From Cordylochernes scorpioides (Eukaryota; Arthropoda; Arachnida; Pseudoscorpiones; Chernetidae): a stretch of DNA of 64,000 nt. Positions 1-64,000 of this stretch are shown one piece after another. How positions within the stretch are numbered: the first letter of the stretch is position 1; each line of letters opens with the position of its first letter. The DNA is taken from the NCBI GenBank assembly GCA_030710605.1, contig CP092870.1, positions 17,708,684 through 17,772,683 of the forward strand, given 5' to 3'. A program made the position numbers and the translations under genes. The notes beneath the pieces were generated by a model, which was given only the letters and a program-made list of their open reading frames with translations, ran no database searches and was not told where the DNA came from.

Positions 1-1
1 T

Positions 2-169
2 CCTCTGCGCCTTGGTCCTCGAGGAGAGGAGGTCCAGGACCTCCTCCCGCCCAAGACCAAGGGCGTCCGTCTCAGCGAAGGACACGCTGGGGTGCCCCTC
101 GATGAACGCATCGAGGTCGAATGCGACCCCACCAGCGAGTGCAAGTAAACAAACGGGACTCTGGCACAT
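2..169 (-). CDS. Possible partial coding exon at the window edge
   Basis: The minus strand is open for 56 codons from an ATG at 167-169 to the window edge. The DNA is clearly more GC-rich than its surroundings. The predicted peptide has an ordinary mixed composition, with runs such as AFDLDAFIEGHPSVSF and EEVLDLLSSRTKAQR, and no low-complexity repeat. I do not recognise the family. It could be the last or an internal exon of a host gene continuing left of the window, or a retroelement fragment. No convincing splice site or polyadenylation signal fixes its boundaries, and the ATG may not be the true start. Base composition and an uninterrupted frame are the only support. Confidence 0.3.
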   Translation of the reverse strand, partial: MCQSPVCLLALAGGVAFDLDAFIEGHPSVSFAETDALGLGREEVLDLLSSRTKAQR

Positions 170-189
170 TTGTAAGTGCAAAGTCGAAC

Positions 190-1830
190 TGCTTTTCACA
201 TGTGTAGACATGTGGTGCACTTACAGTAGAAGCAGTCGTCAACCTCTACCCACAATGAATATCATGGCCTGTACCACGTGTACTGGAATTAAACAAAAAT
301 AAAAGGTGTGCCGACCCCAGGTCGAAGAAATCTTCCATTCCACGAAAGCGCAGCCGCCCTGTTACAATGCCGGATTTGGTTACACCCGGTCATAAAGATG
401 TCAATAAAATAGAAGCAAAAGCAATTTTCGCTTCTTTAAATATTCTATTACCACTTCATTTTTTGGTATCATTGAATATCTCACATAAATATAGCTTATA
501 TTAGGTAAATATTTTAATACAGCCCATTTAAATAACCTATACAATTTTCTATATAAAGCAATAAATATGAAATACACTTCAATATACACTCGGAGTCATT
601 TAATTGCATTTTATGTACACATTTTGGAAGGTGCTAATGTCCTGTAAGTTCACGGCTTGAATCCCATAGATGGTCTTTAAACCAGTTGAATAGATATCAA
701 CAAATTTCTGCCATTATACATAAATTAAGACATTGCCCATTGCAGTTTTTCATGTCTCTCTGTACCAACTTTAGTGCTGAAATATGAAAGGAAAAGGACA
801 TTTTAAATGCATTTTGGCTAAATTATATGATTTCTATATATGACTCAATAGAATGATGGTTTTTCCCATCCAAATCTAATTTGTTGATTAGGATTTTGTT
901 TATAATTAAAGAGCAGTCCTATATTATTGAAAGAGCTAGACCATGGAGCTGTCTGAAAACAGGTGTAGCAGAGGGCCTTGCTTCAGGTGACCAACGACTG
1001 GAGAGGACCGAGCCTCTTACCTCTCTAACCGAGTGGCTTTAACTGACAATTAGAATTTTTAAGTTTGGCACGTCTGTCCTAAGTCAGTACAATATCGCAG
1101 CCCAAGAGACCGTACACAAATACGCCGAGAAGGAAGCACAGCACATATTCTACAGAGACTTCCGCCATTCAAACATTGTAGCAAAATACTGGACCTACTG
1201 GAACTACAAAACTACTGGAATGCCCAATGTCCGAGAAATTCCACATCCTATTCTCTACATACATGTACCATTGTATTATTGCCATTACCTATTGATCTGG
1301 AATACAGTAATAATTGGACCTCTGTTATATAAAAGATGCAACTTCCATATTCAGGATGCTATCTATAAACAAAGTCCAAAGAGAATTTATGCTGCATCAG
1401 TATTGAGTGCCAGCACTAAAAGCCTGCGTGGTATTCTACTCTGGACAATCTACTTTTAATAATTCTACCAAGCTACTACGCGTATGTCAAAATTATTCAT
1501 AATCTCGATTTGTGAATTCATAGGACAACTTGTGGTTTTATACCTTATTTTTATATTTCATAATATTTGCATTGGACCTTCCTGTGTCTCAAATAATGTC
1601 TCTTCTTGCGGTTAATTATTTACCATCTCTCCTTTGCTCTTAGAATCATTCTCGATGTTGTTTAAGATAATTCTCTTTCACCTATGACTTCCCTTAATTT
1701 TACCAGCATTGGGAAGGCAGAGATTTTCAAGAACGTGGGATAGGATCCATTGTTCCGTGTTGGTTAAATTTCCAATTTTTTCCTGTGTATGCAAATGAAT
1801 ATTGAGTCATCTCCATCGGCTAACAAGCAT
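190..1830. other. No gene recognised
   Basis: AT-rich sequence without a supported coding region. The open frames here (minus 401-589, plus 1220-1459) have biased composition and no recognisable motif. The stretch around 960-1060 is somewhat GC-richer but I could not assign it. Confidence 0.5.
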
Positions 1831-1833
1831 ATA

Positions 1834-2208
1834 AAAGAATATAAACAGTAAGCAAAGCCTTTCTTTTTTCGTGCAAAGTACAAACTTTCGGATCTTCATA
1901 ATCCTTCCACAGGTATAGCAATAAGTTGAGAGAATGAGGATATATAAATATACGATATTATTAACCTATATATATTGAAAGGCACAAACAAAAACCAAAT
2001 TTAAATTTACAAAAACATTTCATAAAATGTTTATGTAGATTTAAATGTGGTTTTTGTTTGTATCTTTAAATATATATAAATAATATTGAATATTTATATA
2101 TCCTCATTCTCTCAACTTATAGCTATGCCTCTGTGGAAGGATTATAAAGATCCGAAAGTTTGTACTTTTCACGAAAAAAGAAACGCCTTGCTATTGTTTG
2201 TATTCTTA
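1834..2208. repeat. Foldback (long inverted repeat) element
   Basis: The arms at about 1834-1950 and 2091-2208 are reverse complements over roughly 117 bp with a few mismatches. Both contain the string acaaactttcggatct or its complement. The central part is itself inverted: 1975-2005 against 2039-2074, around a shared tttttgtttg. No coding capacity is seen. It looks like a MITE or foldback element of unknown superfamily. I could not define a target duplication with confidence. Confidence 0.75.
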
Positions 2209-2209
2209 T

Positions 2210-2706
2210 TTTATACCTTATAGCAATATTCTATTTCAATGTATAAATTGTCCCCCTCAATAACTCCAAAGTCCATGTATATAATCCAGGAAATATTTTC
2301 TCTTGCTACTTTGTGAGCAGTCAGCCTTTCTTTATCGGTTTCTTGTAACTCTTGGGGAGGATTTCTGAATAAACCTTTCTATCATCCAAGTAACCATAAT
2401 CTACTAGTTGTGTATGTCGCTTAGTATTTATTTAACTGATTTTTGGTGATACCCTATGGAGCCGTTGTCAAATTCTCTTTCAATATCCATAGACGTCGTA
2501 TATCGACCTTTGTTCTCTAGATTTCCTGGCTATAATGAACTAGAGCATTAGCTCACAGTCGAACATGCTACAGAGATAAATACGATAAGATTTACACTGT
2601 TTACTCGATTCAATCCCAACATGCCACACAAGTGTAAATATAATTAAAAATACAGATGTATTGATGTAATGATTATAGATATTGATGTATTATTGTTGAT
2701 CATATA
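2210..2706. other. No gene recognised
   Basis: AT-rich sequence between two repeats. No coding motif, RNA gene or tandem structure is seen. Confidence 0.5.
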
Positions 2707-2708
2707 TA

Positions 2709-2869
2709 CAGTAGAACTTCCATGAGAGGACACTCGCGCTAGAGGACACCTCTCTATAAAGAACAGTTTTCATTTGAAAAATTTCTATTTTTTCTATTTA
2801 GCAAATCTCCGGTAAAATGACATTTTGGCTCTGTAATTAGGTGTTGTATTTTACAGGGAGGTTCTACTG
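2709..2869. mobile_element. Small MITE with CAGTAGAAC ends, TA target duplication
   Basis: The left end reads cagtagaacttcc and the right end ggaggttctactg, so they are terminal inverted repeats, and a TA dinucleotide flanks each side. A second, shorter copy with the same ends is at 21804-21892. Ends of this type with a TA duplication are typical of pogo-like (Tc1/mariner superfamily) non-autonomous elements. The 161-bp copy encodes nothing. Confidence 0.8.
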
Positions 2870-2893
2870 TATTTATATGTATTAATGTAATAC

Positions 2894-3586
2894 TCTATCA
2901 CTGAATTCATTGAAATTCGTTCGGGGGTGCTCCAAGGTGACCAACTATCCCCATGCCTATTCCTACTCTTTATTAATGATTTGATTAAAATATTTGATGA
3001 CTCGGGGTTGTCAGGAATATACTTACCCAATTTCGGAAACATACACCTCCTCCTATATGCCGACGATATTGTTTTGATTGGTGATTCTAAAATAAACTTT
3101 CAATTGAAAATCAATATACTGAAAACCTATCTAGAAACTAACTTACTAACTCTGAACGAAAACAAGTCAAGAATAATGGTTTTCCGTAATGGAGGAAAGG
3201 TGGCGCGTTCAGAAAGATGGTATTGGGGTCAAAGTCCTTTAAGTGTTACATCAAAATATACGTACCTGGGCTACCCGCTAACCCCTTCGATTTCTTTCAC
3301 TCAAGTTGCCTTAAATTATAGAGGCAGGACCATGGCCGCGATGGGTGCTGTGGGGGAGATTATTTTGAAGTCCAAGCTCAAATCCTTCCATGCAAGTATG
3401 AGATTGTTAGATTCTATGATCTTGACAGTCCTACTCTATGCGGCTCCAATCTGGGCATATGATCAGGCCCTAATCTTAGATAGAATCCAGGACACCTTTC
3501 TCAGACGTTTTCTGTGCCTTCCAAGCTATACTCCGGGCTATATTTTGAGGGCCGAAACAGGAAAAACTCTCTTGATATCACAGTGA
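2894..3586 (+). pseudogene. LINE reverse transcriptase, C-terminal half of the domain
   Basis: The frame is open directly from the 5' truncation point. It contains GVLQGDQLSPCLFLLFINDL (RT block 4 region), the catalytic motif LLYADDIVLIG near 3051-3083, and the thumb-proximal motif with NENKSRIMVFRNGGKVA. The finger domain and the upstream endonuclease are absent. The frame ends at a TGA after a shift near 3560, and the homologous sequence continues in another frame. In life this protein would nick DNA and prime reverse transcription at the target. This copy cannot do so. Confidence 0.88.
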
Positions 3587-4521
3587 AAAAACTAACTTTA
3601 AAATTCTGGACTAGAATTCTGAAAATGGACGGCAGCAGGCTACCTTCAATTTGTTTGGAACATTTGTGGGACATTTCAATTTCTTCAAAACAGAATATCG
3701 GACTGGTAAAAAGTATAACAGAGCTACTTAATAACACCGGCTTCTCATGGCTAGTTAGATGTACAGACTTCAATATTAAAACAATAATAAACAATAAGAG
3801 GAGCTTCTTGTGTAAATTTCTTTATTACCGCAAGCTTTCGAACAGAACGTTCTTCAACGGGCGTGGATAGTAAAAACGTACTAACCATGTTTATACGTTT
3901 TTACTATCCACGCCCGTTGAAGAACGTTCTGTTCGAAAGCTTGCGGTAATAAAGAAATTTACACAAGAAGCTCCTCTTATTGTTTATTATTGTTTTAATG
4001 ATCGTGATTTTAAGAGTTTAATTTCTACAGACTTCAATATTCTACAAAGATACATCACCCTAATTATTAGAACGGCAACCGATCAGTCCTTGCAGCTGGA
4101 TTATGTAAGAATAAGAACATCAATACTCTACTCTCACTATAAATACTTTCATTCATCACCTACAATGGAATGCTATCTGAATGACAATATCCCCCTAACC
4201 TTAAAGAGAATCATTGTACAAGTAAGAAGCCTTTTTGTAGTACAGAGAATTAATCATGTTTCACTATTGAAAACTAAGACCATAAAATGCACCTTATGCA
4301 ACGGTGAATTTAGTCTCGATTTTCCACACTACATGTTCTACTGTACGGCAATGGAAGAAGAAAGAGAAATTCTTCGTCAAGTGACCGGCTATAATAGCAA
4401 TTCGCCCTATGTTTTAATGGCAAAAGTCGCAAAATCCAGACCCTTTGCATTCACTTTTTATAAATACTGGAAATCAGCTCAATCAAAATATTTAGCACAG
4501 ACACCGGATCCAACTCGATAA
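3560..4521 (+). pseudogene. LINE ORF2 C-terminal region, interrupted by an insertion
   Basis: The frame that follows the RT domain resumes about 3560 and continues to 3777. It is interrupted by the 264-bp block up to 4041 and continues in phase to the stop at 4519-4521. The far end holds a CTLCNGEFSLDFPHYMFYC cluster, the cysteine/histidine motif common near the C-terminus of LINE ORF2 proteins. Ignoring the insertion, the two sides align in one frame. This confirms that 3778-4025 plus one copy of the 16-bp duplication is foreign. Confidence 0.8.
3778..4025. mobile_element. Palindromic insertion in the LINE, 16-bp target duplication
   Basis: Direct repeats tacagacttcaatatt at 3762-3777 and 4026-4041 bracket this block. 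Inside, 3775-3880 and 3894-3999 are perfect 106-bp reverse complements around a 13-bp spacer. The right arm continues alone to 4025. Each arm carries a motif (right arm 3916-3946: gttgaagaac, a 5-nt loop, gttcgaaag) that resembles the hammerhead-like signature found in Penelope-like elements, with GAAC/GTTC able to pair. The two units point outwards from the centre. I read it as a head-to-head dimer of a short retroelement unit. The family assignment is tentative. Confidence 0.75.
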
Positions 4522-4653
4522 TTGGTCGAGGTCAATACCCAATATTTGTATATAACTACGATGCTTATTTGTTATTTATTTATTCTGTTCTACAGGGAGA
4601 ATCCTGTATGGCACGTGTGCCCAATAAAGGCTATTGTTGTTGTTGTTGTTAAT

Positions 4654-4666
4654 GTAATACAGATGT
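4654..4666 (+). repeat. Left 13-bp direct repeat flanking the tRNA array
   Basis: gtaatacagatgt here is repeated exactly at 8237-8249, immediately outside the two ends of the array. It overlaps the right target duplication of the LINE. The LINE was therefore already in place when the array arrived. Confidence 0.85.
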
Positions 4667-4844
4667 AAAATACAATATAACGCGGCTGATGATTGTAAAA
4701 CGAAAATTGAAATTATACCACGAATGTTTATTTTATAAAAATCTAAATTTATTTTCAAAGAGAAATAGCGACATTTCTAACTTTGAGGATGAGGTATGGA
4801 AAGGTGAAACATGAAGAGTAATGGCGAACGGAAAAATAAAAAGT

Positions 4845-4917
4845 GTCCAGGGGCGGGAATCGAACCCACACCCTTCTGCTTACCGGGCAGGTGCCTTGTC
4901 CACTCGGCTACCCTGGA
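4845..4917 (-). tRNA. tRNA-like gene, anticodon GGT (Thr), unit L1
   Basis: The 73-nt cloverleaf folds with a 7-bp acceptor stem (TCCAGGG/CCCTGGA), D stem GCC/GGC and GG in the D loop. The anticodon loop is CCGGTAA on a 4-bp CTGC/GCAG stem, the variable loop has 5 nt, and the T arm is GTGGG-TTCGATT-CCCGC. The internal promoter is intact: A box TAGCCGAGTGG and B box GGTTCGATTCC. A T5 run follows within 5 nt of the 3' end. Oddities: position 33 is C, not the near-universal U; 27-43 is a C-A mismatch; and GGT is not a normal eukaryotic cytosolic Thr anticodon. It is transcribable in principle, but whether it decodes is doubtful. Confidence 0.6.
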
Positions 4918-5135
4918 CGTATTTTTCCGCTCGTAACTAACACTTAAAGTAACATTTAAAATACAATATAACGCGGCTGATGATTGTAAAACGAAAATTG
5001 AAATTATACCACGAATGTTTATTTTATAAAAATCGAAATTTATTTTCAAAGAGAAATAGCGACATTTCTAACTTTGAGGATGAGGTATGGAAAGGTGAAA
5101 CATGAAGAGTAATGGCGAACGGAAAAATAAAAAGT

Positions 5136-5208
5136 GTCCAGGGGCGGGAATCGAACCCACACCCTTCTGCTTACCGGGCAGGTGCCTTGTCCACTCGGCT
5201 ACCCTGGA
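5136..5208 (-). tRNA. tRNA-like gene, anticodon GGT, unit L2
   Basis: Same sequence as L1 over the 73 nt: intact A and B boxes, T-run terminator, C33. Confidence 0.6.
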
Positions 5209-5426
5209 CGTATTTTTCCGCTCGTAACTAACACTTAAAGTAACATTTAAAATACAATATAACGCGGCTGATGATTGTAAAACGAAAATTGATATTATAC
5301 CACGAATGTTTATTTTATAAAAATCGAAATTTATTTTCAAAGAGAAATAGCGACATTTCTAACTTTGAGGATGAGGTATGGAAAGGTGAAACATGAAGAG
5401 TAATGGCGAACGGAAAAATAAAAAGT

Positions 5427-5499
5427 GTCCAGGGGCGGGAATCGAACCCACACCCTTCTGCTTACTGGGCAGGTGCCTTGTCCACTCGGCTACCCTGGA
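5427..5499 (-). tRNA. tRNA-like gene, anticodon AGT (Thr), unit L3
   Basis: One base differs from L1, at position 34, giving the loop CCAGTAA. AGT is the usual eukaryotic Thr anticodon (read as inosine-GU), but C33 remains. Promoter boxes and terminator are unchanged. Confidence 0.58.
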
Positions 5500-5717
5500 C
5501 GTATTTTTCCGCTCGTAACTAACACTTAAAGTAACATTTAAAATACAATATAACGCGGCTGATGATTGTAAAACGAAAATTGAAATTATACCACGAATGT
5601 TTATTTTATAAAAATCGAAATTTATTTTCAAAGAGAAATAGCGACATTTCTAACTTTGAGGATGAGGTATGGAAAGGTGAAACATGAAGAGTAATGGCGA
5701 ACGGAAAAATAAAAAGT

Positions 5718-5790
5718 GTCCAGGGGCGGGAATCGAACCCACACCCTTCTGCTTATCGGGCAGGTGCCTTGTCCACTCGGCTACCCTGGA
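5718..5790 (-). tRNA. tRNA-like gene, anticodon GAT (Ile), unit L4
   Basis: One base differs from L1, at position 35, giving the loop CCGATAA and an Ile-type anticodon on a Thr-type body. Boxes and terminator are intact. Confidence 0.55.
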
Positions 5791-6008
5791 CGTATTTTTC
5801 CGCTCGTAACTAACACTTAAAGTAACATTTAAAATACAATATAACGCGGCTGATGATTGTAAAACGAAAATTGAAATTATACCACGAATGTTTATTTTAT
5901 AAAAATCGAAATTTATTTTCAAAGAGAAATAGCGACATTTCTAACTTTGAGGATGAGGTATGGAAAGGTGAAACATGAAGAGTAATGGCGAACGGAAAAA
6001 TAAAAAGT

Positions 6009-6081
6009 GTCCAGGGGCGGGGATCGAACCCACACCCTTCTGCTTACCGGGCAGGTGCCTTGTCCACTCGGCTACCCTGGA
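6009..6081 (-). tRNA. tRNA-like gene, anticodon GGT, unit L5
   Basis: Same anticodon loop as L1. One T-loop base is changed (TTCGATC), with stems unaffected. Confidence 0.58.
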
Positions 6082-6299
6082 CGTATTTTTCCGCTCGTAA
6101 CTAACACTTAAAGTAACATTTAAAATAAAATATAACGCGGCTGATGATTGTAAAACGAAAATTGAAATTATACCACGAATGTTTATTTTATAAAAATCGA
6201 AATTTATTTTCAAAGAGAAATAGCGACATTTCTAACTTTGAGGATGAGGTATGGAAAGGTGAAACATGAAGAGTAATGGCGAACGGAAAAATAAAAAGT

Positions 6300-6372
6300 G
6301 TCCAGGGGCGGGAATCGAACCCACACCATTCTGCTTACCGGACAGGTGCCTTGTCCACTCGGCTACCCTGGA
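6300..6372 (-). tRNA. tRNA-like gene, anticodon GGT, unit L6
   Basis: Two substitutions against L1. C31 to T makes the closing anticodon-stem pair U-G, and one variable-loop base is changed. Otherwise intact. Confidence 0.55.
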
Positions 6373-6589
6373 CGTATTTTTCCGCTCGTAACTAACACTT
6401 AAAGTAACATTTAAAATACAATATAACGCGGCTGATGATTGTAAAACGAAAATTGAAATTATACCACGAATGTTTATTTTATAAAAATCGAAATTTATTT
6501 TCAAAGAGAAATAGCGACATTTCTAACTTTGAGGATGAGGTATGGAAAGGTGACACATGAAGAGTAATGGCGAACGGAAAATAAAAAGT

Positions 6590-6646
6590 GTCCAGGGGCG
6601 GGAATCGAACCCACACCCTTCTGCTTACCGGGCAGGTGCCTTGTCC
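6590..6646 (-). pseudogene. Truncated tRNA at the inversion junction, unit L7
   Basis: Only the 3' 57 nt of the tRNA remain, from the 3' end to the D loop. The sequence then switches into the right arm at 6647. The acceptor 5' strand and A box are lost, so it cannot be a tRNA gene. It marks the inversion breakpoint. Confidence 0.8.
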
Positions 6647-6856
6647 GTTTCCGTTCGCCATTACTCTTCATGTTTCACCTTTCCATACCTCATCCTCAAA
6701 GTTAGAAATGTCGCTATTTCTCTTTGAAAATAAATTTCGATTTTATATAAAATAAACATTCGTGGTATAATTTCAATTTTCTTTTTACAATCATCAGCCG
6801 CGTTATATTGTATTTTAAATGTTACTTTAAGTGTTAGTTACGAGCGGAAAAATACG

Positions 6857-6929
6857 TCCAGGGTAGCCGAGTGGACAAGGCACCTGCCCGGTAAGCAGAA
6901 GGGTGTGGGTTCGATTCCCGCCCCTGGAC
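6857..6929 (+). tRNA. tRNA-like gene, anticodon GGT, unit R1
   Basis: First complete unit of the right arm, identical in sequence to L1 and transcribed rightwards. The T5 run follows at 6932. Confidence 0.6.
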
Positions 6930-7147
6930 ACTTTTTATTTTTCCGTTCGCCATTACTCTTCATGTTTCACCTTTCCATACCTCATCCTCAAAGTTAGAAA
7001 TGTCGCTATTTCACTTTGAAAATAAATTTCGATTTTTATAAAATAAACATTCGTGGTATAATTTCAATTTTCGTTTTACAATCATCAGCCGCGTTATATT
7101 GTATTTTAAATGTTACTTTAAGTGTTAGTTACGAGCGGAAAAATACG

Positions 7148-7220
7148 TCCAGGGTAGCCGAGTGGACAAGGCACCTGCCCGGGAAGCAGAAGGGTGTGGG
7201 TTCGATTCCCGCCCCTGGAC
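7148..7220 (+). tRNA. tRNA-like gene, anticodon GGG (Pro), unit R2
   Basis: Position 36 is G instead of T, so the loop reads CCGGGAA, a Pro-type anticodon on the same body. All other elements are as in R1. Confidence 0.55.
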
Positions 7221-7438
7221 ACTTTTTATTTTTCCGTTCGCCATTACTCTTCATGTTTCACCTTTCCATACCTCATCCTCAAAGTTAGAAATGTCGCTAT
7301 TTCTCTTTGAAAATAAATTTCGATTTTTATAAAATAAACATTCGTGGTATAATTTCAATTTTCGTTTTACAATCATCAGCCGCGTTATATTGTATTTTAA
7401 ATGTTACTTTAAGTGTTAGTTACGAGCGGAAAAATACG

Positions 7439-7511
7439 TCCAGGGTAGCCGAGTGGACAAGGCACCTGCCCGGTAAGCAGAAGGGTGTGGGTTCGATTCC
7501 CGCCCCTGGAC
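7439..7511 (+). tRNA. tRNA-like gene, anticodon GGT, unit R3
   Basis: Identical to R1 in the 73-nt body, with intact A and B boxes and terminator. Confidence 0.6.
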
Positions 7512-7729
7512 ACTTTTTATTTTTCCGTTCGCCATTACTCTTCATGTTTCACCTTTCCATACCTCATCCTCAAAGTTAGAAATGTCGCTATTTCTCTTTG
7601 AAAATAAATTTCGATTTTTATAAAATAAACATTCGTGGTATAATTTCAATTTTCGTTTTACAATCATCAGCCGCGTTATATTGTATTTTAAATGTTACTT
7701 TAAGTGTTAGTTACGAGCGGAAAAATACG

Positions 7730-7802
7730 TCCAGGGTAGCCGAGTGGACAAGGCACCTGCCCGGTAAGCAGAAGGGTGTGGGTTCGATTCCCGCCCCTGG
7801 AC
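7730..7802 (+). tRNA. tRNA-like gene, anticodon GGT, unit R4
   Basis: Identical to R1 in the 73-nt body, with intact A and B boxes and terminator. Confidence 0.6.
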
Positions 7803-8020
7803 ACTTTTTATTTTTCCGTTCGCCATTACTCTTCATGTTTCACCTTTCCATACCTCATCCTCAAAGTTAGAAATGTCGCTATTTCTCTTTGAAAATAAAT
7901 TTCGATTTTTATAAAATAAACATTCGTGGTATAATTTCAATTTTCGTTTTACAATCATCAGCCGCGTTATATTGTATTTTAAATGTTACTTTAAGTGTTA
8001 GTTACGAGCGGAAAAATACG

Positions 8021-8093
8021 TCCAGGGTAGCCGAGTGGACAAGGCACCTGCCCGGTAAGCAGAAGGGTGTGGGTTCGATTCCCGCTCCTGGAC
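8021..8093 (+). tRNA. tRNA-like gene, anticodon GGT, unit R5
   Basis: As R1 except C66 to T, which turns the last acceptor pair into G-U. Last complete tRNA before the array ends at 8236. Confidence 0.58.
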
Positions 8094-8236
8094 ACTTTTT
8101 ATTTTTCCGTTCGCCATTACTCTTCATGTTTCACCTTTCCATACCTCATCCTCAAAGTTAGAAATGTCGCTATTTCTCTTTGAAAATAAATTTCGATTTT
8201 TATAAAATAAACATTCGTGGTATAATTTCAATTTTC

Positions 8237-8249
8237 GTAATACAGATGT
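8237..8249 (+). repeat. Right 13-bp direct repeat flanking the tRNA array
   Basis: Exact copy of 4654-4666 (gtaatacagatgt), directly after the truncated last unit. Confidence 0.85.
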
Positions 8250-8820
8250 GTAACTAAACTTTTGAATGTGAATTTATAGATTTTTCAAATGCATAAAATA
8301 TATTTATAGTTTTAGAAATGTTAGTATAGATAGCAGTGGGTCTTCAGCAGACTTCAGTTTCCCGAATTTCAGGTTCTCTCTTTCATTAATTGAATATCAT
8401 AATCCACTTTTTTATTTGCTTTAAACTCTTCCAACTCTGAAAACTCGTCAAGAAAGGTGTGGAAAAATTTGAGCAAGAAATCAGCTAGGAAGGAGAACTT
8501 ATATAGAAAAATAAAAAAAAACACCGTTTAATATATTATAAGTCATTATAAAGAGAGAGAGAGAATACTAATACATGATTATTATTATTAAATAACATAT
8601 ATTAATCTTTTAAAATGTTAAATAAATGTTATATAATGTTTATATAATAACCTCAATATGTTTAATACAAAGCAAAAAAGCGCCATTTGTATTTAACGAA
8701 TGAAGACAATAAAAGTTTCGAATATTTCTTTTCACAAATAAATTAAACTTTTCTGAAACAGGCTAAACACTTTTTATCAGATTTAGGAAGATTTCATTAG
8801 ATTCCTTTTGAATCTCATGG
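8250..8820. other. No gene recognised
   Basis: AT-rich sequence with a short (ga)n run at about 8553-8564. Nothing else is identified. Confidence 0.5.
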
Positions 8821-8824
8821 AAAT

Positions 8825-8879
8825 GTCCACACTGGGCTGACGAGAGCCATTAGCCAGAAACCATAGTCTCCAAGTGGAC
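8825..8879 (+). ncRNA. Decayed type I hammerhead ribozyme
   Basis: The core reads CTGACGA (8837-8843) and GAAA (8857-8860), with a GTC cleavage triplet at 8866-8868. Stem I pairs 8833-8836 with 8869-8872 and 8825-8830 with 8874-8879 around a small internal loop. Stem III is two pairs with loop CATA, as in Penelope/retrozyme ribozymes. Stem II (8844-8856) keeps only two Watson-Crick pairs, which suggests three point mutations. Probably an old, inactive copy of a different hammerhead family from those at 26 and 42 kb. Confidence 0.5.
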
Positions 8880-8884
8880 GTTTC

Positions 8885-10090
8885 TAAGTTTGGCAAAGCT
8901 GGTGTTGTGGCTTTGTCACCAAAACGAGGTCGCTAGTTTGCGGCGACAGTCAATAGATGGCGTTTAGATTTGAGGTCTTTTTTGACGGGGGATTCGAATT
9001 TTTCTTCATAGATCAATATCCTCCCGGAAAAATTCAAAAGAGTAGACCTATTTGATATCTGTGTTGAGCTTCGCATTGTTTAAAATATTTTTAACACCTT
9101 TACTTGATAAATCACTAAAATAATTCCCCAATTACTTGAGAGAAGACAGGATTCCAGTCACCTGCTTATTGAATGTTCAATCTTCCAGAACTACAGAAAT
9201 CGATAATATATTGAACACAAGAATATGCTTATAAATAGTAAATACTCATATGATTTGGTTGAAAAAGCGTAATTTTTTAAACTATGTATTTGTATTTATT
9301 TCATTGCTAGTTCCTAGGTAGGATGTAGAATCATGCATGGTTTTAATGTATTTTCCTTTCTTTTCTTCTTTAAACTTCTAATTCCACTTAAACCTTGTAA
9401 TTCACCAATTGTTTATCTAAGGTAGTCTCTGAATTTAGTGTTGTTTCTTGACGCAAGCATCCCCTGTGTGGATATCGCGTCTGATTTGATGATAATAAAA
9501 TAAAAACTTGAGATAAAAAATATATTTTGCATCAATATATTAGAATTAGATTTTTGAAATATTTAATTGGCGTTTTAAAAGTTATATACTTATACAAATA
9601 TACATACTATAAAAAACACATCAAATATTTATGTTTACAAATAAATAAATATTTTATATTGATTACAGATAAATGGATCTTTAAATCGAACTTTAATAGT
9701 TTGTTGCACATGTAACCTCAAGTTATTATTAAATCCTAGCTGTGTTTAAATATTGATTATGAAAACATTTCGACGCTCTGTGGCTAGTTGGAAGAATTAT
9801 AAAATTCTCCTATCATAAATAGGTTAGATTCGAAATTAGCTAAAGCGGAATGAAAACCGTGTTCGCCGATTGCTACTCTGATGCATCTGTTTGAATGATT
9901 GTTCCGGTAGTTTAAGACAATTGACAATTAAAATAATTTTATTGACATCTTGTCAATACATGCAAAGTGTACAGTCTGCACTATTTAAAAGAAGATAATT
10001 ATATATATATGCATCATACTATGTACAAAGAACATGGCGCCAGCGCTGCAGAGTTTGGGGAAGAATCACCAGCGGGTCTCCAGCGACACC
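8885..10090. other. No gene recognised
   Basis: AT-rich. The frame at 9527-9715 is low-complexity Lys/Tyr/Ile codons from AT-rich DNA and is not credited. Confidence 0.5.
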
Positions 10091-10098
10091 ACGTATTT

Positions 10099-10127
10099 CG
10101 CGATCTACGAAGAATACGTAGATCGCG
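10099..10127. repeat. Perfect 11-bp hairpin
   Basis: cgcgatctacg and cgtagatcgcg pair around a 7-nt loop, inside a locally GC-richer patch (10035-10160). That patch starts with tggcgcca, a string resembling gypsy primer-binding sites. Function unknown. No LTR could be matched. Confidence 0.6.
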
Positions 10128-10129
10128 TA

Positions 10130-10640
10130 CTTCGCCGAGATGGTAATGGCGGGGTCCTCGACAGTTTTAGACTTGTAACTCTGAATAAATTCGAGCTAGT
10201 AACATGAAATTTAGTATTTATTCTCTCTTGCGGCCATTAATAATTAATCCAAAAATCGGGATTCAACTCCTGTTTCCGAGTTGAAACCGTGCATCTCCGA
10301 GAGACCCCTCTCGTGTGTGTTGTAGATTCTATATAGATAGATATTTTTAAATATACAAATTTAATATAATTTGACCACGAGGCCTCATCGTTTAAAGCCG
10401 TGGCACCCCATTTTGCATAATTAGTTAATTGTTAGTTTGCCCCCATGTTTTAGTTAGTTAGTTAGTCGTAGTGTTGTAGCGCTTTCTGCGAGCTCTTAGT
10501 TGGTTTTGGAATAAAAGGGTTTTACTTCTGGAACGATATATTCCAAATTTATAGTGTTAAGCTGGTTCACATTTATCGCTGATAATTCGAAATAAATTTC
10601 GAACTCCATTTTTTCAACATATATATTTGAAATCTCTCTC
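10130..10640. other. No gene recognised
   Basis: Moderately AT-rich sequence without coding signal. It contains a gttagttagttag run (10451-10465) and an ataaaagg string at 10511, which could belong to an old LTR. I found no partner copy. Confidence 0.4.
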
Positions 10641-10644
10641 TCCT

Positions 10645-10720
10645 ATGCTGCAATGAATAAAAAATGAAAGAATAAAGACAGAATCTATCAGTAGTGAATT
10701 CTCCCAGAGGTTTCCAAATT
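10645..10720 (-). repeat. Family X repeat, diverged copy
   Basis: On the minus strand it carries a diverged form of the family X core (gaaacctctgggag, then ttcactactgat), followed by the cattgcag string seen in all copies. The best copies are in the 16597-17091 dimer. Confidence 0.55.
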
Positions 10721-11049
10721 TGCCAAATGCCAAATAATGGGCGACCCCGCTAAGAAGGTTTACCAATGTTGAGCCATGCCTTCCCTATTTCAAATTTTAA
10801 TCATTGCAGTATAAGATAGATAATGTCAGTATTTTATGATAATTCTTTGGCAAAATACAAGATAATCCAAAAAAGATAAGGAAAGAATAGATATACGAAA
10901 TAAACTCTGAGATAAGAATTACAAAAACAATAAAAAGACTCAGAACGAAGCACTACAAAGAAATTAAAATACATCCAGATGGCACAAGAACCTACAGGAC
11001 ATTCAAAATTTGTCCTGGTGTGGAACGAACACCTACTCACATATTCTCA

Positions 11050-11217
11050 TATTTCCACATATTCTCATTCTTAGAAATGGCCACAGCCTCGCAGAAAATT
11101 GACATGGGCCCAGAGCAGCAGCTTTACACACCCAAGATAGAGGACATTGCGACTGTTGTGATGGAGATGCATAGGGACATCTGAGGCTCTTAATTGGCTA
11201 GGACAACAGCAACAACG
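11050..11217 (+). mobile_element. LINE 3' end with (CAA)n tail, copy 1
   Basis: A plus-strand frame ends in KIDMGPEQQLYTPKIEDIA and a further 11 residues before a TGA at 11182-11184. A short 3' untranslated stretch and a caacagcaacaac tail follow. The same sequence recurs at 22895-23217 and in part at 23480-23550. The combination of a coding end and an unstable CAA tail fits a non-LTR retrotransposon. No RT domain is present in the window for this family. Confidence 0.6.
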
Positions 11218-11219
11218 TA

Positions 11220-11640
11220 AGAAAGATACATTTTGATTATATGTGTGTGTTTGTTTTAAAAATATCGCTTAAAATTTATTTCTAATTATCAGATTCACCT
11301 ACCATATTGATAGAGTTTTAATTATAACAGAATATTGCTCTGTTGAACATACTCCCTCAAATTAATTAATGTATTTTAAATTTAACGATAATTTCATCAT
11401 AATTAGAATTATCTAGTTCTAGAAGATGTTTTTCAATCCCTCGATACAAGTTATGTATATATGGCAATTTAAACCAACAACCCCATATTGTATAATACTT
11501 ATAACAAGATTTTCATGTTGTATAATAGAAACACATCTGTAAATGATTATACGCATTATTGACATGTGTCATTACATCATCATATGTAATGTACGTTGTA
11601 CAAACTGAGGATAAATAAATAAAACTCTGTAATAGATAAA
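11220..11640. other. No gene recognised
   Basis: AT-rich spacer with a short (tg)n run near 11240. Confidence 0.5.
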
Positions 11641-11865
11641 GAGTTGAGCTGAAGCAAGAGATAGTAGTCAAAAACGTCTAAAATCGAGAAAGATGGAAGT
11701 CCAACAACATCTAAAGATAGCAGGATCACAGGGCGGCTCCAGTGTACAATTTGTCTCCAGCGTACAATTTCGCTTCCGATCCATGCTCTTGTTCCATCTG
11801 CTGAAATTCAATACTTCCTCTCTCGGCAAAGATATATAGGACCTCCGCCCTTGCCGAAAATATAG

Positions 11866-12141
11866 TCACTTGATAGTCACTTCACCATCAGCGGGAGCCC
11901 TCGTCACTTCATCTTCAGATGCTCGACCATGCCGTAGATCAGTAAGAAAACTTCTTATCTCTCCATCTTTCGCTCCTAGCTCAACTTTTATCTGTTCACG
12001 GAACTTTCCTAGTGCAACTGTGTCTTCGTTTTTTTGTTTTGACATTCCCAAGCTTTCCACTCTGCCTCGACCACGACTGCCTGGTACTCTGTGAGAACTG
12101 TTAAAGGTCTCCCAAGGTGCAGAGAGGTACTGGAAAACTCT
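11866..12141 (-). CDS. Unrecognised coding-like fragment
   Basis: The minus strand is open for about 91 codons between a stop near 12144 and the TGA-type end at 11866. The peptide is hydrophilic and charged, with SKQKNEDTVALGKFREQI, ELGAKDGEIRSFLTDLRH and a GSRGRGR patch. A ttttccag string at 12134-12141 could be a splice acceptor. Composition is that of real coding sequence and base content is higher in GC than the flanks. It could be an exon of a host gene or the N-terminal part of a retroelement gag. No domain is recognised and no ATG is convincing. Confidence 0.35.
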   Translation of the reverse strand, partial: RVFQYLSAPWETFNSSHRVPGSRGRGRVESLGMSKQKNEDTVALGKFREQIKVELGAKDGEIRSFLTDLRHGRASEDEVTRAPADGEVTIK

Positions 12142-12149
12142 CTACGCCC

Positions 12150-14030
12150 TTACTGTTTCTCTCGGTTAACACAGTATAGCGAGAGTTGACAGGGACTAAC
12201 ACCATAGTTTAAGTCGACTGATTACTTCACCACATATATATAACTTACAAAAATATTTCAGAATAATGAGAATTGAATCACATTAAATATGCAAAGATTT
12301 TGCGACATCGAATTTTTTTTTTTTTTTTTTAATTCTGAAAAGTTAGATCTTGTAACCAAATAACTTTGGCTTTTTTGGAATATCCGTCGCCTACCATATT
12401 GTGGGGACTAACTCTAAACTGAGTTTTTTTATTAATTGATTTAAAACTGCTTCTAAACTAAGTTTTACGTTTTTTGGATATGAAATATATGTGCATTTTT
12501 CTTTTTATTTAATATTTCCTTTCTTCTTGAAAAAGGAAGAGAAAATATATAATTTTGTCTTTTAATTTTTCTTCTAAAACCATTTTTATAAATGAAAGTC
12601 TCTATGAATGGCATAGCAAATCGCCTAAATGACAAAACATACATGTGTCAAGATTTGATAGAAATTCTATGTTTGATTATAGACAACGTATCAGCGACAA
12701 ACGAGTTTTCACTATAACTTTGGTGGTGGCTTTTTTGAAATATTTTCTACAGTGCGAAATCGATAACACTTTGAAAATCTTTTAATACACGCATAGACAA
12801 AAATTAAGGAAGTTGTACCTTTTAACATGTATATAATTTTAAAATTCAATGTATTAATCAACCAGGCGCGATATTGAAATATTTGCGCCAAATACAAAGG
12901 AAACAAAACAACAAACAAATTAGAACTTGGAATTAAATATTCAAAAAATTACATTATTATTTTACAGAGTTCATAACATTTATATAGACAAAGTGGCTGA
13001 GGTAAAAGATGCAGATCATTTAAATGAGGGAACAAACGATGTCTCACTCTTGAAAAGTTCGGACAGTGGTAGAAGAGGTGATGAGCAGCTTAGCATGTAT
13101 ATCGAGATTCAGGTAATAACTCATTAATACACAGCGACCTTTATTGTAGACACACGAGATAACCAACTTTGAACAACCTCTGTCTCCTTCAATATCAAAG
13201 GCAGCATTCCACTTCCTTAAGTTTTGTCCATGAGTCTATATAATTAGACAATATTTTGATTGTGTCCAAATAATCATAGAAGAATGAAAATTTTGTTTAT
13301 ACATAAATATAAATAATAAACCTATATACGAGGAACTATTCATATTTCTAACAATATAAATCAGGGGAATTTTAAAAATAAACGCCCATTTATTTGAAAT
13401 ATCGTCTTTTAAAAGTGTATTTACTCAAGTGTAAATAAAAACCCCACAAAAATATTTTCATTAAAAACTCATTCCCAAAGTTCACCCCACTTTAAAAAAA
13501 AAGTACTTTAGAAAGTGTCTATTTTGCGAATATCTCAGAGGTCTAACCCAATTTAGCCCAAATTGTGGAGGGGGAAGAAATCAGTTGGGCCGGTTAATAA
13601 TTGGAATTCAAGGGACTGTGGAAATTACAGTTTACACAATTAAGTGAAGGGGAGTCTCCCCGCTTTCATTACCCTGCCTCCCCTCGGTACCAATCCCTGC
13701 CAGGCTCCCACTATTCCTAGCATGAAAACTTCAAATCCTCTTGGCGAGATTATGATAATCCAACATCGTTTCAATATTCCGCGGTCATGCTAACGATAAA
13801 TTCCAAAGTTTTTAACTAAATCCAGATACACTTCGCTCCGTATATTTGATAAGAAGCCTAACCTTATTACATTGTGTGAAAACACATACCTATTTAGAGC
13901 AATTATTAGAAATTAAGCTATTTTTGACACCCCAATGTTTCTTTTTAAAATGAAACAATATTTTACTGTTTTTGCTACAGGATTTTATCGAAATTTGAAG
14001 CTTTATTGTTGACTATTGGTTAGACTTTCA
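12150..14030. other. No gene recognised
   Basis: AT-rich, with a poly-T run at 12310-12330. A string at about 12793-12830 (aaaattaaggaagttgtac) recurs at 21297-21335 and may be the end of an unidentified DNA transposon. The frame at 12927-13127 has no recognisable motif. Confidence 0.45.
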
Positions 14031-14034
14031 ATGT

Positions 14035-15031
14035 TTAAAGTATCGTCCGTCGCTAGCCAATACTTTTTTTAATCTTTCTGGCAATTGACAGATCCCATCG
14101 CGAAAAAGACCTCATCGATTCATGTTTTGACTTCATCTTAATAGCCAGGCCATGTTGCATTGATCGGAAGATATAATAATAGGAAGGAGCAAAGTGTCGG
14201 GGCTATACGGCGGGTGGGGTAGGATTTCCCATTTGAAAGTTTCTAAGTATTTTTTTAACGGGTGCTGCAGCATGAAGCCGAGCATTATCATGTTTCAAAA
14301 TAACTTTGTCGTGTCTATTGGCGTATTGCAGCAGTTTTTCTCGTAATGCTCGGCTCAAACGCATCAATTCTCTTCGGTAGAACTCCCCTGTGATCATTTC
14401 GTTCGGTTGTGGCAGCTCATAATATACCACTCCAAACTGGTTCCACCAAAAACATAGCATAATATTTTAGCCATGAATATTCGGCTTGGCCGTCAATGAT
14501 GAGGCATGGCCAGGGTATCCATACGTTGCCCTACGTTTTGGATTATTGTAATGGACTCACTTTTCTTCGCCAGTTACAATTCGATGCAAAAACCCCTTTC
14601 TTTATGACGTTGGAGAATTTTCTCAAACGTGAAAAAACGGCGTTCGACAGTCTCTTGCCTTCAGTTCATACGGCACCCAATTTCCTACCTTACGGCTCAT
14701 TTCCATTTCTTTTAAGCGATGAAAAATGACTGGTTGAGTGACTCCAAGTGTTTTTTACGAGTTCCTTTTGCGTTTGTGTTGAATCTTCAACGAGCCTTGC
14801 CCCCAATTCACCCTCAATCCTTGGTGGCGCTCCGGGTCTTTCTTCGTCTTCAAAATCAAAATTGTCACTTTTAAACCGTGCACACCACTTCTGACACGTT
14901 CGTTTAGCTAAAGCATGGTCACCATAAACTTCCACCAAAATACGATGACTCTCAGCAGCCTTTTTCTCCATATTGAAGTAATGAAGTAGAACTCCTCGCA
15001 AAAACACATTATTTGATTCAAAAGTTGACAT
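14035..15031 (-). pseudogene. Mariner-family transposase, decayed
   Basis: Read on the minus strand. The N-terminal part (15031 down to about 14690) has the helix-turn-helix region typical of mariner, ending near KSDNFDFEDEERPGAP. After frameshifts the catalytic part appears (14460-14203) with MLCFWWNQFGVVYYEL and the DDD motif HDNARLHAA. A more degenerate continuation to about 14035 still reads FRSMQHGLA. In that last part the third catalytic Asp context is altered (APSYYYIF). Several stops and shifts make it inactive. Mariner transposases cut and paste at TA sites. Clear terminal inverted repeats were not found. Confidence 0.88.
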
Positions 15032-15212
15032 GTTAGGAGCAAACAGAAACTAGGTTGTTTACCCAACAGAGAAATGACGGTTACTGAAAAAGAAAGCCAT
15101 ATATAGGTGAATCAGTCAATTCTCATCCATAGCACCCATAAATTTGTAGACTTGCATTGTTATAATAACGAAAAGATTCAAAAAGGATAAGTTTCTTTAT
15201 TTGAAAAATAAA

Positions 15213-15248
15213 TTCGAGCTTTCGGGCGTAAGCTGCCCTTCTACAGGA
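15213..15248 (-). ncRNA. Penelope-type hammerhead-like motif, degenerate
   Basis: The minus strand reads CTGTAGA, then AGGGC, a 7-nt loop, GCCC and GAAAGCTC. GGGC/GCCC forms a stem II and GAAA is in place, but the invariant A6 is T and an extra A sits before the stem. The layout matches the hammerhead-like region of Penelope-like elements and the arms of the 3778-4025 insertion. No Penelope ORF is present. Probably non-functional. Confidence 0.35.
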
Positions 15249-15259
15249 ATAATGGACAC

Positions 15260-15575
15260 AATTTTAAGTAGTCATGTATTTAGCATTGTTAGCTAAATTG
15301 AACAGGTTTAGATTATTCAGACTTTAAGGTAGTCTGGAAGTATGTCAAAATGTATCACAAGATATATAGATAAACAGACATGAGAAAATATTTTCAAAAA
15401 TATTTTATGAATAATTCTTTAAAGGGAATATTTTTATTTTACCTATATAGTTTTATAGAATTCTAGATAGTCATCTTACTGTACATCCATTCACTGTATG
15501 TTATAACAAGCATAGGACACATAATAAAATAATTCTGATACAATAATGGATATATATACAATAATGGGTCTGGAT
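15260..15575. other. No gene recognised
   Basis: AT-rich spacer without coding or repeat signal that I could support. Confidence 0.5.
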
Positions 15576-15579
15576 GTTT

Positions 15580-15690
15580 AACTGGCGAAAGTGCTGTGAG
15601 GATTCAGCACTAATGAGCCACACGTTTTTCCTTTCAATTTTATACATTGCAGTATCAGGTCTGCGTAGAAATAGTTTTTAATTATATATG
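15580..15690 (+). repeat. Family X repeat, diverged copy
   Basis: Begins actggcgaaa, continues through ctaatgagcc and a cattgcag string. In this copy GTGCTG and CAGCAC between the two core motifs can pair, unlike in the 16.6-17.1 kb copies. Confidence 0.65.
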
Positions 15691-15939
15691 TTTAAATTAT
15701 AGATAAAATTAGTTTTAAAATATATGTTCATAAATATTTAGCGATAGAAGTGTTAAAGGTTATATCTTAAATGTTGCTTAACAGGCTTCTATTTTATTAT
15801 TCCGAAAATCATCGTTCGATACATTAAACTTTAAATCAGGTGTGTATATTTTCCTAGAGGCGTTTTGTCCGTAGTTCTCTCACAATAGCCATTTACAAAT
15901 TGTAAAACAAATACAGGGCATTAAAATAAAATAAAATAA

Positions 15940-16125
15940 AAAACACATCCTGACAACGAGAACATTAACTTTTTTATATAGAAGAGAGCCATCTAGTGGG
16001 ACCAGAAATCAAATAAACGTTGATTTAGTCTGTTCTCTGATATTTGGCCAACCCATTTTCTTGATATATAAAGTTCAACCACGAACGCGTTTCGGGCTGT
16101 TGGCCCTCGTCAGCGCATACAAGTC
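15940..16125 (-). mobile_element. Hammerhead repeat, single diverged copy
   Basis: Minus-orientation copy related to the monomers at 25.94-26.61 and 41.61-42.71 kb. It shares the gagccatctag-type string, gatatttggccaacccat, and the ribozyme at its 5' end. Upstream of the ribozyme core the sequence diverges from the other copies, so it is a different subfamily or a chimera. Confidence 0.7.
16079..16120 (-). ncRNA. Type I hammerhead ribozyme
   Basis: The minus strand has CTGACGA (16113-16107), stem II GGGC/GCCC, GAAA (16093-16090), a minimal stem III within ACGCGT, and U17 before the predicted cleavage between 16084 and 16083. Core nucleotides are all conserved. Stem I is weak here, with two Watson-Crick pairs plus wobble pairs, because the 5' strand differs from that of the other copies. 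Confidence 0.65.
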
Positions 16126-16230
16126 ATGTGAAATTCAGACTGATACCGATGCCACTAACTACAAATATGACTCAAGGAAAAAAAGGAACTTGAGACCAAA
16201 GCAACTTTTATTTCAATTAAGCCAAAATGA

Positions 16231-16425
16231 GGAAAATTAGAAATGAGGAAATAATAAATGTACTTTAAATATCAAGCAAGCCAGGAAAAACCTTTCTAAA
16301 ACCAAGATCCCCAAACCCCAATATTATGGACCTATATACATTGTTACTATAACATAATTATAAATAAACCATTCCATTTCAACACACAAAACACGATTCC
16401 CCGACTAGAGATAATTGCGTCGATT
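16231..16425 (+). repeat. Direct repeat, first copy (second at 16741-16920)
   Basis: About 190 bp, from aataaatgtactttaaatat to ttccccgactagagataa, recur at 16741-16920 in the same orientation with scattered differences. The second copy lies in the centre of the family X inverted dimer. No coding capacity. Confidence 0.75.
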
Positions 16426-16596
16426 TACATTTTTAAACAGGAGCAGTTATAAACATATTATACAAAAAAGAAAATTAATAAAAAAAATAAATAAATAAAA
16501 CAATAAGATATATTAGGAACTTGATCCTTCCAGGTTAGAAAGATAATGATAAATATATTTACAAAAATGGTTAAATCTGTGATAATCATCTCTATT

Positions 16597-17091
16597 CAAA
16601 TTACAAAACTATTTTAGACGCGTAATATTCTTTTTAAAATAAAACAATATCTACTGCCCTTACTGCAATGAAAAAATTAAAGGGAGGGCCTGGCTCATCA
16701 GTGGTGAACCCTCCCAGCGGTTTCGCCAGTTTAAGAAAGGAGGAAAGAATAAATGTATTTTAAATTTCAAGCAAGAGAGAGCCAGGAAAAACCTTTCTAA
16801 AAACAAGATCCTCAAATCCAATATTCCGGACCTATATACAATGTTACCATAACATAATTATAAATAAACCATTTCATTTCAACACACAAAACGCGATTTC
16901 CCGACTAGAGATAAATACCATGGTAGATTAAACTGGCGAAACCGCTGGGAGGGTTCACCACTGATGAGCCAGGCCCTCCCTTTAATTTTTCCATTGCAGT
17001 AAGGGCAGTAGATATTGTTTTATTTTAAAAAGAATATTACGCGTCTAAAATAGTTTTGTAATTTGATAACAGATGGCGCGCTAGTGCATCG
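16597..17091. mobile_element. Family X inverted dimer with 14-bp target duplication
   Basis: Two family X units in opposite, outward orientations (about 16597-16735 and 16928-17091) flank a roughly 190-bp centre. The near-identical core reads CTGGC, GAAACC, GGGAGGG, CTGATGA, GCCAG, CCCTCCC (right unit 16933-16980). CTGGC/GCCAG and GGGAGGG/CCCTCCC interleave and could form an H-type pseudoknot. Direct repeats taatcatctctatt (16583-16596) and taattatctctatt (17092-17105) bracket it, with one mismatch. No ORF. CTGATGA and GAAA are hammerhead words, but their order and spacing do not allow the fold. Confidence 0.7.
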
Positions 17092-17105
17092 TAATTATCT
17101 CTATT

Positions 17106-18380
17106 ATTTACAAATTCATATAGATCTAAAAAAATAACAGAAAAAAAGGAACCATTGTATATACCTACACTCCACATGATTGTAAATATGATTAACTGGA
17201 TCTTTAAGCGACTCCCAATAAATTTATTTTGATTTGATGAACTGGAATGAATACCGAGAAAAATTTGAAGAGGAATAAAAACTGAATCAATACCTTCGTA
17301 AAACCATCAAAAAGAGCTGAAGAAACCTGCGTATAATTCTTTTATGAAAACTCCCCTTTTATCCAATTAATTAACGTAATTTTAACCCAAATAATACCAT
17401 AATTTAACCTAATTAATTAACGTAATTCGCTAATCAAATTAATTAACGTTTACCTTTTTATTAACTTATTAACGTACCTTTTTACTTACACGTTTTAACT
17501 AATACACAACGATGGAAGACAATCAATTCACAATAGAGCGGCATCCAATTCAAACTTCACCAAACTCATATTTTCGGTATGTGCAAGCTAGGTTTTTATT
17601 TGTAAATTGCCAGAATGTCCCCCACATTACCAAATGAGGAAGATTTCCAATCAATGGAAAGATTCTATGTCTCAGTTGAACCCACCGAACTTATGGATTC
17701 CGTTGACTAATGTTCTTTCAGATTTCATAGAAGATTACAACAATATCAATACTTTCCTTGAAGCACCCAGGATATAAATCTTCAGAAACCAGAAATGAAG
17801 CAGCGACTGAAATAAACATCATCTGGAACTCTATATACGGATCACATAGTCACATTAATCCTAACTGAACATTAACAAAGAAACAGCCAGAAAATCCACA
17901 AGCATTCGAAACTATTGAAATGGAATCTGAAGTCACCTCAAAAGATACTTCACACCATGTACAAAACATGTAATATACGAACCCCTCAAATAAACACAAC
18001 AATAAATCTCGAATAAAGGAATTAGTAACACAACCCTTAACTCAATGATCCGAATATCACCAATCAAAATAAATGGGGTAAGGGTATGGACATGATTTAA
18101 AGACGGCCTTATTAATTGCACAAAACAAAACTTAAAAACCTGAATTATCCACATCTAGGCACTACATTAACGTCCAAACCCACTCCGTAGCAGATTACCA
18201 CACAGCACCCAAGTGGTTAGAAGAAAGACAATACATCTTCCGTTTCAGATATCAGGCTAAGACCCTTTAGACTAAGAGTAGTCGTCAAAGGTAATGATAT
18301 TCTTAAATACATGAGGACTTTGAAAATTTGAGATACCAAAAAATTGTAAGATTGCACAAAGCAGGAAAAAAGTAAGAGCT
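17106..18380. other. No gene recognised
   Basis: AT-rich sequence. The minus frame at 17933-18154 has no motif and is not credited. Confidence 0.5.
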
Positions 18381-18404
18381 TCCGCTCATTCAGGTAACTC
18401 TTTC

Positions 18405-18842
18405 TTAAACAGCCATGGGCAAATGATATATGTATATAAATGGTGATTGCGAGCATTCGAGGATTGCGGCAAGTGGTAAGGACGCAAAAGGAAACCGGAT
18501 CCAGAAGCAAAACCCCGCGAGGTGTAGTTCGGAGAGGAAATTGAAAGTCCGAGGACTATCCTGCGAACAATCATCGTGGCCTAATAGAGAATTGCCTTTG
18601 GCCATCAAATCCCGGGGGTTGTATACCATTCTGGGAAGGCTAAAACAGTGACCGCTGAAGCAGACCTGGACGAGGCAGTGATCCCCAGTTCCCGGAAACG
18701 TCCATTTAAGAAGGCAGGACATATGGTCGTCTAGAGATGTGATATCACAACCAGCTATTTCCTTCTCTTTTTATACTCTCTCTCACTCTCTTGCAGTCCA
18801 TCGGTGGTGGAGTCTTTCCCGCGGTGGGCGCCACCAATATAT
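18405..18842 (-). other. GC-richer island, possible gypsy 5' leader
   Basis: On the minus strand, tggcgcccaccgc (18833-18821) has the form of a Ty3/gypsy primer-binding site. It is followed by a (ag)n-rich leader and an ATG at 18722 opening a 105-codon frame. The peptide has no recognisable domain. A plus-strand frame at 18430-18651 overlaps it and looks equally plausible by composition. No LTR partner is found, so this is at most a remnant. Confidence 0.3.
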
Positions 18843-19200
18843 GACGACATTGTATATATATTTTATACATGTATATTCATCAATTATTTTATATCTATTC
18901 ATATATTTATCATTAATTTCATTTATTCAATTTTGTATTTAAACCTATATAGCCATATATGAACGATGTAATAAAGATGTTTCAATCTCTCCTATCTCTC
19001 TTCCACACAGGTTATTCAAATATTTCTATAAGATATATTTTCTACATGTGATATATAAATTTAGATGTGACATACGCGTGTACATATATCATTACTATAC
19101 ATATTATAATCTAGGTTTCTCTTTTTAAGATTGGGTTTTACTTAATAAATTCAATTTAGAACAGGAGTTTAATATCAAAGTAGAGCGTTCTTGAGATTAA

Positions 19201-19300
19201 ATTGCTGAATCATTTTTGAAGGTTTGTTAATAATGAACCATACCCTCCCACTTTCAATTTATTCAATGCAGTATAAGAACTGTATAGCTAGCTTTTAATT
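19201..19300 (+). repeat. Family X repeat, diverged copy
   Basis: Contains ataatgaaccatacc and the conserved attcaatgcagtataag string, but the 5' core is eroded. Confidence 0.5.
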
Positions 19301-19869
19301 AATTTAAAATTGATATAATATTTATAACTCAAATATTAGGCTACATTTATTTGAATATACATAATTTAGGAGGTTCTGAGAAGTTTTGGTGTGGTTTAAT
19401 TGAAAAACACGTCTCAATCTTTTATCACCTCTCTTCATGAATTATTTGGAATATTGCAATTGATTAATTTAGAGTAATATACCATTAGACCGTCTTATTT
19501 GAGATGGAGAAACATTCGAATATATTTGAATTAAACTAATAAACATATTTATGTCTCTCTAAATTAAACTTAAAAGGATGGCATTAAATTGTACTTTGGC
19601 AACTGTATTTGACTTTGATTTATTCATATCAATTTAAAGCGCTATGTCCCCCTAGAGACACTTGCGCTGTCATACATGAATTTGTCTATACATATATATC
19701 GTATATTTTTAACTGTATAATAATGACCCTTTCAGTATATGTCACATATCTTCCAATTAGTTAGAGCCGATACCTTATAAGATCCTACCCTTCTATTAAA
19801 ATGTACACTATTTCTATTTACTACCACCCCCATATTTTGTATATAAACTATTTCTATTTTAACCACCTA

Positions 19870-20305
19870 TTTGTATTTAAACTAAAAATAGTGACGTCAA
19901 AATAAAGATCCAAAGAGTGGTCGGCAAGCTGGGGACAGAGGAGGAAAAGGGTAACGCCCAGTCCAGATGAGGGGGCCCCTCTCCCTCCAGGAATGTATAT
20001 AGACGACCCCGGTAAACAGGACAGGTTTTGGCAGTGGTCAGCAGCAGATGTTCTAGAGTGTGTCCTGCGGCAGACGCTTCTGTCTCTCTCGGTCTCTCTC
20101 TCCATGTCTCGGTGATAGGCATCCAAGTTTGTGTCATGGCCTCTACCTCTGACCCGCGGGCTGTCCCCGATCACTCTCGGTGCTAACATCTAGCCCTGCC
20201 TCTGCTTCTTGTTGTCCACGTGTGGGAAGAACATCAACACTCGCCTAACGAACACGACTGCCAGCTTATCCATACGTCGGCAGGATCATTTGTAACAATA
20301 TTACA
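19870..20305 (+). mobile_element. Probable solo LTR related to the 42.7-49.5 kb element
   Basis: GC-richer than its surroundings. The 3' part (20190-20305) parallels the LTR ends at 43140-43235 and 49440-49532: a cctgcctctg string, a tgtgggaa-type string, cacgactgcc, an acgtcgg string, and an end in attaca. A gtgacgtcaaaataaa string parallels their gtgacaaataaa. The left boundary is uncertain. Minus-strand frames here are not credited. Confidence 0.5.
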
Positions 20306-20309
20306 TATA

Positions 20310-21800
20310 GTATATCTACAAAATTTTAGGCCGTGAATAGAATAGTCATATGATGTTTACAAGGAGAAAGAGAGAAAAAAAAAACGAGAAAAGAGAACTG
20401 TGTACAAAATAAATAAATATCTGGCAATATATACAATCAACATAATATAAATTATCAGTTTCTTAAAATATATTTGTTGCTATATATTTCAAAATATATT
20501 TACAAAAGGTATTAAATTCAATATACATTTCTTTACTGGAAATGAAAATATTTGGATCTGTGTTACTATTAAATTATTGTCGATTCTGTAGTCTTGAAAA
20601 ACAGGACAATCCTGTCTAAATGCTGCCATTATTTATATATAAGTCAAACCTCTGAAGTGTTTATCTTCTTTTATATATACATACAGGGATGGGGTATATA
20701 GCACTGTGTCTATATTCTATAGGCCTGTGTATTTTTTTGTGGAAAGACTTTTTATTACATCTCATCATATCCCTCATTCTCTCCCTATCTACCTAAAAAA
20801 AGATGTATTGAGGTTTGTTCCTCATGCCCTCAAAATTGATTGGATTGATTATCTGTTTTAATTTGATTTTAACATAAGATGTCTCTTCTGTTTTACAACG
20901 ATGGATAGACCAGAGGTATTGAGGGTTCTCAATATAGATGCTGTCTCTCTTTACCTTGAGAGACGACCTAGTGTTTAGTCCAGCTACTTGACCAGCTCCG
21001 CAACTCCAAGGAAGAGGCTCTAAGGACGACCCTCAATTGTCCTAAACTTATCCAGAACTCATTTTTATTGGAAAACACGGTCAATTTGTACATTAAAAGA
21101 AATTTACTTTTTTTATCTTAGTTTTTAAGTTACAAATATATTTGCATAAAAATAAAGTTGACTACTCTAGTAGTCGTAACAAGAAGGTTCCTCACTTATT
21201 ACTGACCTATGTGTAGCAGAAGATGTAACTAGGCTGTGTAGCATCACCGTACCTCTGAACAGCGACAGATGTTGAATGGACCTTACACTCACGGACAAAA
21301 CTTAAGGAAGTTGTACATTCCAACATGTATATTGTCACCTAGAAAATTAGGACATACAAACATCAGGATGACACGGAAATTTATTTATGGTAGAACCAAA
21401 TAAAAACTAATAAAATAGCAAAGTGGCAATGAGAATATTTTACAGTATATCAAAATACAAATATCGAAATTAAAAATATTTTCAACTAAAATAAAATATA
21501 TTTTAATGTGGACGCACTTTGTAATGTTTAAAAGTGATGCAAATTTTCAACATTATACTTGTTATATACTTTCTATCAAGTCTTTCTCTCTCAGCCTTGG
21601 AAGGGATTAAGATTATGATGATGATAGTATTTGACATTGTATTGGTATGTGGTGACATTTGTGAAAAAAAAAAGAAAAAAAACCATTAGTTTCTAAAGGT
21701 TTAATTTGCTAAATAAAGTTGACACGTTGTTGCTTTATACCAATCTTTTGATATATAAATTTACAGTAAATAGTGTGATAAAAATGAATCAATATTCTAT
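20310..21800. other. No gene recognised
   Basis: AT-rich. A string at about 21297-21350 (cttaaggaagttgtac) resembles 12793-12830, and in part the complement of 51872-51905, suggesting scattered ends of an unidentified DNA transposon. Confidence 0.45.
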
Positions 21801-21803
21801 ATA

Positions 21804-21892
21804 CAGTAGAACCTCTCTTTAGCGGACACCTCTCCACTAAGGACACTTTTGCTATGCAATTAGGTGTTGTCCTTTACAGGGAGGTTCTACTG
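21804..21892. mobile_element. Small MITE, second copy
   Basis: 89 bp with inverted ends cagtagaacctctct and gaggttctactg, flanked by TA. It shares ends and an attaggtgttgt string with the copy at 2709-2869 but lacks the middle. Confidence 0.8.
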
Positions 21893-21899
21893 TATCTAT

Positions 21900-22890
21900 A
21901 TAATACTTCCACATGAGGTTTCGTGGCTAAATATTCGAGTACACAAATAATTACTTGTTATATTGTTACATTTGAAAATAGAAATGTTTCCAATTGAGTA
22001 TATCCACCTAGCCTTTCTTATACACAACACAATATTTCAATATTCTAGCTATAAGTTCGTAAAAACTCTTTCAATATTAAATTTAAAAAATATATATTTT
22101 TTTATATTTATAAATTATATTATGCGCCCACTTGGGCCTAACTATAATAACTATTCTGAATATATTTTCTACAATAAAATATATATGAGGAAATAACTTT
22201 TTTAAGCACCTGTCAAATCCATGCCTGGGTGACTGGCCTTCAACTTGAGCCCATTGATTTGTTGTGTGTCCGAAATATTCATTTTCTTCAATTCTCCATC
22301 TCTACGAGAGATAAATAATTCTAAGTATTGTTCACAAATCTATATTCATGATAAAATTGTCAAAAACGTTTGAAAAATACAAACATATTTCACACAATGA
22401 TTTTTTAAAAATGTTAAATGCAAAGTTTCAAGTGATAATCGCCCTTCACAACAGGTTTCATAAAAAATATCGACTATATCTTACACGATGTATTTACAAA
22501 TATATACGCTCCCAGCGTGGATTATCACATAAACTAGCATTTTATAATAAAAAGAAACTCATTGTAAGAAAAAAAATATTTTTTGAAATTATTGTACTTA
22601 TTTGATGGAAAGTTTGCCTTTGTAAGCTAGCCACACCAATATTACTGTTAATAATTAATTTCAACTACAAACAGCGCTTCATATCTTCTTTTAACATTAA
22701 TACAAAGGATAAAGGTGATTTCAGAAATATTAAAAATGATTTGAGTGCATGTAAAATTCCTCTTTCAATGTTTCCCACGCTTATTACATTAATCTAGTTA
22801 AAATGTTTGTTCTTATGTAAATTTGGTATTAGTTTAATTAGATATGCAAATTTAATTGTATAAAAAAAGCTAGCTGGACAAATAATGTGT
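21900..22890. other. No gene recognised
   Basis: AT-rich. The frames at 21963-22196 and 22348-22605 are dominated by Ile/Lys/Tyr/Phe codons and have no motif. Confidence 0.5.
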
Positions 22891-22894
22891 GTAG

Positions 22895-23217
22895 TCATCC
22901 TTCGAATCGATCTAGTTCTTTGAGTCTGTGCTCTAATCAATTAGAGTTAGGAGACTCACCTAGTCGAAGAGGGTTGATGTTCTTCGTGGAATATTAAACC
23001 AAATTCTGGTCCAAGGTGACTAACGTGGCAACGGCACCTATTTTCCAATGAGGAACAATATTTTTCATGCCCACCAATGGCCGTAGCTTTGTAGAAAATT
23101 GACATGAACCCAGAGCAGCAACTTTACGCACCCAATATAGAGGGCATTGCTATTTTTGTGATAGAGATGCATGGAGACATCTGAGGCTCTTCATTGGAAA
23201 CGACAACAACAACAACA
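22895..23217 (+). mobile_element. LINE 3' end with (CAA)n tail, copy 2
   Basis: Matches copy 1 (11050-11217) from caatggccgtagctttg to the acaacaacaacaac tail and extends about 150 bp further upstream. Its coding end has picked up a TAG where copy 1 has CAG. Confidence 0.6.
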
Positions 23218-23479
23218 ATAATTTGAAAGAAAATGTCATGGTATGTGTAATATATTGCAGAAATATCGTTTGGTGTGAAACATTGGGCAAAACAAATATT
23301 TAAATGGACAAATAAATCAGGAGAATTTCTATGGAGGATGAAAAAGCGAGGTCACCATCGACATTATTGGAATAAAATATTTCCCTTATTGGAAAGGATA
23401 TTCGAGAAAACTTTCTAATTATAATTGAATAATTGGAAAGGATCATTTTTTAAAATTTTAATAAAACTAATTAAAATCA

Positions 23480-23550
23480 TTTCTTCTGTGATAGAGATGC
23501 ATGGAGATATCTGAAGCTCTTCATTAGACACGACAACAGCAATAACAACA
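23480..23550 (+). mobile_element. LINE 3' end, short copy 3
   Basis: Only the last part matches the other two copies: gatagagatgcatggaga, gctcttcatta and a caacagcaataacaac tail. Probably a very short 5'-truncated insertion. Confidence 0.5.
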
Positions 23551-23559
23551 TCAAAAATC

Positions 23560-24790
23560 AAGTGAAACTATTGGCTGGTCAGGAAATGTCATCCATTAAA
23601 CCAAAACTCCAACTGCTAAAATTCAAAATCGGTTGTTCGCATGTAAACGCTTGGCCCTCTGTTGTATATATATATATATTTTAAGTTTAATTAGTTGTTC
23701 CCCCGAAGAGTATGTGTGTAAGTTCACTAGTAAATAGGTGCTAACCGTAAGAAATAAGTTTTCTCTTTGTTTATTATGTTATACGTTTCTAATTTATTTT
23801 TGCTCTTTCCCTTTTGTAAATTAATGAGGATAATGTTTGATTAATATTCTTGGAATCAGTTTTTTTTAACCTAAGAAAGTCAACACCCTCTTCAAACCTC
23901 CCATTACAAGTCAGAACATACCGGCAACATAGACAAGTCAATGTAAAAAGAATAAACTGGCCAACAAAGAAAAAGCTTTGTAAAAGATGGATTAAATAAT
24001 TCAAAATTAATGAGTATGGCACAAAAGAGAGACTATTAAGTAATATTATCAGAAAGAAAGAAGGGAAGGTGAAAAAAAATTTGTTCAAAAATGGAAATTA
24101 TAATAAAAACGAAACTAAAAATGAAAAATTTTATTTAAAAGAAAGATTTGAAATCCAAATAAACAACGACCATGATGAAGAATTAACCTAAAGAAGGTAC
24201 TAGAGTTTGATGAAAACCAAACCTGTTGATATTTCTAACAAAAAAAAAAGGCTGCAGACAATTTTGCTTGGAACTCAATAAGAGATAAAGAAAGTTGTGG
24301 ATCATCGATAAGCCCATAAGGCAGTCTTTGAATAACTTTCCCCCAAATTTGTTTATTGTATATGTAAGTAGGTGCCAGGTTGCCGGCAAACGGTTATGGC
24401 ATTTTGTTCTGATTTTTTATCGAACCGATATCTAGCCTGTGGTAGGACCACGTGTGCATATCCTTTCCTTGGAGGTCTTGATTCGTTGTTGAACTTTTTA
24501 CCACAGAAAAAAAGGATTTCCTGTTTTTATTTCATAATTTAATTTGAGTATTTTAATTATAAAAGAGATTAAATAAATATTTATATAAAAAAATAATAAA
24601 ACCTATATGAGATTGTGCAATTAATTGTCTATTCAAAATTTTAAAGATTTTAAAAAATGTTATTTAAAAAATTTAAAACACAAACAGTACAACAGCATGA
24701 TATCTGGAGGCTCATGCATAGGTCACTTTAGTCAAATCGCCGTACAAGTCGTCAGTGAGGTCACATAGATATTCCGGATGCGGTGAGATA
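23560..24790. other. No gene recognised
   Basis: AT-rich. The minus frames at 23789-24088 and 24183-24389 lack motifs and are not credited. Confidence 0.5.
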
Positions 24791-24837
24791 TAACTTCTGT
24801 TGACGTTTGGCGACGGGTGGTATACGCGAGCTCGTCG

Positions 24838-25715
24838 GCTAAGTCATAGACGAGTTCTCCAGCCAAGTGTTTGAAAAACTTCTTAGCCAAGTGTCGGACG
24901 AGCTCTATAGCCAATTGTTGGACGAGCTTTACAGGCAAGTGTTTGAAAAACTTCTTAGCCAAGTGTCGGACGAGCTCTATAGCCAATTGTTGGACGAGCT
25001 TTACAGGCAAGTGTTGGAAAAACTTCTTAGCTAAGTGTCGGACGAGCTCTATAGCCAATTGTTGGACGAGCTTTACAGGCAAGTGTTGGAAAAACTTCTT
25101 AGCCAAGTGTCGGACGAGCTCTATAGCCAATTGTTGGACGAGCTTTGCAGGCAAGTGTTGGAAAAACTTCTTAGCCAAGTGTCGGACGAGCTCTATAGCC
25201 AAATGTTGGACGAGCTCTATAGCCAAATGTTGGACGATCTCTCCAGCCAATTGTTGGAAAAACTTCTTAGCCAAGTGTCGGACGAGCTCTATAGCCAATT
25301 ATTGGACGAGCTTTACAGCCGTGTGTTGGAAAAACTTCTTAGCCAAGTGTCGGACGAGCTCTATAGCCAAATGTTGGACGAGCTCTATAGCCAAATGTTG
25401 GACGATCTCTCCAGCCAATTGTTGGAAAAACATCTTAGCCAAGTGTCGGACGAGTTCAATAGCCAATTGTTGGACGAGCTTTACAGCCGTGTGTTGGAAA
25501 AACCTTTTAGCCAAGTGTCGGAGGAGCTCTATAGCCAATTGTTGGACGAGCTTTACAGCCGTGTGTTGGAAAAACTTCTTAGCCAAGTGTCGGACGAGCT
25601 CTAAAGACAATTGTTGGACGAACTCTCTAGCAAAGTTGTGGACGAACTCTCTAAGTGTCGGACGATATCTCTATGTGATGACGAACTCTAGCTAAGTGTC
25701 GGACAAACATTCCAG
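24838..25715 (+). repeat. 24-bp minisatellite with higher-order 72-bp organisation
   Basis: Three 24-bp monomers alternate: one ending gtcggacgagctctat, one ending ttggacgagctttac, and one ending ttggaaaaacttctta. Together they form a 72-bp higher-order unit that later varies in order. Because 24 is a multiple of three, two plus frames and one minus frame stay open for long stretches. The plus frame at 25035-25604 reads as 8-residue repeats (SQVSDELY, SQLLDELY, RQVLEKLL) that would form an amphipathic helix. An in-frame TAA at about 25030 cuts that frame. A repeat-driven ORF is the simpler explanation, but expression cannot be excluded. Confidence 0.9.
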
Positions 25716-25931
25716 CCATGTGTAGTGAAGCACCAGTAGTGAGGTATTTTGACACATTCTTGTTCAGTTAATCCATTCAAAGTCAAGTATCATTACTACA
25801 ATAAAATCGCCCTGTTTTCGCTAATCTGCTAATTTCAACTTTCTTTTCTCCCATTTTAATTACCGAAGTCTTATTTTCTTCACACAAATACCAAGTTGCG
25901 GGCTGGGAGACAGCGAAAGAATTTGTTTAAT

Positions 25932-25941
25932 ATATTTAAAA
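25932..25941 (+). repeat. 10-bp direct repeat, left flank of hammerhead array
   Basis: atatttaaaa, repeated at 26606-26615 just outside the other end. A likely target duplication, although short and AT-rich. Confidence 0.6.
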
Positions 25942-26605
25942 TTGAAAAACAATAGAATAAATAAAAGATAAGTGGGTCAGGTGTTGATATTAAAAATAAA
26001 AAAGGCATCTCCTGACCACGAGAACATGTGCTTTTTAGATGGCAGAGCGCCATCTAGTGGAGCAAAAATAAACTAAACGTTTATTTAGCTTGCTCCGTGA
26101 TATTTGGCCAACCCAATTTCTTGATTTATCAAGAAAAGCCATCCACGAATATCACGGAGCAAGCTAAATAAACGTTTAGTTTATTTTTGCTCCACTAGAT
26201 GGCGCTCTGCCATCTAAAAAGCACATGTGCTCGTGGTCAGGAGATGCCTTTTTTATTTTTAATATCAACACCTGCCCCACTTATCTTTTATTTTTGCTAT
26301 TGTTTTTTCATGTGTTAAGCGTCTTTACGCAAATTTGGCCTTAAATACCCATTTTCTGATTTCTCGGGAAGCCATTGGGACCAACATTTTGGTCGCAGTG
26401 GTTACAGCCTACTCCACGCTGACGAGCGCCAACAGCGCGAAACGCGTTCCTGGATGGCTTTTCTTGATTTATCAAGAAATTGGGTTGGCCAAATATCACG
26501 GAGCAAGCTAAATAAACGTTTAGTTTTTTTTTGCTCCACTATATGGCGCTCTGCCATCTAAAAAGCACATGTGCTCGTGGTCAGGAGATGCCTTCTTTAT
26601 TTTTA
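25942..26605. mobile_element. Hammerhead repeat array, head-to-head
   Basis: A minus-orientation partial monomer (25942-26147) is joined to about 1.3 monomers in plus orientation (26148-26605, period 344 bp). Both point outwards. Read on its own strand, the minus copy starts at the base that follows the predicted ribozyme cleavage site (cgtggatgg; an aa shared with the other copy leaves 2 bp of ambiguity). Monomers share gcgccatctagtgg-type and ttgggttggccaaatatc strings with the array at 41.61-42.71 kb. No protein is encoded. Small hammerhead-bearing tandem repeats of this size are known in animals as retrozymes and in the terminal repeats of Penelope-like elements. Confidence 0.85.
26406..26459 (+). 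ncRNA. Type I hammerhead ribozyme
   Basis: Core CTGACGA at 26419-26425. Stem II is GCGC (26426-26429) with GCGC (26435-26438) around CAACA, and GAAA is at 26439-26442. A minimal stem III lies in ACGCGT, with U17 at 26448. Stem I pairs 26413-26418 with 26449-26454, with one C-C mismatch, and 26406-26409 with 26456-26459. All catalytic core bases are present. The triplet is GUU, which is allowed but not the most active. Confidence 0.8.
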
Positions 26606-26615
26606 ATATTTAAAA

Positions 26616-27230
26616 CTTTGAAACTGTGCGTGTTTATAGATTTTTGATTAACAATATCAGTTTGTGTGTGCCTTTAGCTATATAAAATGTTTAAAAAATC
26701 AATTATGTTCTGAATTTTATATTTTCATCATTGGTTTTCAGTCAATATACACTCTACCTTCCATCAATTAGTTACTTTAAGTGCTGATGTAACCACACTA
26801 CATATCTTCGGTGATGGAACGACCATTCTAGCCTCTGCATATAACACAGAAACAAGAGAATGCATAAGGCTTTTGTGGTGCGAAAAATGGCGAATAGAAT
26901 TGTATCAACAAAAGCTTGAAGTTATACTTTTCTCGCACCCAATAAATAGATCAATCATGACCCTTCTAGTTACAAGCCCATTTCTCTTCTATCTTCCATT
27001 TCAACATTTTAAAAAATAATCCTAACCGGAGTAAGAAAAACCTTAAGTGATTATAACCTTTTCAGGGTGATAGCACGCCCATCACACACATTCTTGCTAC
27101 TGCATATAAAAGAGAAACAAGAGATAGAGGCTGCCTGGCCGCCATTCATAGTTCTTAAAATTAAAGATAATTCATCCAGTATAAATATTTTTAAAAATTA
27201 AATTATATATATAAAAATATTAATGAAAAT
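26616..27230. other. No gene recognised; diffuse direct repeat
   Basis: AT-rich. A segment at about 26838-26960 (agagaatgcataaggctttt, then aatagaattgtatca and cacccaataaata) recurs imperfectly at 27365-27470. Origin unknown. Confidence 0.5.
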
Positions 27231-27232
27231 TC

Positions 27233-27325
27233 GAAACAATTATAGACGCGTATGATTCTTTTACAAATTAAACAATTTCTACTGCGCTTACTGCAATGGA
27301 AACATTAATGGGAGGGCCTGGCTCA
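27233..27325 (-). repeat. Family X repeat, truncated copy
   Basis: On the minus strand it starts at catgagcc, lacking the 5' half of the core, and runs through ccctcccattaatg, cattgcag and acgcgtc to the ttcgaattttc end. Confidence 0.7.
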
Positions 27326-27474
27326 TGAACACTTATACCGTCCGAAATATCTTTAATTTTAAGAAGAAACTAGAGAATGCATAAGGCTTTTGTGGTTAGA
27401 TAAAAAAAGAATAGAATTGTATCATCAAAAGATGTAAGTAATATTTATCTCGTACCCAATAAATAATTATGAGT

Positions 27475-28180
27475 CGAAGAAGTAATTCTCTTCATCAATG
27501 ACATCATCAAGTGAAAGAACAGTTTTAGATGTTAAGGAGTAATTTTCTATTAACACATGTCTTTCCAAAGACACCATGAAAACAGGAATAACCTTACAAA
27601 CGCATCAAAAGAATAGACGGTCCCTGTTGTTATGCAATAAAAGTAAACCCCATATAGTCCCATGTTGAATTTTTGACAAGAAATCCAGTTGGAGACAGAG
27701 GTCCATTTTTCCTCTATCAAATATATTGATATCAACCTTTAACCGTTCTCTCATGTAAGAACCTGGCATGTGGTTAGAATATAAAAAAAGTCGTTTTCCT
27801 ACTTGCAAGCCCTTTGAACACGTGACAGCTATATATTTGATGGGATACCAAATTCATTTTTCATAGTTTAATCCTAAACGATCTTAGTGCTATAACACAG
27901 TCCATATATTCGGAAAGAAATTGGATATTTCAATACGGAAAGTTTCTCAGCTATATTTAAGTATATGTTTTTAAATTTTCCGCATTATTTTTATGGCATC
28001 TGTACCACTGAAAAATCCAAACGATTAATGATGTCGCGACTACCAGTACATTCATAGGCGACTACAAAAACAATATCGTGTCAATTGATGAAAATGCATT
28101 CACACAATGGACAATACCTATTGAGTAGTCAACAAGAGTTTAAGTCCAAAGGCGATATATTGCATGTATTTATATAAAAG
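27475..28180. other. No gene recognised
   Basis: AT-rich. The minus frames at 27550-27808 have no recognisable motif. Confidence 0.45.
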
Positions 28181-28181
28181 A

Positions 28182-28234
28182 GCGTACCTGGATCTGTTAA
28201 AAATGTTTTTTTTCTTTAACAAATCCAGGTACGC
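28182..28234. repeat. Short hairpin (inverted repeat)
   Basis: gcgtacctggat and atccaggtacgc, extended by tgttaaa and tttaaca, pair around a T-rich loop with single-base mismatches. The flanks are AT-rich (ttatataaaag and atttatatata). It could be a tiny foldback element. Confidence 0.65.
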
Positions 28235-28799
28235 CATTTATATATAAATATAGTAAAAAGGGGCAAAATATTGCTTAAATTAAGTATTATGAAGCATATA
28301 TGCATATTTATAACACGAAATCTTCGCATGAAGGTTAAGTGAGAAGCATCAGAGCTAATCGCTCCTATCTCTCTGAAAATCTTATGCACCGTGTAGATTT
28401 GGCCTCGATTTACAAGATGCCAAGAACCGTACTCACAGAAAACCTCTGCTCAGAGTTAAGTTTTAAAATTTGTCCTGTGAGGAGACGGGGGGAGGGGGCG
28501 ATACAATTGACTCAGAAGTTCCCCCCTGATTGATACCCATTTTCTCTGAGGACATTAATACCCTCCAAGATACCCTATTGATATTCTCGTCTTGCTGCTG
28601 GCGTGTTTTTGTCCCATTGTCTATATCTTGAATTAACTATTCCCCTGAGTATACTGAAGAGGTTGCTTCTTATGTAACTCCTAATCGGAAGACTGCGTAG
28701 CAGGGACGGGCACTGTAGACTTGGCTGGCTGGTTCTTCTTGATAGGGGTTAAGTGTTAGTCGGTGGTGTGGTGATAGTTGACGAGGGCGCTGCTAATGC

Positions 28800-29640
28800 G
28801 ATGGGCAAGTACTCTGCGATGGTGCAGAATATTTATAGATGGAGTCTCCAGGGGAGCAAGGGGACTTTACGCAGCAGACAAAAACGCGGCAAGGTCCCAA
28901 AAGACTTGTCAAGAGGGTCTGTTGGATGTTTGCAGAGCGCCCGGGGGTCGTTTTAGAATCTGAAGAATTGCCGGAGGGCGTAGTTTTGGAGAAGAGATGC
29001 GTCATCCCCGATACCAATTAAGTATCCTGACGAGTGCTGAAAGGCTCACCATAATTCCCTAGGAAGAGGCGGACGCCGGTGTCCTTGACAGTGGCATTTG
29101 CTGAACCTGATGCAATAGCTAATAAGATCTGGCGTTTATTCGCCCTTCGAGACAATGATCAGTTTGGCAGGGAGCTGGTGGAGTTAGAGGTCTTCAAATA
29201 AATTAATTGAGACCTCCTTATTGTCGGTTGTAAAGAAGCAGGTACCGCTGGACTTCGTGTGTTTGAGATAGCTCTGCAGTATGAGCGCGGTGCCGCGACG
29301 ATTTCTTCATTCCTAATAGCAAAATGGGAAGGTTCCCGAAACTATGTTTTCCCGCTCGCTTCCTATAGGGAAACACTTTAAAGAGAGTGTTCCCGATGGT
29401 AAGGCTCCCTCAGATAGTCGATAGGTCTTCTCGATGCTCTCCAGCTCGGCCAAAACTTGGCCAGACAGCTTCATCATCTGGAAAACCGCGCCCTTCCCAG
29501 CATTTCCTCCCGCGCCTGAGTAAACGCACTGGACCGCACAGTTCCTGATGCAACAGCACTGATCGATTGAGGCTGCTGCCGATCTTGACTTGCTCTAGAG
29601 CCTGCTGATTTCAGCAGTTATTTACCTGCGTCACAGCGAC
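28800..29640 (-). pseudogene. Degenerate coding region of unknown family
   Basis: This stretch is GC-richer than its surroundings and shows scattered protein-like segments on the minus strand in different frames. One (about 29530-29330) contains GKGAVFQMMKLSGQVLAELE and later YRLSEGALPSGTLSLKCF. Another (about 29300-29190) contains TKSSGTCFFTTDNKEVSINL. Stops and shifts separate them. I do not recognise the protein. It may be an old retroelement or a dead host gene. The plus-strand frames between 28753 and 29021 overlap it and are equally unassigned. Confidence 0.35.
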
Positions 29641-29659
29641 TCTTGTTGCCCTTCTTGGT

Positions 29660-30093
29660 GGCTGTGGAGGCCTAACTATTATGGTGTCAACATTTGAGAA
29701 TTTAGCGAGAATTGGAATTATCTACCTTATTTCAAAAGTCTTTAGGTTCTTTATTACCTACTGAAATAACCCATATTTCCGAGGCATCTACTTGATATGT
29801 TCAATTGGAATTATTTACGCTTGTATCCACGATAAAATACTTTTTCAAATGGTCATCTTGATTCGCTTTCTGTAAAAATTCAATTTGCCGTATAATTTTC
29901 ATTATTAGTCGATAACCCGAACCTTTTCAAGGCATTTCCCCCAATACTTACAGAAGTATTCAGATCAGGAAATCTGTCAATATATCAATTTAATTACGTA
30001 GCTGATTGCTTCTATTGCCTTAAAACGCCTGGCCGCACGACCAGGACCGTGATCATATATTTATAGAATACTTTTATATTTTAATTATATATA
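29660..30093. other. No gene recognised
   Basis: AT-rich flank of the gypsy element, ending in a TA-rich run that served as its target. Confidence 0.5.
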
Positions 30094-30856
30094 TGTCATA
30101 ATTTGTATATAATTAAACGCAACCCCGACCCACTATGTATATATCATGTATGATTTTCAAAGACTTAATAAAGAACAAGGTAACTGGAGGAAAGAAAGTA
30201 ACAAAAGATATAGGAAGTAAGACTAAAGCTGGCACGACTATTCTCGGCACCCCTGTGTCAACATTGCAGGGGCAGAGACCGGTCGTCTCTAGTGACCGCA
30301 GAAGTTATTTTAGCCAAGATGCACTCAATACTTCCGGCAAAAACAGGACGTATCTAATATCCGTCGAAGCTATAAGCGTCAAGATACCCAATACTTCCTG
30401 ACGAAATCGGATATACCAGGCAGGCCATCTTTCATCAAGGAGAGCCGCCGGCCAATTAGGGAGGAACCACTAAGTAGGTCAACCAATAGGAAAACACCAT
30501 GTGATCATATCTCAACCAATCAGAGAGAAACTGAAGCTTGGTGTTAAATCGAAAAGCAAGAAATGTCAGTTACGCTTTGGCTCCCAAGGAGGTGACATCG
30601 GCTCTAGACCTCTCCCCCTCTGCTCATCCCACAGCTAAGTACAATCACCGCCATGTGATCAGCTAATTAATAAGTCAAATCGCTCAGCTCTTATCAAGCT
30701 TTCTTTCCTCCAACCCGTTGCCTTTATTTTCAAACTCAATCACGTGTCCTGATTATTCCTAACTGTATGCTGCAACTTCCACTCAAACGGCTGCGCTTCA
30801 ACCAAATCTCACCATTCGCATCCAACAATAAGAAACCCCGCAACGATATTGCCACA
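30094..30856 (+). repeat. Gypsy-1 5' LTR
   Basis: Starts tgtcataatt and ends gatattgccaca (TG...CA). An 88-codon frame inside it (30135-30401) is repeated in the 3' LTR and has no domain. A diverged relative of this LTR starts at 63459. Confidence 0.93.
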
Positions 30857-30880
30857 GAACGGTTAAGTCGACAGGATAGT
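30857..30880 (+). promoter_or_regulatory. Primer-binding region of Gypsy-1
   Basis: gaacggttaagtcgacagg follows the LTR directly. The large LTR element at 42743 has gaacccgttaaagtcgacag at the same place. Conservation of this string in two elements with different LTRs marks it as the minus-strand primer site. The tRNA is not identified, and the string does not start with the usual TGG. Confidence 0.5.
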
Positions 30881-30883
30881 GAG

Positions 30884-31816
30884 ATGGAATTAAATCAGGA
30901 TCCCATAGGCGTAAAGTCAGACGGTCCGACGGAAACAATGGAAAGAAGGCAAGAAGTAAGAGAGAACGAAACGACAAGAGAAAGACAGGAGATGACCGAC
31001 CGAGAGACAACTGCGCCCCTAGCGGACGCCGTCAACCAGCTGTCAATGTTCCTGGCCCGGGCAAAAATTTCTGATGGAGCGGAATCGGCGATCTCGCCCT
31101 TCGACGGCACATACAGCGCGACACAGTTTTTCCAGACGTTCGACCGAAAAATGGAAGACGCATCCATGGGAGAACAAGAAAAATTACTGCGCCTACCAAA
31201 CTACCTGGTGCGACAACCCCTGGAACTCTTCAGGAAACTTCGGCTGGCCGACCGGAGTTATTTCCAGGTGAGACAAATCCTCCTAGATCTCTATCCTGAG
31301 TCAAGCGAAGCGTCCTTTGCGAAATATTTCGCCATGAAACTCACGGGACAAGCCAACTTAGAGACCTACTACCGGGAAAAAACCGCCATGGGATTGCAAC
31401 TAGGACTTCCACAAGAGGTGATCCTCGAGACGCTGACAGAAGGACTGCCATTCAACGACCAGCGCCTAGTCCGCGTAGTGCCTCCCGAGAACCTAGGAGA
31501 GTGGTTCCGACTGGTACAGCGGATCCACGGGCCCAGTGTACCGGCAACGCGATCCAGAGAAGATCAACCACCCACAATGTCGGGTCCGTACCACAGCACA
31601 TCCCGACGCCCAGGTGCATGGAATGCACCTCTTCCGCCGTCCAACTGCAAGTTCTGCGGCGCGAGACACTGGCACAGCGAATGCCGACGTCGACCAATCC
31701 CGACGACCCACGAAAAAGTCCGGACAGTGCAAACAGTCCCAAAATCACCAGTTCCGACTTCATCACAACCAAGTCAAGCCAGAGACACCTCAGCCGGACA
31801 GCCCTTTCGAGACTGA
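30884..31816 (+). CDS. gag: Gypsy-1 Gag
   Basis: The frame opens at an ATG in the LTR (30767). I chose the ATG at 30884, just after the primer-binding region, giving 310 residues. The N-terminal 60 residues are charged. The middle (from ISPFDGTYSATQFFQTFDRK onward) resembles the capsid region of gypsy Gag. Near the C-terminus CKFCGARHWHSEC is a zinc-knuckle-like cluster with irregular spacing. Gag would form the virus-like particle and bind genomic RNA. It overlaps the pol frame by about 280 nt; pol lies in the +1 frame relative to gag, so expression of Pol likely uses a frameshift near the gag end. Confidence 0.88.
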   Translation: MELNQDPIGVKSDGPTETMERRQEVRENETTRERQEMTDRETTAPLADAVNQLSMFLARAKISDGAESAISPFDGTYSATQFFQTFDRKMEDASMGEQEKLLRLPNYLVRQPLELFRKLRLADRSYFQVRQILLDLYPESSEASFAKYFAMKLTGQANLETYYREKTAMGLQLGLPQEVILETLTEGLPFNDQRLVRVVPPENLGEWFRLVQRIHGPSVPATRSREDQPPTMSGPYHSTSRRPGAWNAPLPPSNCKFCGARHWHSECRRRPIPTTHEKVRTVQTVPKSPVPTSSQPSQARDTSAGQPFRD

Positions 31817-34800
31817 GGTAGGATCCCTAAACCAACTGACTGTCAAACTTTTTCTAACCCCTAATGTATCATGCCCCTTTTTAATTGATACAGGCGCCAG
31901 CCTGAGTATAGTGCCATATAATATTTATCATAGGCTAAAAACCCACCTGCCTAATTTAACCCTTGAGGGACATTCACTACAACTCCAAACCCTAAACGGA
32001 TTTGCAAAAACCATGGGTAAACTATCTATCCCACTGACAATAGGACAAATATCACGAAAGGAGTATTTCCATGTAGTGAATGCACCATTACCATTCGGAA
32101 TTCTTAGTATCAATAGCCTCCATAAATTCAGATTAACCATAGATTTTAATAAATGCACTATACTCCAGCTGGGCGCCCCATTGTCTACCCTTTCCTACCA
32201 TTTTAATCATGTGTCCAATGTATGCACGTACTGGCAGTGTCAGGCGATGTCACAAAAAATTTTCCCCACATCCCAACTTTCCGCCTATGACAACCATTGC
32301 GTGCATTCATTGAGAAAACCCCACTTATCTACATGCCCCTTTTTCACTAAAGCCAATTGCCCTTTTTACATGCCCTCAAATAATCAAACCACAACAACTT
32401 CAACTTATGAACCTGCCCAAAACGCACCCACACAGCGGGACAACTCGCATACCAAAAACATAGGTGATCACACACCGTTGCACAACTCTCACATGACCAA
32501 CCCACACAACGAACTCGACACTCACACTAATACACAACAAAACCCTTTACCACATGCATACTACAACACAACACCTAACACTCATTATACACCACAGTTC
32601 ACAACACTTCTACAAAGGTACACTCACATTTTTTCACAGGACAAATTCAACGTACCATGCTTACGGATTCCACCAGTAAAAATACCCACGAATTCCGAAA
32701 AAATAATCACCATACGTCCATATCGTGTTCCGATATGTGACCAACAAGAAATCCGTAACCAAATACAACAAATGCTGGAGAACGGCATCATAGAGCAATC
32801 TTTTTCACCTTTCTCGAGCCCTGTCACCCTCGTCACTAAGCGCGACAAAACCAAACGGTTTTGTATCGATTATAGGAAGGTGAATGAGCTAATCAGCTCT
32901 GATGTCCATCCCCTCCCGAGAATCGAGGATATCCTAGACCGCCTCGCACAGGCCAAATATTTTTCCACGGCCGACATATCCTCTGCGTATTGGCAAGTCC
33001 CAATACACCCCGATTCTCGACCACTGTTAGCATTTGCCACCTTTGAAGGATTATACCAACCCACTCGATTACCTTTCGGGTTAAAAACCAGTCCTCAGAT
33101 TTACGAACGAGCCATAAGTCAGGTCCTACAGAGACACGGACTTGACTGTGTGGCACATTACTTTGATGATTTCATCATTTACTCCAACACATTGGAGGAA
33201 CATCAAAACCACCTGCGACAATTTTTCGCCTTTTGCGAAGCGGAGAAGTTACAACTTAACTTCGCAAAATGCGAATTTTTTAAGCAATCCATAAATTTTC
33301 TAGGGTACACCATCACAGCTGGTACAATTACACCACTTACACGCAATACCGACATCATCCACGCCATAAAACAACCACACAACCGAAAAACACTACAATC
33401 CTTCTTAGGCGCTGTGAACGTCTATAACAAATTCATTCCGGAATACGCTCGCTTGCGAGCACCACTCAACAATCTCCTCAAAAAGGACGTCGTGTGGAAC
33501 TGGAATGAAGCTTGTCAAGAGGCGTTCATTGACCTGAAAGGAAACCTCACACAACACCCCATTTTACACCTTTACAAAGAAGGTCTGCCATGCCAAGTGT
33601 ATTGCGATGCATCCACCCTCGGTATAGCAGGCATTCTCAAACAAGTTCACCCTGACGGAAACGTATACCCAGTTCAATATTTCAGCCGAACATTGCGCCC
33701 ACACGAGAAAAACTACTCCATCTCTGAACTTGAGTGCTTAGCAATCGTTGAGAGTGTGGAGAAGTTTCGCATCTATCTTATGGGCAGAAAATTTACTATA
33801 TTTTCTGACCATCACGCATTACAGTGGTTGAAAACCATCAAGAACCCGTCCGGCAGACTGTTTCGATGGAGTTTACGACTATCGAGTTACGAATATGAGG
33901 TCCGCTACATAAAGGGAAAACTACAATATGAAGCAGATCTCTTGTCCCGTAACCCGTTTTGTGGATTCTTGGACGCCACCCTTATCAGGACCCACCAATC
34001 TCCTCCATCGAAAGAGTCTAGTTTGACCATTGATCATAATGGATTACATACAGTTTCCCGAAAAGGTGTAACCAAGATTATACTTCCAAAACCACTCATA
34101 CAACAACTCTTACAAACAGTACACACACAATACAATCACCCCGGTATTTCCCAAATGTCACGAATTATCTCCACACAATATTACTGGCAAGGTATGTCAA
34201 AAGATATTAAACAAAAAGTTAAGACCTGTCCCACCTGCCAATTAACAAAACGTCCAGTAGGACCCACTTACGGAGAATTAAGTCAACCTCCGGAATCTAA
34301 AGAACCCTTCGACCTCTTATCTCTGGACACCATAGCAGGATTTGCCAAATATGGCAACACCAAGATATACCTCCATGTGGTAGTCGATCATTTTTCACGC
34401 TACGCGTGGGCTTTTCCATCTAAATCCACCAGTACCACCACCTACCAACAGGTACTTAAGCGAGTATTCCAGGATGGTTCTCCAAAACGCCTTCTTACGG
34501 ATAGAGCCCCTGCCTTCACTTCACCCAAATTTCGTAGTTTCCTACTTAATAGAAATATTCACCCATTGCTCACAACCAGCAACAATCCACAGGCCAACGG
34601 TCTATGTGAACGCCTGAACGCCACCCTCACGGGAAAACTGAGGTTATTACACCTAGAAAATCCTAAGGTCGCGTGGACCAAGTTGGTCAAGAAGGTTACA
34701 CTTATATATAACAAGACACCCCACTCTACCACAGGTTTTCCACCCATATACTTAATGTTTGGTATCCTACCCCCAGAAATCTCTAATCATAACACACCGT

Positions 34801-35780
34801 ACCCAGATATCGACAAAGCTAGAAAAATTGCACACACACGCACACAAAACAAACATTTACAAGACAAAAACACTTATGACCAACGACACAAGCAACCACA
34901 TTTCGAAGTAGGTGATCTAGTGTTAGTAAAATTATATCACCACCCAAATACAGGGAAACTTGCGCCATATTTCACAGGACCTCACACAATATTAGAAATT
35001 ATTTCACCAAATGTGGTCCGCATAGATCGACCAAATCAACCACTTCAAAGAGACACTGACACAATCCACGTCAACAAACTTAAACTGTATACAGAAAAAA
35101 TCCATTATATATCACCACCCGCCGTTAACACCTATCATATAAAACACAACCCCAATTACACGTTCCCTTTCAAACATTTAACACCCGAATTATTCCCAAC
35201 AGAGTCATTAAGGTTCAAACCCACCAGCAGCGAACCTTTCAGGCATTTAGACCCTGCCATTTTTGCAACAAGACGATTTACATCACTCTTCCCCGACGTT
35301 AAAAACTGCAAACCTGACAACCAGCTCAATCATATCACACCACTCCCTAAAGATATCAAACAGGAGAACTGCGAACCTACCAATCATTCAAATTCTACAA
35401 TTCATAAGGTTCAAGCAAATATTTCAGAGTCCCCAGTTACAAAAATATGGACGAACATGGGACAATATCCTATATTTCATCTGATTTTCATCCTTTGTTT
35501 GTTACTTCTGCCATACAACTGTATTCCAATTTTATTCATCAATTACTTGTTTATCTATACCATGCCCGCTCGTAAAATCTTCGAACTACAAGAGGTAGTT
35601 TTTAATTTAGGACAAGCATTTTTTAATTTTGGACAAACAGTTTTTCATTGTGGACAAGCAATTCTTCATTGTGGACAAGCAATTCTTCATTGTGGACAAG
35701 TATTTATGAAACTTCTCATAATTTTAGGAACCATCTTCGCAGAAAATTTAAATAAACTCCGAAGAGATAGCAATAACTGA
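31536..35780 (+). CDS. pol: Gypsy-1 Pol polyprotein with C-terminal membrane and repeat extension
   Basis: Uninterrupted frame of 1414 codons; the first roughly 90 overlap gag and the Met at 31536 is probably not used. Protease motif FLIDTGAS near residue 117. RT spans about 370-640, with the YFDD catalytic motif near 541. RNase H spans about 680-800, with CDAS. Integrase has the HHCC finger (HTQYNHPG to CPTCQ, 860-900) and the DDE triad near 929, 988 and 1025, followed by a GPY/F-like YFTGPHTI near 1146. Beyond the integrase about 230 further residues follow. They include a strongly hydrophobic segment (about 1308-1340) and then 8-residue repeats ending in GQ (FNLGQ, FNFGQ, FHCGQ, LHCGQ). 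Such a tail is not usual for Pol. It could be an env-like or membrane-anchoring extension. Confidence 0.93.
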   Translation: MYRQRDPEKINHPQCRVRTTAHPDAQVHGMHLFRRPTASSAARDTGTANADVDQSRRPTKKSGQCKQSQNHQFRLHHNQVKPETPQPDSPFETEVGSLNQLTVKLFLTPNVSCPFLIDTGASLSIVPYNIYHRLKTHLPNLTLEGHSLQLQTLNGFAKTMGKLSIPLTIGQISRKEYFHVVNAPLPFGILSINSLHKFRLTIDFNKCTILQLGAPLSTLSYHFNHVSNVCTYWQCQAMSQKIFPTSQLSAYDNHCVHSLRKPHLSTCPFFTKANCPFYMPSNNQTTTTSTYEPAQNAPTQRDNSHTKNIGDHTPLHNSHMTNPHNELDTHTNTQQNPLPHAYYNTTPNTHYTPQFTTLLQRYTHIFSQDKFNVPCLRIPPVKIPTNSEKIITIRPYRVPICDQQEIRNQIQQMLENGIIEQSFSPFSSPVTLVTKRDKTKRFCIDYRKVNELISSDVHPLPRIEDILDRLAQAKYFSTADISSAYWQVPIHPDSRPLLAFATFEGLYQPTRLPFGLKTSPQIYERAISQVLQRHGLDCVAHYFDDFIIYSNTLEEHQNHLRQFFAFCEAEKLQLNFAKCEFFKQSINFLGYTITAGTITPLTRNTDIIHAIKQPHNRKTLQSFLGAVNVYNKFIPEYARLRAPLNNLLKKDVVWNWNEACQEAFIDLKGNLTQHPILHLYKEGLPCQVYCDASTLGIAGILKQVHPDGNVYPVQYFSRTLRPHEKNYSISELECLAIVESVEKFRIYLMGRKFTIFSDHHALQWLKTIKNPSGRLFRWSLRLSSYEYEVRYIKGKLQYEADLLSRNPFCGFLDATLIRTHQSPPSKESSLTIDHNGLHTVSRKGVTKIILPKPLIQQLLQTVHTQYNHPGISQMSRIISTQYYWQGMSKDIKQKVKTCPTCQLTKRPVGPTYGELSQPPESKEPFDLLSLDTIAGFAKYGNTKIYLHVVVDHFSRYAWAFPSKSTSTTTYQQVLKRVFQDGSPKRLLTDRAPAFTSPKFRSFLLNRNIHPLLTTSNNPQANGLCERLNATLTGKLRLLHLENPKVAWTKLVKKVTLIYNKTPHSTTGFPPIYLMFGILPPEISNHNTPYPDIDKARKIAHTRTQNKHLQDKNTYDQRHKQPHFEVGDLVLVKLYHHPNTGKLAPYFTGPHTILEIISPNVVRIDRPNQPLQRDTDTIHVNKLKLYTEKIHYISPPAVNTYHIKHNPNYTFPFKHLTPELFPTESLRFKPTSSEPFRHLDPAIFATRRFTSLFPDVKNCKPDNQLNHITPLPKDIKQENCEPTNHSNSTIHKVQANISESPVTKIWTNMGQYPIFHLIFILCLLLLPYNCIPILFINYLFIYTMPARKIFELQEVVFNLGQAFFNFGQTVFHCGQAILHCGQAILHCGQVFMKLLIILGTIFAENLNKLRRDSNN

Positions 35781-37518
35781 AAAGATGACCAAACAATGTC
35801 GGAGAAATCACGCTCCAAAAACAAGATCTGAGCCGCACCAAAAATAATAGACGGCAGGAAACGAGAATTTGAGACACCACGACGGAAGCGTAGTTCGCAG
35901 CGATAAATTCGGCCTCTGTAAACAAAGCGGAGCGCCCTCGTCCGATCTCCAATTTCATTCCCTCTCGTTTGCCCGACACACCCCACTTCCGTATCTCTAA
36001 TTACAATGAGAAGATCCCCTATTGAGGTCGACTGGGAACCTCACTATGCCACCGGTTTTGATTCCAGTTCGAGTCTACATATCGATTTTTACCAACCAAT
36101 TACACATCCACGAAACAACACCTAGAACTAGCTCACACATCTCTTACACAACCGACTTCTAACATTTTTCACAACACACACACAAAGACAAAAAATTACA
36201 CATAAAGGTTATATAGATTTCCATGTCTCCTGTACACACAGCATAAACGCACTTGAGGGCTAGAATCACGTTTTTCACCTAAGTGTCACTACAGATGAGA
36301 CAAAAAATTTATAGGGCATAATTGAGCAAGTAAAACATTTATAGGGCAAAATGGAGCAACCAATACATGTAGATCAGGGCATGAAGATACCAAAGGGTTC
36401 CAACCAATACACCTTATTTTTCATATCAATCATTTTCATTATTTTCTCTCAATTAAAATTTAAATATTTAATCAATTTAGCAATTTATTCAACTTATTAT
36501 CAATTTTAATCATTAACTATCATTTTATTTACCAATTAGTTTATATTATCATTTTCATTTATCAATTATCATTCTATTTACCACTTGACTTATATTGCCA
36601 CAACTCAATTATCAACGAAAACTCACTGACTTTCGATTAAACTAAAAACATTAAATCACCCTTTGTTGTTGAAATCTTTTTATTTTTCATTTTTCTTTTT
36701 TCCAAGCACTCTACTTTGATTTCGCTCAAAAAACTTTTATTTTATTTTTATTTTTTGATTTCTCAAAAGACCTAATAGAATTCCCTCGGTCTCCATTCCC
36801 AATTCCGAGCTAGAATATAATTAGGCATTTTTCCTTTTTTTTCTCACCACGCACCAAGCATTCACTTTGATTTCTTCCAACTTTTTATTTTTATTTTACT
36901 TTGATTTCTCAAAAGACCTTATGAAATTTCCTCGAATTCCTTTCCAAAATTCAAGCAAAAAAGTAATTAGGCATTTTTCCTTTTTTTTCTCACCACGCAC
37001 CAAGCATTCACTTTGATTTCTTCCAACTTTTTATTTTTTTATTTTTGATTTCTCAAAAGACCTAATAGAATTCCTTCGATTTCATTCCCAATTTCGAGCT
37101 AGAATATGGTTAGGCATTTTTCTTTTTTTTTTTTCTCACCATTCAACCAAACACATTCAATTTTGATTTCATTCAACTATTTTTATATTATTTTTATTTT
37201 GATTTCAAAGCCTAAATAGAACCCCCTCGAATTCATTTCTTAACTCGAGTAGAATTCGTTTAGGCGCATTTTCTTTTCTTTTAATCCACTATGTACCATA
37301 ACATTCCTTGATTTCTTACAATTAAAAATTTTTGATTTCTATTAATTATACTCAACCTATATCATCAACACCATTCTATTTTACTTTTATATTACCAGCA
37401 ATGTTTGTATATAGCCCCTCCATACCCACAACTAATTTTCCCACAAAATTATTTTTCACTTTACAGAATTCTCTCAGGCTAACCCCTTCTTGAATTCTTC
37501 ACATGTAGGGGGCGCATC
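35781..37518 (+). other. Gypsy-1 3' non-coding region with tandem T-rich repeats
   Basis: No frame of note. From about 36660 to 37270 a unit of roughly 120-130 bp is repeated four to five times. It contains ttttctcaccacgcaccaag, ctttgatttcttccaac, tgatttctcaaaagaccta and gagctagaata. A purine-rich string (gtaggggg) precedes the 3' LTR and may act as the polypurine tract. Confidence 0.75.
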
Positions 37519-38281
37519 TGTCATAATTTGTATATAATTAAACGCAACCCCGACCCACTATGTATATATCATGTATGATTTTCAAAGACTTAATAAAGAA
37601 CAAGGTAACTGGAGGAAAGAAAGTAACAAAAGATATAGGAAGTAAGAATAAAGCTGGCACGACTATTCTCGGCACCCCTGTGTCAACATTGCAGGGGCAG
37701 AGACCGGTCGTCTCTAGTGACCGCAGAAGTTATTTTAGCCAAGATGCACTCAATACTTCCGGCAAAAACAGGACGTATCTAATATCCGTCGAAGCTATAA
37801 GCGTCAAGATACCCAATACTTCCTGACGAAATCGGATATACCAGGCAGGCCATCTTTCATCAAGGAGAGCCGCCGGCCAATTAGGGAGGAACCACTAAGT
37901 AGGTCAACCAATAGGAAAACACCATGTGATCATATCTCAACCAATCAGAGAGAAACTGAAGCTTGGTGTTAAATCGAAAAGCAAGAAATGTCAGTTACGC
38001 TTTGGCTCCCAAGGAGGTGACATCGGCTCTAGACCTCTCCCCCTCTGCTCATCCCACAGCTAAGTACAATCACCGCCATGTGATCAGCTAATTAATAAGT
38101 CAAATCGCTCAGCTCTTATCAAGCTTTCTTTCCTCCAACCCGTTGCCTTTATTTTCAAACTCAATCACGTGTCCTGATTATTCCTAACTGTATGCTGCAA
38201 CTTCCACTCAAACGGCTGCGCTTCAACCAAATCTCACCATTCGCATCCAACAATAAGAAACCCCGCAACGATATTGCCACA
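37519..38281 (+). repeat. Gypsy-1 3' LTR
   Basis: Same 763-bp length as the 5' LTR, with one base difference noticed. Ends ...gccaca before (ta)n. Confidence 0.93.
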
Positions 38282-38285
38282 TATA

Positions 38286-38910
38286 TATATTGCCTCAATT
38301 AGTCGAAGAGTCTTAAAAGTGTTCTAACATGCCCAAGACTACAAAGAAAAGAGTGATATAAGTTCGAGCCTATGATGTGGAATTGCCAAAGGAATATAAG
38401 GTGACGCCCCCGGACGATCTATGTCATAAGTGAAGTCTGCCATGATCACCCATCTACTAAAGGACAAGACAGAAAACTTGGCGAGAGTGATAAACATCAA
38501 TCTATCTCTTGTAAAAATTTGCTTCTTCAACTCAGAATATTTTCTTACCGTTCGAGGAATCAGAAGTTAAAGTTAGCGAATAAATTGTGAGAGTTTTACT
38601 TCCTTCTAACATTCCCTATACAAAGTGCTAATGGGTCGCGATTGGACCAACCGTTTGATGACATGTAGCTGTTCCTCAAACATTGGAGAATTGTGGTTCA
38701 ACAAGAATTAACGTAAAGAAATGAATGATCTTACCAATAGAAGGTGACATAAATGACGAGAAGTATTTAAACAATAGGTTGACAGCCTTAATACTCCAGA
38801 TAAAAAACTTATGTAATCGACTTCAAATTTTGGGAAGTGAGCGATGATTGAATCCAATTCAATCCACCAGTTTGCTAAAACTATTGTATCTGAAATATAA
38901 GTGCAAAAAT
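38286..38910. other. No gene recognised
   Basis: AT-rich. The minus frames at 38339-38530 and 38708-38926 have no motif. Confidence 0.5.
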
Positions 38911-38914
38911 TGTG

Positions 38915-39458
38915 CGAATTGTGCAATTAGCATTATGAATGGATTGATACAAATTATTCATAATAATAGCTTTTTCTTCCCCAATTATTGTTGTAAATAT
39001 TTCCCTTGGGTTTTTGAATAAAGATTGAATTTGAATAAAGATAAAAATATTTTAAGTAATTATTTTAAATGCAGAGCTTCTTTTATTAAAATTTCAACGC
39101 TATAAAAGAAACTCTGCAGATATTTATATCTATATTTGAATACAATTATTTTATGTTGAATCTGCTTACATAGTCTGTACATGAAGGCATACTATTAGCG
39201 ATGGTTCCCAAAGAAATTTTGGGTAGATGCTTCTCTCTATAATTGTAGAAATTTCACACATATTTCTCTCATATTCGAACATTACACTAAAAGACAGAAC
39301 AGAAAATACAACATAGCCAGAGAGACAGCATAAATAAACACATAGCATACTCAGTAAGTTTTAACAAGGGAAATATTTACAACAATAATTGGCGAAGAAA
39401 ATGCTATTATTATGAATCATTTGTATCAATCCATTCATAATGCTAATTACACAATTCG
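38915..39458. repeat. Inverted repeat with 94-bp arms beside the LINE remnant
   Basis: 38915-39008 and 39365-39458 are reverse complements with only a few mismatches, separated by about 356 bp. The right arm overlaps the LINE reading frame that starts near 39412. The left arm is therefore an inverted copy of LINE sequence, as produced by inversion during target-primed reverse transcription or by a later foldback event. Confidence 0.75.
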
Positions 39459-39540
39459 TACTATTTTTTCAAACGAAATACCTACACAGTTTCATCTAAA
39501 TTTTATAGTCACTCAATTTGACACATCACACGGCCAGAAA
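39412..39540 (+). pseudogene. LINE ORF2 C-terminal fragment, part 1 (split by Helitron)
   Basis: 43 codons reading ...HLNFIVTQFDTSHGQK up to 39540. The frame resumes exactly at 41024, after the Helitron. Together they match the typical end of a Jockey/R1-type ORF2. Confidence 0.7.
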
Positions 39541-41023
39541 TCTACTTATATAATTGCCTTATTCTGTCTGTCTGTCTGTAAGTCTGAAGCTCACGGATAG
39601 AATGCGCGCCCATTGGCTGCCAGGGAACACGTGTCATCCCTGCCCCCCTCTAGACAACCCTGTTATCAGCAGTGTGTTACATCCACCTGTCTATAGCGGC
39701 CATTCTAGACAACCCTGTTATCAGCAGTGTGTTACATCCACCTGTCTATACAGGTCACCCTGTCTATAGCGGCCACTCTAGACACCCCTGTTATCAGCTG
39801 TGTGATACATCCACCTGTCTATACAGACCACCCTGTATATAGCGGCCATTCTAGATAACCCTGTTATCAGCTGTGTGATACATACACCTGCCTATACAGA
39901 CCACCCTGTATATAGCGGCCATTCTAGACAACCCTGTTATCAGCTGTGCGATACATCCACCTGTCTTTACAGACCACCCTGTTTATAGCGGCCACTCTAG
40001 ACAACCCTGTTATCAGCTGTGTGATACATCCACCTGTCTATACAGACCACCCTGTCTATAGCGGTCACTCTAGGCAACCCTGTTATCATCAGTGTGTTAC
40101 AATCACCTGTCTATACAGACCACCCTGTCTATAGCGGGCACTTCAGGCAACCCTATTATCAGCAGTGTGATACATACACCTGTCTATACAGACCACCCTG
40201 TCTATAGCGGCCACCCTAGACAACCCTGTTATCGGCTGTGTGATACATACACCTGTCTATAGCGGCCACTCTAGACAACCCTGTTATTAGCAGTGTGTTA
40301 CATCCACCTGTCTATACAGACCACCCTGTCTATAGCGACCACTCTAGACAACCCTGTTATCAGCTGTGTGATACATCCACCTGTCTATACAGACCACCCT
40401 GCTATCATCAGTGTGTTACATACACCTGTCTATACAGACCACCCTGTCTATAGCGGTCATTTTAGGCAACCCTGTTATCAGCAGTGTGATACATACACCT
40501 GTCTATACAGACCACCCTGTCTATAGCGACCACTCTAGACAACCCTGTTATCAGCAGTGTGATACATACACCTGTCTATACAGACCACCCTGTCTATAGC
40601 GGCCATCCTAGACAACCCTGTTATCGGCTGTGTGATACATACACCTGTCTATAGCGGCCACTCTAGACAACCCTGTTATCAGCTGTGTGATACATCCACC
40701 TGTCTATACAGACCACCCTGTCAATAGCGGTCGTTTTAGGCAACCCTGTTATCATCAGTGTGTTACAATCACCTGTCTATACAGACCACCCTGTCTATAG
40801 CGGTCACTTCAGGCAACCCTGTTATCAGCAGTGTGATACATACACCTGTCTATACAGACCACCCTGTCTATAGCGGCCACCCTAGACAACCCTGTTATCG
40901 GCTGTGTGATACATACACCTGTCTATACAGACCACCCTGTCTATAGCGACCACCCAAGACAACGTGTTTAAAATATATTCGCACTCGGGTAAACCCCGGG
41001 CGTTGCCCGGGCCATTCGTCTAG
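39541..41023 (+). mobile_element. Non-autonomous Helitron
   Basis: 5' end TCTACTTATA after a host A. The 3' end is a GC hairpin (CCCGGGC, GTT, GCCCGGG at 40995-41011), then 8 nt and CTAG, followed by a host T. Helitrons insert between A and T without duplication. Removing 39541-41023 restores one LINE reading frame across the site, which fixes both ends to the base. The interior is mostly a minisatellite, and no Rep/helicase is encoded. A second Helitron with a near-identical 3' end is at 62700-63416. Confidence 0.92.
39645..40970 (+). repeat. Minisatellite of about 73 bp inside the Helitron
   Basis: About 18 units built from caaccctgttatcagc, gtgatacatccacctgtcta, tacagaccaccctgtctat and agcggccactctaga. 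Some units lack the tacagaccaccctgtctat segment, so lengths vary. The short frames it produces are not genes. Confidence 0.92.
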
Positions 41024-41170
41024 TACTTACATAAAAGAGGTCTATCAGAAACACCAAATTGTTCCTACGGAGAAACTGAACAAACTGCTCTTCACCTTAT
41101 CTATGACTGTCCGAACATTTGTAAATATTTTATTGTAAGTTCTAATTTGTTTGCTGATTTGTTTCCTCTG
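41024..41170 (+). pseudogene. LINE ORF2 C-terminal fragment, part 2
   Basis: Continues the frame of 39412-39540: YLHKRGLSETPNC, then a TEQTALHLIYDCP motif, the conserved C-terminal pattern of R1/Jockey-type ORF2, and a stop at 41168-41170. A bulged GC-rich hairpin (41174-41198, ggcgcg and cgcgcc) follows in the 3' untranslated region. Confidence 0.75.
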
Positions 41171-41199
41171 TAATAGGCGCGGATATTTTAATATCGCGC

Positions 41200-41600
41200 C
41201 TGGGGTTGATTAATAGATTAATTAAAAAATAATACTCAGTAAGTAGAGAATGGAATTTTGCTATTTTCTCTCCTATACAGTACCTTATACGTCTATAGCT
41301 GGAACAAGCCTCAACATTCTGTATTTGTAATTGCTCCACGTCAATTGTCAAATCCATTGTTTTATAACTGTGTTGCATATATCCATGAATCTGACACACA
41401 TATATATATGGACAATCATATCACTCGTGGTGAGGCTGCTAGAGTGAAAAATGATGATGAAACAACTCGGAAAGGACCGGATATTCAACAATTTCAACGG
41501 TATTTAGTATTTCAATCTGTATTCTAAAGGTTAAAAACATGAATAAAATCGCCAAATATTCAGTTTTTTCGTTTATTTAAAAAAACAGTGTATCTCACTA
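41200..41600. other. No gene recognised
   Basis: AT-rich flank. The frames on both strands (41142-41399 and 41258-41527) show no motif. Confidence 0.45.
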
Positions 41601-41757
41601 TATATATATATATATATAAAAAATGGCATATCCTGACCAGGAGCACATGTGCTTTACAGAAGGCAGAGCGCCATCTGGTGGAACAGAAATCAACTAAACA
41701 TTGATTTAGCCTGTTCCCTGATATTTGGCCAACCCAATTTCTTGATAAATCAAGAAA

Positions 41758-41811
41758 AGCCATCCACGAACGCGTTTCGCGCTTTTGGCGCTCGTCAGCG
41801 TGGAGTAGGCT
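41758..41811 (-). ncRNA. Type I hammerhead ribozyme, left arm
   Basis: Identical in core to the copy at 42115-42168, read on the minus strand: CTGACGA at 41798-41792, GAAA at 41778-41775, and cleavage predicted between 41769 and 41768. Confidence 0.85.
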
Positions 41812-42114
41812 GAACCATTGCGACCAAAAAATATTTTTTGGTCCCAATGGCTTCCCGAAAAATCAAGAAATGGGTATTTATGGCCAAACTTGCGTAAATA
41901 CGCTTAGCACATTAAAAAACGAAAGAAAAAAATAAAAGATAAAAAGATCAGGTGTTGAAATCAATATAAAAAATGGCATATCCTGACCAGGAGCACATGT
42001 GCTTTACAGAAGGCAGAGCGCCATCTGGTGGAATCAGTTTGGCCATAAATACCCATTTCTTGATTTTTCGGGAAGCCATTGGGACCAAAAAATATTTTTT
42101 GGTCGCAATGGTTC

Positions 42115-42168
42115 AGCCTACTCCACGCTGACGAGCGCCAAAAGCGCGAAACGCGTTCGTGGATGGCT
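42115..42168 (+). ncRNA. Type I hammerhead ribozyme, monomer 1
   Basis: Stem I is TCCACG (42122-42127) with CGTGGA (42158-42163), extended by AGCC (42115-42118) with GGCT (42165-42168) across an internal loop. Core CTGACGA is at 42128-42134. Stem II is GCGC/GCGC around CAAAA, and GAAA is at 42148-42151. Stem III has two pairs within ACGCGT. U17 is at 42157, so cleavage falls between 42157 and 42158. Every catalytic core position is conserved. The very short stem III suggests that cleavage may be best in a dimeric context, as known for Penelope and newt ribozymes. Confidence 0.88.
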
Positions 42169-42464
42169 TTTCTTGATTTATCAAGAAATTGGGTTGGCCA
42201 AATATCAGGGAACAGGCTAAATCAATGTTTAGTTGATTTCTGTTCCACCAGATGGCGCTCTGCCTTCTGTAAAGCACATGTGCTCCTGGTCAGGATATGC
42301 CATTTTTTATATTGATTTCAACACCTGATCTTTTTATCTTTTATTTTTTTCTTTCGTTTTTTAATGTGCTAAGCGTATTTACGCAAGTTTGGCCATAAAT
42401 ACCCATTTCTTGATTTTTCGGGAAGCCATTGGGACCAAAAAATATTTTTTGGTCGCAATGGTTC

Positions 42465-42518
42465 AGCCTACTCCACGCTGACGAGCGCCAAAAGCGCGAA
42501 ACGCGTTCGTGGATGGCT
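42465..42518 (+). ncRNA. Type I hammerhead ribozyme, monomer 2
   Basis: Exact repeat of monomer 1, 350 bp downstream. A transcript through both would release a 350-nt RNA. Confidence 0.88.
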
Positions 42519-42707
42519 TTTCTTGATTTATCAAGAAATTGGGTTGGCCAAATATCAGGGAACAGGCTAAATCAATGTTTAGTTGATTTCTGTTCCACCA
42601 GATGGCGCTCTGCCTTCTGTAAAGCACATGTGCTCCTGGTCAGGATATGCCATTTTTTATATTGATTTCAACACCTGATCTTTTTATCTTTTATTTTTTT
42701 CTTTCGT

Positions 42708-42742
<35 letters not shown>

Positions 42743-42748
<6 letters not shown>

Positions 42749-43235
42749 ATATTTTGAGTTAGATAGATCACAACCTTCTTCTAATATTTATTATAACCCC
42801 ATATCTATATAAAATTATGTATCGACCTTGTAACAATGGAAGTGACAAATAAAACAAAAAGGTAAAGGTAGTCTAGACGGGGACAAAGGCCAGACGTGAT
42901 AAAACAACCCGGCGCCTGACAGGTGGCGTGATTTTACAGGAACCAATCGTCCAATACGGGCGTCCAATATAAAAGCCCCCCAAAATGGGACTAAAGTAGT
43001 TGTTTTCAGAGTGACGCCGTTATACGGTCGGTCGGGACTCTCACCCCCCTTCTATCCGCAGGTAGGCTAGGGCATCTGTGGCGCCCGTGGTTCGACTACC
43101 TTCGTCCGTGGTCTACCTCTACCTCTTGGAGTGACCATCTAGACCTGCCTCTGTCTCTTGCTGTCCCAGTGCGGGAATCCCATCACGCACCCACTACCAC
43201 GACTGCCCAATACATTCCACGTCGGATTTACTACA
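42743..43235 (+). repeat. LARD 5' LTR
   Basis: From tgtagtatattttgag to cggatttactaca. GC-rich second half. The gaacccgttaaagtcgacag string that follows is the primer-binding region. Confidence 0.88.
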
Positions 43236-43274
43236 GAACCCGTTAAAGTCGACAGGATAACTGAGGACAGAAGC

Positions 43275-43541
43275 ATGCAGAGGATGACGGAGGTCAGAGA
43301 CGAATACGTCGCGAATGCCCTCACCAACATGCAGCCCCACTGCGACGACCTAGTAGGCCGCCTAACAGACGCCATTCGGGGACTAGCCGTGCCTCGTGCG
43401 GAGGAAGCCCTCATCTCCTCTTTCGACGAATCCCACGCAACAAGCAGCCTTCTTCCATACAGCCATATCCAGAGATCAACTCCAGCCAGCATCAGCCATT
43501 TCAAGGTACTTTATACTTTGTTTGTGCCATTTTCCCCATAA
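43275..43541 (+). pseudogene. Truncated Gag start of the LARD
   Basis: An ATG at 43275 opens 88 codons with a charged N-terminus and a segment EEALISSFDESHAT that parallels ESAISPFDGTYSAT of the Gypsy-1 Gag. After that the frame runs into AT-rich non-coding sequence. It may survive because the start of gag overlaps a packaging signal, which is inference. Confidence 0.6.
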
Positions 43542-44279
43542 ATTTTATTCTTATATTTTCACTTTAAGCATTTTAAAATCAATTATAATCTTTTTTTATA
43601 ACATTTTTATTCAAATTTTAAAACTTTCACACTCTCATTTATCATTTTTACCTTATTTTAATCAAATTATAAATTTTAATTCATCATTTTCAATTTTATT
43701 ATTAAAAATATTCAATCACGCATTTTTGCCAATTTACTAATCTTACATGCCTTTCTTAAATTCACCTAAAATGGCATTATCCAAATATGCAACTTTCAAT
43801 TCTACATAAAAAATCATATTATATTTTAATTACTCGAATCATATTTTCTAAACTCATTTGTGTTAATTTTTTTAATACCTTATTTGTGGCCATAGTATTA
43901 ATAATTAAATTTATTACACTCTTTATTTTACTTGACCTATTACTATTTCAATTGATATTTCTGAATATTTAGAAGTTTTAAAATAGTCCTAGATTTGTAT
44001 TTTTATAAATACCAATTTTAAATTATCTCATCTCATAATGCGCCTCCCATTTTTCCCACAATAACAAATACAACTATAAATGTAATATGCGAAAGCTAAA
44101 TATCATACCAAAATTTCCATACCCCATTGCATTTCATTCCTGCCTGTGTTAAATTGTTAATTACGAAACTCTACCGAATTTTGTACCCATGCCATAACCT
44201 TTTCTCTTAGAAAATTTCGTAAATTCATTATTTATAATTTTTCTAAACCTAATCACCGCAAATAATCTCCAATCTAACG

Positions 44280-44355
44280 ATTTGTCTGAACATCTTAACG
44301 CAAAACTTACTGGGAAACTAAGGTTATTTCACCTAGAGAATCCCAGAAGCTCGAG
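44280..44355 (+). pseudogene. Integrase fragment inside the LARD
   Basis: About 25 codons (SEHLNAKLTGKLRLFHLENP) match the integrase catalytic-Glu region of Gypsy-1 at 34606-34670 (CERLNATLTGKLRLLHLENP). The Glu position is kept, but nothing else of pol is present. It shows descent from a Gypsy-1-like ancestor. Confidence 0.75.
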
Positions 44356-44559
44356 ACGACGAGGAAAGAAAAACAATTCGGCACAGCGGTGTCATCTCCT
44401 GTTTGTTTTTATTGCCGGCGCGCGGTGCGTCATCCATAGCCCCCACAATGGCGGCCATATTGACTCCAGTTTCAGTACACCTGTACTTGAAACACGTGCT
44501 ATTGGCATACCGGAATACTAGACTTCCGTGTCCACCAAATAACCTGCCAGATTAAAACG

Positions 44560-47500
44560 GATAGGAAAATTATATAAAATCCCTTTTATAGCAAATCTTA
44601 TTTTTATAATGTTATAGGATAGTTTATCGTTTTGTCAACCCGTTTTAAAAATTAGGTCCCCATCATCTCTAAAATCGATCCTGTACATGAGACCAAAGGA
44701 GACGCCATCTTGGCCTCCTGAAAGGACAATTAACATCCCAAAATTGAAAATTCCCCCTATCAATACTAGAACAAAACATATTCGCCAATGCCATCCATCA
44801 AGCTATCACCTTTTTTATATTTGTATGCTATATGTCTTTATTTTATTTTTCTATACCTCAACCACTCAGCCATTATAACCATCTAAGCCAACATTATTAT
44901 ATAGTTATTATTGTCATTGCTCCTTATATCTTAGAATATTCAACCATCAGCAATCTTTTGAATCATTACTATTCGACATTTTTTCAGCTGTCAGCATATA
45001 TAGATTCTAAAACTTCACAAATTCAAGCTTTTTAAACATCATTTGAGTTTTTTTATATAACATTTATATATTTTTAAAAATACCTTAAGATCGTCTTATT
45101 TCTGATATCATTGTTTTTTATTAGATTATTATTATTTTCTCATATTGACGCCTCTCTCTCTCAATCCTATCTTCCCATCCTATACCACTTACTCACACCT
45201 CTTTAACACACCTCCTCTCAACCTCATAGTCTCCCATAGGGTTCCTGTTGCCACCCATTTTATTTTTTTTTTAATTAATTCATCTATTGGACCATCCTTC
45301 CTCGGTATACAATTCCCGATAACGAGTTCAGGAAATCCAAAGATTCTTTCTTTTTTTTTTTAATCCATCACCCAACAACATCATTCATTACATTCAACTA
45401 TGTCGGGTTGTTCAATCATCATTGGCAACAGTACCCTTTACCTTCCTTACCTTCCATATTTCCCGCAGTCAAGAGTCTCCTGCTCGCCAAACAAACTTTT
45501 ATTTTTTTTTTATATTGATTCAACCAGCTGGCTCTACCTTCCTCGCTGTACATTTCCCAACAGTGAGCTCAGGTGACCAGTTCGAGTTTTTCTTTTTTTT
45601 TTTCTCAACGCTCGGATCATCATCACAACCATCATTTTACCATTTTATTACTATTTTTTATCAAACTTTTAATCCGAGCCCAATCATCATTGGCAACAGA
45701 CAACTCTTGACTCCACCTTTCCCATTTCTCCTCTTTCAACTTACATACCTCCCCTGTCTGATCTAATGTTGATTATGAAAAGTCTTGGCAGTTCGGTCAA
45801 TGAAAACAATACCTCACTTACACAGGCACGTATTGCATTGCCGAACGCCATTACAAAATTCAACTCAGACTTCCCCTCTTTTTACCACTGCGTCACTCTA
45901 AACCTTCAGATATCCATTATAAGTTTATTTGTAACATTTTACTACTTTTGATAAGTTCGTTTTCCTTTTTCTCTCTCTCACCATGTGAGACGTCTCTGAA
46001 ATTATAACTAAGAAGAAAAATAAAAAACAAATCATAATGACATTTCAATTTATTTACAACTTTTGACTTTTCCAAACATCGTCTAATTTGCGTTTATAAG
46101 CATCGCATCACGTGGGGAACACACTAACCTAAATACTTACTATATTTTAAAATCTTATTCATTTATATTTTTACGATCCTTGATGTGTGCCATTTTATAT
46201 TTTAGAATCAATCCATATATTTTAGGATATTTCTTTTACATTAAGATATTTCTTTTCCTTCCATCCCTAAACAGTTAAAACCATTAGCCAACCTATATAA
46301 ACATCACCTGAAACCTTATATTCTTTGACATCATTTGTTTTAATTTTCCATGGCCTACGTCTAAGCTAATTTAACTTAAAAATTTTGTTTAAACAGTGAC
46401 GCCTTATACCAACTGTCCCTTCTTATATCTTGATCCTTCCAACTCTGCCTTCCATACTTCTCTCGTCTCTTGATCATTTTCCATTGGCCTTCTATGCCTT
46501 CATTCTAACCACCCCTCGTCCATCGCAAAGTTCCTGTTTGCCGATTTTTCTTATTGATTTGTCCCAGTGGACTACTCCTTTCTCGCCATCCCATCCTGAT
46601 GGTGTGTTCAGGAAAATACATGGCTTATTATTTTTTTATTTACACCCGGGTCACCGTCCCAGCATTTTTCATTTCAGTCTTTTTTCCTCAAACCAGGGTT
46701 CAATCAATCAATGGCAACAGTCGAGCCCTGTTTTCACAATCTACCTCCATCCTCCAACCTCTTCAACGGTTCCTGAGACTCCTGCTCGTCAACCTTTTTT
46801 AATTTTTATTTTTTAATGATTCATCGACCTGGTACACTCTTCCTCCCCATGTTAACCCCACACGGAGAGCTTGGGTGACCAGCAAGATTTTTTTTTCTCT
46901 AACGCCCGACCCAGGCCATCATCAGCACGATGCGCCCACTCATTTTTCGTTTACTTTTATTTTTTATCTGGTCGAGCTCACTCACCGACAGCAGCGCAGC
47001 TTTTGAGCCACCATCTCTTTTTAACCTCTCTCAGAAAAAAATTCTTTCCCATATTCTCCCATTGCCTACCTCTCCTTCGATCTTCACGCCTTTTGCCCAT
47101 CTGATCTAATGCTACTTACAGAGCATCTTGAGATTGCTGACCCCTGAAAACAATACTTCGCTTCTAAGCTCGTATTGCAGGGCAGGATTCCTGAGATGTC
47201 CTTTGCAGAAACCAATTCAGACCTTCTTCCTTTATTCCTCACTGCGTCACTACCTATCGCAAACGATTTTCTTAAGTCAATTTTCTTTTATATTTTATTT
47301 TACTTTTATTATCTCTACTTCTCCTCCTTCCTGTATTACATCCCTGAAACCATGTTGTAAATATTCAAGACACCTTAAGTAACACACTATTGTGTGTGTT
47401 TACTTTAAATTTATCCTTCCTATGTACTCCTCTTATATATTTTTTGTAGTTTTATAATATTATATCAGTGTGTCACCACTACTCCCCTTTATCTTTATTT

Positions 47501-49030
47501 TTATTCTAGTAACTAATTTGTGCCCCAAATTATTTCCCATTTAATAGATTTGCTAACTTTTCTCTCATTTATTTGTAAATAGACTTACAGTTTTATTAGT
47601 TTTGTGGTGTTGGACTTTGTTTTTTAACTTACAGATGTAGATAAAACATCGATAATATCATTTTGTTTATTAATCATCAACATTAATGCCTTCAACTACC
47701 AATCAACCCTTTGTATATTATTACCTTTAATATTTGTATTTTATTTTATTTTTTTTTCATCATGTTTAGACTTAGAATTTTACAACTTAAACTATTTTAG
47801 GCACCATTTTAAAAAACCTACACCTAACAATATTTATAAAATTTCTTAAACAGATAAAACATTTATCATTTTATTTTTCTTAATAGATTTTCAAAATGTT
47901 ATTTTTGACGCTTCCCTTACAACATCTAACTCTATCCCATGAACCTTTCCTCCCAACTTTTTACATCCATCAAGAGATTATTGTTCGTCAGCCATTTTCT
48001 TTTTTTTTTATTGATTAAACTAACTAGAAGACCCTTCCTCGCTATATAATTCCCAATAGTGAGCTCAGGAGACCCAGTTAGAATTTTTTTTTTCTCTCAT
48101 CGTCCGACTCATCATTTTTTTATTTTTCAACTTTTTCTTTTCACCACACAAGTCGGACACAATCAAAATTGACAGCCATAAATCTCTTACATCCATCTCT
48201 CCTTTTCCACATCCTTCAAACCTCCAACTACCTTCCAAGGGATTCCAGTTCGCCGAACATTTTTGTTTTTTTTTTCATTGATTAATCCGACTGGAACAAT
48301 CCTTCCTCGCTATACCACTCCCAATAGTGAGTTCAGGATATCCAGCGCGATCTTTTTATTTTTTTTTCTCATCGCCCGACTCATCATATCAATTCACCAT
48401 TTTTTCAACTTTTCACTTTTATTTTCATAATTCAACCGGGCACAATCATAATGGACAACAGGGTTCCCTCTTACCTTTACCTCTCCCTTTTACATCCATC
48501 AAACTTCCCACCTCTTATCACTGTCTGAGCTAATGATCCAGACGGAATATCTTGGGCCTTCGGTTAATGAAAACAATGCCTCACTTAAACAAGTTCGCAT
48601 TGCATTGCAGAATGTTTGGGATACTACTTTGCAGAAACATGCTCAGATACCCCCTTTCCCCCTTTTCAACCTTAGCGTCACATTATACGATCAGTCAATA
48701 AACTAACTTCATTTTTTCCTCTCATCTTTTATGCAATAAGATATTATTTTCCTTGTACGATTCATTTTACCATATTTACTATTTTGTATTATATACTTTC
48801 TCTTAATCTTCTATCATTCATTTTGTGCGTTTTTATTTTTATAACCTTGATTTTTTTTCATTGATACACCACCATTACAACATCTTTCTCTTTTTAACTT
48901 GTAGATTAATAATAATTTTAACTAATTTGTATACAAATTATTTCTTTTATTTTTTTATAATAGGTTTGTTAGGTCATCATTCATTACATGTCATTCCCCC
49001 AACCAAACCTTCATCACCGGGGACACATTC
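44560..49030 (+). repeat. LARD internal T/C-rich repeats
   Basis: Non-coding sequence with imperfect recurring blocks. One block ends in tccttcctcgctata or similar, then caattcccaatagtgagctc agga and a T-run followed by ctcatcgcccgactcatca (about 45290-45420, 45530-45620, 46560-46660, 46820-46930, 48030-48130, 48290-48390). Another reads gaaaacaatacctcactta, then gtattgcattgc (45800, 47150, 48568). Frames in this stretch are T/C-rich artefacts. Confidence 0.7.
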
Positions 49031-49532
49031 TGTAGGATATTTTGAGTTAGATAGATCACAACCTTCTTCTAATATTTATTATAACCCCATATCTATATAA
49101 AAGTATGTATCGACCTTGTAACAATGGAAGTGACAAATAAAACAAAGAGGTAAATGTAGTCTAGACGGGGACAAAGGCCAGACGTGATAAACAACCCGGC
49201 GCCTGACAGGTGGCGTGATTTTACAGGAACCAATCAGGACTCACCGCCATATGCGGGAGTCCAATATAAAAGCCCCCCAAAATGGGACTAAAGTAGTTGT
49301 TTTCAGAGTGACGCCGTTATACGGTCGGTCGGGACTCTCACCCCCCTTCTATCCGCAGGTAGGCTAGGGCATCTGTGGCGCCCGTGGTTCGACTACCTTC
49401 GTCCGTGGTCTACCTCTACCTCTTGGAGTTACCATCTAGACCTGCCTCTGTCTCTTGCTGTCCCAGTGCGGGAATCCCATCACGCACCGACTACCACGAC
49501 TGCCCAATACATTCCACGTCGGGATTATTACA
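49031..49532 (+). repeat. LARD 3' LTR
   Basis: Starts tgtaggatattttgag and ends gggattattaca. Differs from the 5' LTR by several substitutions and by a small replaced segment (caggactcaccgccatatgc against the shorter 5' version). Confidence 0.88.
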
Positions 49533-49538
49533 TATATA

Positions 49539-49587
49539 TTAAGAAAAAGGCATCTAGTTGCAGGATAAGTTGATGCCTTTTTCTTAA
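49539..49587. repeat. Hairpin with 16-bp arms
   Basis: ttaagaaaaaggcatc and gatgcctttttcttaa are perfect reverse complements around a 17-nt loop, directly to the right of the LARD. Function unknown. Confidence 0.75.
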
Positions 49588-49589
49588 TT

Positions 49590-49864
49590 TATGCACCTTA
49601 TCCCAGTACAATATTACATTTGTACTATTTTTTCACATATATATATATATATATATATATAAGTCCACATATGTTTGACCATTTATTTATTCTCTCCCTA
49701 TACTTTTCCTCAATATTTGACTAATCTGGCTGAAACTTTAAGATTTTTGTCCATAAAATAAATATATTTATCAAATTTTTATCCCCATTGAATATAACAA
49801 AATATTTTAGAAAACTTAATGCTGTTGACGTTATGTCACATAATGTCACATTATGTCACAAAAT
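49590..49864. other. No gene; possible Helitron 5' scrap
   Basis: After a (ta)n run, 49661-49760 has phrases (tttgactaatctggctgaaa, then gatttttgtcc) that resemble the start of the Helitron at 62700 (gtaactaagctgactgaaat). Only a weak match. Confidence 0.3.
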
Positions 49865-51017
49865 ATGTTCTATTTGAAAGCCCTTTTGTTTATTTACAGA
49901 ACGGCACCTGATTTTCCACGATAGCAGACACTTTCTGATCATGGTCATACTCAAAAGATCCCATTCTTCCTTTACCACTTTCCAGAGCTAATCTTACCTA
50001 TTTCGACATAATTAAAATATGCAAACAAGATGATATCAACATTTCTAAAAGAGATATTTATAATATCATTCACGACAAAAATATCAAGTTTTTATTCAAA
50101 GCACCTACGGAGAAATGGGCAAAAGATTATCACCCTATATCTCTGAGAACTCCTGAAACTGTCAAAAAAGTGAAAAAATATAATACAAAAGAAAATCCTA
50201 TGCCACAAAGAGATATAGCCAAATTAATAGGAACATCAGTGTCAACAATAAATAAAATAATAAATAAAGATTTAGGACTGAAAGCTACAAAAAACATGCA
50301 GTTCACAAATTGTTTCAGAGCCATATTCGTCAGCGACACACTATCAGCAGATATTTTTATGAAAATTTCTTGGCTGCTGATAGATGGAAATTTATTGTTA
50401 CATATGACGAAGCATGGGTATATTTAACCGATTGCGACAGAAAAAGAGCTATATACTATCAAAAAAGGGTGGAAAAAATCTAGGCCAAATTGGTTGAAGG
50501 AATGTGCCGAAAGTTACCCCAAAGGATTTATGGTGGCATGCGGTATATCATATGAAGGAAAATTAAAAATAAGAATAAAAAAAGTCGAAATAAGGGCCAA
50601 AATAAACTCGGAGTACTATCAAAACAACATTTTAGAACCTATATTTTCGAATGATATTCCCTCTATCTATGGAAAACAGAGCAACAAAGTCTGGTTTCAC
50701 CTTGATAACGCCACAAGTCATACCTCATCTTCAACCCAAGCTTATTTAGAAGATCTAAGGCAAAGAACAGGAATCAACACTATTCCAAAGAACAGAACCC
50801 CTGTAAATTCTCCTGATTTAGCCCCGATGGATTTTTGCATTTTGGATGCCTTAAAAGACCACTTGGAAAGAGACACCCTAGGACAATTGAAGGTCTCTGG
50901 AAAGTGGTAAAGGAAGAATGGGATCTTTTGAGTATGGCCATGATCAGAAAGTTTCTGCTATCGTGGAAAATCAGGTGCCGTTCTGTAAATAAACAAAAAG
51001 GCTTTCAAATAGAACAT
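49865..51017 (+). mobile_element. Tc1/mariner-type element with long terminal inverted repeats
   Basis: 49865-49987 and 50895-51017 are reverse complements over about 123 bp with few mismatches. The right arm is also the C-terminal coding part of the transposase, so the left arm looks like an inverted duplicate of coding sequence. The element encodes one broken transposase. A target duplication was not established. Confidence 0.75.
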
Positions 51018-51050
51018 TTGAAAATTTTCAAATATGGTGTTAATTTTTAA
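50000..51050 (+). pseudogene. Tc1/mariner superfamily transposase, frameshifted
   Basis: Pieces in changing frames give the usual order. An N-terminal helix-turn-helix (PMPQRDIAKLIGTSVSTINK, 50201-50260) comes first. The first catalytic Asp follows in FIVTYDEAWVYL (about 50390-50425). The second Asp is in VWFHLDNATSHT (about 50689-50724), and PVNSPDLAPMDF gives the third (about 50800-50835). The C-terminal part (50890-51050) reads GLWKVVKEEWDLL. At least three shifts or stops separate these parts. It would be a cut-and-paste DDE/D enzyme if intact. Confidence 0.8.
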
Positions 51051-51059
51051 TATTTTAAA

Positions 51060-52235
51060 ATAAAACTTGTTTCCTATAGGTGTGAAAACCCTGTAATACT
51101 AGAATATTAGCCTGCTCAACAAACAGATATATAACGACAGCCATTTCTAAGCCTTATTGAAGTTTTATCTTAATAAAGCTAATAAATAAAGTAATGTGAA
51201 ACTCTATATTTAACTAATGGATTTCTGATTCACCAAAATGTAAATCAATGGGAAAACTGACTATGAAGATATAATGTTTCACATAATTCTTTTATAAATT
51301 CTCTCAATGTAAATACTGACATATGATACTCAATGCCCTCATTTTTATTTTCCATTTAAAATTTATTCATATAAATTTGAATATTTTGTTGAAATTGACA
51401 ATTCCGGATATTTCTGCGATGCAATACTCATGTGATTTGCATAGAGCTTTAGTATTGTCTATGTTAATTGACATCTCTGACTATATAGCGCAACTTTGTT
51501 GGTTTGTTAGCAGGCTAGCTGTTAAGTGAATAGGGCAGGCCGACGTGAGCTGCTGATGTACATATAATATTATCTCTGGTCCTTCTTTTATTGTTTTATA
51601 CCTTTAATTAAAAAAAAAAGAATCTTTCTCTTCTTCTACGAATCTATAAATATTTTTCCTAACATATTTCAGCATATTTTTCAATCTATTCGCTCGCCAT
51701 AAAATTATTATTTTTTAAATATTGTCGCAAAGTATGTATTATTTTATTAACATAGTATCATTTTTTATGTTTATATTTTGCTACTCTGTAAACTTCCCTC
51801 TTTGCTTATCTTATGTTTATCATTCCTAGTTTGTTCTTGCCTGAAATAAATTGCTGTGTAATCCTAAAGTTTGTGTTCCTTAATTTTCCACGTGACAATA
51901 TGTCACATTAGAATAATAGGACCATGACCCATTTGAATAAAATATGTATAAATAGCCGAATAAACAAGGCAAGGTCAAAGTGTTATCTAACTGAATTTTT
52001 ACCAAAATGCATATGTATGAAATATAATGTTGTTTTAAGGTAAATAATATTGGTACAATTATTTATTTTGTCCCTGCTTCGCCCTGTTTCTTACCGAATG
52101 GCTGTTTTCTCAACGAATGCTTTAAAAATATATATTATCACTCAATAAAGTGAAATAATACGAAATGAAAAAAATTAAACACCAAATGATAATGTTGGTA
52201 TAATAAATATATGTTAATTGGAGAGAACCCTAATG
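51060..52235. other. No gene recognised
   Basis: AT-rich. Around 51872-51910 a ccttaattttccacgtgaca string is partly complementary to 21297-21350, hinting at a shared DNA transposon end. The frame at 51323-51529 is not credited. Confidence 0.45.
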
Positions 52236-52240
52236 ACTAC

Positions 52241-52417
52241 TGTAGTATTCTGTGTTTTAAAATATATTATAGATCATCATCATAAACAATAATAATATAC
52301 GATGTATAATGTAAACAACGCGTTAATGTAAAAATATAAATATAAAGTGTAATAAATAATTTGTAATATAATTTCATCTGGTGAGTAATGTTTAATTAAA
52401 ACAATAACTATACAACA
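52241..52417 (+). repeat. Gypsy-2 5' LTR
   Basis: 177 bp, TG...CA. Followed after two bases by attggcgacgagaa, a TGG-type primer-binding site. Confidence 0.93.
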
Positions 52418-52471
52418 TAAATTGGCGACGAGAATTTGAAAATATAACTGTAGCCCTAAAAAAAAACAAGT

Positions 52472-53752
52472 ATGGCAGCCAACCTGACGCCACCGTTACC
52501 CTTGAATATAAATGCTAGCAATTTATTTGCGGAATATAAGCAATGGATGGAATCCTATGCCATTTTTGAAATAGCATCTGGAATTTCAAAAAAATCGGAT
52601 GAAATTAAGAGAGCAACTCTATTGCATTGTTTAGGGCCAAATGTACAGCGTATATTTTTCAACTTGCCAGATGAAAAGGAAAATTATGAACAAACTAAAA
52701 TGGCTTTAGATAAATATTTCACACCTCATAAAAATGTGGTCACTGAGAGATTTAAATTTAGACAAAGAGTCCAGAAAGATGATGAATCGATCGACAACTA
52801 CCTAATTTCTTTAAGAGAGCTTTCTAAATCTTGTGAATTTGGGAATTTAGAAGCTGATATGATAAGAGACCAAATAATTGAAAAATGTAACAACAAAAAA
52901 CTTAAAGAAAAATTGTTGCAACAAGAAAATTTGACACTGTCAAAAACCATTGATATTGCTAGAATGTTAGAAATTTCTAGAAAAGAAATTAGACTACTTG
53001 AACCTCAAAATGATCAAACACTAAATAGAGTTCAAAATAAACCTAAAAAGCACTATAATGCTAATAATTTCAACAAAGGTAGATTCACTAATCAAGGTAC
53101 CCCATCATTTTCAGGTGCCTCAAAGCCTAAATGTTATCGCTGTGGATTAGATACACATTCAGCACAAGAATGTAGTGCTAAAAAAATGACTTGTTCATAT
53201 TGCAATAAATTAGGACATCTTTTCAGAGCTTGCAGGAACCGCCCAAATCAAAATAATAATAGAAACCACAAAAGTTTCAATCAAACTAAAGTTAAGACCA
53301 TACAAGAAGAAAATAAGACTGAAGTAGGTGAAAGTTCAGATGAATATACCTACTATACAGGTGCTGAAAATAAAGAAAAAGTGCAAATAGATGGTAGTGA
53401 AATAAATATGATAATTGATACAGGGAGTGATAGAACTTTCATAAGCTATAATAAGATGCTTGAATTATATGACCATAAATTTATGCCAAAATTACATGAC
53501 ACCACCCGAACCTTTTTTGCCTATGGTCAAGATAGACCTCTTCCATGTTATGGTTATTTCAATGCTGTGATTTCTTGGAAAGAAAATTCAATTTCAGAAG
53601 AAATTTATGTGATTGATAAAAAAGTTGAATCTTTGTTGGGAGGCAAGGCTAGTTTTGAACTAGGTATAATTAAAAGGGTAAATCATGTAAATGAATCAAT
53701 GTCTACTAATATAGAAACTCTTGTTCAAGAACATGAACATCTTTTCCATTGA
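52472..53752 (+). CDS. gag: Gypsy-2 Gag-protease
   Basis: 426 codons from the ATG at 52472, 55 nt after the LTR. The first 180 residues form the capsid-like region. Two canonical CX2CX4HX4C zinc knuckles lie near residues 220-255 (CYRCGLDTHSAQEC and CSYCNKLGHLFRAC). The aspartic protease motif MIIDTGSDRTF is near residue 312. The frame ends at a TGA (53750-53752). The same frame resumes immediately downstream with RT, so the stop may be either a nonsense mutation or a genuine stop between Gag-Pro and Pol. Similar short-LTR gypsy elements usually encode one polyprotein, which favours mutation. Confidence 0.88.
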   Translation: MAANLTPPLPLNINASNLFAEYKQWMESYAIFEIASGISKKSDEIKRATLLHCLGPNVQRIFFNLPDEKENYEQTKMALDKYFTPHKNVVTERFKFRQRVQKDDESIDNYLISLRELSKSCEFGNLEADMIRDQIIEKCNNKKLKEKLLQQENLTLSKTIDIARMLEISRKEIRLLEPQNDQTLNRVQNKPKKHYNANNFNKGRFTNQGTPSFSGASKPKCYRCGLDTHSAQECSAKKMTCSYCNKLGHLFRACRNRPNQNNNRNHKSFNQTKVKTIQEENKTEVGESSDEYTYYTGAENKEKVQIDGSEINMIIDTGSDRTFISYNKMLELYDHKFMPKLHDTTRTFFAYGQDRPLPCYGYFNAVISWKENSISEEIYVIDKKVESLLGGKASFELGIIKRVNHVNESMSTNIETLVQEHEHLFH

Positions 53753-56648
53753 CTTGGAGCTATAAAAGGCTATAGTCATAAAGTGACATTGAAAGACAAC
53801 TATAGGCCCATTGCCCAGAGATGCCGTCGTATACCTTATGCAATGGTAGAAGCAGTAAATCAAGAGCTTGATAAGATGCTAGAGAATGGAATCATTGAAG
53901 AAGTGCATCAAGGTTCTGAATGGGTTTCTAACATAATAGTTGTTCCAAAAAGGGATAGTGAGGAAATTAGACTATGCATAGACCTTCGGGAAGTGAATAA
54001 AGCAATATTGAGAGAAAGACATCCAATTCCTACAATTGACAATATGTTACATGCCCTTAAAGGTGCTAAAGTATTTGCAAAGCTGGATGCAAAAAAAGGG
54101 TTTTGGCAGGTTGACTTAGACCCTCAATCAAGACCCCTTACAACTTTCATCACGCACCGTGGTTGTTACAGATTTTGTAAAGTTCCTTTTGGTCTATCAA
54201 GTGCTCCAGAGGCATATCAGAAAGGAATGGATTCAATTTTGCTTGATTTGAAAGGTGTAATTTGTTACTTGGACGATGTCGTAGTTTACGCCAAAGATAG
54301 ACAAGAACTAGAAGAAAGGCTTAGAAAAGTCTTACAAAGATTTGATAAAGTAGGCATTAGGCTCAACAGGAATAAGTGCAAATTTGCCATGGAAGAATTG
54401 GATATTTTAGGTCACATTGTTAGTAGTGAAGGTATTAAACCTGATAATAGGAAAATAGAAGCAGTCTTAAATTTTCCAATACCAAAAAATATTGAGATGT
54501 TGAGGTCATTCTTAGGAACTTGTGGGTTTTTAAGAAAATTCATACCTAATTTTTCTAAATTGGCAGAACCTCTAAATAATTTGACTAGAAAAAAATGTTA
54601 GGTGGAATTGGGATTTGAAAACAAATAAAGCATTTCAGGATCTTAAAGAGTCACTAACAAAAGAGCCATGCTTAGCATATTACAACTTGAACTCACCAAC
54701 TGAATTAATCACAGATGCAAGCCCTATTGGTCTTGGAGCAGTATTAATACAAACACAACAAAATGGCATTAAAAGACCCATTGCATATGCCAGCAGATCC
54801 TTAACTGATACTGAAAAAGATATTCACAAATAGAAAAAGAGACATTGGGATGTGTATGGGCAATTGAACATTTTAACACCTATATTTGGGGAAGGAAATT
54901 TGTTTTAAAAACAGATCACAAACCTCTAATCTATATGCTGAATCCTAAAAATGGAGCTGTTTTGCCTCCAAGAATTCAAAGATTGAGCTGGAGATTACAA
55001 CCATATATATGACTTTGAAATTGAATTCATTCAAGGAAAGCAAAATATTGCAGATATATTTTCAAGACAACCTCTTTCTAACACAAGTGATGAAAAATGG
55101 CTGGAGGACTATGTTCATAAAGTCTTATCCATCATTTCTGAAGAGCTTCAAGCACTGTCTTTGAAAGAGATAAAAGTTTGTACAGAGCAAGATCCTTTGT
55201 TTCAAAAACTGAAAGATATGGTTCAAAAGGGAGTTTGGCCATATCCTTTGAATGAAGAATTCAAATGTTTTTATAAGTTTAAAGATGAACTCTCAATTTT
55301 TGATAATCTTATCTTAAAAGGAAGTAGAATTTTGCTACCTTCAAAACTAATAAAGAGAGTCTTGAGAATTGCACATGAAACACATCAAGGAATGACAAGA
55401 ACCAAACAACTGTTAAGAGAAAACTATTTTTGGATAAACATGGACTTTGACATTGAAAATTTGATAAGAAACTGTCCAATTTGTGTAAGGAATCAACCAT
55501 TGATAAATGATCAACCATTGCAAATAGTTCCGTTACCATCAAAACCTTGGATGAAACTTGGAATTGACATAGTTGGTCCAATTGGCCATCATTATGTTTT
55601 AACAGTGATCGACTACTATTCTTCATATCCTGAAGCAATGATAATAGAAGACATTTCCAGCAAGACAATTATTAAAAAATTAATGGAGAATTTTGCAAGA
55701 CATGGTTATCCACATGAAGTTGTAACAGATAATGGCTTACAGTTTGTAAGTACATCAATGGAAAGATTTTTAAAAGAATGTGGAATCAAGCACATCAAAG
55801 CCTCACCCTATTACCCAAAAAGTAATGGGAAGATAGAAAGATTCCATAGATTTCCAAAGAAACAATTCAATTCAAGTTCTGAAGAAGGGAAAGATTGGAA
55901 AGAAGATTTATCCAGAATTTTAATGTCTTACCGAACTACTCCAAACAGATCTACAGGAAAGACTCCAGCATTCCTATTATTTTCAAGAGAAATCAAAACT
56001 AAATTAAGCTCACTTGTTAATGATGCAGAAGAAGATGAATCCAACATCAAAGAATTCAATATGGTCTACAAAGAAAAAAGGAAAACATATAATGATATAA
56101 TTCGGAAAGCTAGTCCTCATAATTTTGAAATTGGAAATTTAGTTTATGTGGCAAATCCAAATAATGGAAAACTTGATTCAAATTTCAGATCAGAACATCA
56201 TGTCATTCTTGAAAACACTTCAATAAATTCTTTTAAATTAGTCAACACTAAAAATGGGAAAATAATTCATAGAAATGCTAAACATTTGAAACATGTTCCT
56301 ACTCAAGAGACCAATCAAGGCATTTCTGACTTGATTCCAGAAGAGAGCCAGGAAAATCTTAGTTCAGATTCGACAAGAATTGAACACCTCAACTCTTCTG
56401 ATGTACAAATACCAGATGATAATTCCTCAAACCAAGACAAGGACACTTCTTTAAACCGACCAAGTTCAAGTAGAACAGGGTCTACATTTAACCCAGTTGT
56501 TTCAGATAGACTTGATGCCGAGGCTCTTCACCAGTTGCCACCAGAGGTTTCTCCACCCTTGCCGACTACCAAGGAACCCGTGATCACCAGGAGTGGAAGA
56601 GTCGTCAAGCCATCATCAAGATATAAAGACATGATTCCTTTCATCTAA
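53753..56648 (+). pseudogene. pol: Gypsy-2 Pol (RT-RNase H-integrase), broken
   Basis: RT in the gag frame (53783-54601) has [16 protein letters not shown] and the catalytic YLDD (about 54268-54280). A shift at a poly-A tract near 54590 separates RNase H (54615-54833, with TDASPIGLGAVL). Further shifts lie near 54830 and 55005. Integrase is intact from 55161 to 56648: HHCC finger (HETHQGMTRTK to CPICVRNQ), then D in LGIDIVGPIG, D in TDNGLQF and E in GKIERFHRF. The long Ser/Asp-rich C-terminus ends in TRSGRVVKPSSRYKDMI. Three shifts in an element with near-identical LTRs is surprising. Confidence 0.9.
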
Positions 56649-56661
56649 AGGAAGGAGGGAA

Positions 56662-56838
56662 TGTAGTATTCTGTGTTTTAAAATATATAATATATCATCA
56701 TCATAAACAATAATAATATACGATGTATAATGTAAACAACGCGTTAATGTAAAAATATAAATATAAAGTGTAATAAATAATTTGTAATATAATTTCATCT
56801 GGTGAGTAATGTTTAATTAAAACAATAACTATACAACA
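56662..56838 (+). repeat. Gypsy-2 3' LTR
   Basis: Same length as the 5' LTR, with differences only at tataatatat against tattatagat. Confidence 0.93.
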
Positions 56839-57008
56839 ACTACCAATTAGAATCAAAATGTAAGCTCTTTATGATGTATTTTTACATTTTATTTTTTTAC
56901 ATTAAGGTCACAGGCTCTATGAAACTTGTTTGCTTTGTAAGTTTACGTTCTGAGGATTTCAATGTTAATTATTTTAATATAGTCATAATATTATGGTGCA
57001 TTAGCTCG

Positions 57009-57098
57009 CCATCTGTTATCAAAATTCGAAACTATTTTAGACGCGTATGTTTATGTTTGAAGAATCATACGCGTCTATAATAGTTTCAAATTTTAATA
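57009..57098. repeat. Family X terminal sequence as hairpin
   Basis: gccatctgttatcaaaattc is followed by gaaactattttagacgcg and an inverted copy (arms 57028-57049 and 57066-57087, one mismatch). These are the outer ends of family X placed tail to tail with no core between them. Confidence 0.65.
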
Positions 57099-57109
57099 AT
57101 CATTATAGT

Positions 57110-58345
57110 TTCAATTTGGAGGCATTTTTATTATTATTGGATTTCTCACTTTTATGGTATCTTATAAGAAATCGTATCATAACCCCGATATGCAATTACC
57201 TATTGTGTAGAATACTATGACCAAGTAGATTAATAAACAGCGAATCGCCGTATTTTAAAGAAATATTTTCGTCGCGAATATGTTATTCACAAGTTCCATA
57301 AAAAAAAATACAAATAACATTGCATAATGTTTTCTTTTGAAGAAAAAAAATCCAATAAACCTTTCGGTGCATGGGTTGCAACTGCCATTAAAGTGCGATG
57401 TCGGGTAAATGGTAAACATTGACCGCTAACCATTTTTAAAACTTCTCTCTCATGATCTGACTTAGAATATATTTATCGTATATATTCCAAATTCTAATAA
57501 TATTCAATTCGACTTAGTGAATAATATACAGCAATTTGAAAATTAAGAAAATTATATAAATATAATATTATTTATTATTTTATCAAAATATAAGTTTCCT
57601 ATTATTGCGAAACATATGTTTCATTATATAACATTAGAATTTATTACGCAATATAAAATTAATACATTATTAAAACTTGATAATTTCAAAATATTGAAGA
57701 TTATTCATATATTCAATTAATTAAAATATAAGAATTTAAACTCAATATCTAATAGAATATATAATTCCCTATTTCTCTTAATTTAAAGATCATAATTAAT
57801 TAAATAAATATATAGAAAAATAAATAAATCAAAGCAGACACACAACTCAATAAAATTAGAATAAATATTTTAATAGAATTCAATAAATTTAGTGAAACTT
57901 CGCCATGCCTACAATATTTAGTTAAAATCACAAGGTACAATCAATTCAACCCTCTCTAATGACTATTGTCATTATACGCAATACTTCCTAACAAAGCTAC
58001 TTTAGCCCTAACAGCCGTTCCTCGCTTGTTTAGAACTTTTCGTCTGCTATTTCTGCTAGTCAAATAATAAAAGTTAGATAGCATTTTATGTGTATCTTAT
58101 TAAATTGTTTACCCATATGTATATCGAAAATTTAGCTTAATAATTAATCAGAGATAGGCATGATCTAATTATGTTTATTCTGAGAATATTTAAACAATGC
58201 CCTTATTATTTATTAAATAAATTAGTAATCAAGAGTTACGTGTCGTTTGATTTATTGTATTTAATAAAATAAATATATATATTATTGAAATAAACGTTAG
58301 AATTATTCTACGGGAGTTAAAAACTAAAAAATTGACAAAATGTAA
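57110..58345. other. No gene recognised
   Basis: Very AT-rich. No coding or RNA signal. Confidence 0.55.
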
Positions 58346-58350
58346 ATAAG

Positions 58351-58613
58351 TTTTAAAAAATAAGAGCTTTAAAACGTTTATAGGATTGAAATATTTTCAA
58401 GCTATTTTGAACTTTAAAAACACCTTTATATTTGAAAATAAATTTACTATTTATTGATATTTTTCGAGAGTTAATTTTAGATTTAAAGAGCAATACTATA
58501 TGTATATTTTTTCAAATTTTAGTTAAAACACTTTAATTAATTAAGTCATTTTCTATAATAAATAGATAATGTATTTATATTCCTATATATATTTATATAA
58601 TATATAAATAAGG
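58351..58613 (+). repeat. 263-bp tandem duplication, uninterrupted copy
   Basis: This 263-bp unit (from ttttaaaaaataagagcttt) recurs from 58614. The second copy is split by the copia element after 58764, by the Helitron after 62699, and by a new LTR from 63459. The intact copy serves as an empty-site reference for all three insertions. Confidence 0.88.
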
Positions 58614-58764
58614 TTTTAAAAATAAGAGCTTTAAAACTTTATAGGATTGAATATTTTCAAGCTATTTTGAATTTTAAAACACCTTTATATTTGAAAATAA
58701 ATTTACTATATATATTTTTTTCGCAAGTTAATTTTAGATTTAAAAAGCAATACTATATGTATAT
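58614..58764 (+). repeat. 263-bp duplication, second copy, first part
   Basis: Matches 58351-58500. Continues at 62640-62699 and again at 63417-63458. Confidence 0.85.
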
Positions 58765-58947
58765 TGTTGCGTTTTAACTTTAAAAGCACACAAAAATATA
58801 ATAAACATGAATTTGTTTATTCAAGTCTCAAAAAACAAAGCTTTGCTTATAGAACAAATAATAGTGAAGAAGAAGAAAGAAACATTTTAGGAAAAGCAAA
58901 AACAAAAAAAAAGAAACATTTAAAATCGCAGATTAATATCTTCAACA
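58765..58947 (-). repeat. Copia 3' LTR
   Basis: 183 bp. Lacks about 14 bp (a gtactggtct segment) present in the other LTR. On the minus strand it is preceded by the polypurine string aaggggaag (58956-58948). Confidence 0.9.
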
Positions 58948-58949
58948 CT

Positions 58950-61660
58950 TCCCCTTAATCAGATTTCAAATGTCCCTCATACCCAGTAGATATTTGAAGA
59001 TTCGTTTAACTGCTTCCCAGTCATATATTGTTAGTGCTGCAAGTTTTTGAGAAACTTTATTCAGTGCAAAAGTGATATCGGGTCTTGTTAAGCAGCTCAG
59101 ATGCATCAGACTACCAATCGCTAACGAAAGGGAACATTTTCTAGAATCTCTGCTTCTCCAGGAACAGTAGAATTATCAGTTGGTGTTCCCACTTTATTCG
59201 CTTGAGACATATTGAATTTCTCAAGAATTCTTTTTATATATGCCTTTTGATTTATAAAGATTGACCCATCCGGTTGGCGCTCTATCTCAATACCCAAAAA
59301 GTAATTTAATGGTTCACTTGTGATCTTAAATGAAAACATTAGTTCATCAAGAAATTCTTTGATTTCCTGTTCATTTGTACCAGCAATGATTCCACCATCA
59401 CCATATATGGCAATAATGAGTATTTGATCATTTGTTTTTCTGAAGAATAAACAGGGGTCAGCTGTACTTTCCTTCAGACATCTTTCTTTCATGAAGTTGA
59501 CTATTTTCTGATTCCATCATCTTGGTGACTGTTTAAGTCCATAGAGACTTTTCTTCAAAATTCATACAAGATCTGTTCCATTGTTGAATCCTTCAGGTTG
59601 TTCGATATAAATTTGATCTTGTAAATCTCCATATAGAAAGGCTGTCTTTATGTCAAACTGTACCAATTTTAAGTCTTCATTAGCAGCAATTGCTAAAAAA
59701 GTTCTTATGGTGTCATGTCTTGCCACAGGACTAAATGTTTCTTCATAATCTATACCCTTCTTTTGTACAAACCCTTCTGCCACCAGTCTTGCCTTATATC
59801 TTGTAATCTCTCCTTTATAATTCAATTTGGTGTTTAATACTCATTTACAATAAATTGGTTTTTGGCCAGGTGGTAATGTTGTGCATTCGTATACATCATT
59901 TTCGGTTAAAGAATTCATTTCTTCATTCATTGCTTCTTTCCAAAACTGTGCATTTGGAGAATCCATTGCTTCTTTGTATGTCTTGGGTTCAATACCTTCT
60001 GCAATATTTATTTCAGCATCAATATACCTTTGAGGTTTTGATATATTTGATCGATCTCTTAAATTGTATACGTCGTCTGATGTTTGAACATTGCTTTCAA
60101 TTTTCTCAATATCTTGAGTATCATTTTGTTCATTAATCTGATTATTTGAAAGTTCCTTATTTCTCTTTTCAATATCAAGGCTAAATGTTGGTATAGTTTC
60201 CTTGAAAATTACATACCTACTTGTGACAACTTTGTTTGAGTTCGGCATCCAGATTCGATACCCATCCTTGTTTCTGCAATAACCAACTAAAATCCCTTTT
60301 TCGCTTTTGGCATCTAACTTTCTTCTCTTTTCATCAGGCACGTGAACAAAACATTCAGTTCCGAATATTCGAAGATGATCAACTGCTGGTTTTTTTATCA
60401 AACCATAGTTCATAAGGTGTCTTTCCCTCAATTTGTGTTGGTCCTGTTCTATTCAAAACATATGTAGCAGTGTTAACTGCCTCTGCCCAAATATTTAGGC
60501 GCATATTTTTGGCATATATCATTGAACGAGCTGCTTCTATTAAAGTCCTGTTTTCCCTTTCCGCTGAACCATTCTGTTGTGGAGTATATGGCATTGTGAT
60601 CCTATGATTAATACCATACTTGTTTGTAATTTTTGAGGTTTCTTTATTTACAAACTCCTTTCCTCCATCTGTGAGAATTTCTTTCACTATATGTCCAGTA
60701 GTCTTTGTTTCCAAGATAAATTGTTCTAGCTTTTCAATGACTTGTGGCTTTTATTTTAGGAAATACACAGATCGGTATTTTGTAAAATCATCTTTGAAAC
60801 ACACAAAGTATCTCATCCCTCCTTTCGAAACCTCCTGCATAGGGCCACATACATCTACATGAATTAAGTTTCCAGGTTGGGTAGAAGCATATTGTTCTCT
60901 TGATCCAAAACTCAGTCTATGTTGTTTGCCATAAATGCATGCCTAGCAAGGTTCATTGTCCTTGACTGCATCTATTCCTTGTGCTTTAAGCCATTTTTGA
61001 ACATGTCTTTTATTTTGATGTCCAAATCTTTCATGCCATAGTTGTAGCATATTGACATTTTGGGTTTTGGCTAAATTGACTTCTGCAGCATTTTCAGGTT
61101 TGATACTTGTTATTAACATACCATACAAGCCTCCTGGTAGTCTTTTTCCTTCTACAATAACTTCTCCAGTTGTTGTCTTAAAAGGTTTACAACTTTTTTT
61201 TATCCATTTTAATTTCAAACCCTTTATTCAATGTGGACTGTAATGACATCACATTACGACTGAAATTGGGAACATACCATACATCAGTTAGGTAGTGAGT
61301 TTGCCATTTACCTTTTACACAAGTTTCAATTGTTATAGTTCCACGTCTATAAGCTATCAATTTTTCATTACTTCCAACTTTAACAGTCTGTTGGGTAGGA
61401 AAATCCTTATAAGAAGTATAAAAACTTGCATTTCTTGTAATGTGGTTAGTAGCTCCTGAGTCACCAATCCAAATGTCTTCATCTTGTTCATTGAATCTTT
61501 CACTGATGAAACTTTCACTTAATTTTGAATTAAGTTTTAATTTAGTTTCATCATTTTCTTTATCCTTTAGTTTCTTCTGTTCTGCATACCTACAATCTTT
61601 GGCCAAGTGTCATTTTCTATGACAAAAGTAACATTCTCTTGTTTCTCTTGTTTTCTGAAA
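58950..61660 (-). pseudogene. pol: Copia protease-integrase-RT, broken, RNase H absent
   Basis: From right to left on the minus strand. A CCHC zinc knuckle near 61650-61590 has a TGA in place of one residue. The protease motif IGDSGATNHIT follows. The GAG-pre-integrase HHCC region has WHERFGHQNKRH. Integrase carries HVDVCGPM, TDGGKEFVN and PQQNGSAERENRT. RT has YKARLVAEGFVQKKGIDY and TAFLYGDLQDQIYI. The usual catalytic YVDD reads YGDG (about 59410-59400), losing the second Asp. The sequence stops at KRIFKYLLGMRD, just before RNase H, and the polypurine tract follows within about 30 nt. Several stops and shifts occur. Confidence 0.92.
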
Positions 61661-61819
61661 TTTTTCATTACTTTTGGTAACCTTTCCTTTCATATTTTGC
61701 TTATTTTCATATGCATTTGCCATTAGTGCTGTCGAACTTGATATGCTGTATTCATCTCGCTGTTGAATTCTTATTTCGAGTAACCGAAGCCTTTGTGTGA
61801 GATTGTCTACAGAACGTTC

Positions 61820-62365
61820 TTATTTAGACACTGATTCCCAAACACTTTTAAAGGATGTGGATTCAGGCAATTTTAGATTTTCTTGTTTAGTAAGTTCATT
61901 TTGCATATCATTCCATAAACTTTCTAGTTTTGAAATGTGCTTTGAAATATCATCTGCAGGATCCTTCTTAAAATTAAAGAATTGATTATAGAGCATGTCT
62001 AATCTTTGACCAGAACTTTGCTCATAGACACTTAACAATTTGTCCCACATATCTTTAGCACTTGAGCAGGGAATGATTAGTTGACTTACATCAGGCATCA
62101 CACTTGTTGTAAATAACAATTGGGATATTGCATCTTCACTTTCCCATTTTACATATGCCTCTTTTTCTTCATTTGTTTCTTGTTTTATTGGCTTTCTATA
62201 TGTTCCATCAACAACGCCTATTACTTTGTTTATTGTTAAAAGCAATTTTATATTTTTCTTATATTCTGGCCAGTTTATTAATCTTTCCAATTTGGGAATA
62301 TTCATACCCATTTTAATATTATCCATTCCAGCCATTACTAATATAAATTTCAACGTGATAAACAA
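61820..62365 (-). pseudogene. gag: Copia Gag (UBN2-type) remnant
   Basis: 181 codons from about 62365. The ATG giving MAGMDNIKM (12 codons in) is the likely start. The capsid region is typical of copia Gag: LINWPEYKKNIKLLLT, a DMWDKLLSVYEQSS motif, and FNFKKDPADDISKHISKLE. The frame ends at 61820, and the link to the zinc knuckle is broken by shifts. Confidence 0.85.
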
Positions 62366-62422
62366 AATAGAATTCTTTTTAGGCTTACCGTTGCTTCGTT
62401 TTTATTATATTTCGCAGTGAAT

Positions 62423-62442
62423 GCGTGGTTGGGTCCATAACC
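62423..62442 (-). promoter_or_regulatory. Copia primer-binding site (initiator Met tRNA type)
   Basis: The minus strand directly after the 5' LTR reads ggttatggacccaaccacgc. This resembles the site of Drosophila copia, which pairs with an internal part of initiator tRNA-Met instead of its 3' end. Confidence 0.65.
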
Positions 62443-62639
62443 TGTTGTGTTTTAACTTCAAAAGCACACAAAAATATAATAAACTTGAATTTGTTTATTC
62501 AAGTCTCAAAAAACAAAGCTTTGCTTATAGAACAAATAATAATGAAGAAGAAGAAAGAAACATTTTAGGAAAAGCAAAAACAAAACAAAAGTACTGGTCT
62601 AAAAGAAACATTTAAAATCGCAGATTAATATCTTCAACA
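62443..62639 (-). repeat. Copia 5' LTR
   Basis: 197 bp. The minus strand starts tgttgaagatattaatc and ends cacaaca. Similar to the 3' LTR apart from a 14-bp gap and a few substitutions. Confidence 0.9.
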
Positions 62640-62699
62640 TATATTCTTTCAACTTTTAGTTGAAACACTTCAATTAATTAAGTCAATTTCTATAATAAA
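62640..62699 (+). repeat. 263-bp duplication, second copy, middle part
   Basis: Corresponds to about 58493-58552 of the intact copy. Confidence 0.8.
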
Positions 62700-63416
62700 T
62701 CCCTATATATATAAAGGTCAATGTATGTATGTATGTGGGTATCTATGTCAGCTATACACGTCCACAATACGTAACTAAGCTGACTGAAATTTTAACAGTA
62801 TATAGAGTAGAATCTGGAAAAATTTATAGTGAAAATTTCAGGTCTCTATCCCGAATATTCTTCGAGTTATTTGCAAATTGCGTTGCAAATTTGCCTTTTC
62901 GCTCGCAAGCAGCGCCTCTAGCGGTGAAGATGGGAGGTAGGTAATATCAGCTGACCTAATGTACATGTAAAGCGTGTTTTGACAGGACATAGAGAAAAAT
63001 CTGGAAAATATATTTATCGGATTTTTAGCCAATAAAAAATAAAATTGACAGGTTCTGGGCAAAAATAAAAGTTGTTTTTTAGTCAGAAAATGATGATGAC
63101 AATATTGCTGTATCATGTCTGATTATCAGATACAAAATTATATCGGGAAAAATTCCAAAAAGCTGAGACCACGGGTGAAGCCAGTTCATTTTTAGTATGC
63201 AGGAACAAAATTCTAACTGAAAAACATTCATTCGAGCAGAAGACACAAAGCCAGATCATCTCTATATAAAAATATCGCTTCTCTGACACAAAGTTTGGAG
63301 CAGGACGTTTCACAAGAATGACATCCACGGAGCCAATTTATAATTGTAACGAATAGTATTTGAATAAAAACATTTAATCGGGTAAAACCTGGGCGTTGCC
63401 CGGGTCATTCGGCTAG
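62700..63416 (+). mobile_element. Non-autonomous Helitron, second copy
   Basis: 717 bp from TCCCTATATATA, after a host A, to a GC hairpin (gggcgttgccc) and CTAG before a host T. Comparison with the intact tandem unit at 58351 shows uninterrupted sequence at the same point (aataaatagataat), so the ends are exact. A gtatgtatgtatgt run lies near the 5' end. No protein is encoded. Confidence 0.9.
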
Positions 63417-63458
63417 TAGATAATATATTTATATTCCTATATATATTTATATAATATA

Positions 63459-64000
63459 TGTCATAATTTGTACAATTAGATGCCAACCTAATCCAATATA
63501 TGTATGAAAATGTATGATTTGTTTCAATAAAACAAGGTAACATTGGAGGAAGAAAGGCCTAGAAAAGAGGCTTAGAAGTTAGCACGATCATTAGCAAAAT
63601 TATACCCAGTTTTATTATCGCGGAACTAATAAAAGTTGGGTTCAACAAACTATTACTTCCTGGTCAAGCTGGGACATGTCTTGAGACAAAAGAAGTAACG
63701 TAGACCAATTAGGAAGCAACTCCTCAGAGGTCAACCAATAGAGAACCGCCACGTCACACCTTTCCACCAATGGGAAGTAAGAAGGGTTCTCGTGTTAAAT
63801 CGAGAACCAAGAATTGTCAGTTGTTCTTTCGATCCCACCGAGATAGCATCTATAGTCTTCACTTCGCTCCCACCGAGAGAGCAGTAGTTAGCTAGCTCCC
63901 ACCAAGGTAACACCTGCTCTAGAGACCTCCCCCGTTCATCTTTTTCAGCTAAGTCAATCACCGCCATGTGAATATATAGGCCAATAATCAAAAACCGCTC
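63459..64000 (+). repeat. Partial LTR related to Gypsy-1, cut by window end
   Basis: Starts tgtcataatttgta like the Gypsy-1 LTR and keeps the same order of motifs: aacaaggtaac, gaggaag, acttcctg, a caaccaatag string, gtgttaaatcgagaa, gtcagttgttctttcga, and caccgccatgtga. Divergence is substantial, so it is a sister family. It entered a TA-rich site of the duplicated unit. The internal part lies outside the window. Confidence 0.85.

What the first reader, a model, noticed from the sequence alone, without database searches (positions are those of the whole stretch)
41613..42711. Retrozyme-like array of self-cleaving monomers in head-to-head arrangement
Each roughly 350-bp monomer carries a complete type I hammerhead core with a minimal stem III. 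Monomers are tandem on the right arm and inverted on the left, and there is no ORF. Seen directly: the core words, stem pairings and the 350-bp period. Known: such small ribozyme repeats (retrozymes, Penelope terminal repeats) give circular RNAs in animals. Not usual: the array is an inverted, tail-out structure rather than a simple tandem dimer.
Basis: partly seen in the sequence, partly recalled or inferred. Interest (0 to 1): 0.88.

Follow-up and report, generated by a model that had tools for sequence, protein, structure and literature searches.

The report
Retrozyme inserted head-to-head by Penelope machinery
A tiny non-coding RNA parasite with a self-cutting hammerhead ribozyme sits in this animal-like genome as mirror-image tandem copies, and the way its ends alternate suggests that a Penelope-type retrotransposon copied one RNA molecule from two start points at once.

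Summary
In detail: 41614-42715 holds identical 350-nt units, one block inverted and one direct, with three well-formed type I hammerheads. The host genome (2.62 Gb, 24 contigs, unnamed) has 4037 exact copies of the 30-nt core, and the head-to-head layout is common there. Array ends fall at two sites 53 nt apart (A, unit position ~277; B, ~330). In 36 of 37 two-armed loci with both ends assignable, one arm ends at A and the other at B; in 3 more two-armed loci one end is elsewhere. Arms of a locus carry the same variants (202 of 210 polymorphic-site comparisons agree, 58% between loci), so one RNA served both arms. Target-site duplications are present. Two adjacent RT start sites and inverted arms are the published signature of Penelope-like elements (PMC11167929, PMC3846280), and PLE-like proteins abound here. 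A second family in the window (4663-8244; 291-nt unit with a tRNA, no recognised ribozyme; 4710 exact copies of a 34-mer) shows the same layout, ends and duplications. Best reading: a retrozyme moved by PLE machinery, one RNA primed from both cut strands at different sites. Circular RNA and cleavage were not tested.

The parts
41614..42033 (-). left, inverted arm (420 nt); outer end at unit position 277 = start site A
   Evidence: exact reverse complement of 42243-42662
42036..42715 (+). right, direct arm (680 nt, 1.94 units of 350 nt); outer end at unit position 330 = start site B
42112..42168 (+). type I hammerhead ribozyme, first plus copy; stem III palindromic ACGCGT; predicted cut 42157|42158
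42462..42518 (+). second plus hammerhead; predicted cut 42507|42508
41758..41814 (-). hammerhead of the inverted arm; predicted cut 41769|41768
42034..42035 (.). junction of the two arms, two bases (TC) belonging to neither
41599..41618 (.). (TA)n target flank, left
42714..42752 (.). (AT)n target flank, right
25941..26603 (.). older copy (81-88% alike): inverted left arm ending at B, direct right arm ending at A; hammerhead core at 26419-26443
15929..16115 (-). older single-armed related copy (79% alike), hammerhead core 16089-16113
4663..6646 (-). tRNA-bearing 291-nt unit array, inverted left arm, outer end at unit position 256
6648..8244 (+). tRNA-bearing 291-nt unit array, direct right arm, outer end at unit position 225
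4654..4666 (.). target-site duplication GTAATACAGATGT, left copy
8237..8249 (.). target-site duplication GTAATACAGATGT, right copy

Best explanation
A non-autonomous retrozyme mobilised by the protein of a Penelope-like element (PLE). The unit is transcribed, its hammerhead makes unit-length RNA that is probably closed into a circle (inferred). A PLE enzyme cuts both strands of an AT-rich target with a stagger of about 8-15 nt (inferred from the duplications). Each freed 3' end primes cDNA on the same RNA (inferred from variants shared by the arms), one at site A and the other at site B, 53 nt apart (inferred from the ends, which are observed). Both copies run in the same direction along the RNA, for as much as several laps; the two cDNAs are then joined head to head, often through a few matching or a few extra bases. 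The result is an inverted arm plus a direct arm. One-armed insertions arise when only one strand is extended (inferred).
For: Two main end sites, one of each per insertion: 36 of 37 two-armed loci with both ends assignable (binomial 3e-10 against even odds); 10 of 10 in the position-ordered sample L031-L050. Arms of a locus share variants; arm-to-arm difference 1.28% within 28 loci against 2.91% between loci, 0 of 20000 permutations as low; 202/210 against 3504/6025 at 11 polymorphic sites, 0 of 5000 as high. Border duplications of 8 nt or more in 16 of 20 loci without (TA)n on both sides; permuted mean 15%, highest 37%. Mixed clusters minus-then-plus: 12 of 12 among the first 100 places. PLE precedent: internal start at two adjacent sites, both strands cut and extended, tail = stretch between the sites (PMC11167929); inverted copies with the tail on one inverted repeat (PMC3846280). 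PLE-like RT and GIY-YIG frames are plentiful here and often head-to-head themselves: 11 of 11 and 6 of 6 listed opposite-strand neighbours under 5 kb run minus-then-plus. Unit folds as a rod-like circle, z -7.6.
Against: L074 has two B-like ends (326 and 337) and no clear duplication; in L007, L068 and L073 one outer end is at neither site (176, 149, 17). L067 has no duplication and about 230 nt between its arms. In 10 of 28 loci some other locus's arm is closer than the locus's own second arm, mostly through later private changes. Pfam finds RT but no GIY-YIG in the one PLE-like fragment read. No RNA data. The tail is 53 nt here, against 30-40 bp reported for PLEs.
Confidence: 0.82

Rival explanations
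1. A tandem satellite turned into a palindrome by DNA-level inverted duplication.
For: Arms are identical in the window and in 14 of 28 loci compared; the left arm of C1:19822053 (tRNA family) has a repeating 292/298/292 spacing that the right arm lacks, so some later DNA-level expansion may occur.
Against: Duplications flank both arms together; outer ends at two fixed sites, one each; thousands of dispersed copies; no tail-to-tail among 12 and 8 mixed clusters seen in the listed places.
Confidence: 0.04
2. Two independent one-armed insertions into the same AT-rich target.
For: AT repeats attract several insertions (L052, L057, L069 and L075 hold or lie beside older copies); L074 may be such a case.
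Against: Variants shared across arms (202/210); no plus-then-minus cluster in the listed places; one duplication around both arms.
Confidence: 0.03
3. Self-priming on an antisense template, as proposed for rotifer PLEs (PMC3846280), makes the inverted arm.
For: Head-to-head layout and shared variants are also predicted; palindromic stretches exist in the unit.
Against: Does not explain why the two outer ends use different start sites, nor junctions spread over the whole unit (62 inner ends, fullest 9-nt window not exceptional). Both-strand cutting and extension has been shown in vitro for a PLE (PMC11167929).
Confidence: 0.08
4. Mobilised by a LINE with L1-style twin priming.
For: LINE-like RT frames occur in the window (2891-4521, read by eye); twin priming gives head-to-head inversions (recalled).
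Against: No poly(A) or single 3'-end start is apparent; two fixed internal sites; the tail signature is called unique to PLEs (PMC11167929, abstract).
Confidence: 0.05
5. As the best explanation, but the template is a long linear multimer read from an existing array, not a circle.
For: PLE protein used unprocessed RNA in vitro (PMC11167929); the tRNA family makes equally long arrays with no known ribozyme. 6 of 62 inner ends fall within 119-127 around the cut site, expected 1.6, a weak hint that linear cut RNA is sometimes used.
Against: A hammerhead kept intact with covariation would cut multimers; rod-like circle fold; animal retrozymes are abundant as circles (PMC7229834). None of this is decisive.
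Confidence: 0.3

Closest known systems
Metazoan non-LTR retrozymes (Cervera and de la Pena 2020, PMC7229834; abstract, passages and sections 13 and 17 read)
   Same: Type I hammerhead, 170-400 nt unit in tandem, no ORF, GC below 50%, duplications longer than 4 bp when present, self-paired circle fold.
   Different: That paper describes tandem repeats and names PLEs only as a strong candidate helper; in the 10 places shown for 'invert' the word was invertebrate(s), and 'head-to-head' did not occur. Here arms are inverted, with the two-site end rule.
Penelope-like elements: Anolis PAc (PMC11167929; abstract and main text read) and Adineta Penelope (PMC3846280; passages and discussion read)
   Same: Inverted head-to-head copies, 8-10 bp duplications (rotifer), AT-rich targets, two adjacent internal RT start sites that define an optional tail, hammerhead in the locus (Anolis).
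   Different: Those encode RT and GIY-YIG endonuclease; this unit has no such ORF. The tail is 53 nt here (about 31 nt in the tRNA family). One of each site per insertion, and one RNA for both arms, were not stated in what I read; the rotifer paper does say that the tail is optional on one of the inverted repeats.
L1 twin priming (recalled)
   Same: Two target strands prime on one RNA and leave an inversion.
   Different: L1 starts at the poly(A) tail; no fixed second site, no multi-lap arms.
tRNA-derived SINEs (recalled)
   Same: tRNA-like head, thousands of copies, duplications.
   Different: The 291-nt family forms tandem, head-to-head arrays with two alternative ends.

Membership tests
Metazoan non-LTR retrozyme | type I hammerhead with intact core | tested here: met
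   Rfam HH9 below gathering score
Metazoan non-LTR retrozyme | tandem unit of about 150-450 nt without ORF, LTR, PBS | tested here: met
   350-nt unit; no frame of 120 aa or more; PBS and PPT not searched for
Metazoan non-LTR retrozyme | dispersed copies with duplications longer than 4 bp | tested here: met
   in the window copy itself the (TA)n flanks hide the duplication
Metazoan non-LTR retrozyme | self-cleavage of the RNA | not testable with these tools
   needs transcription assay
Metazoan non-LTR retrozyme | abundant circular RNA | not testable with these tools
   no RNA data held; circle fold z -7.6 is only compatible
Penelope-like element (as an autonomous element) | ORF with RT and GIY-YIG endonuclease | tested here: not met
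   no such frame in the array; so it is not itself a PLE
PLE-type integration | head-to-head inverted copies | tested here: met
   12 of 12 mixed clusters among the first 100 places
PLE-type integration | two adjacent start sites, tail on one arm | tested here: met
   36 of 37 two-armed loci with both ends assignable; 3 further loci with one end elsewhere
PLE-type integration | AT-rich target, short duplications | tested here: met
PLE-type integration | host PLE protein starts on this RNA | not testable with these tools
   needs purified protein; PLE-like frames present; GIY-YIG of P0001 seen by eye only, not by Pfam
PLE-type integration (tRNA-bearing 291-nt family) | two end sites, one each, with duplications | tested here: met
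   6 of 6 loci whose ends I read (window and five fetched); a seventh (C3:122626403, 256/213) was not fetched

The most novel reading that the evidence does not exclude
PLE proteins insert small RNAs by a paired, one-RNA reaction: each cut strand of the target takes a different one of two start sites on the same RNA, so a complete insertion is an obligate A/B pair of arms and the classic PLE 'tail' is simply the offset between them. Two unrelated RNA parasites in one genome exploit this: a hammerhead retrozyme, and a family in which a tRNA stands where the ribozyme stood, about 150 nt upstream of the first start site, possibly letting host tRNA-processing enzymes do the cutting. The tRNA family would be a new class of retrozyme-like element without a ribozyme.
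Probability: 0.35. Interest if true: 0.82.

Novelty: new variant of a known kind. Interest (0 to 1): 0.66.

Why it matters
Which machinery moves animal retrozymes is left open in the papers I read, with PLEs named as likely. The end rule gives a DNA-level test that any genome can be put to, and here it points to PLEs. It also offers a simple account of the PLE tail and inverted repeats: one RNA, two start sites, two strands. The tRNA family without a known ribozyme suggests that the hammerhead is one of several ways to feed this route.

Tried and rejected
Rfam MIR5048 and MIR2655 hits over the array most likely reflect the long inverted repeat, not microRNA. The core pattern found nothing in viral contigs or genome contigs, and the unit nothing in phages; records of this genome or near it may be left out there. 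A period-3 unit-length pattern in L057 looked like a trimeric circle, but the unit alignment shows mostly single-unit changes (one extra T in two left-arm units three apart, absent from the right arm), so it was dropped. Clustering of inner ends at the hammerhead cut is weak: 6 of 62 against 1.6 expected (p 0.005 for that window), while the fullest 9-nt window anywhere is not exceptional (15% of simulations reach it). Arm lengths are only loosely correlated (Spearman 0.36, p 0.048, n 31). Folds of single hammerheads are not exceptional (z -1.0 and -1.5), nor is the region around the tRNA family's two ends (z +1.4). Rfam at E up to 10 shows no ribozyme in the tRNA unit. A genome-wide count of A and B ends did not complete. 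My notebook entry that 16 of 28 loci have identical arms is wrong; searches show 14 of 28. Counts of mixed clusters and opposite-strand pairs were made by eye, and cover only the rows listed there.

Full report
What is there. The array at 41614-42715 consists of an inverted arm (41614-42033) and a direct arm (42036-42715) built from one 350-nt unit with 100% identity. It lies in (TA)n. Each unit carries CTGACGA, stem II GCGC/GCGC, GAAA and a stem III that is the palindrome ACGCGT, with stem I interrupted by an internal loop; the predicted cut follows GTT at 42157|42158. Rfam sees it as Hammerhead_HH9 at 31.3 bits, below the gathering score of 52. I aligned twelve divergent copies chosen from the list (families with ACGCGT-like stem III; the ACCATGGT family and chance matches were left out): stem II changes C-G to G-C in 6 of 12, and outer stem I and stem III also show paired changes; 91.1% of cells pair (shuffle mean 84.7), 11 cells change on both sides (shuffle mean 4.3, 0 of 500 as high), covariation 0.249 against 0.021-0.054 for slid versions. 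The number of further pair types was not above shuffles (291 of 500 as high), and pairs with a change on both sides (4) were reached by 16 of 500. The linear fold of one hammerhead alone is not exceptional (z -1.02). The 350-nt circle folds to -116 kcal/mol against a shuffled mean of -76.4 (z -7.6; 0 of 100).

Copies in the genome. The window lies in an unnamed 2.62-Gb, 24-contig genome. The exact 30-nt core occurs 4037 times (1974 + 2063; reversed-pattern control 0 and 0). Among the first 100 listed places, all on contig C1, 12 clusters hold both orientations, and 12 of 12 run minus then plus (by eye); two of them (C1:83683398 and C1:83698284) have the same spacing and may be duplicates of each other.

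Ends. I examined 53 loci: the first 20 loci of contig C1 in position order (L031-L050), 28 best-hit loci including the window's own (L001-L005, L007, L008, L010, L051-L070), and five loci chosen because they hold both orientations (L073-L077). Thirteen were one-armed, incomplete or composite. Of 40 two-armed loci, 37 had both outer ends at site A (271-282) or B (326-337): 36 had one of each (A on the left in 17, B on the left in 19); L074 had two B-like ends (326, 337). L007, L068 and L073 had one end elsewhere (176, 149, 17). In the position-ordered sample 10 of 10 two-armed loci were A/B and the other 10 were one-armed. Of the five chosen loci three were A/B. One-armed loci use both sites about equally (6 A, 7 B, read), so random pairing would give about half A/B; 36 of 37 has probability 3e-10. 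The older window array 25941-26603, not in this count, is also B/A.

One RNA for both arms. Units of one locus share variant combinations across both arms: for example one pair of changes seen in 14 of 14 units of L057 and in none of the other units aligned, and a distinctive set in 5 of 5 units of L032, some of whose members recur in other loci (a choice of 16 loci). Of 31 loci tabulated, 28 share at least 60 unit positions between arms: the arms differ by 1.28% on average, against 2.91% for 870 arm pairs between loci; no permutation of 20000 was as low. In 14 of 28 the arms are identical; in 18 of 28 no other locus's right arm is closer, in 10 some are. Of the 80 arm differences, 63 involve a base seen in no other locus at that position, as expected of later mutation; 17 do not. 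At 11 sites polymorphic in the family, arms of one locus agree in 202 of 210 comparisons, arms of different loci in 3504 of 6025; best of 5000 permutations 0.79.

Target sites. Of 35 two-armed loci tested, 20 do not have (TA)n on both sides by my rule; 16 of these 20 have a shared stretch of 8 nt or more at the borders (mean 10.5 over the 20), against a permuted mean share of 15% and maximum of 37%. Some of these stretches are AT-only. Clear cases are L008, L033, L056, L060, L064 and L066; L067 has none. One-armed L045 and L049 also appear to have short duplications (by eye). Junctions of 31 tabulated loci show overlaps of 0-9 nt or insertions of 1-11 nt; L066 has 38 nt, part of which is a third short A-ended stretch.

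Mechanism. A PLE protein from Anolis cuts and extends both target strands and starts at two adjacent internal sites; the stretch between them is the PLE tail (PMC11167929, abstract and main text). That paper saw no difference in start site between the strands overall; it does not say, in what I read, how the sites are shared within one insertion. Rotifer Penelopes have inverted repeats, mostly head-to-head, with a tail optional on one of them and 8-10 bp duplications; there self-priming on an antisense template was proposed (PMC3846280, passages and discussion). The retrozyme papers name PLEs as likely helpers without an integration signature in what I read (PMC7229834 abstract, passages, sections 13 and 17; PMC7761336 passages). 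The array here shows that signature. This genome is rich in PLE-like proteins: 146 GIY-YIG matches from 150 scored of 17015 loose first-look candidates, and 110 matches to an RT frame found in L034 (108 of 62118 loose candidates scored), five with open frames of 786-789 aa. Pfam sees RT but not GIY-YIG in that fragment; I read the GIY-YIG part by eye. Listed opposite-strand neighbours under 5 kb run minus then plus in 11 of 11 and 6 of 6 cases, by eye. The inference is that each cut strand starts at a different site on one RNA. Whether the RNA is a circle is not shown; a linear multimer would leave the same DNA. The host was not identified; an animal is inferred because PMC3846280 states that endonuclease-bearing PLEs were found in animals.

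A second family. The window's tRNA array (4663-8244) was seen in passing and has the same layout: 291-nt unit, inverted then direct arm, 13-nt duplication, ends at unit positions 256 and 225. The unit occurs widely (196 matches, 40 of 381 candidates scored); an exact 34-mer of its tRNA part occurs 4710 times (2450 + 2260; control 0 and 0), with 8 of 8 mixed clusters minus then plus in the first 100 places (by eye). Five further loci, picked because both ends show, have shared border stretches of 12-15 nt and end pairs 223/256, 223/255, 229/254, 246/224 and 260/225: with the window 6 of 6 with one of each. C3:122626403 (256/213) was not fetched; other loci in that table appear cut at 50 nt beyond a match and could not be judged. 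Rfam at E up to 10 named no ribozyme in the unit, and it shares only short T-rich similarity with the hammerhead unit. So tandem head-to-head insertion does not seem to need a known ribozyme. Its circle fold is less marked (z -2.3).

Literature limits. Ten searches of the held library listed no paper whose title or shown abstract describes the one-of-each rule, inverted retrozymes, or a tRNA-bearing PLE-moved family; several listings were capped, most subscription journals are not held, and I read only the papers named.

Noticed in passing
window 4663-8244: Head-to-head array of 291-nt units each with a tRNA-like gene (11 tRNA calls), 13-nt duplication, two different outer ends; a second family, without a recognised ribozyme, with PLE-type ends.
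   Followed up: yes
window 8821-8890 (core 8837-8861); also L032 minus strand near 6099 and L005 minus strand near 2693 (reverse-complement coordinates): A third hammerhead-bearing family with another palindromic stem III (ACCATGGT in L032); degenerate in the window.
   Followed up: partly
window 31497-35780 and 52460-56648: Ty3-type retrotransposon frames; mariner-like frames 49939-50910, copia-like 59121-62401, LINE-like RT 2891-4521 (all read by eye from the frame list).
   Followed up: no
G000:C1:19822053-19831012: tRNA-family array with 8 inverted and 22 direct exact 34-mer copies, mostly at 292-nt spacing; the left arm has a 292/298/292 repeating spacing that the right arm lacks.
   Followed up: no
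window 24849-25621: 72-nt repeat array with long frames on both strands, beside the older retrozyme copy.
   Followed up: no
L066 2180-2217: 38-nt junction insert containing a short A-ended piece of the unit, as if a third start was captured.
   Followed up: partly
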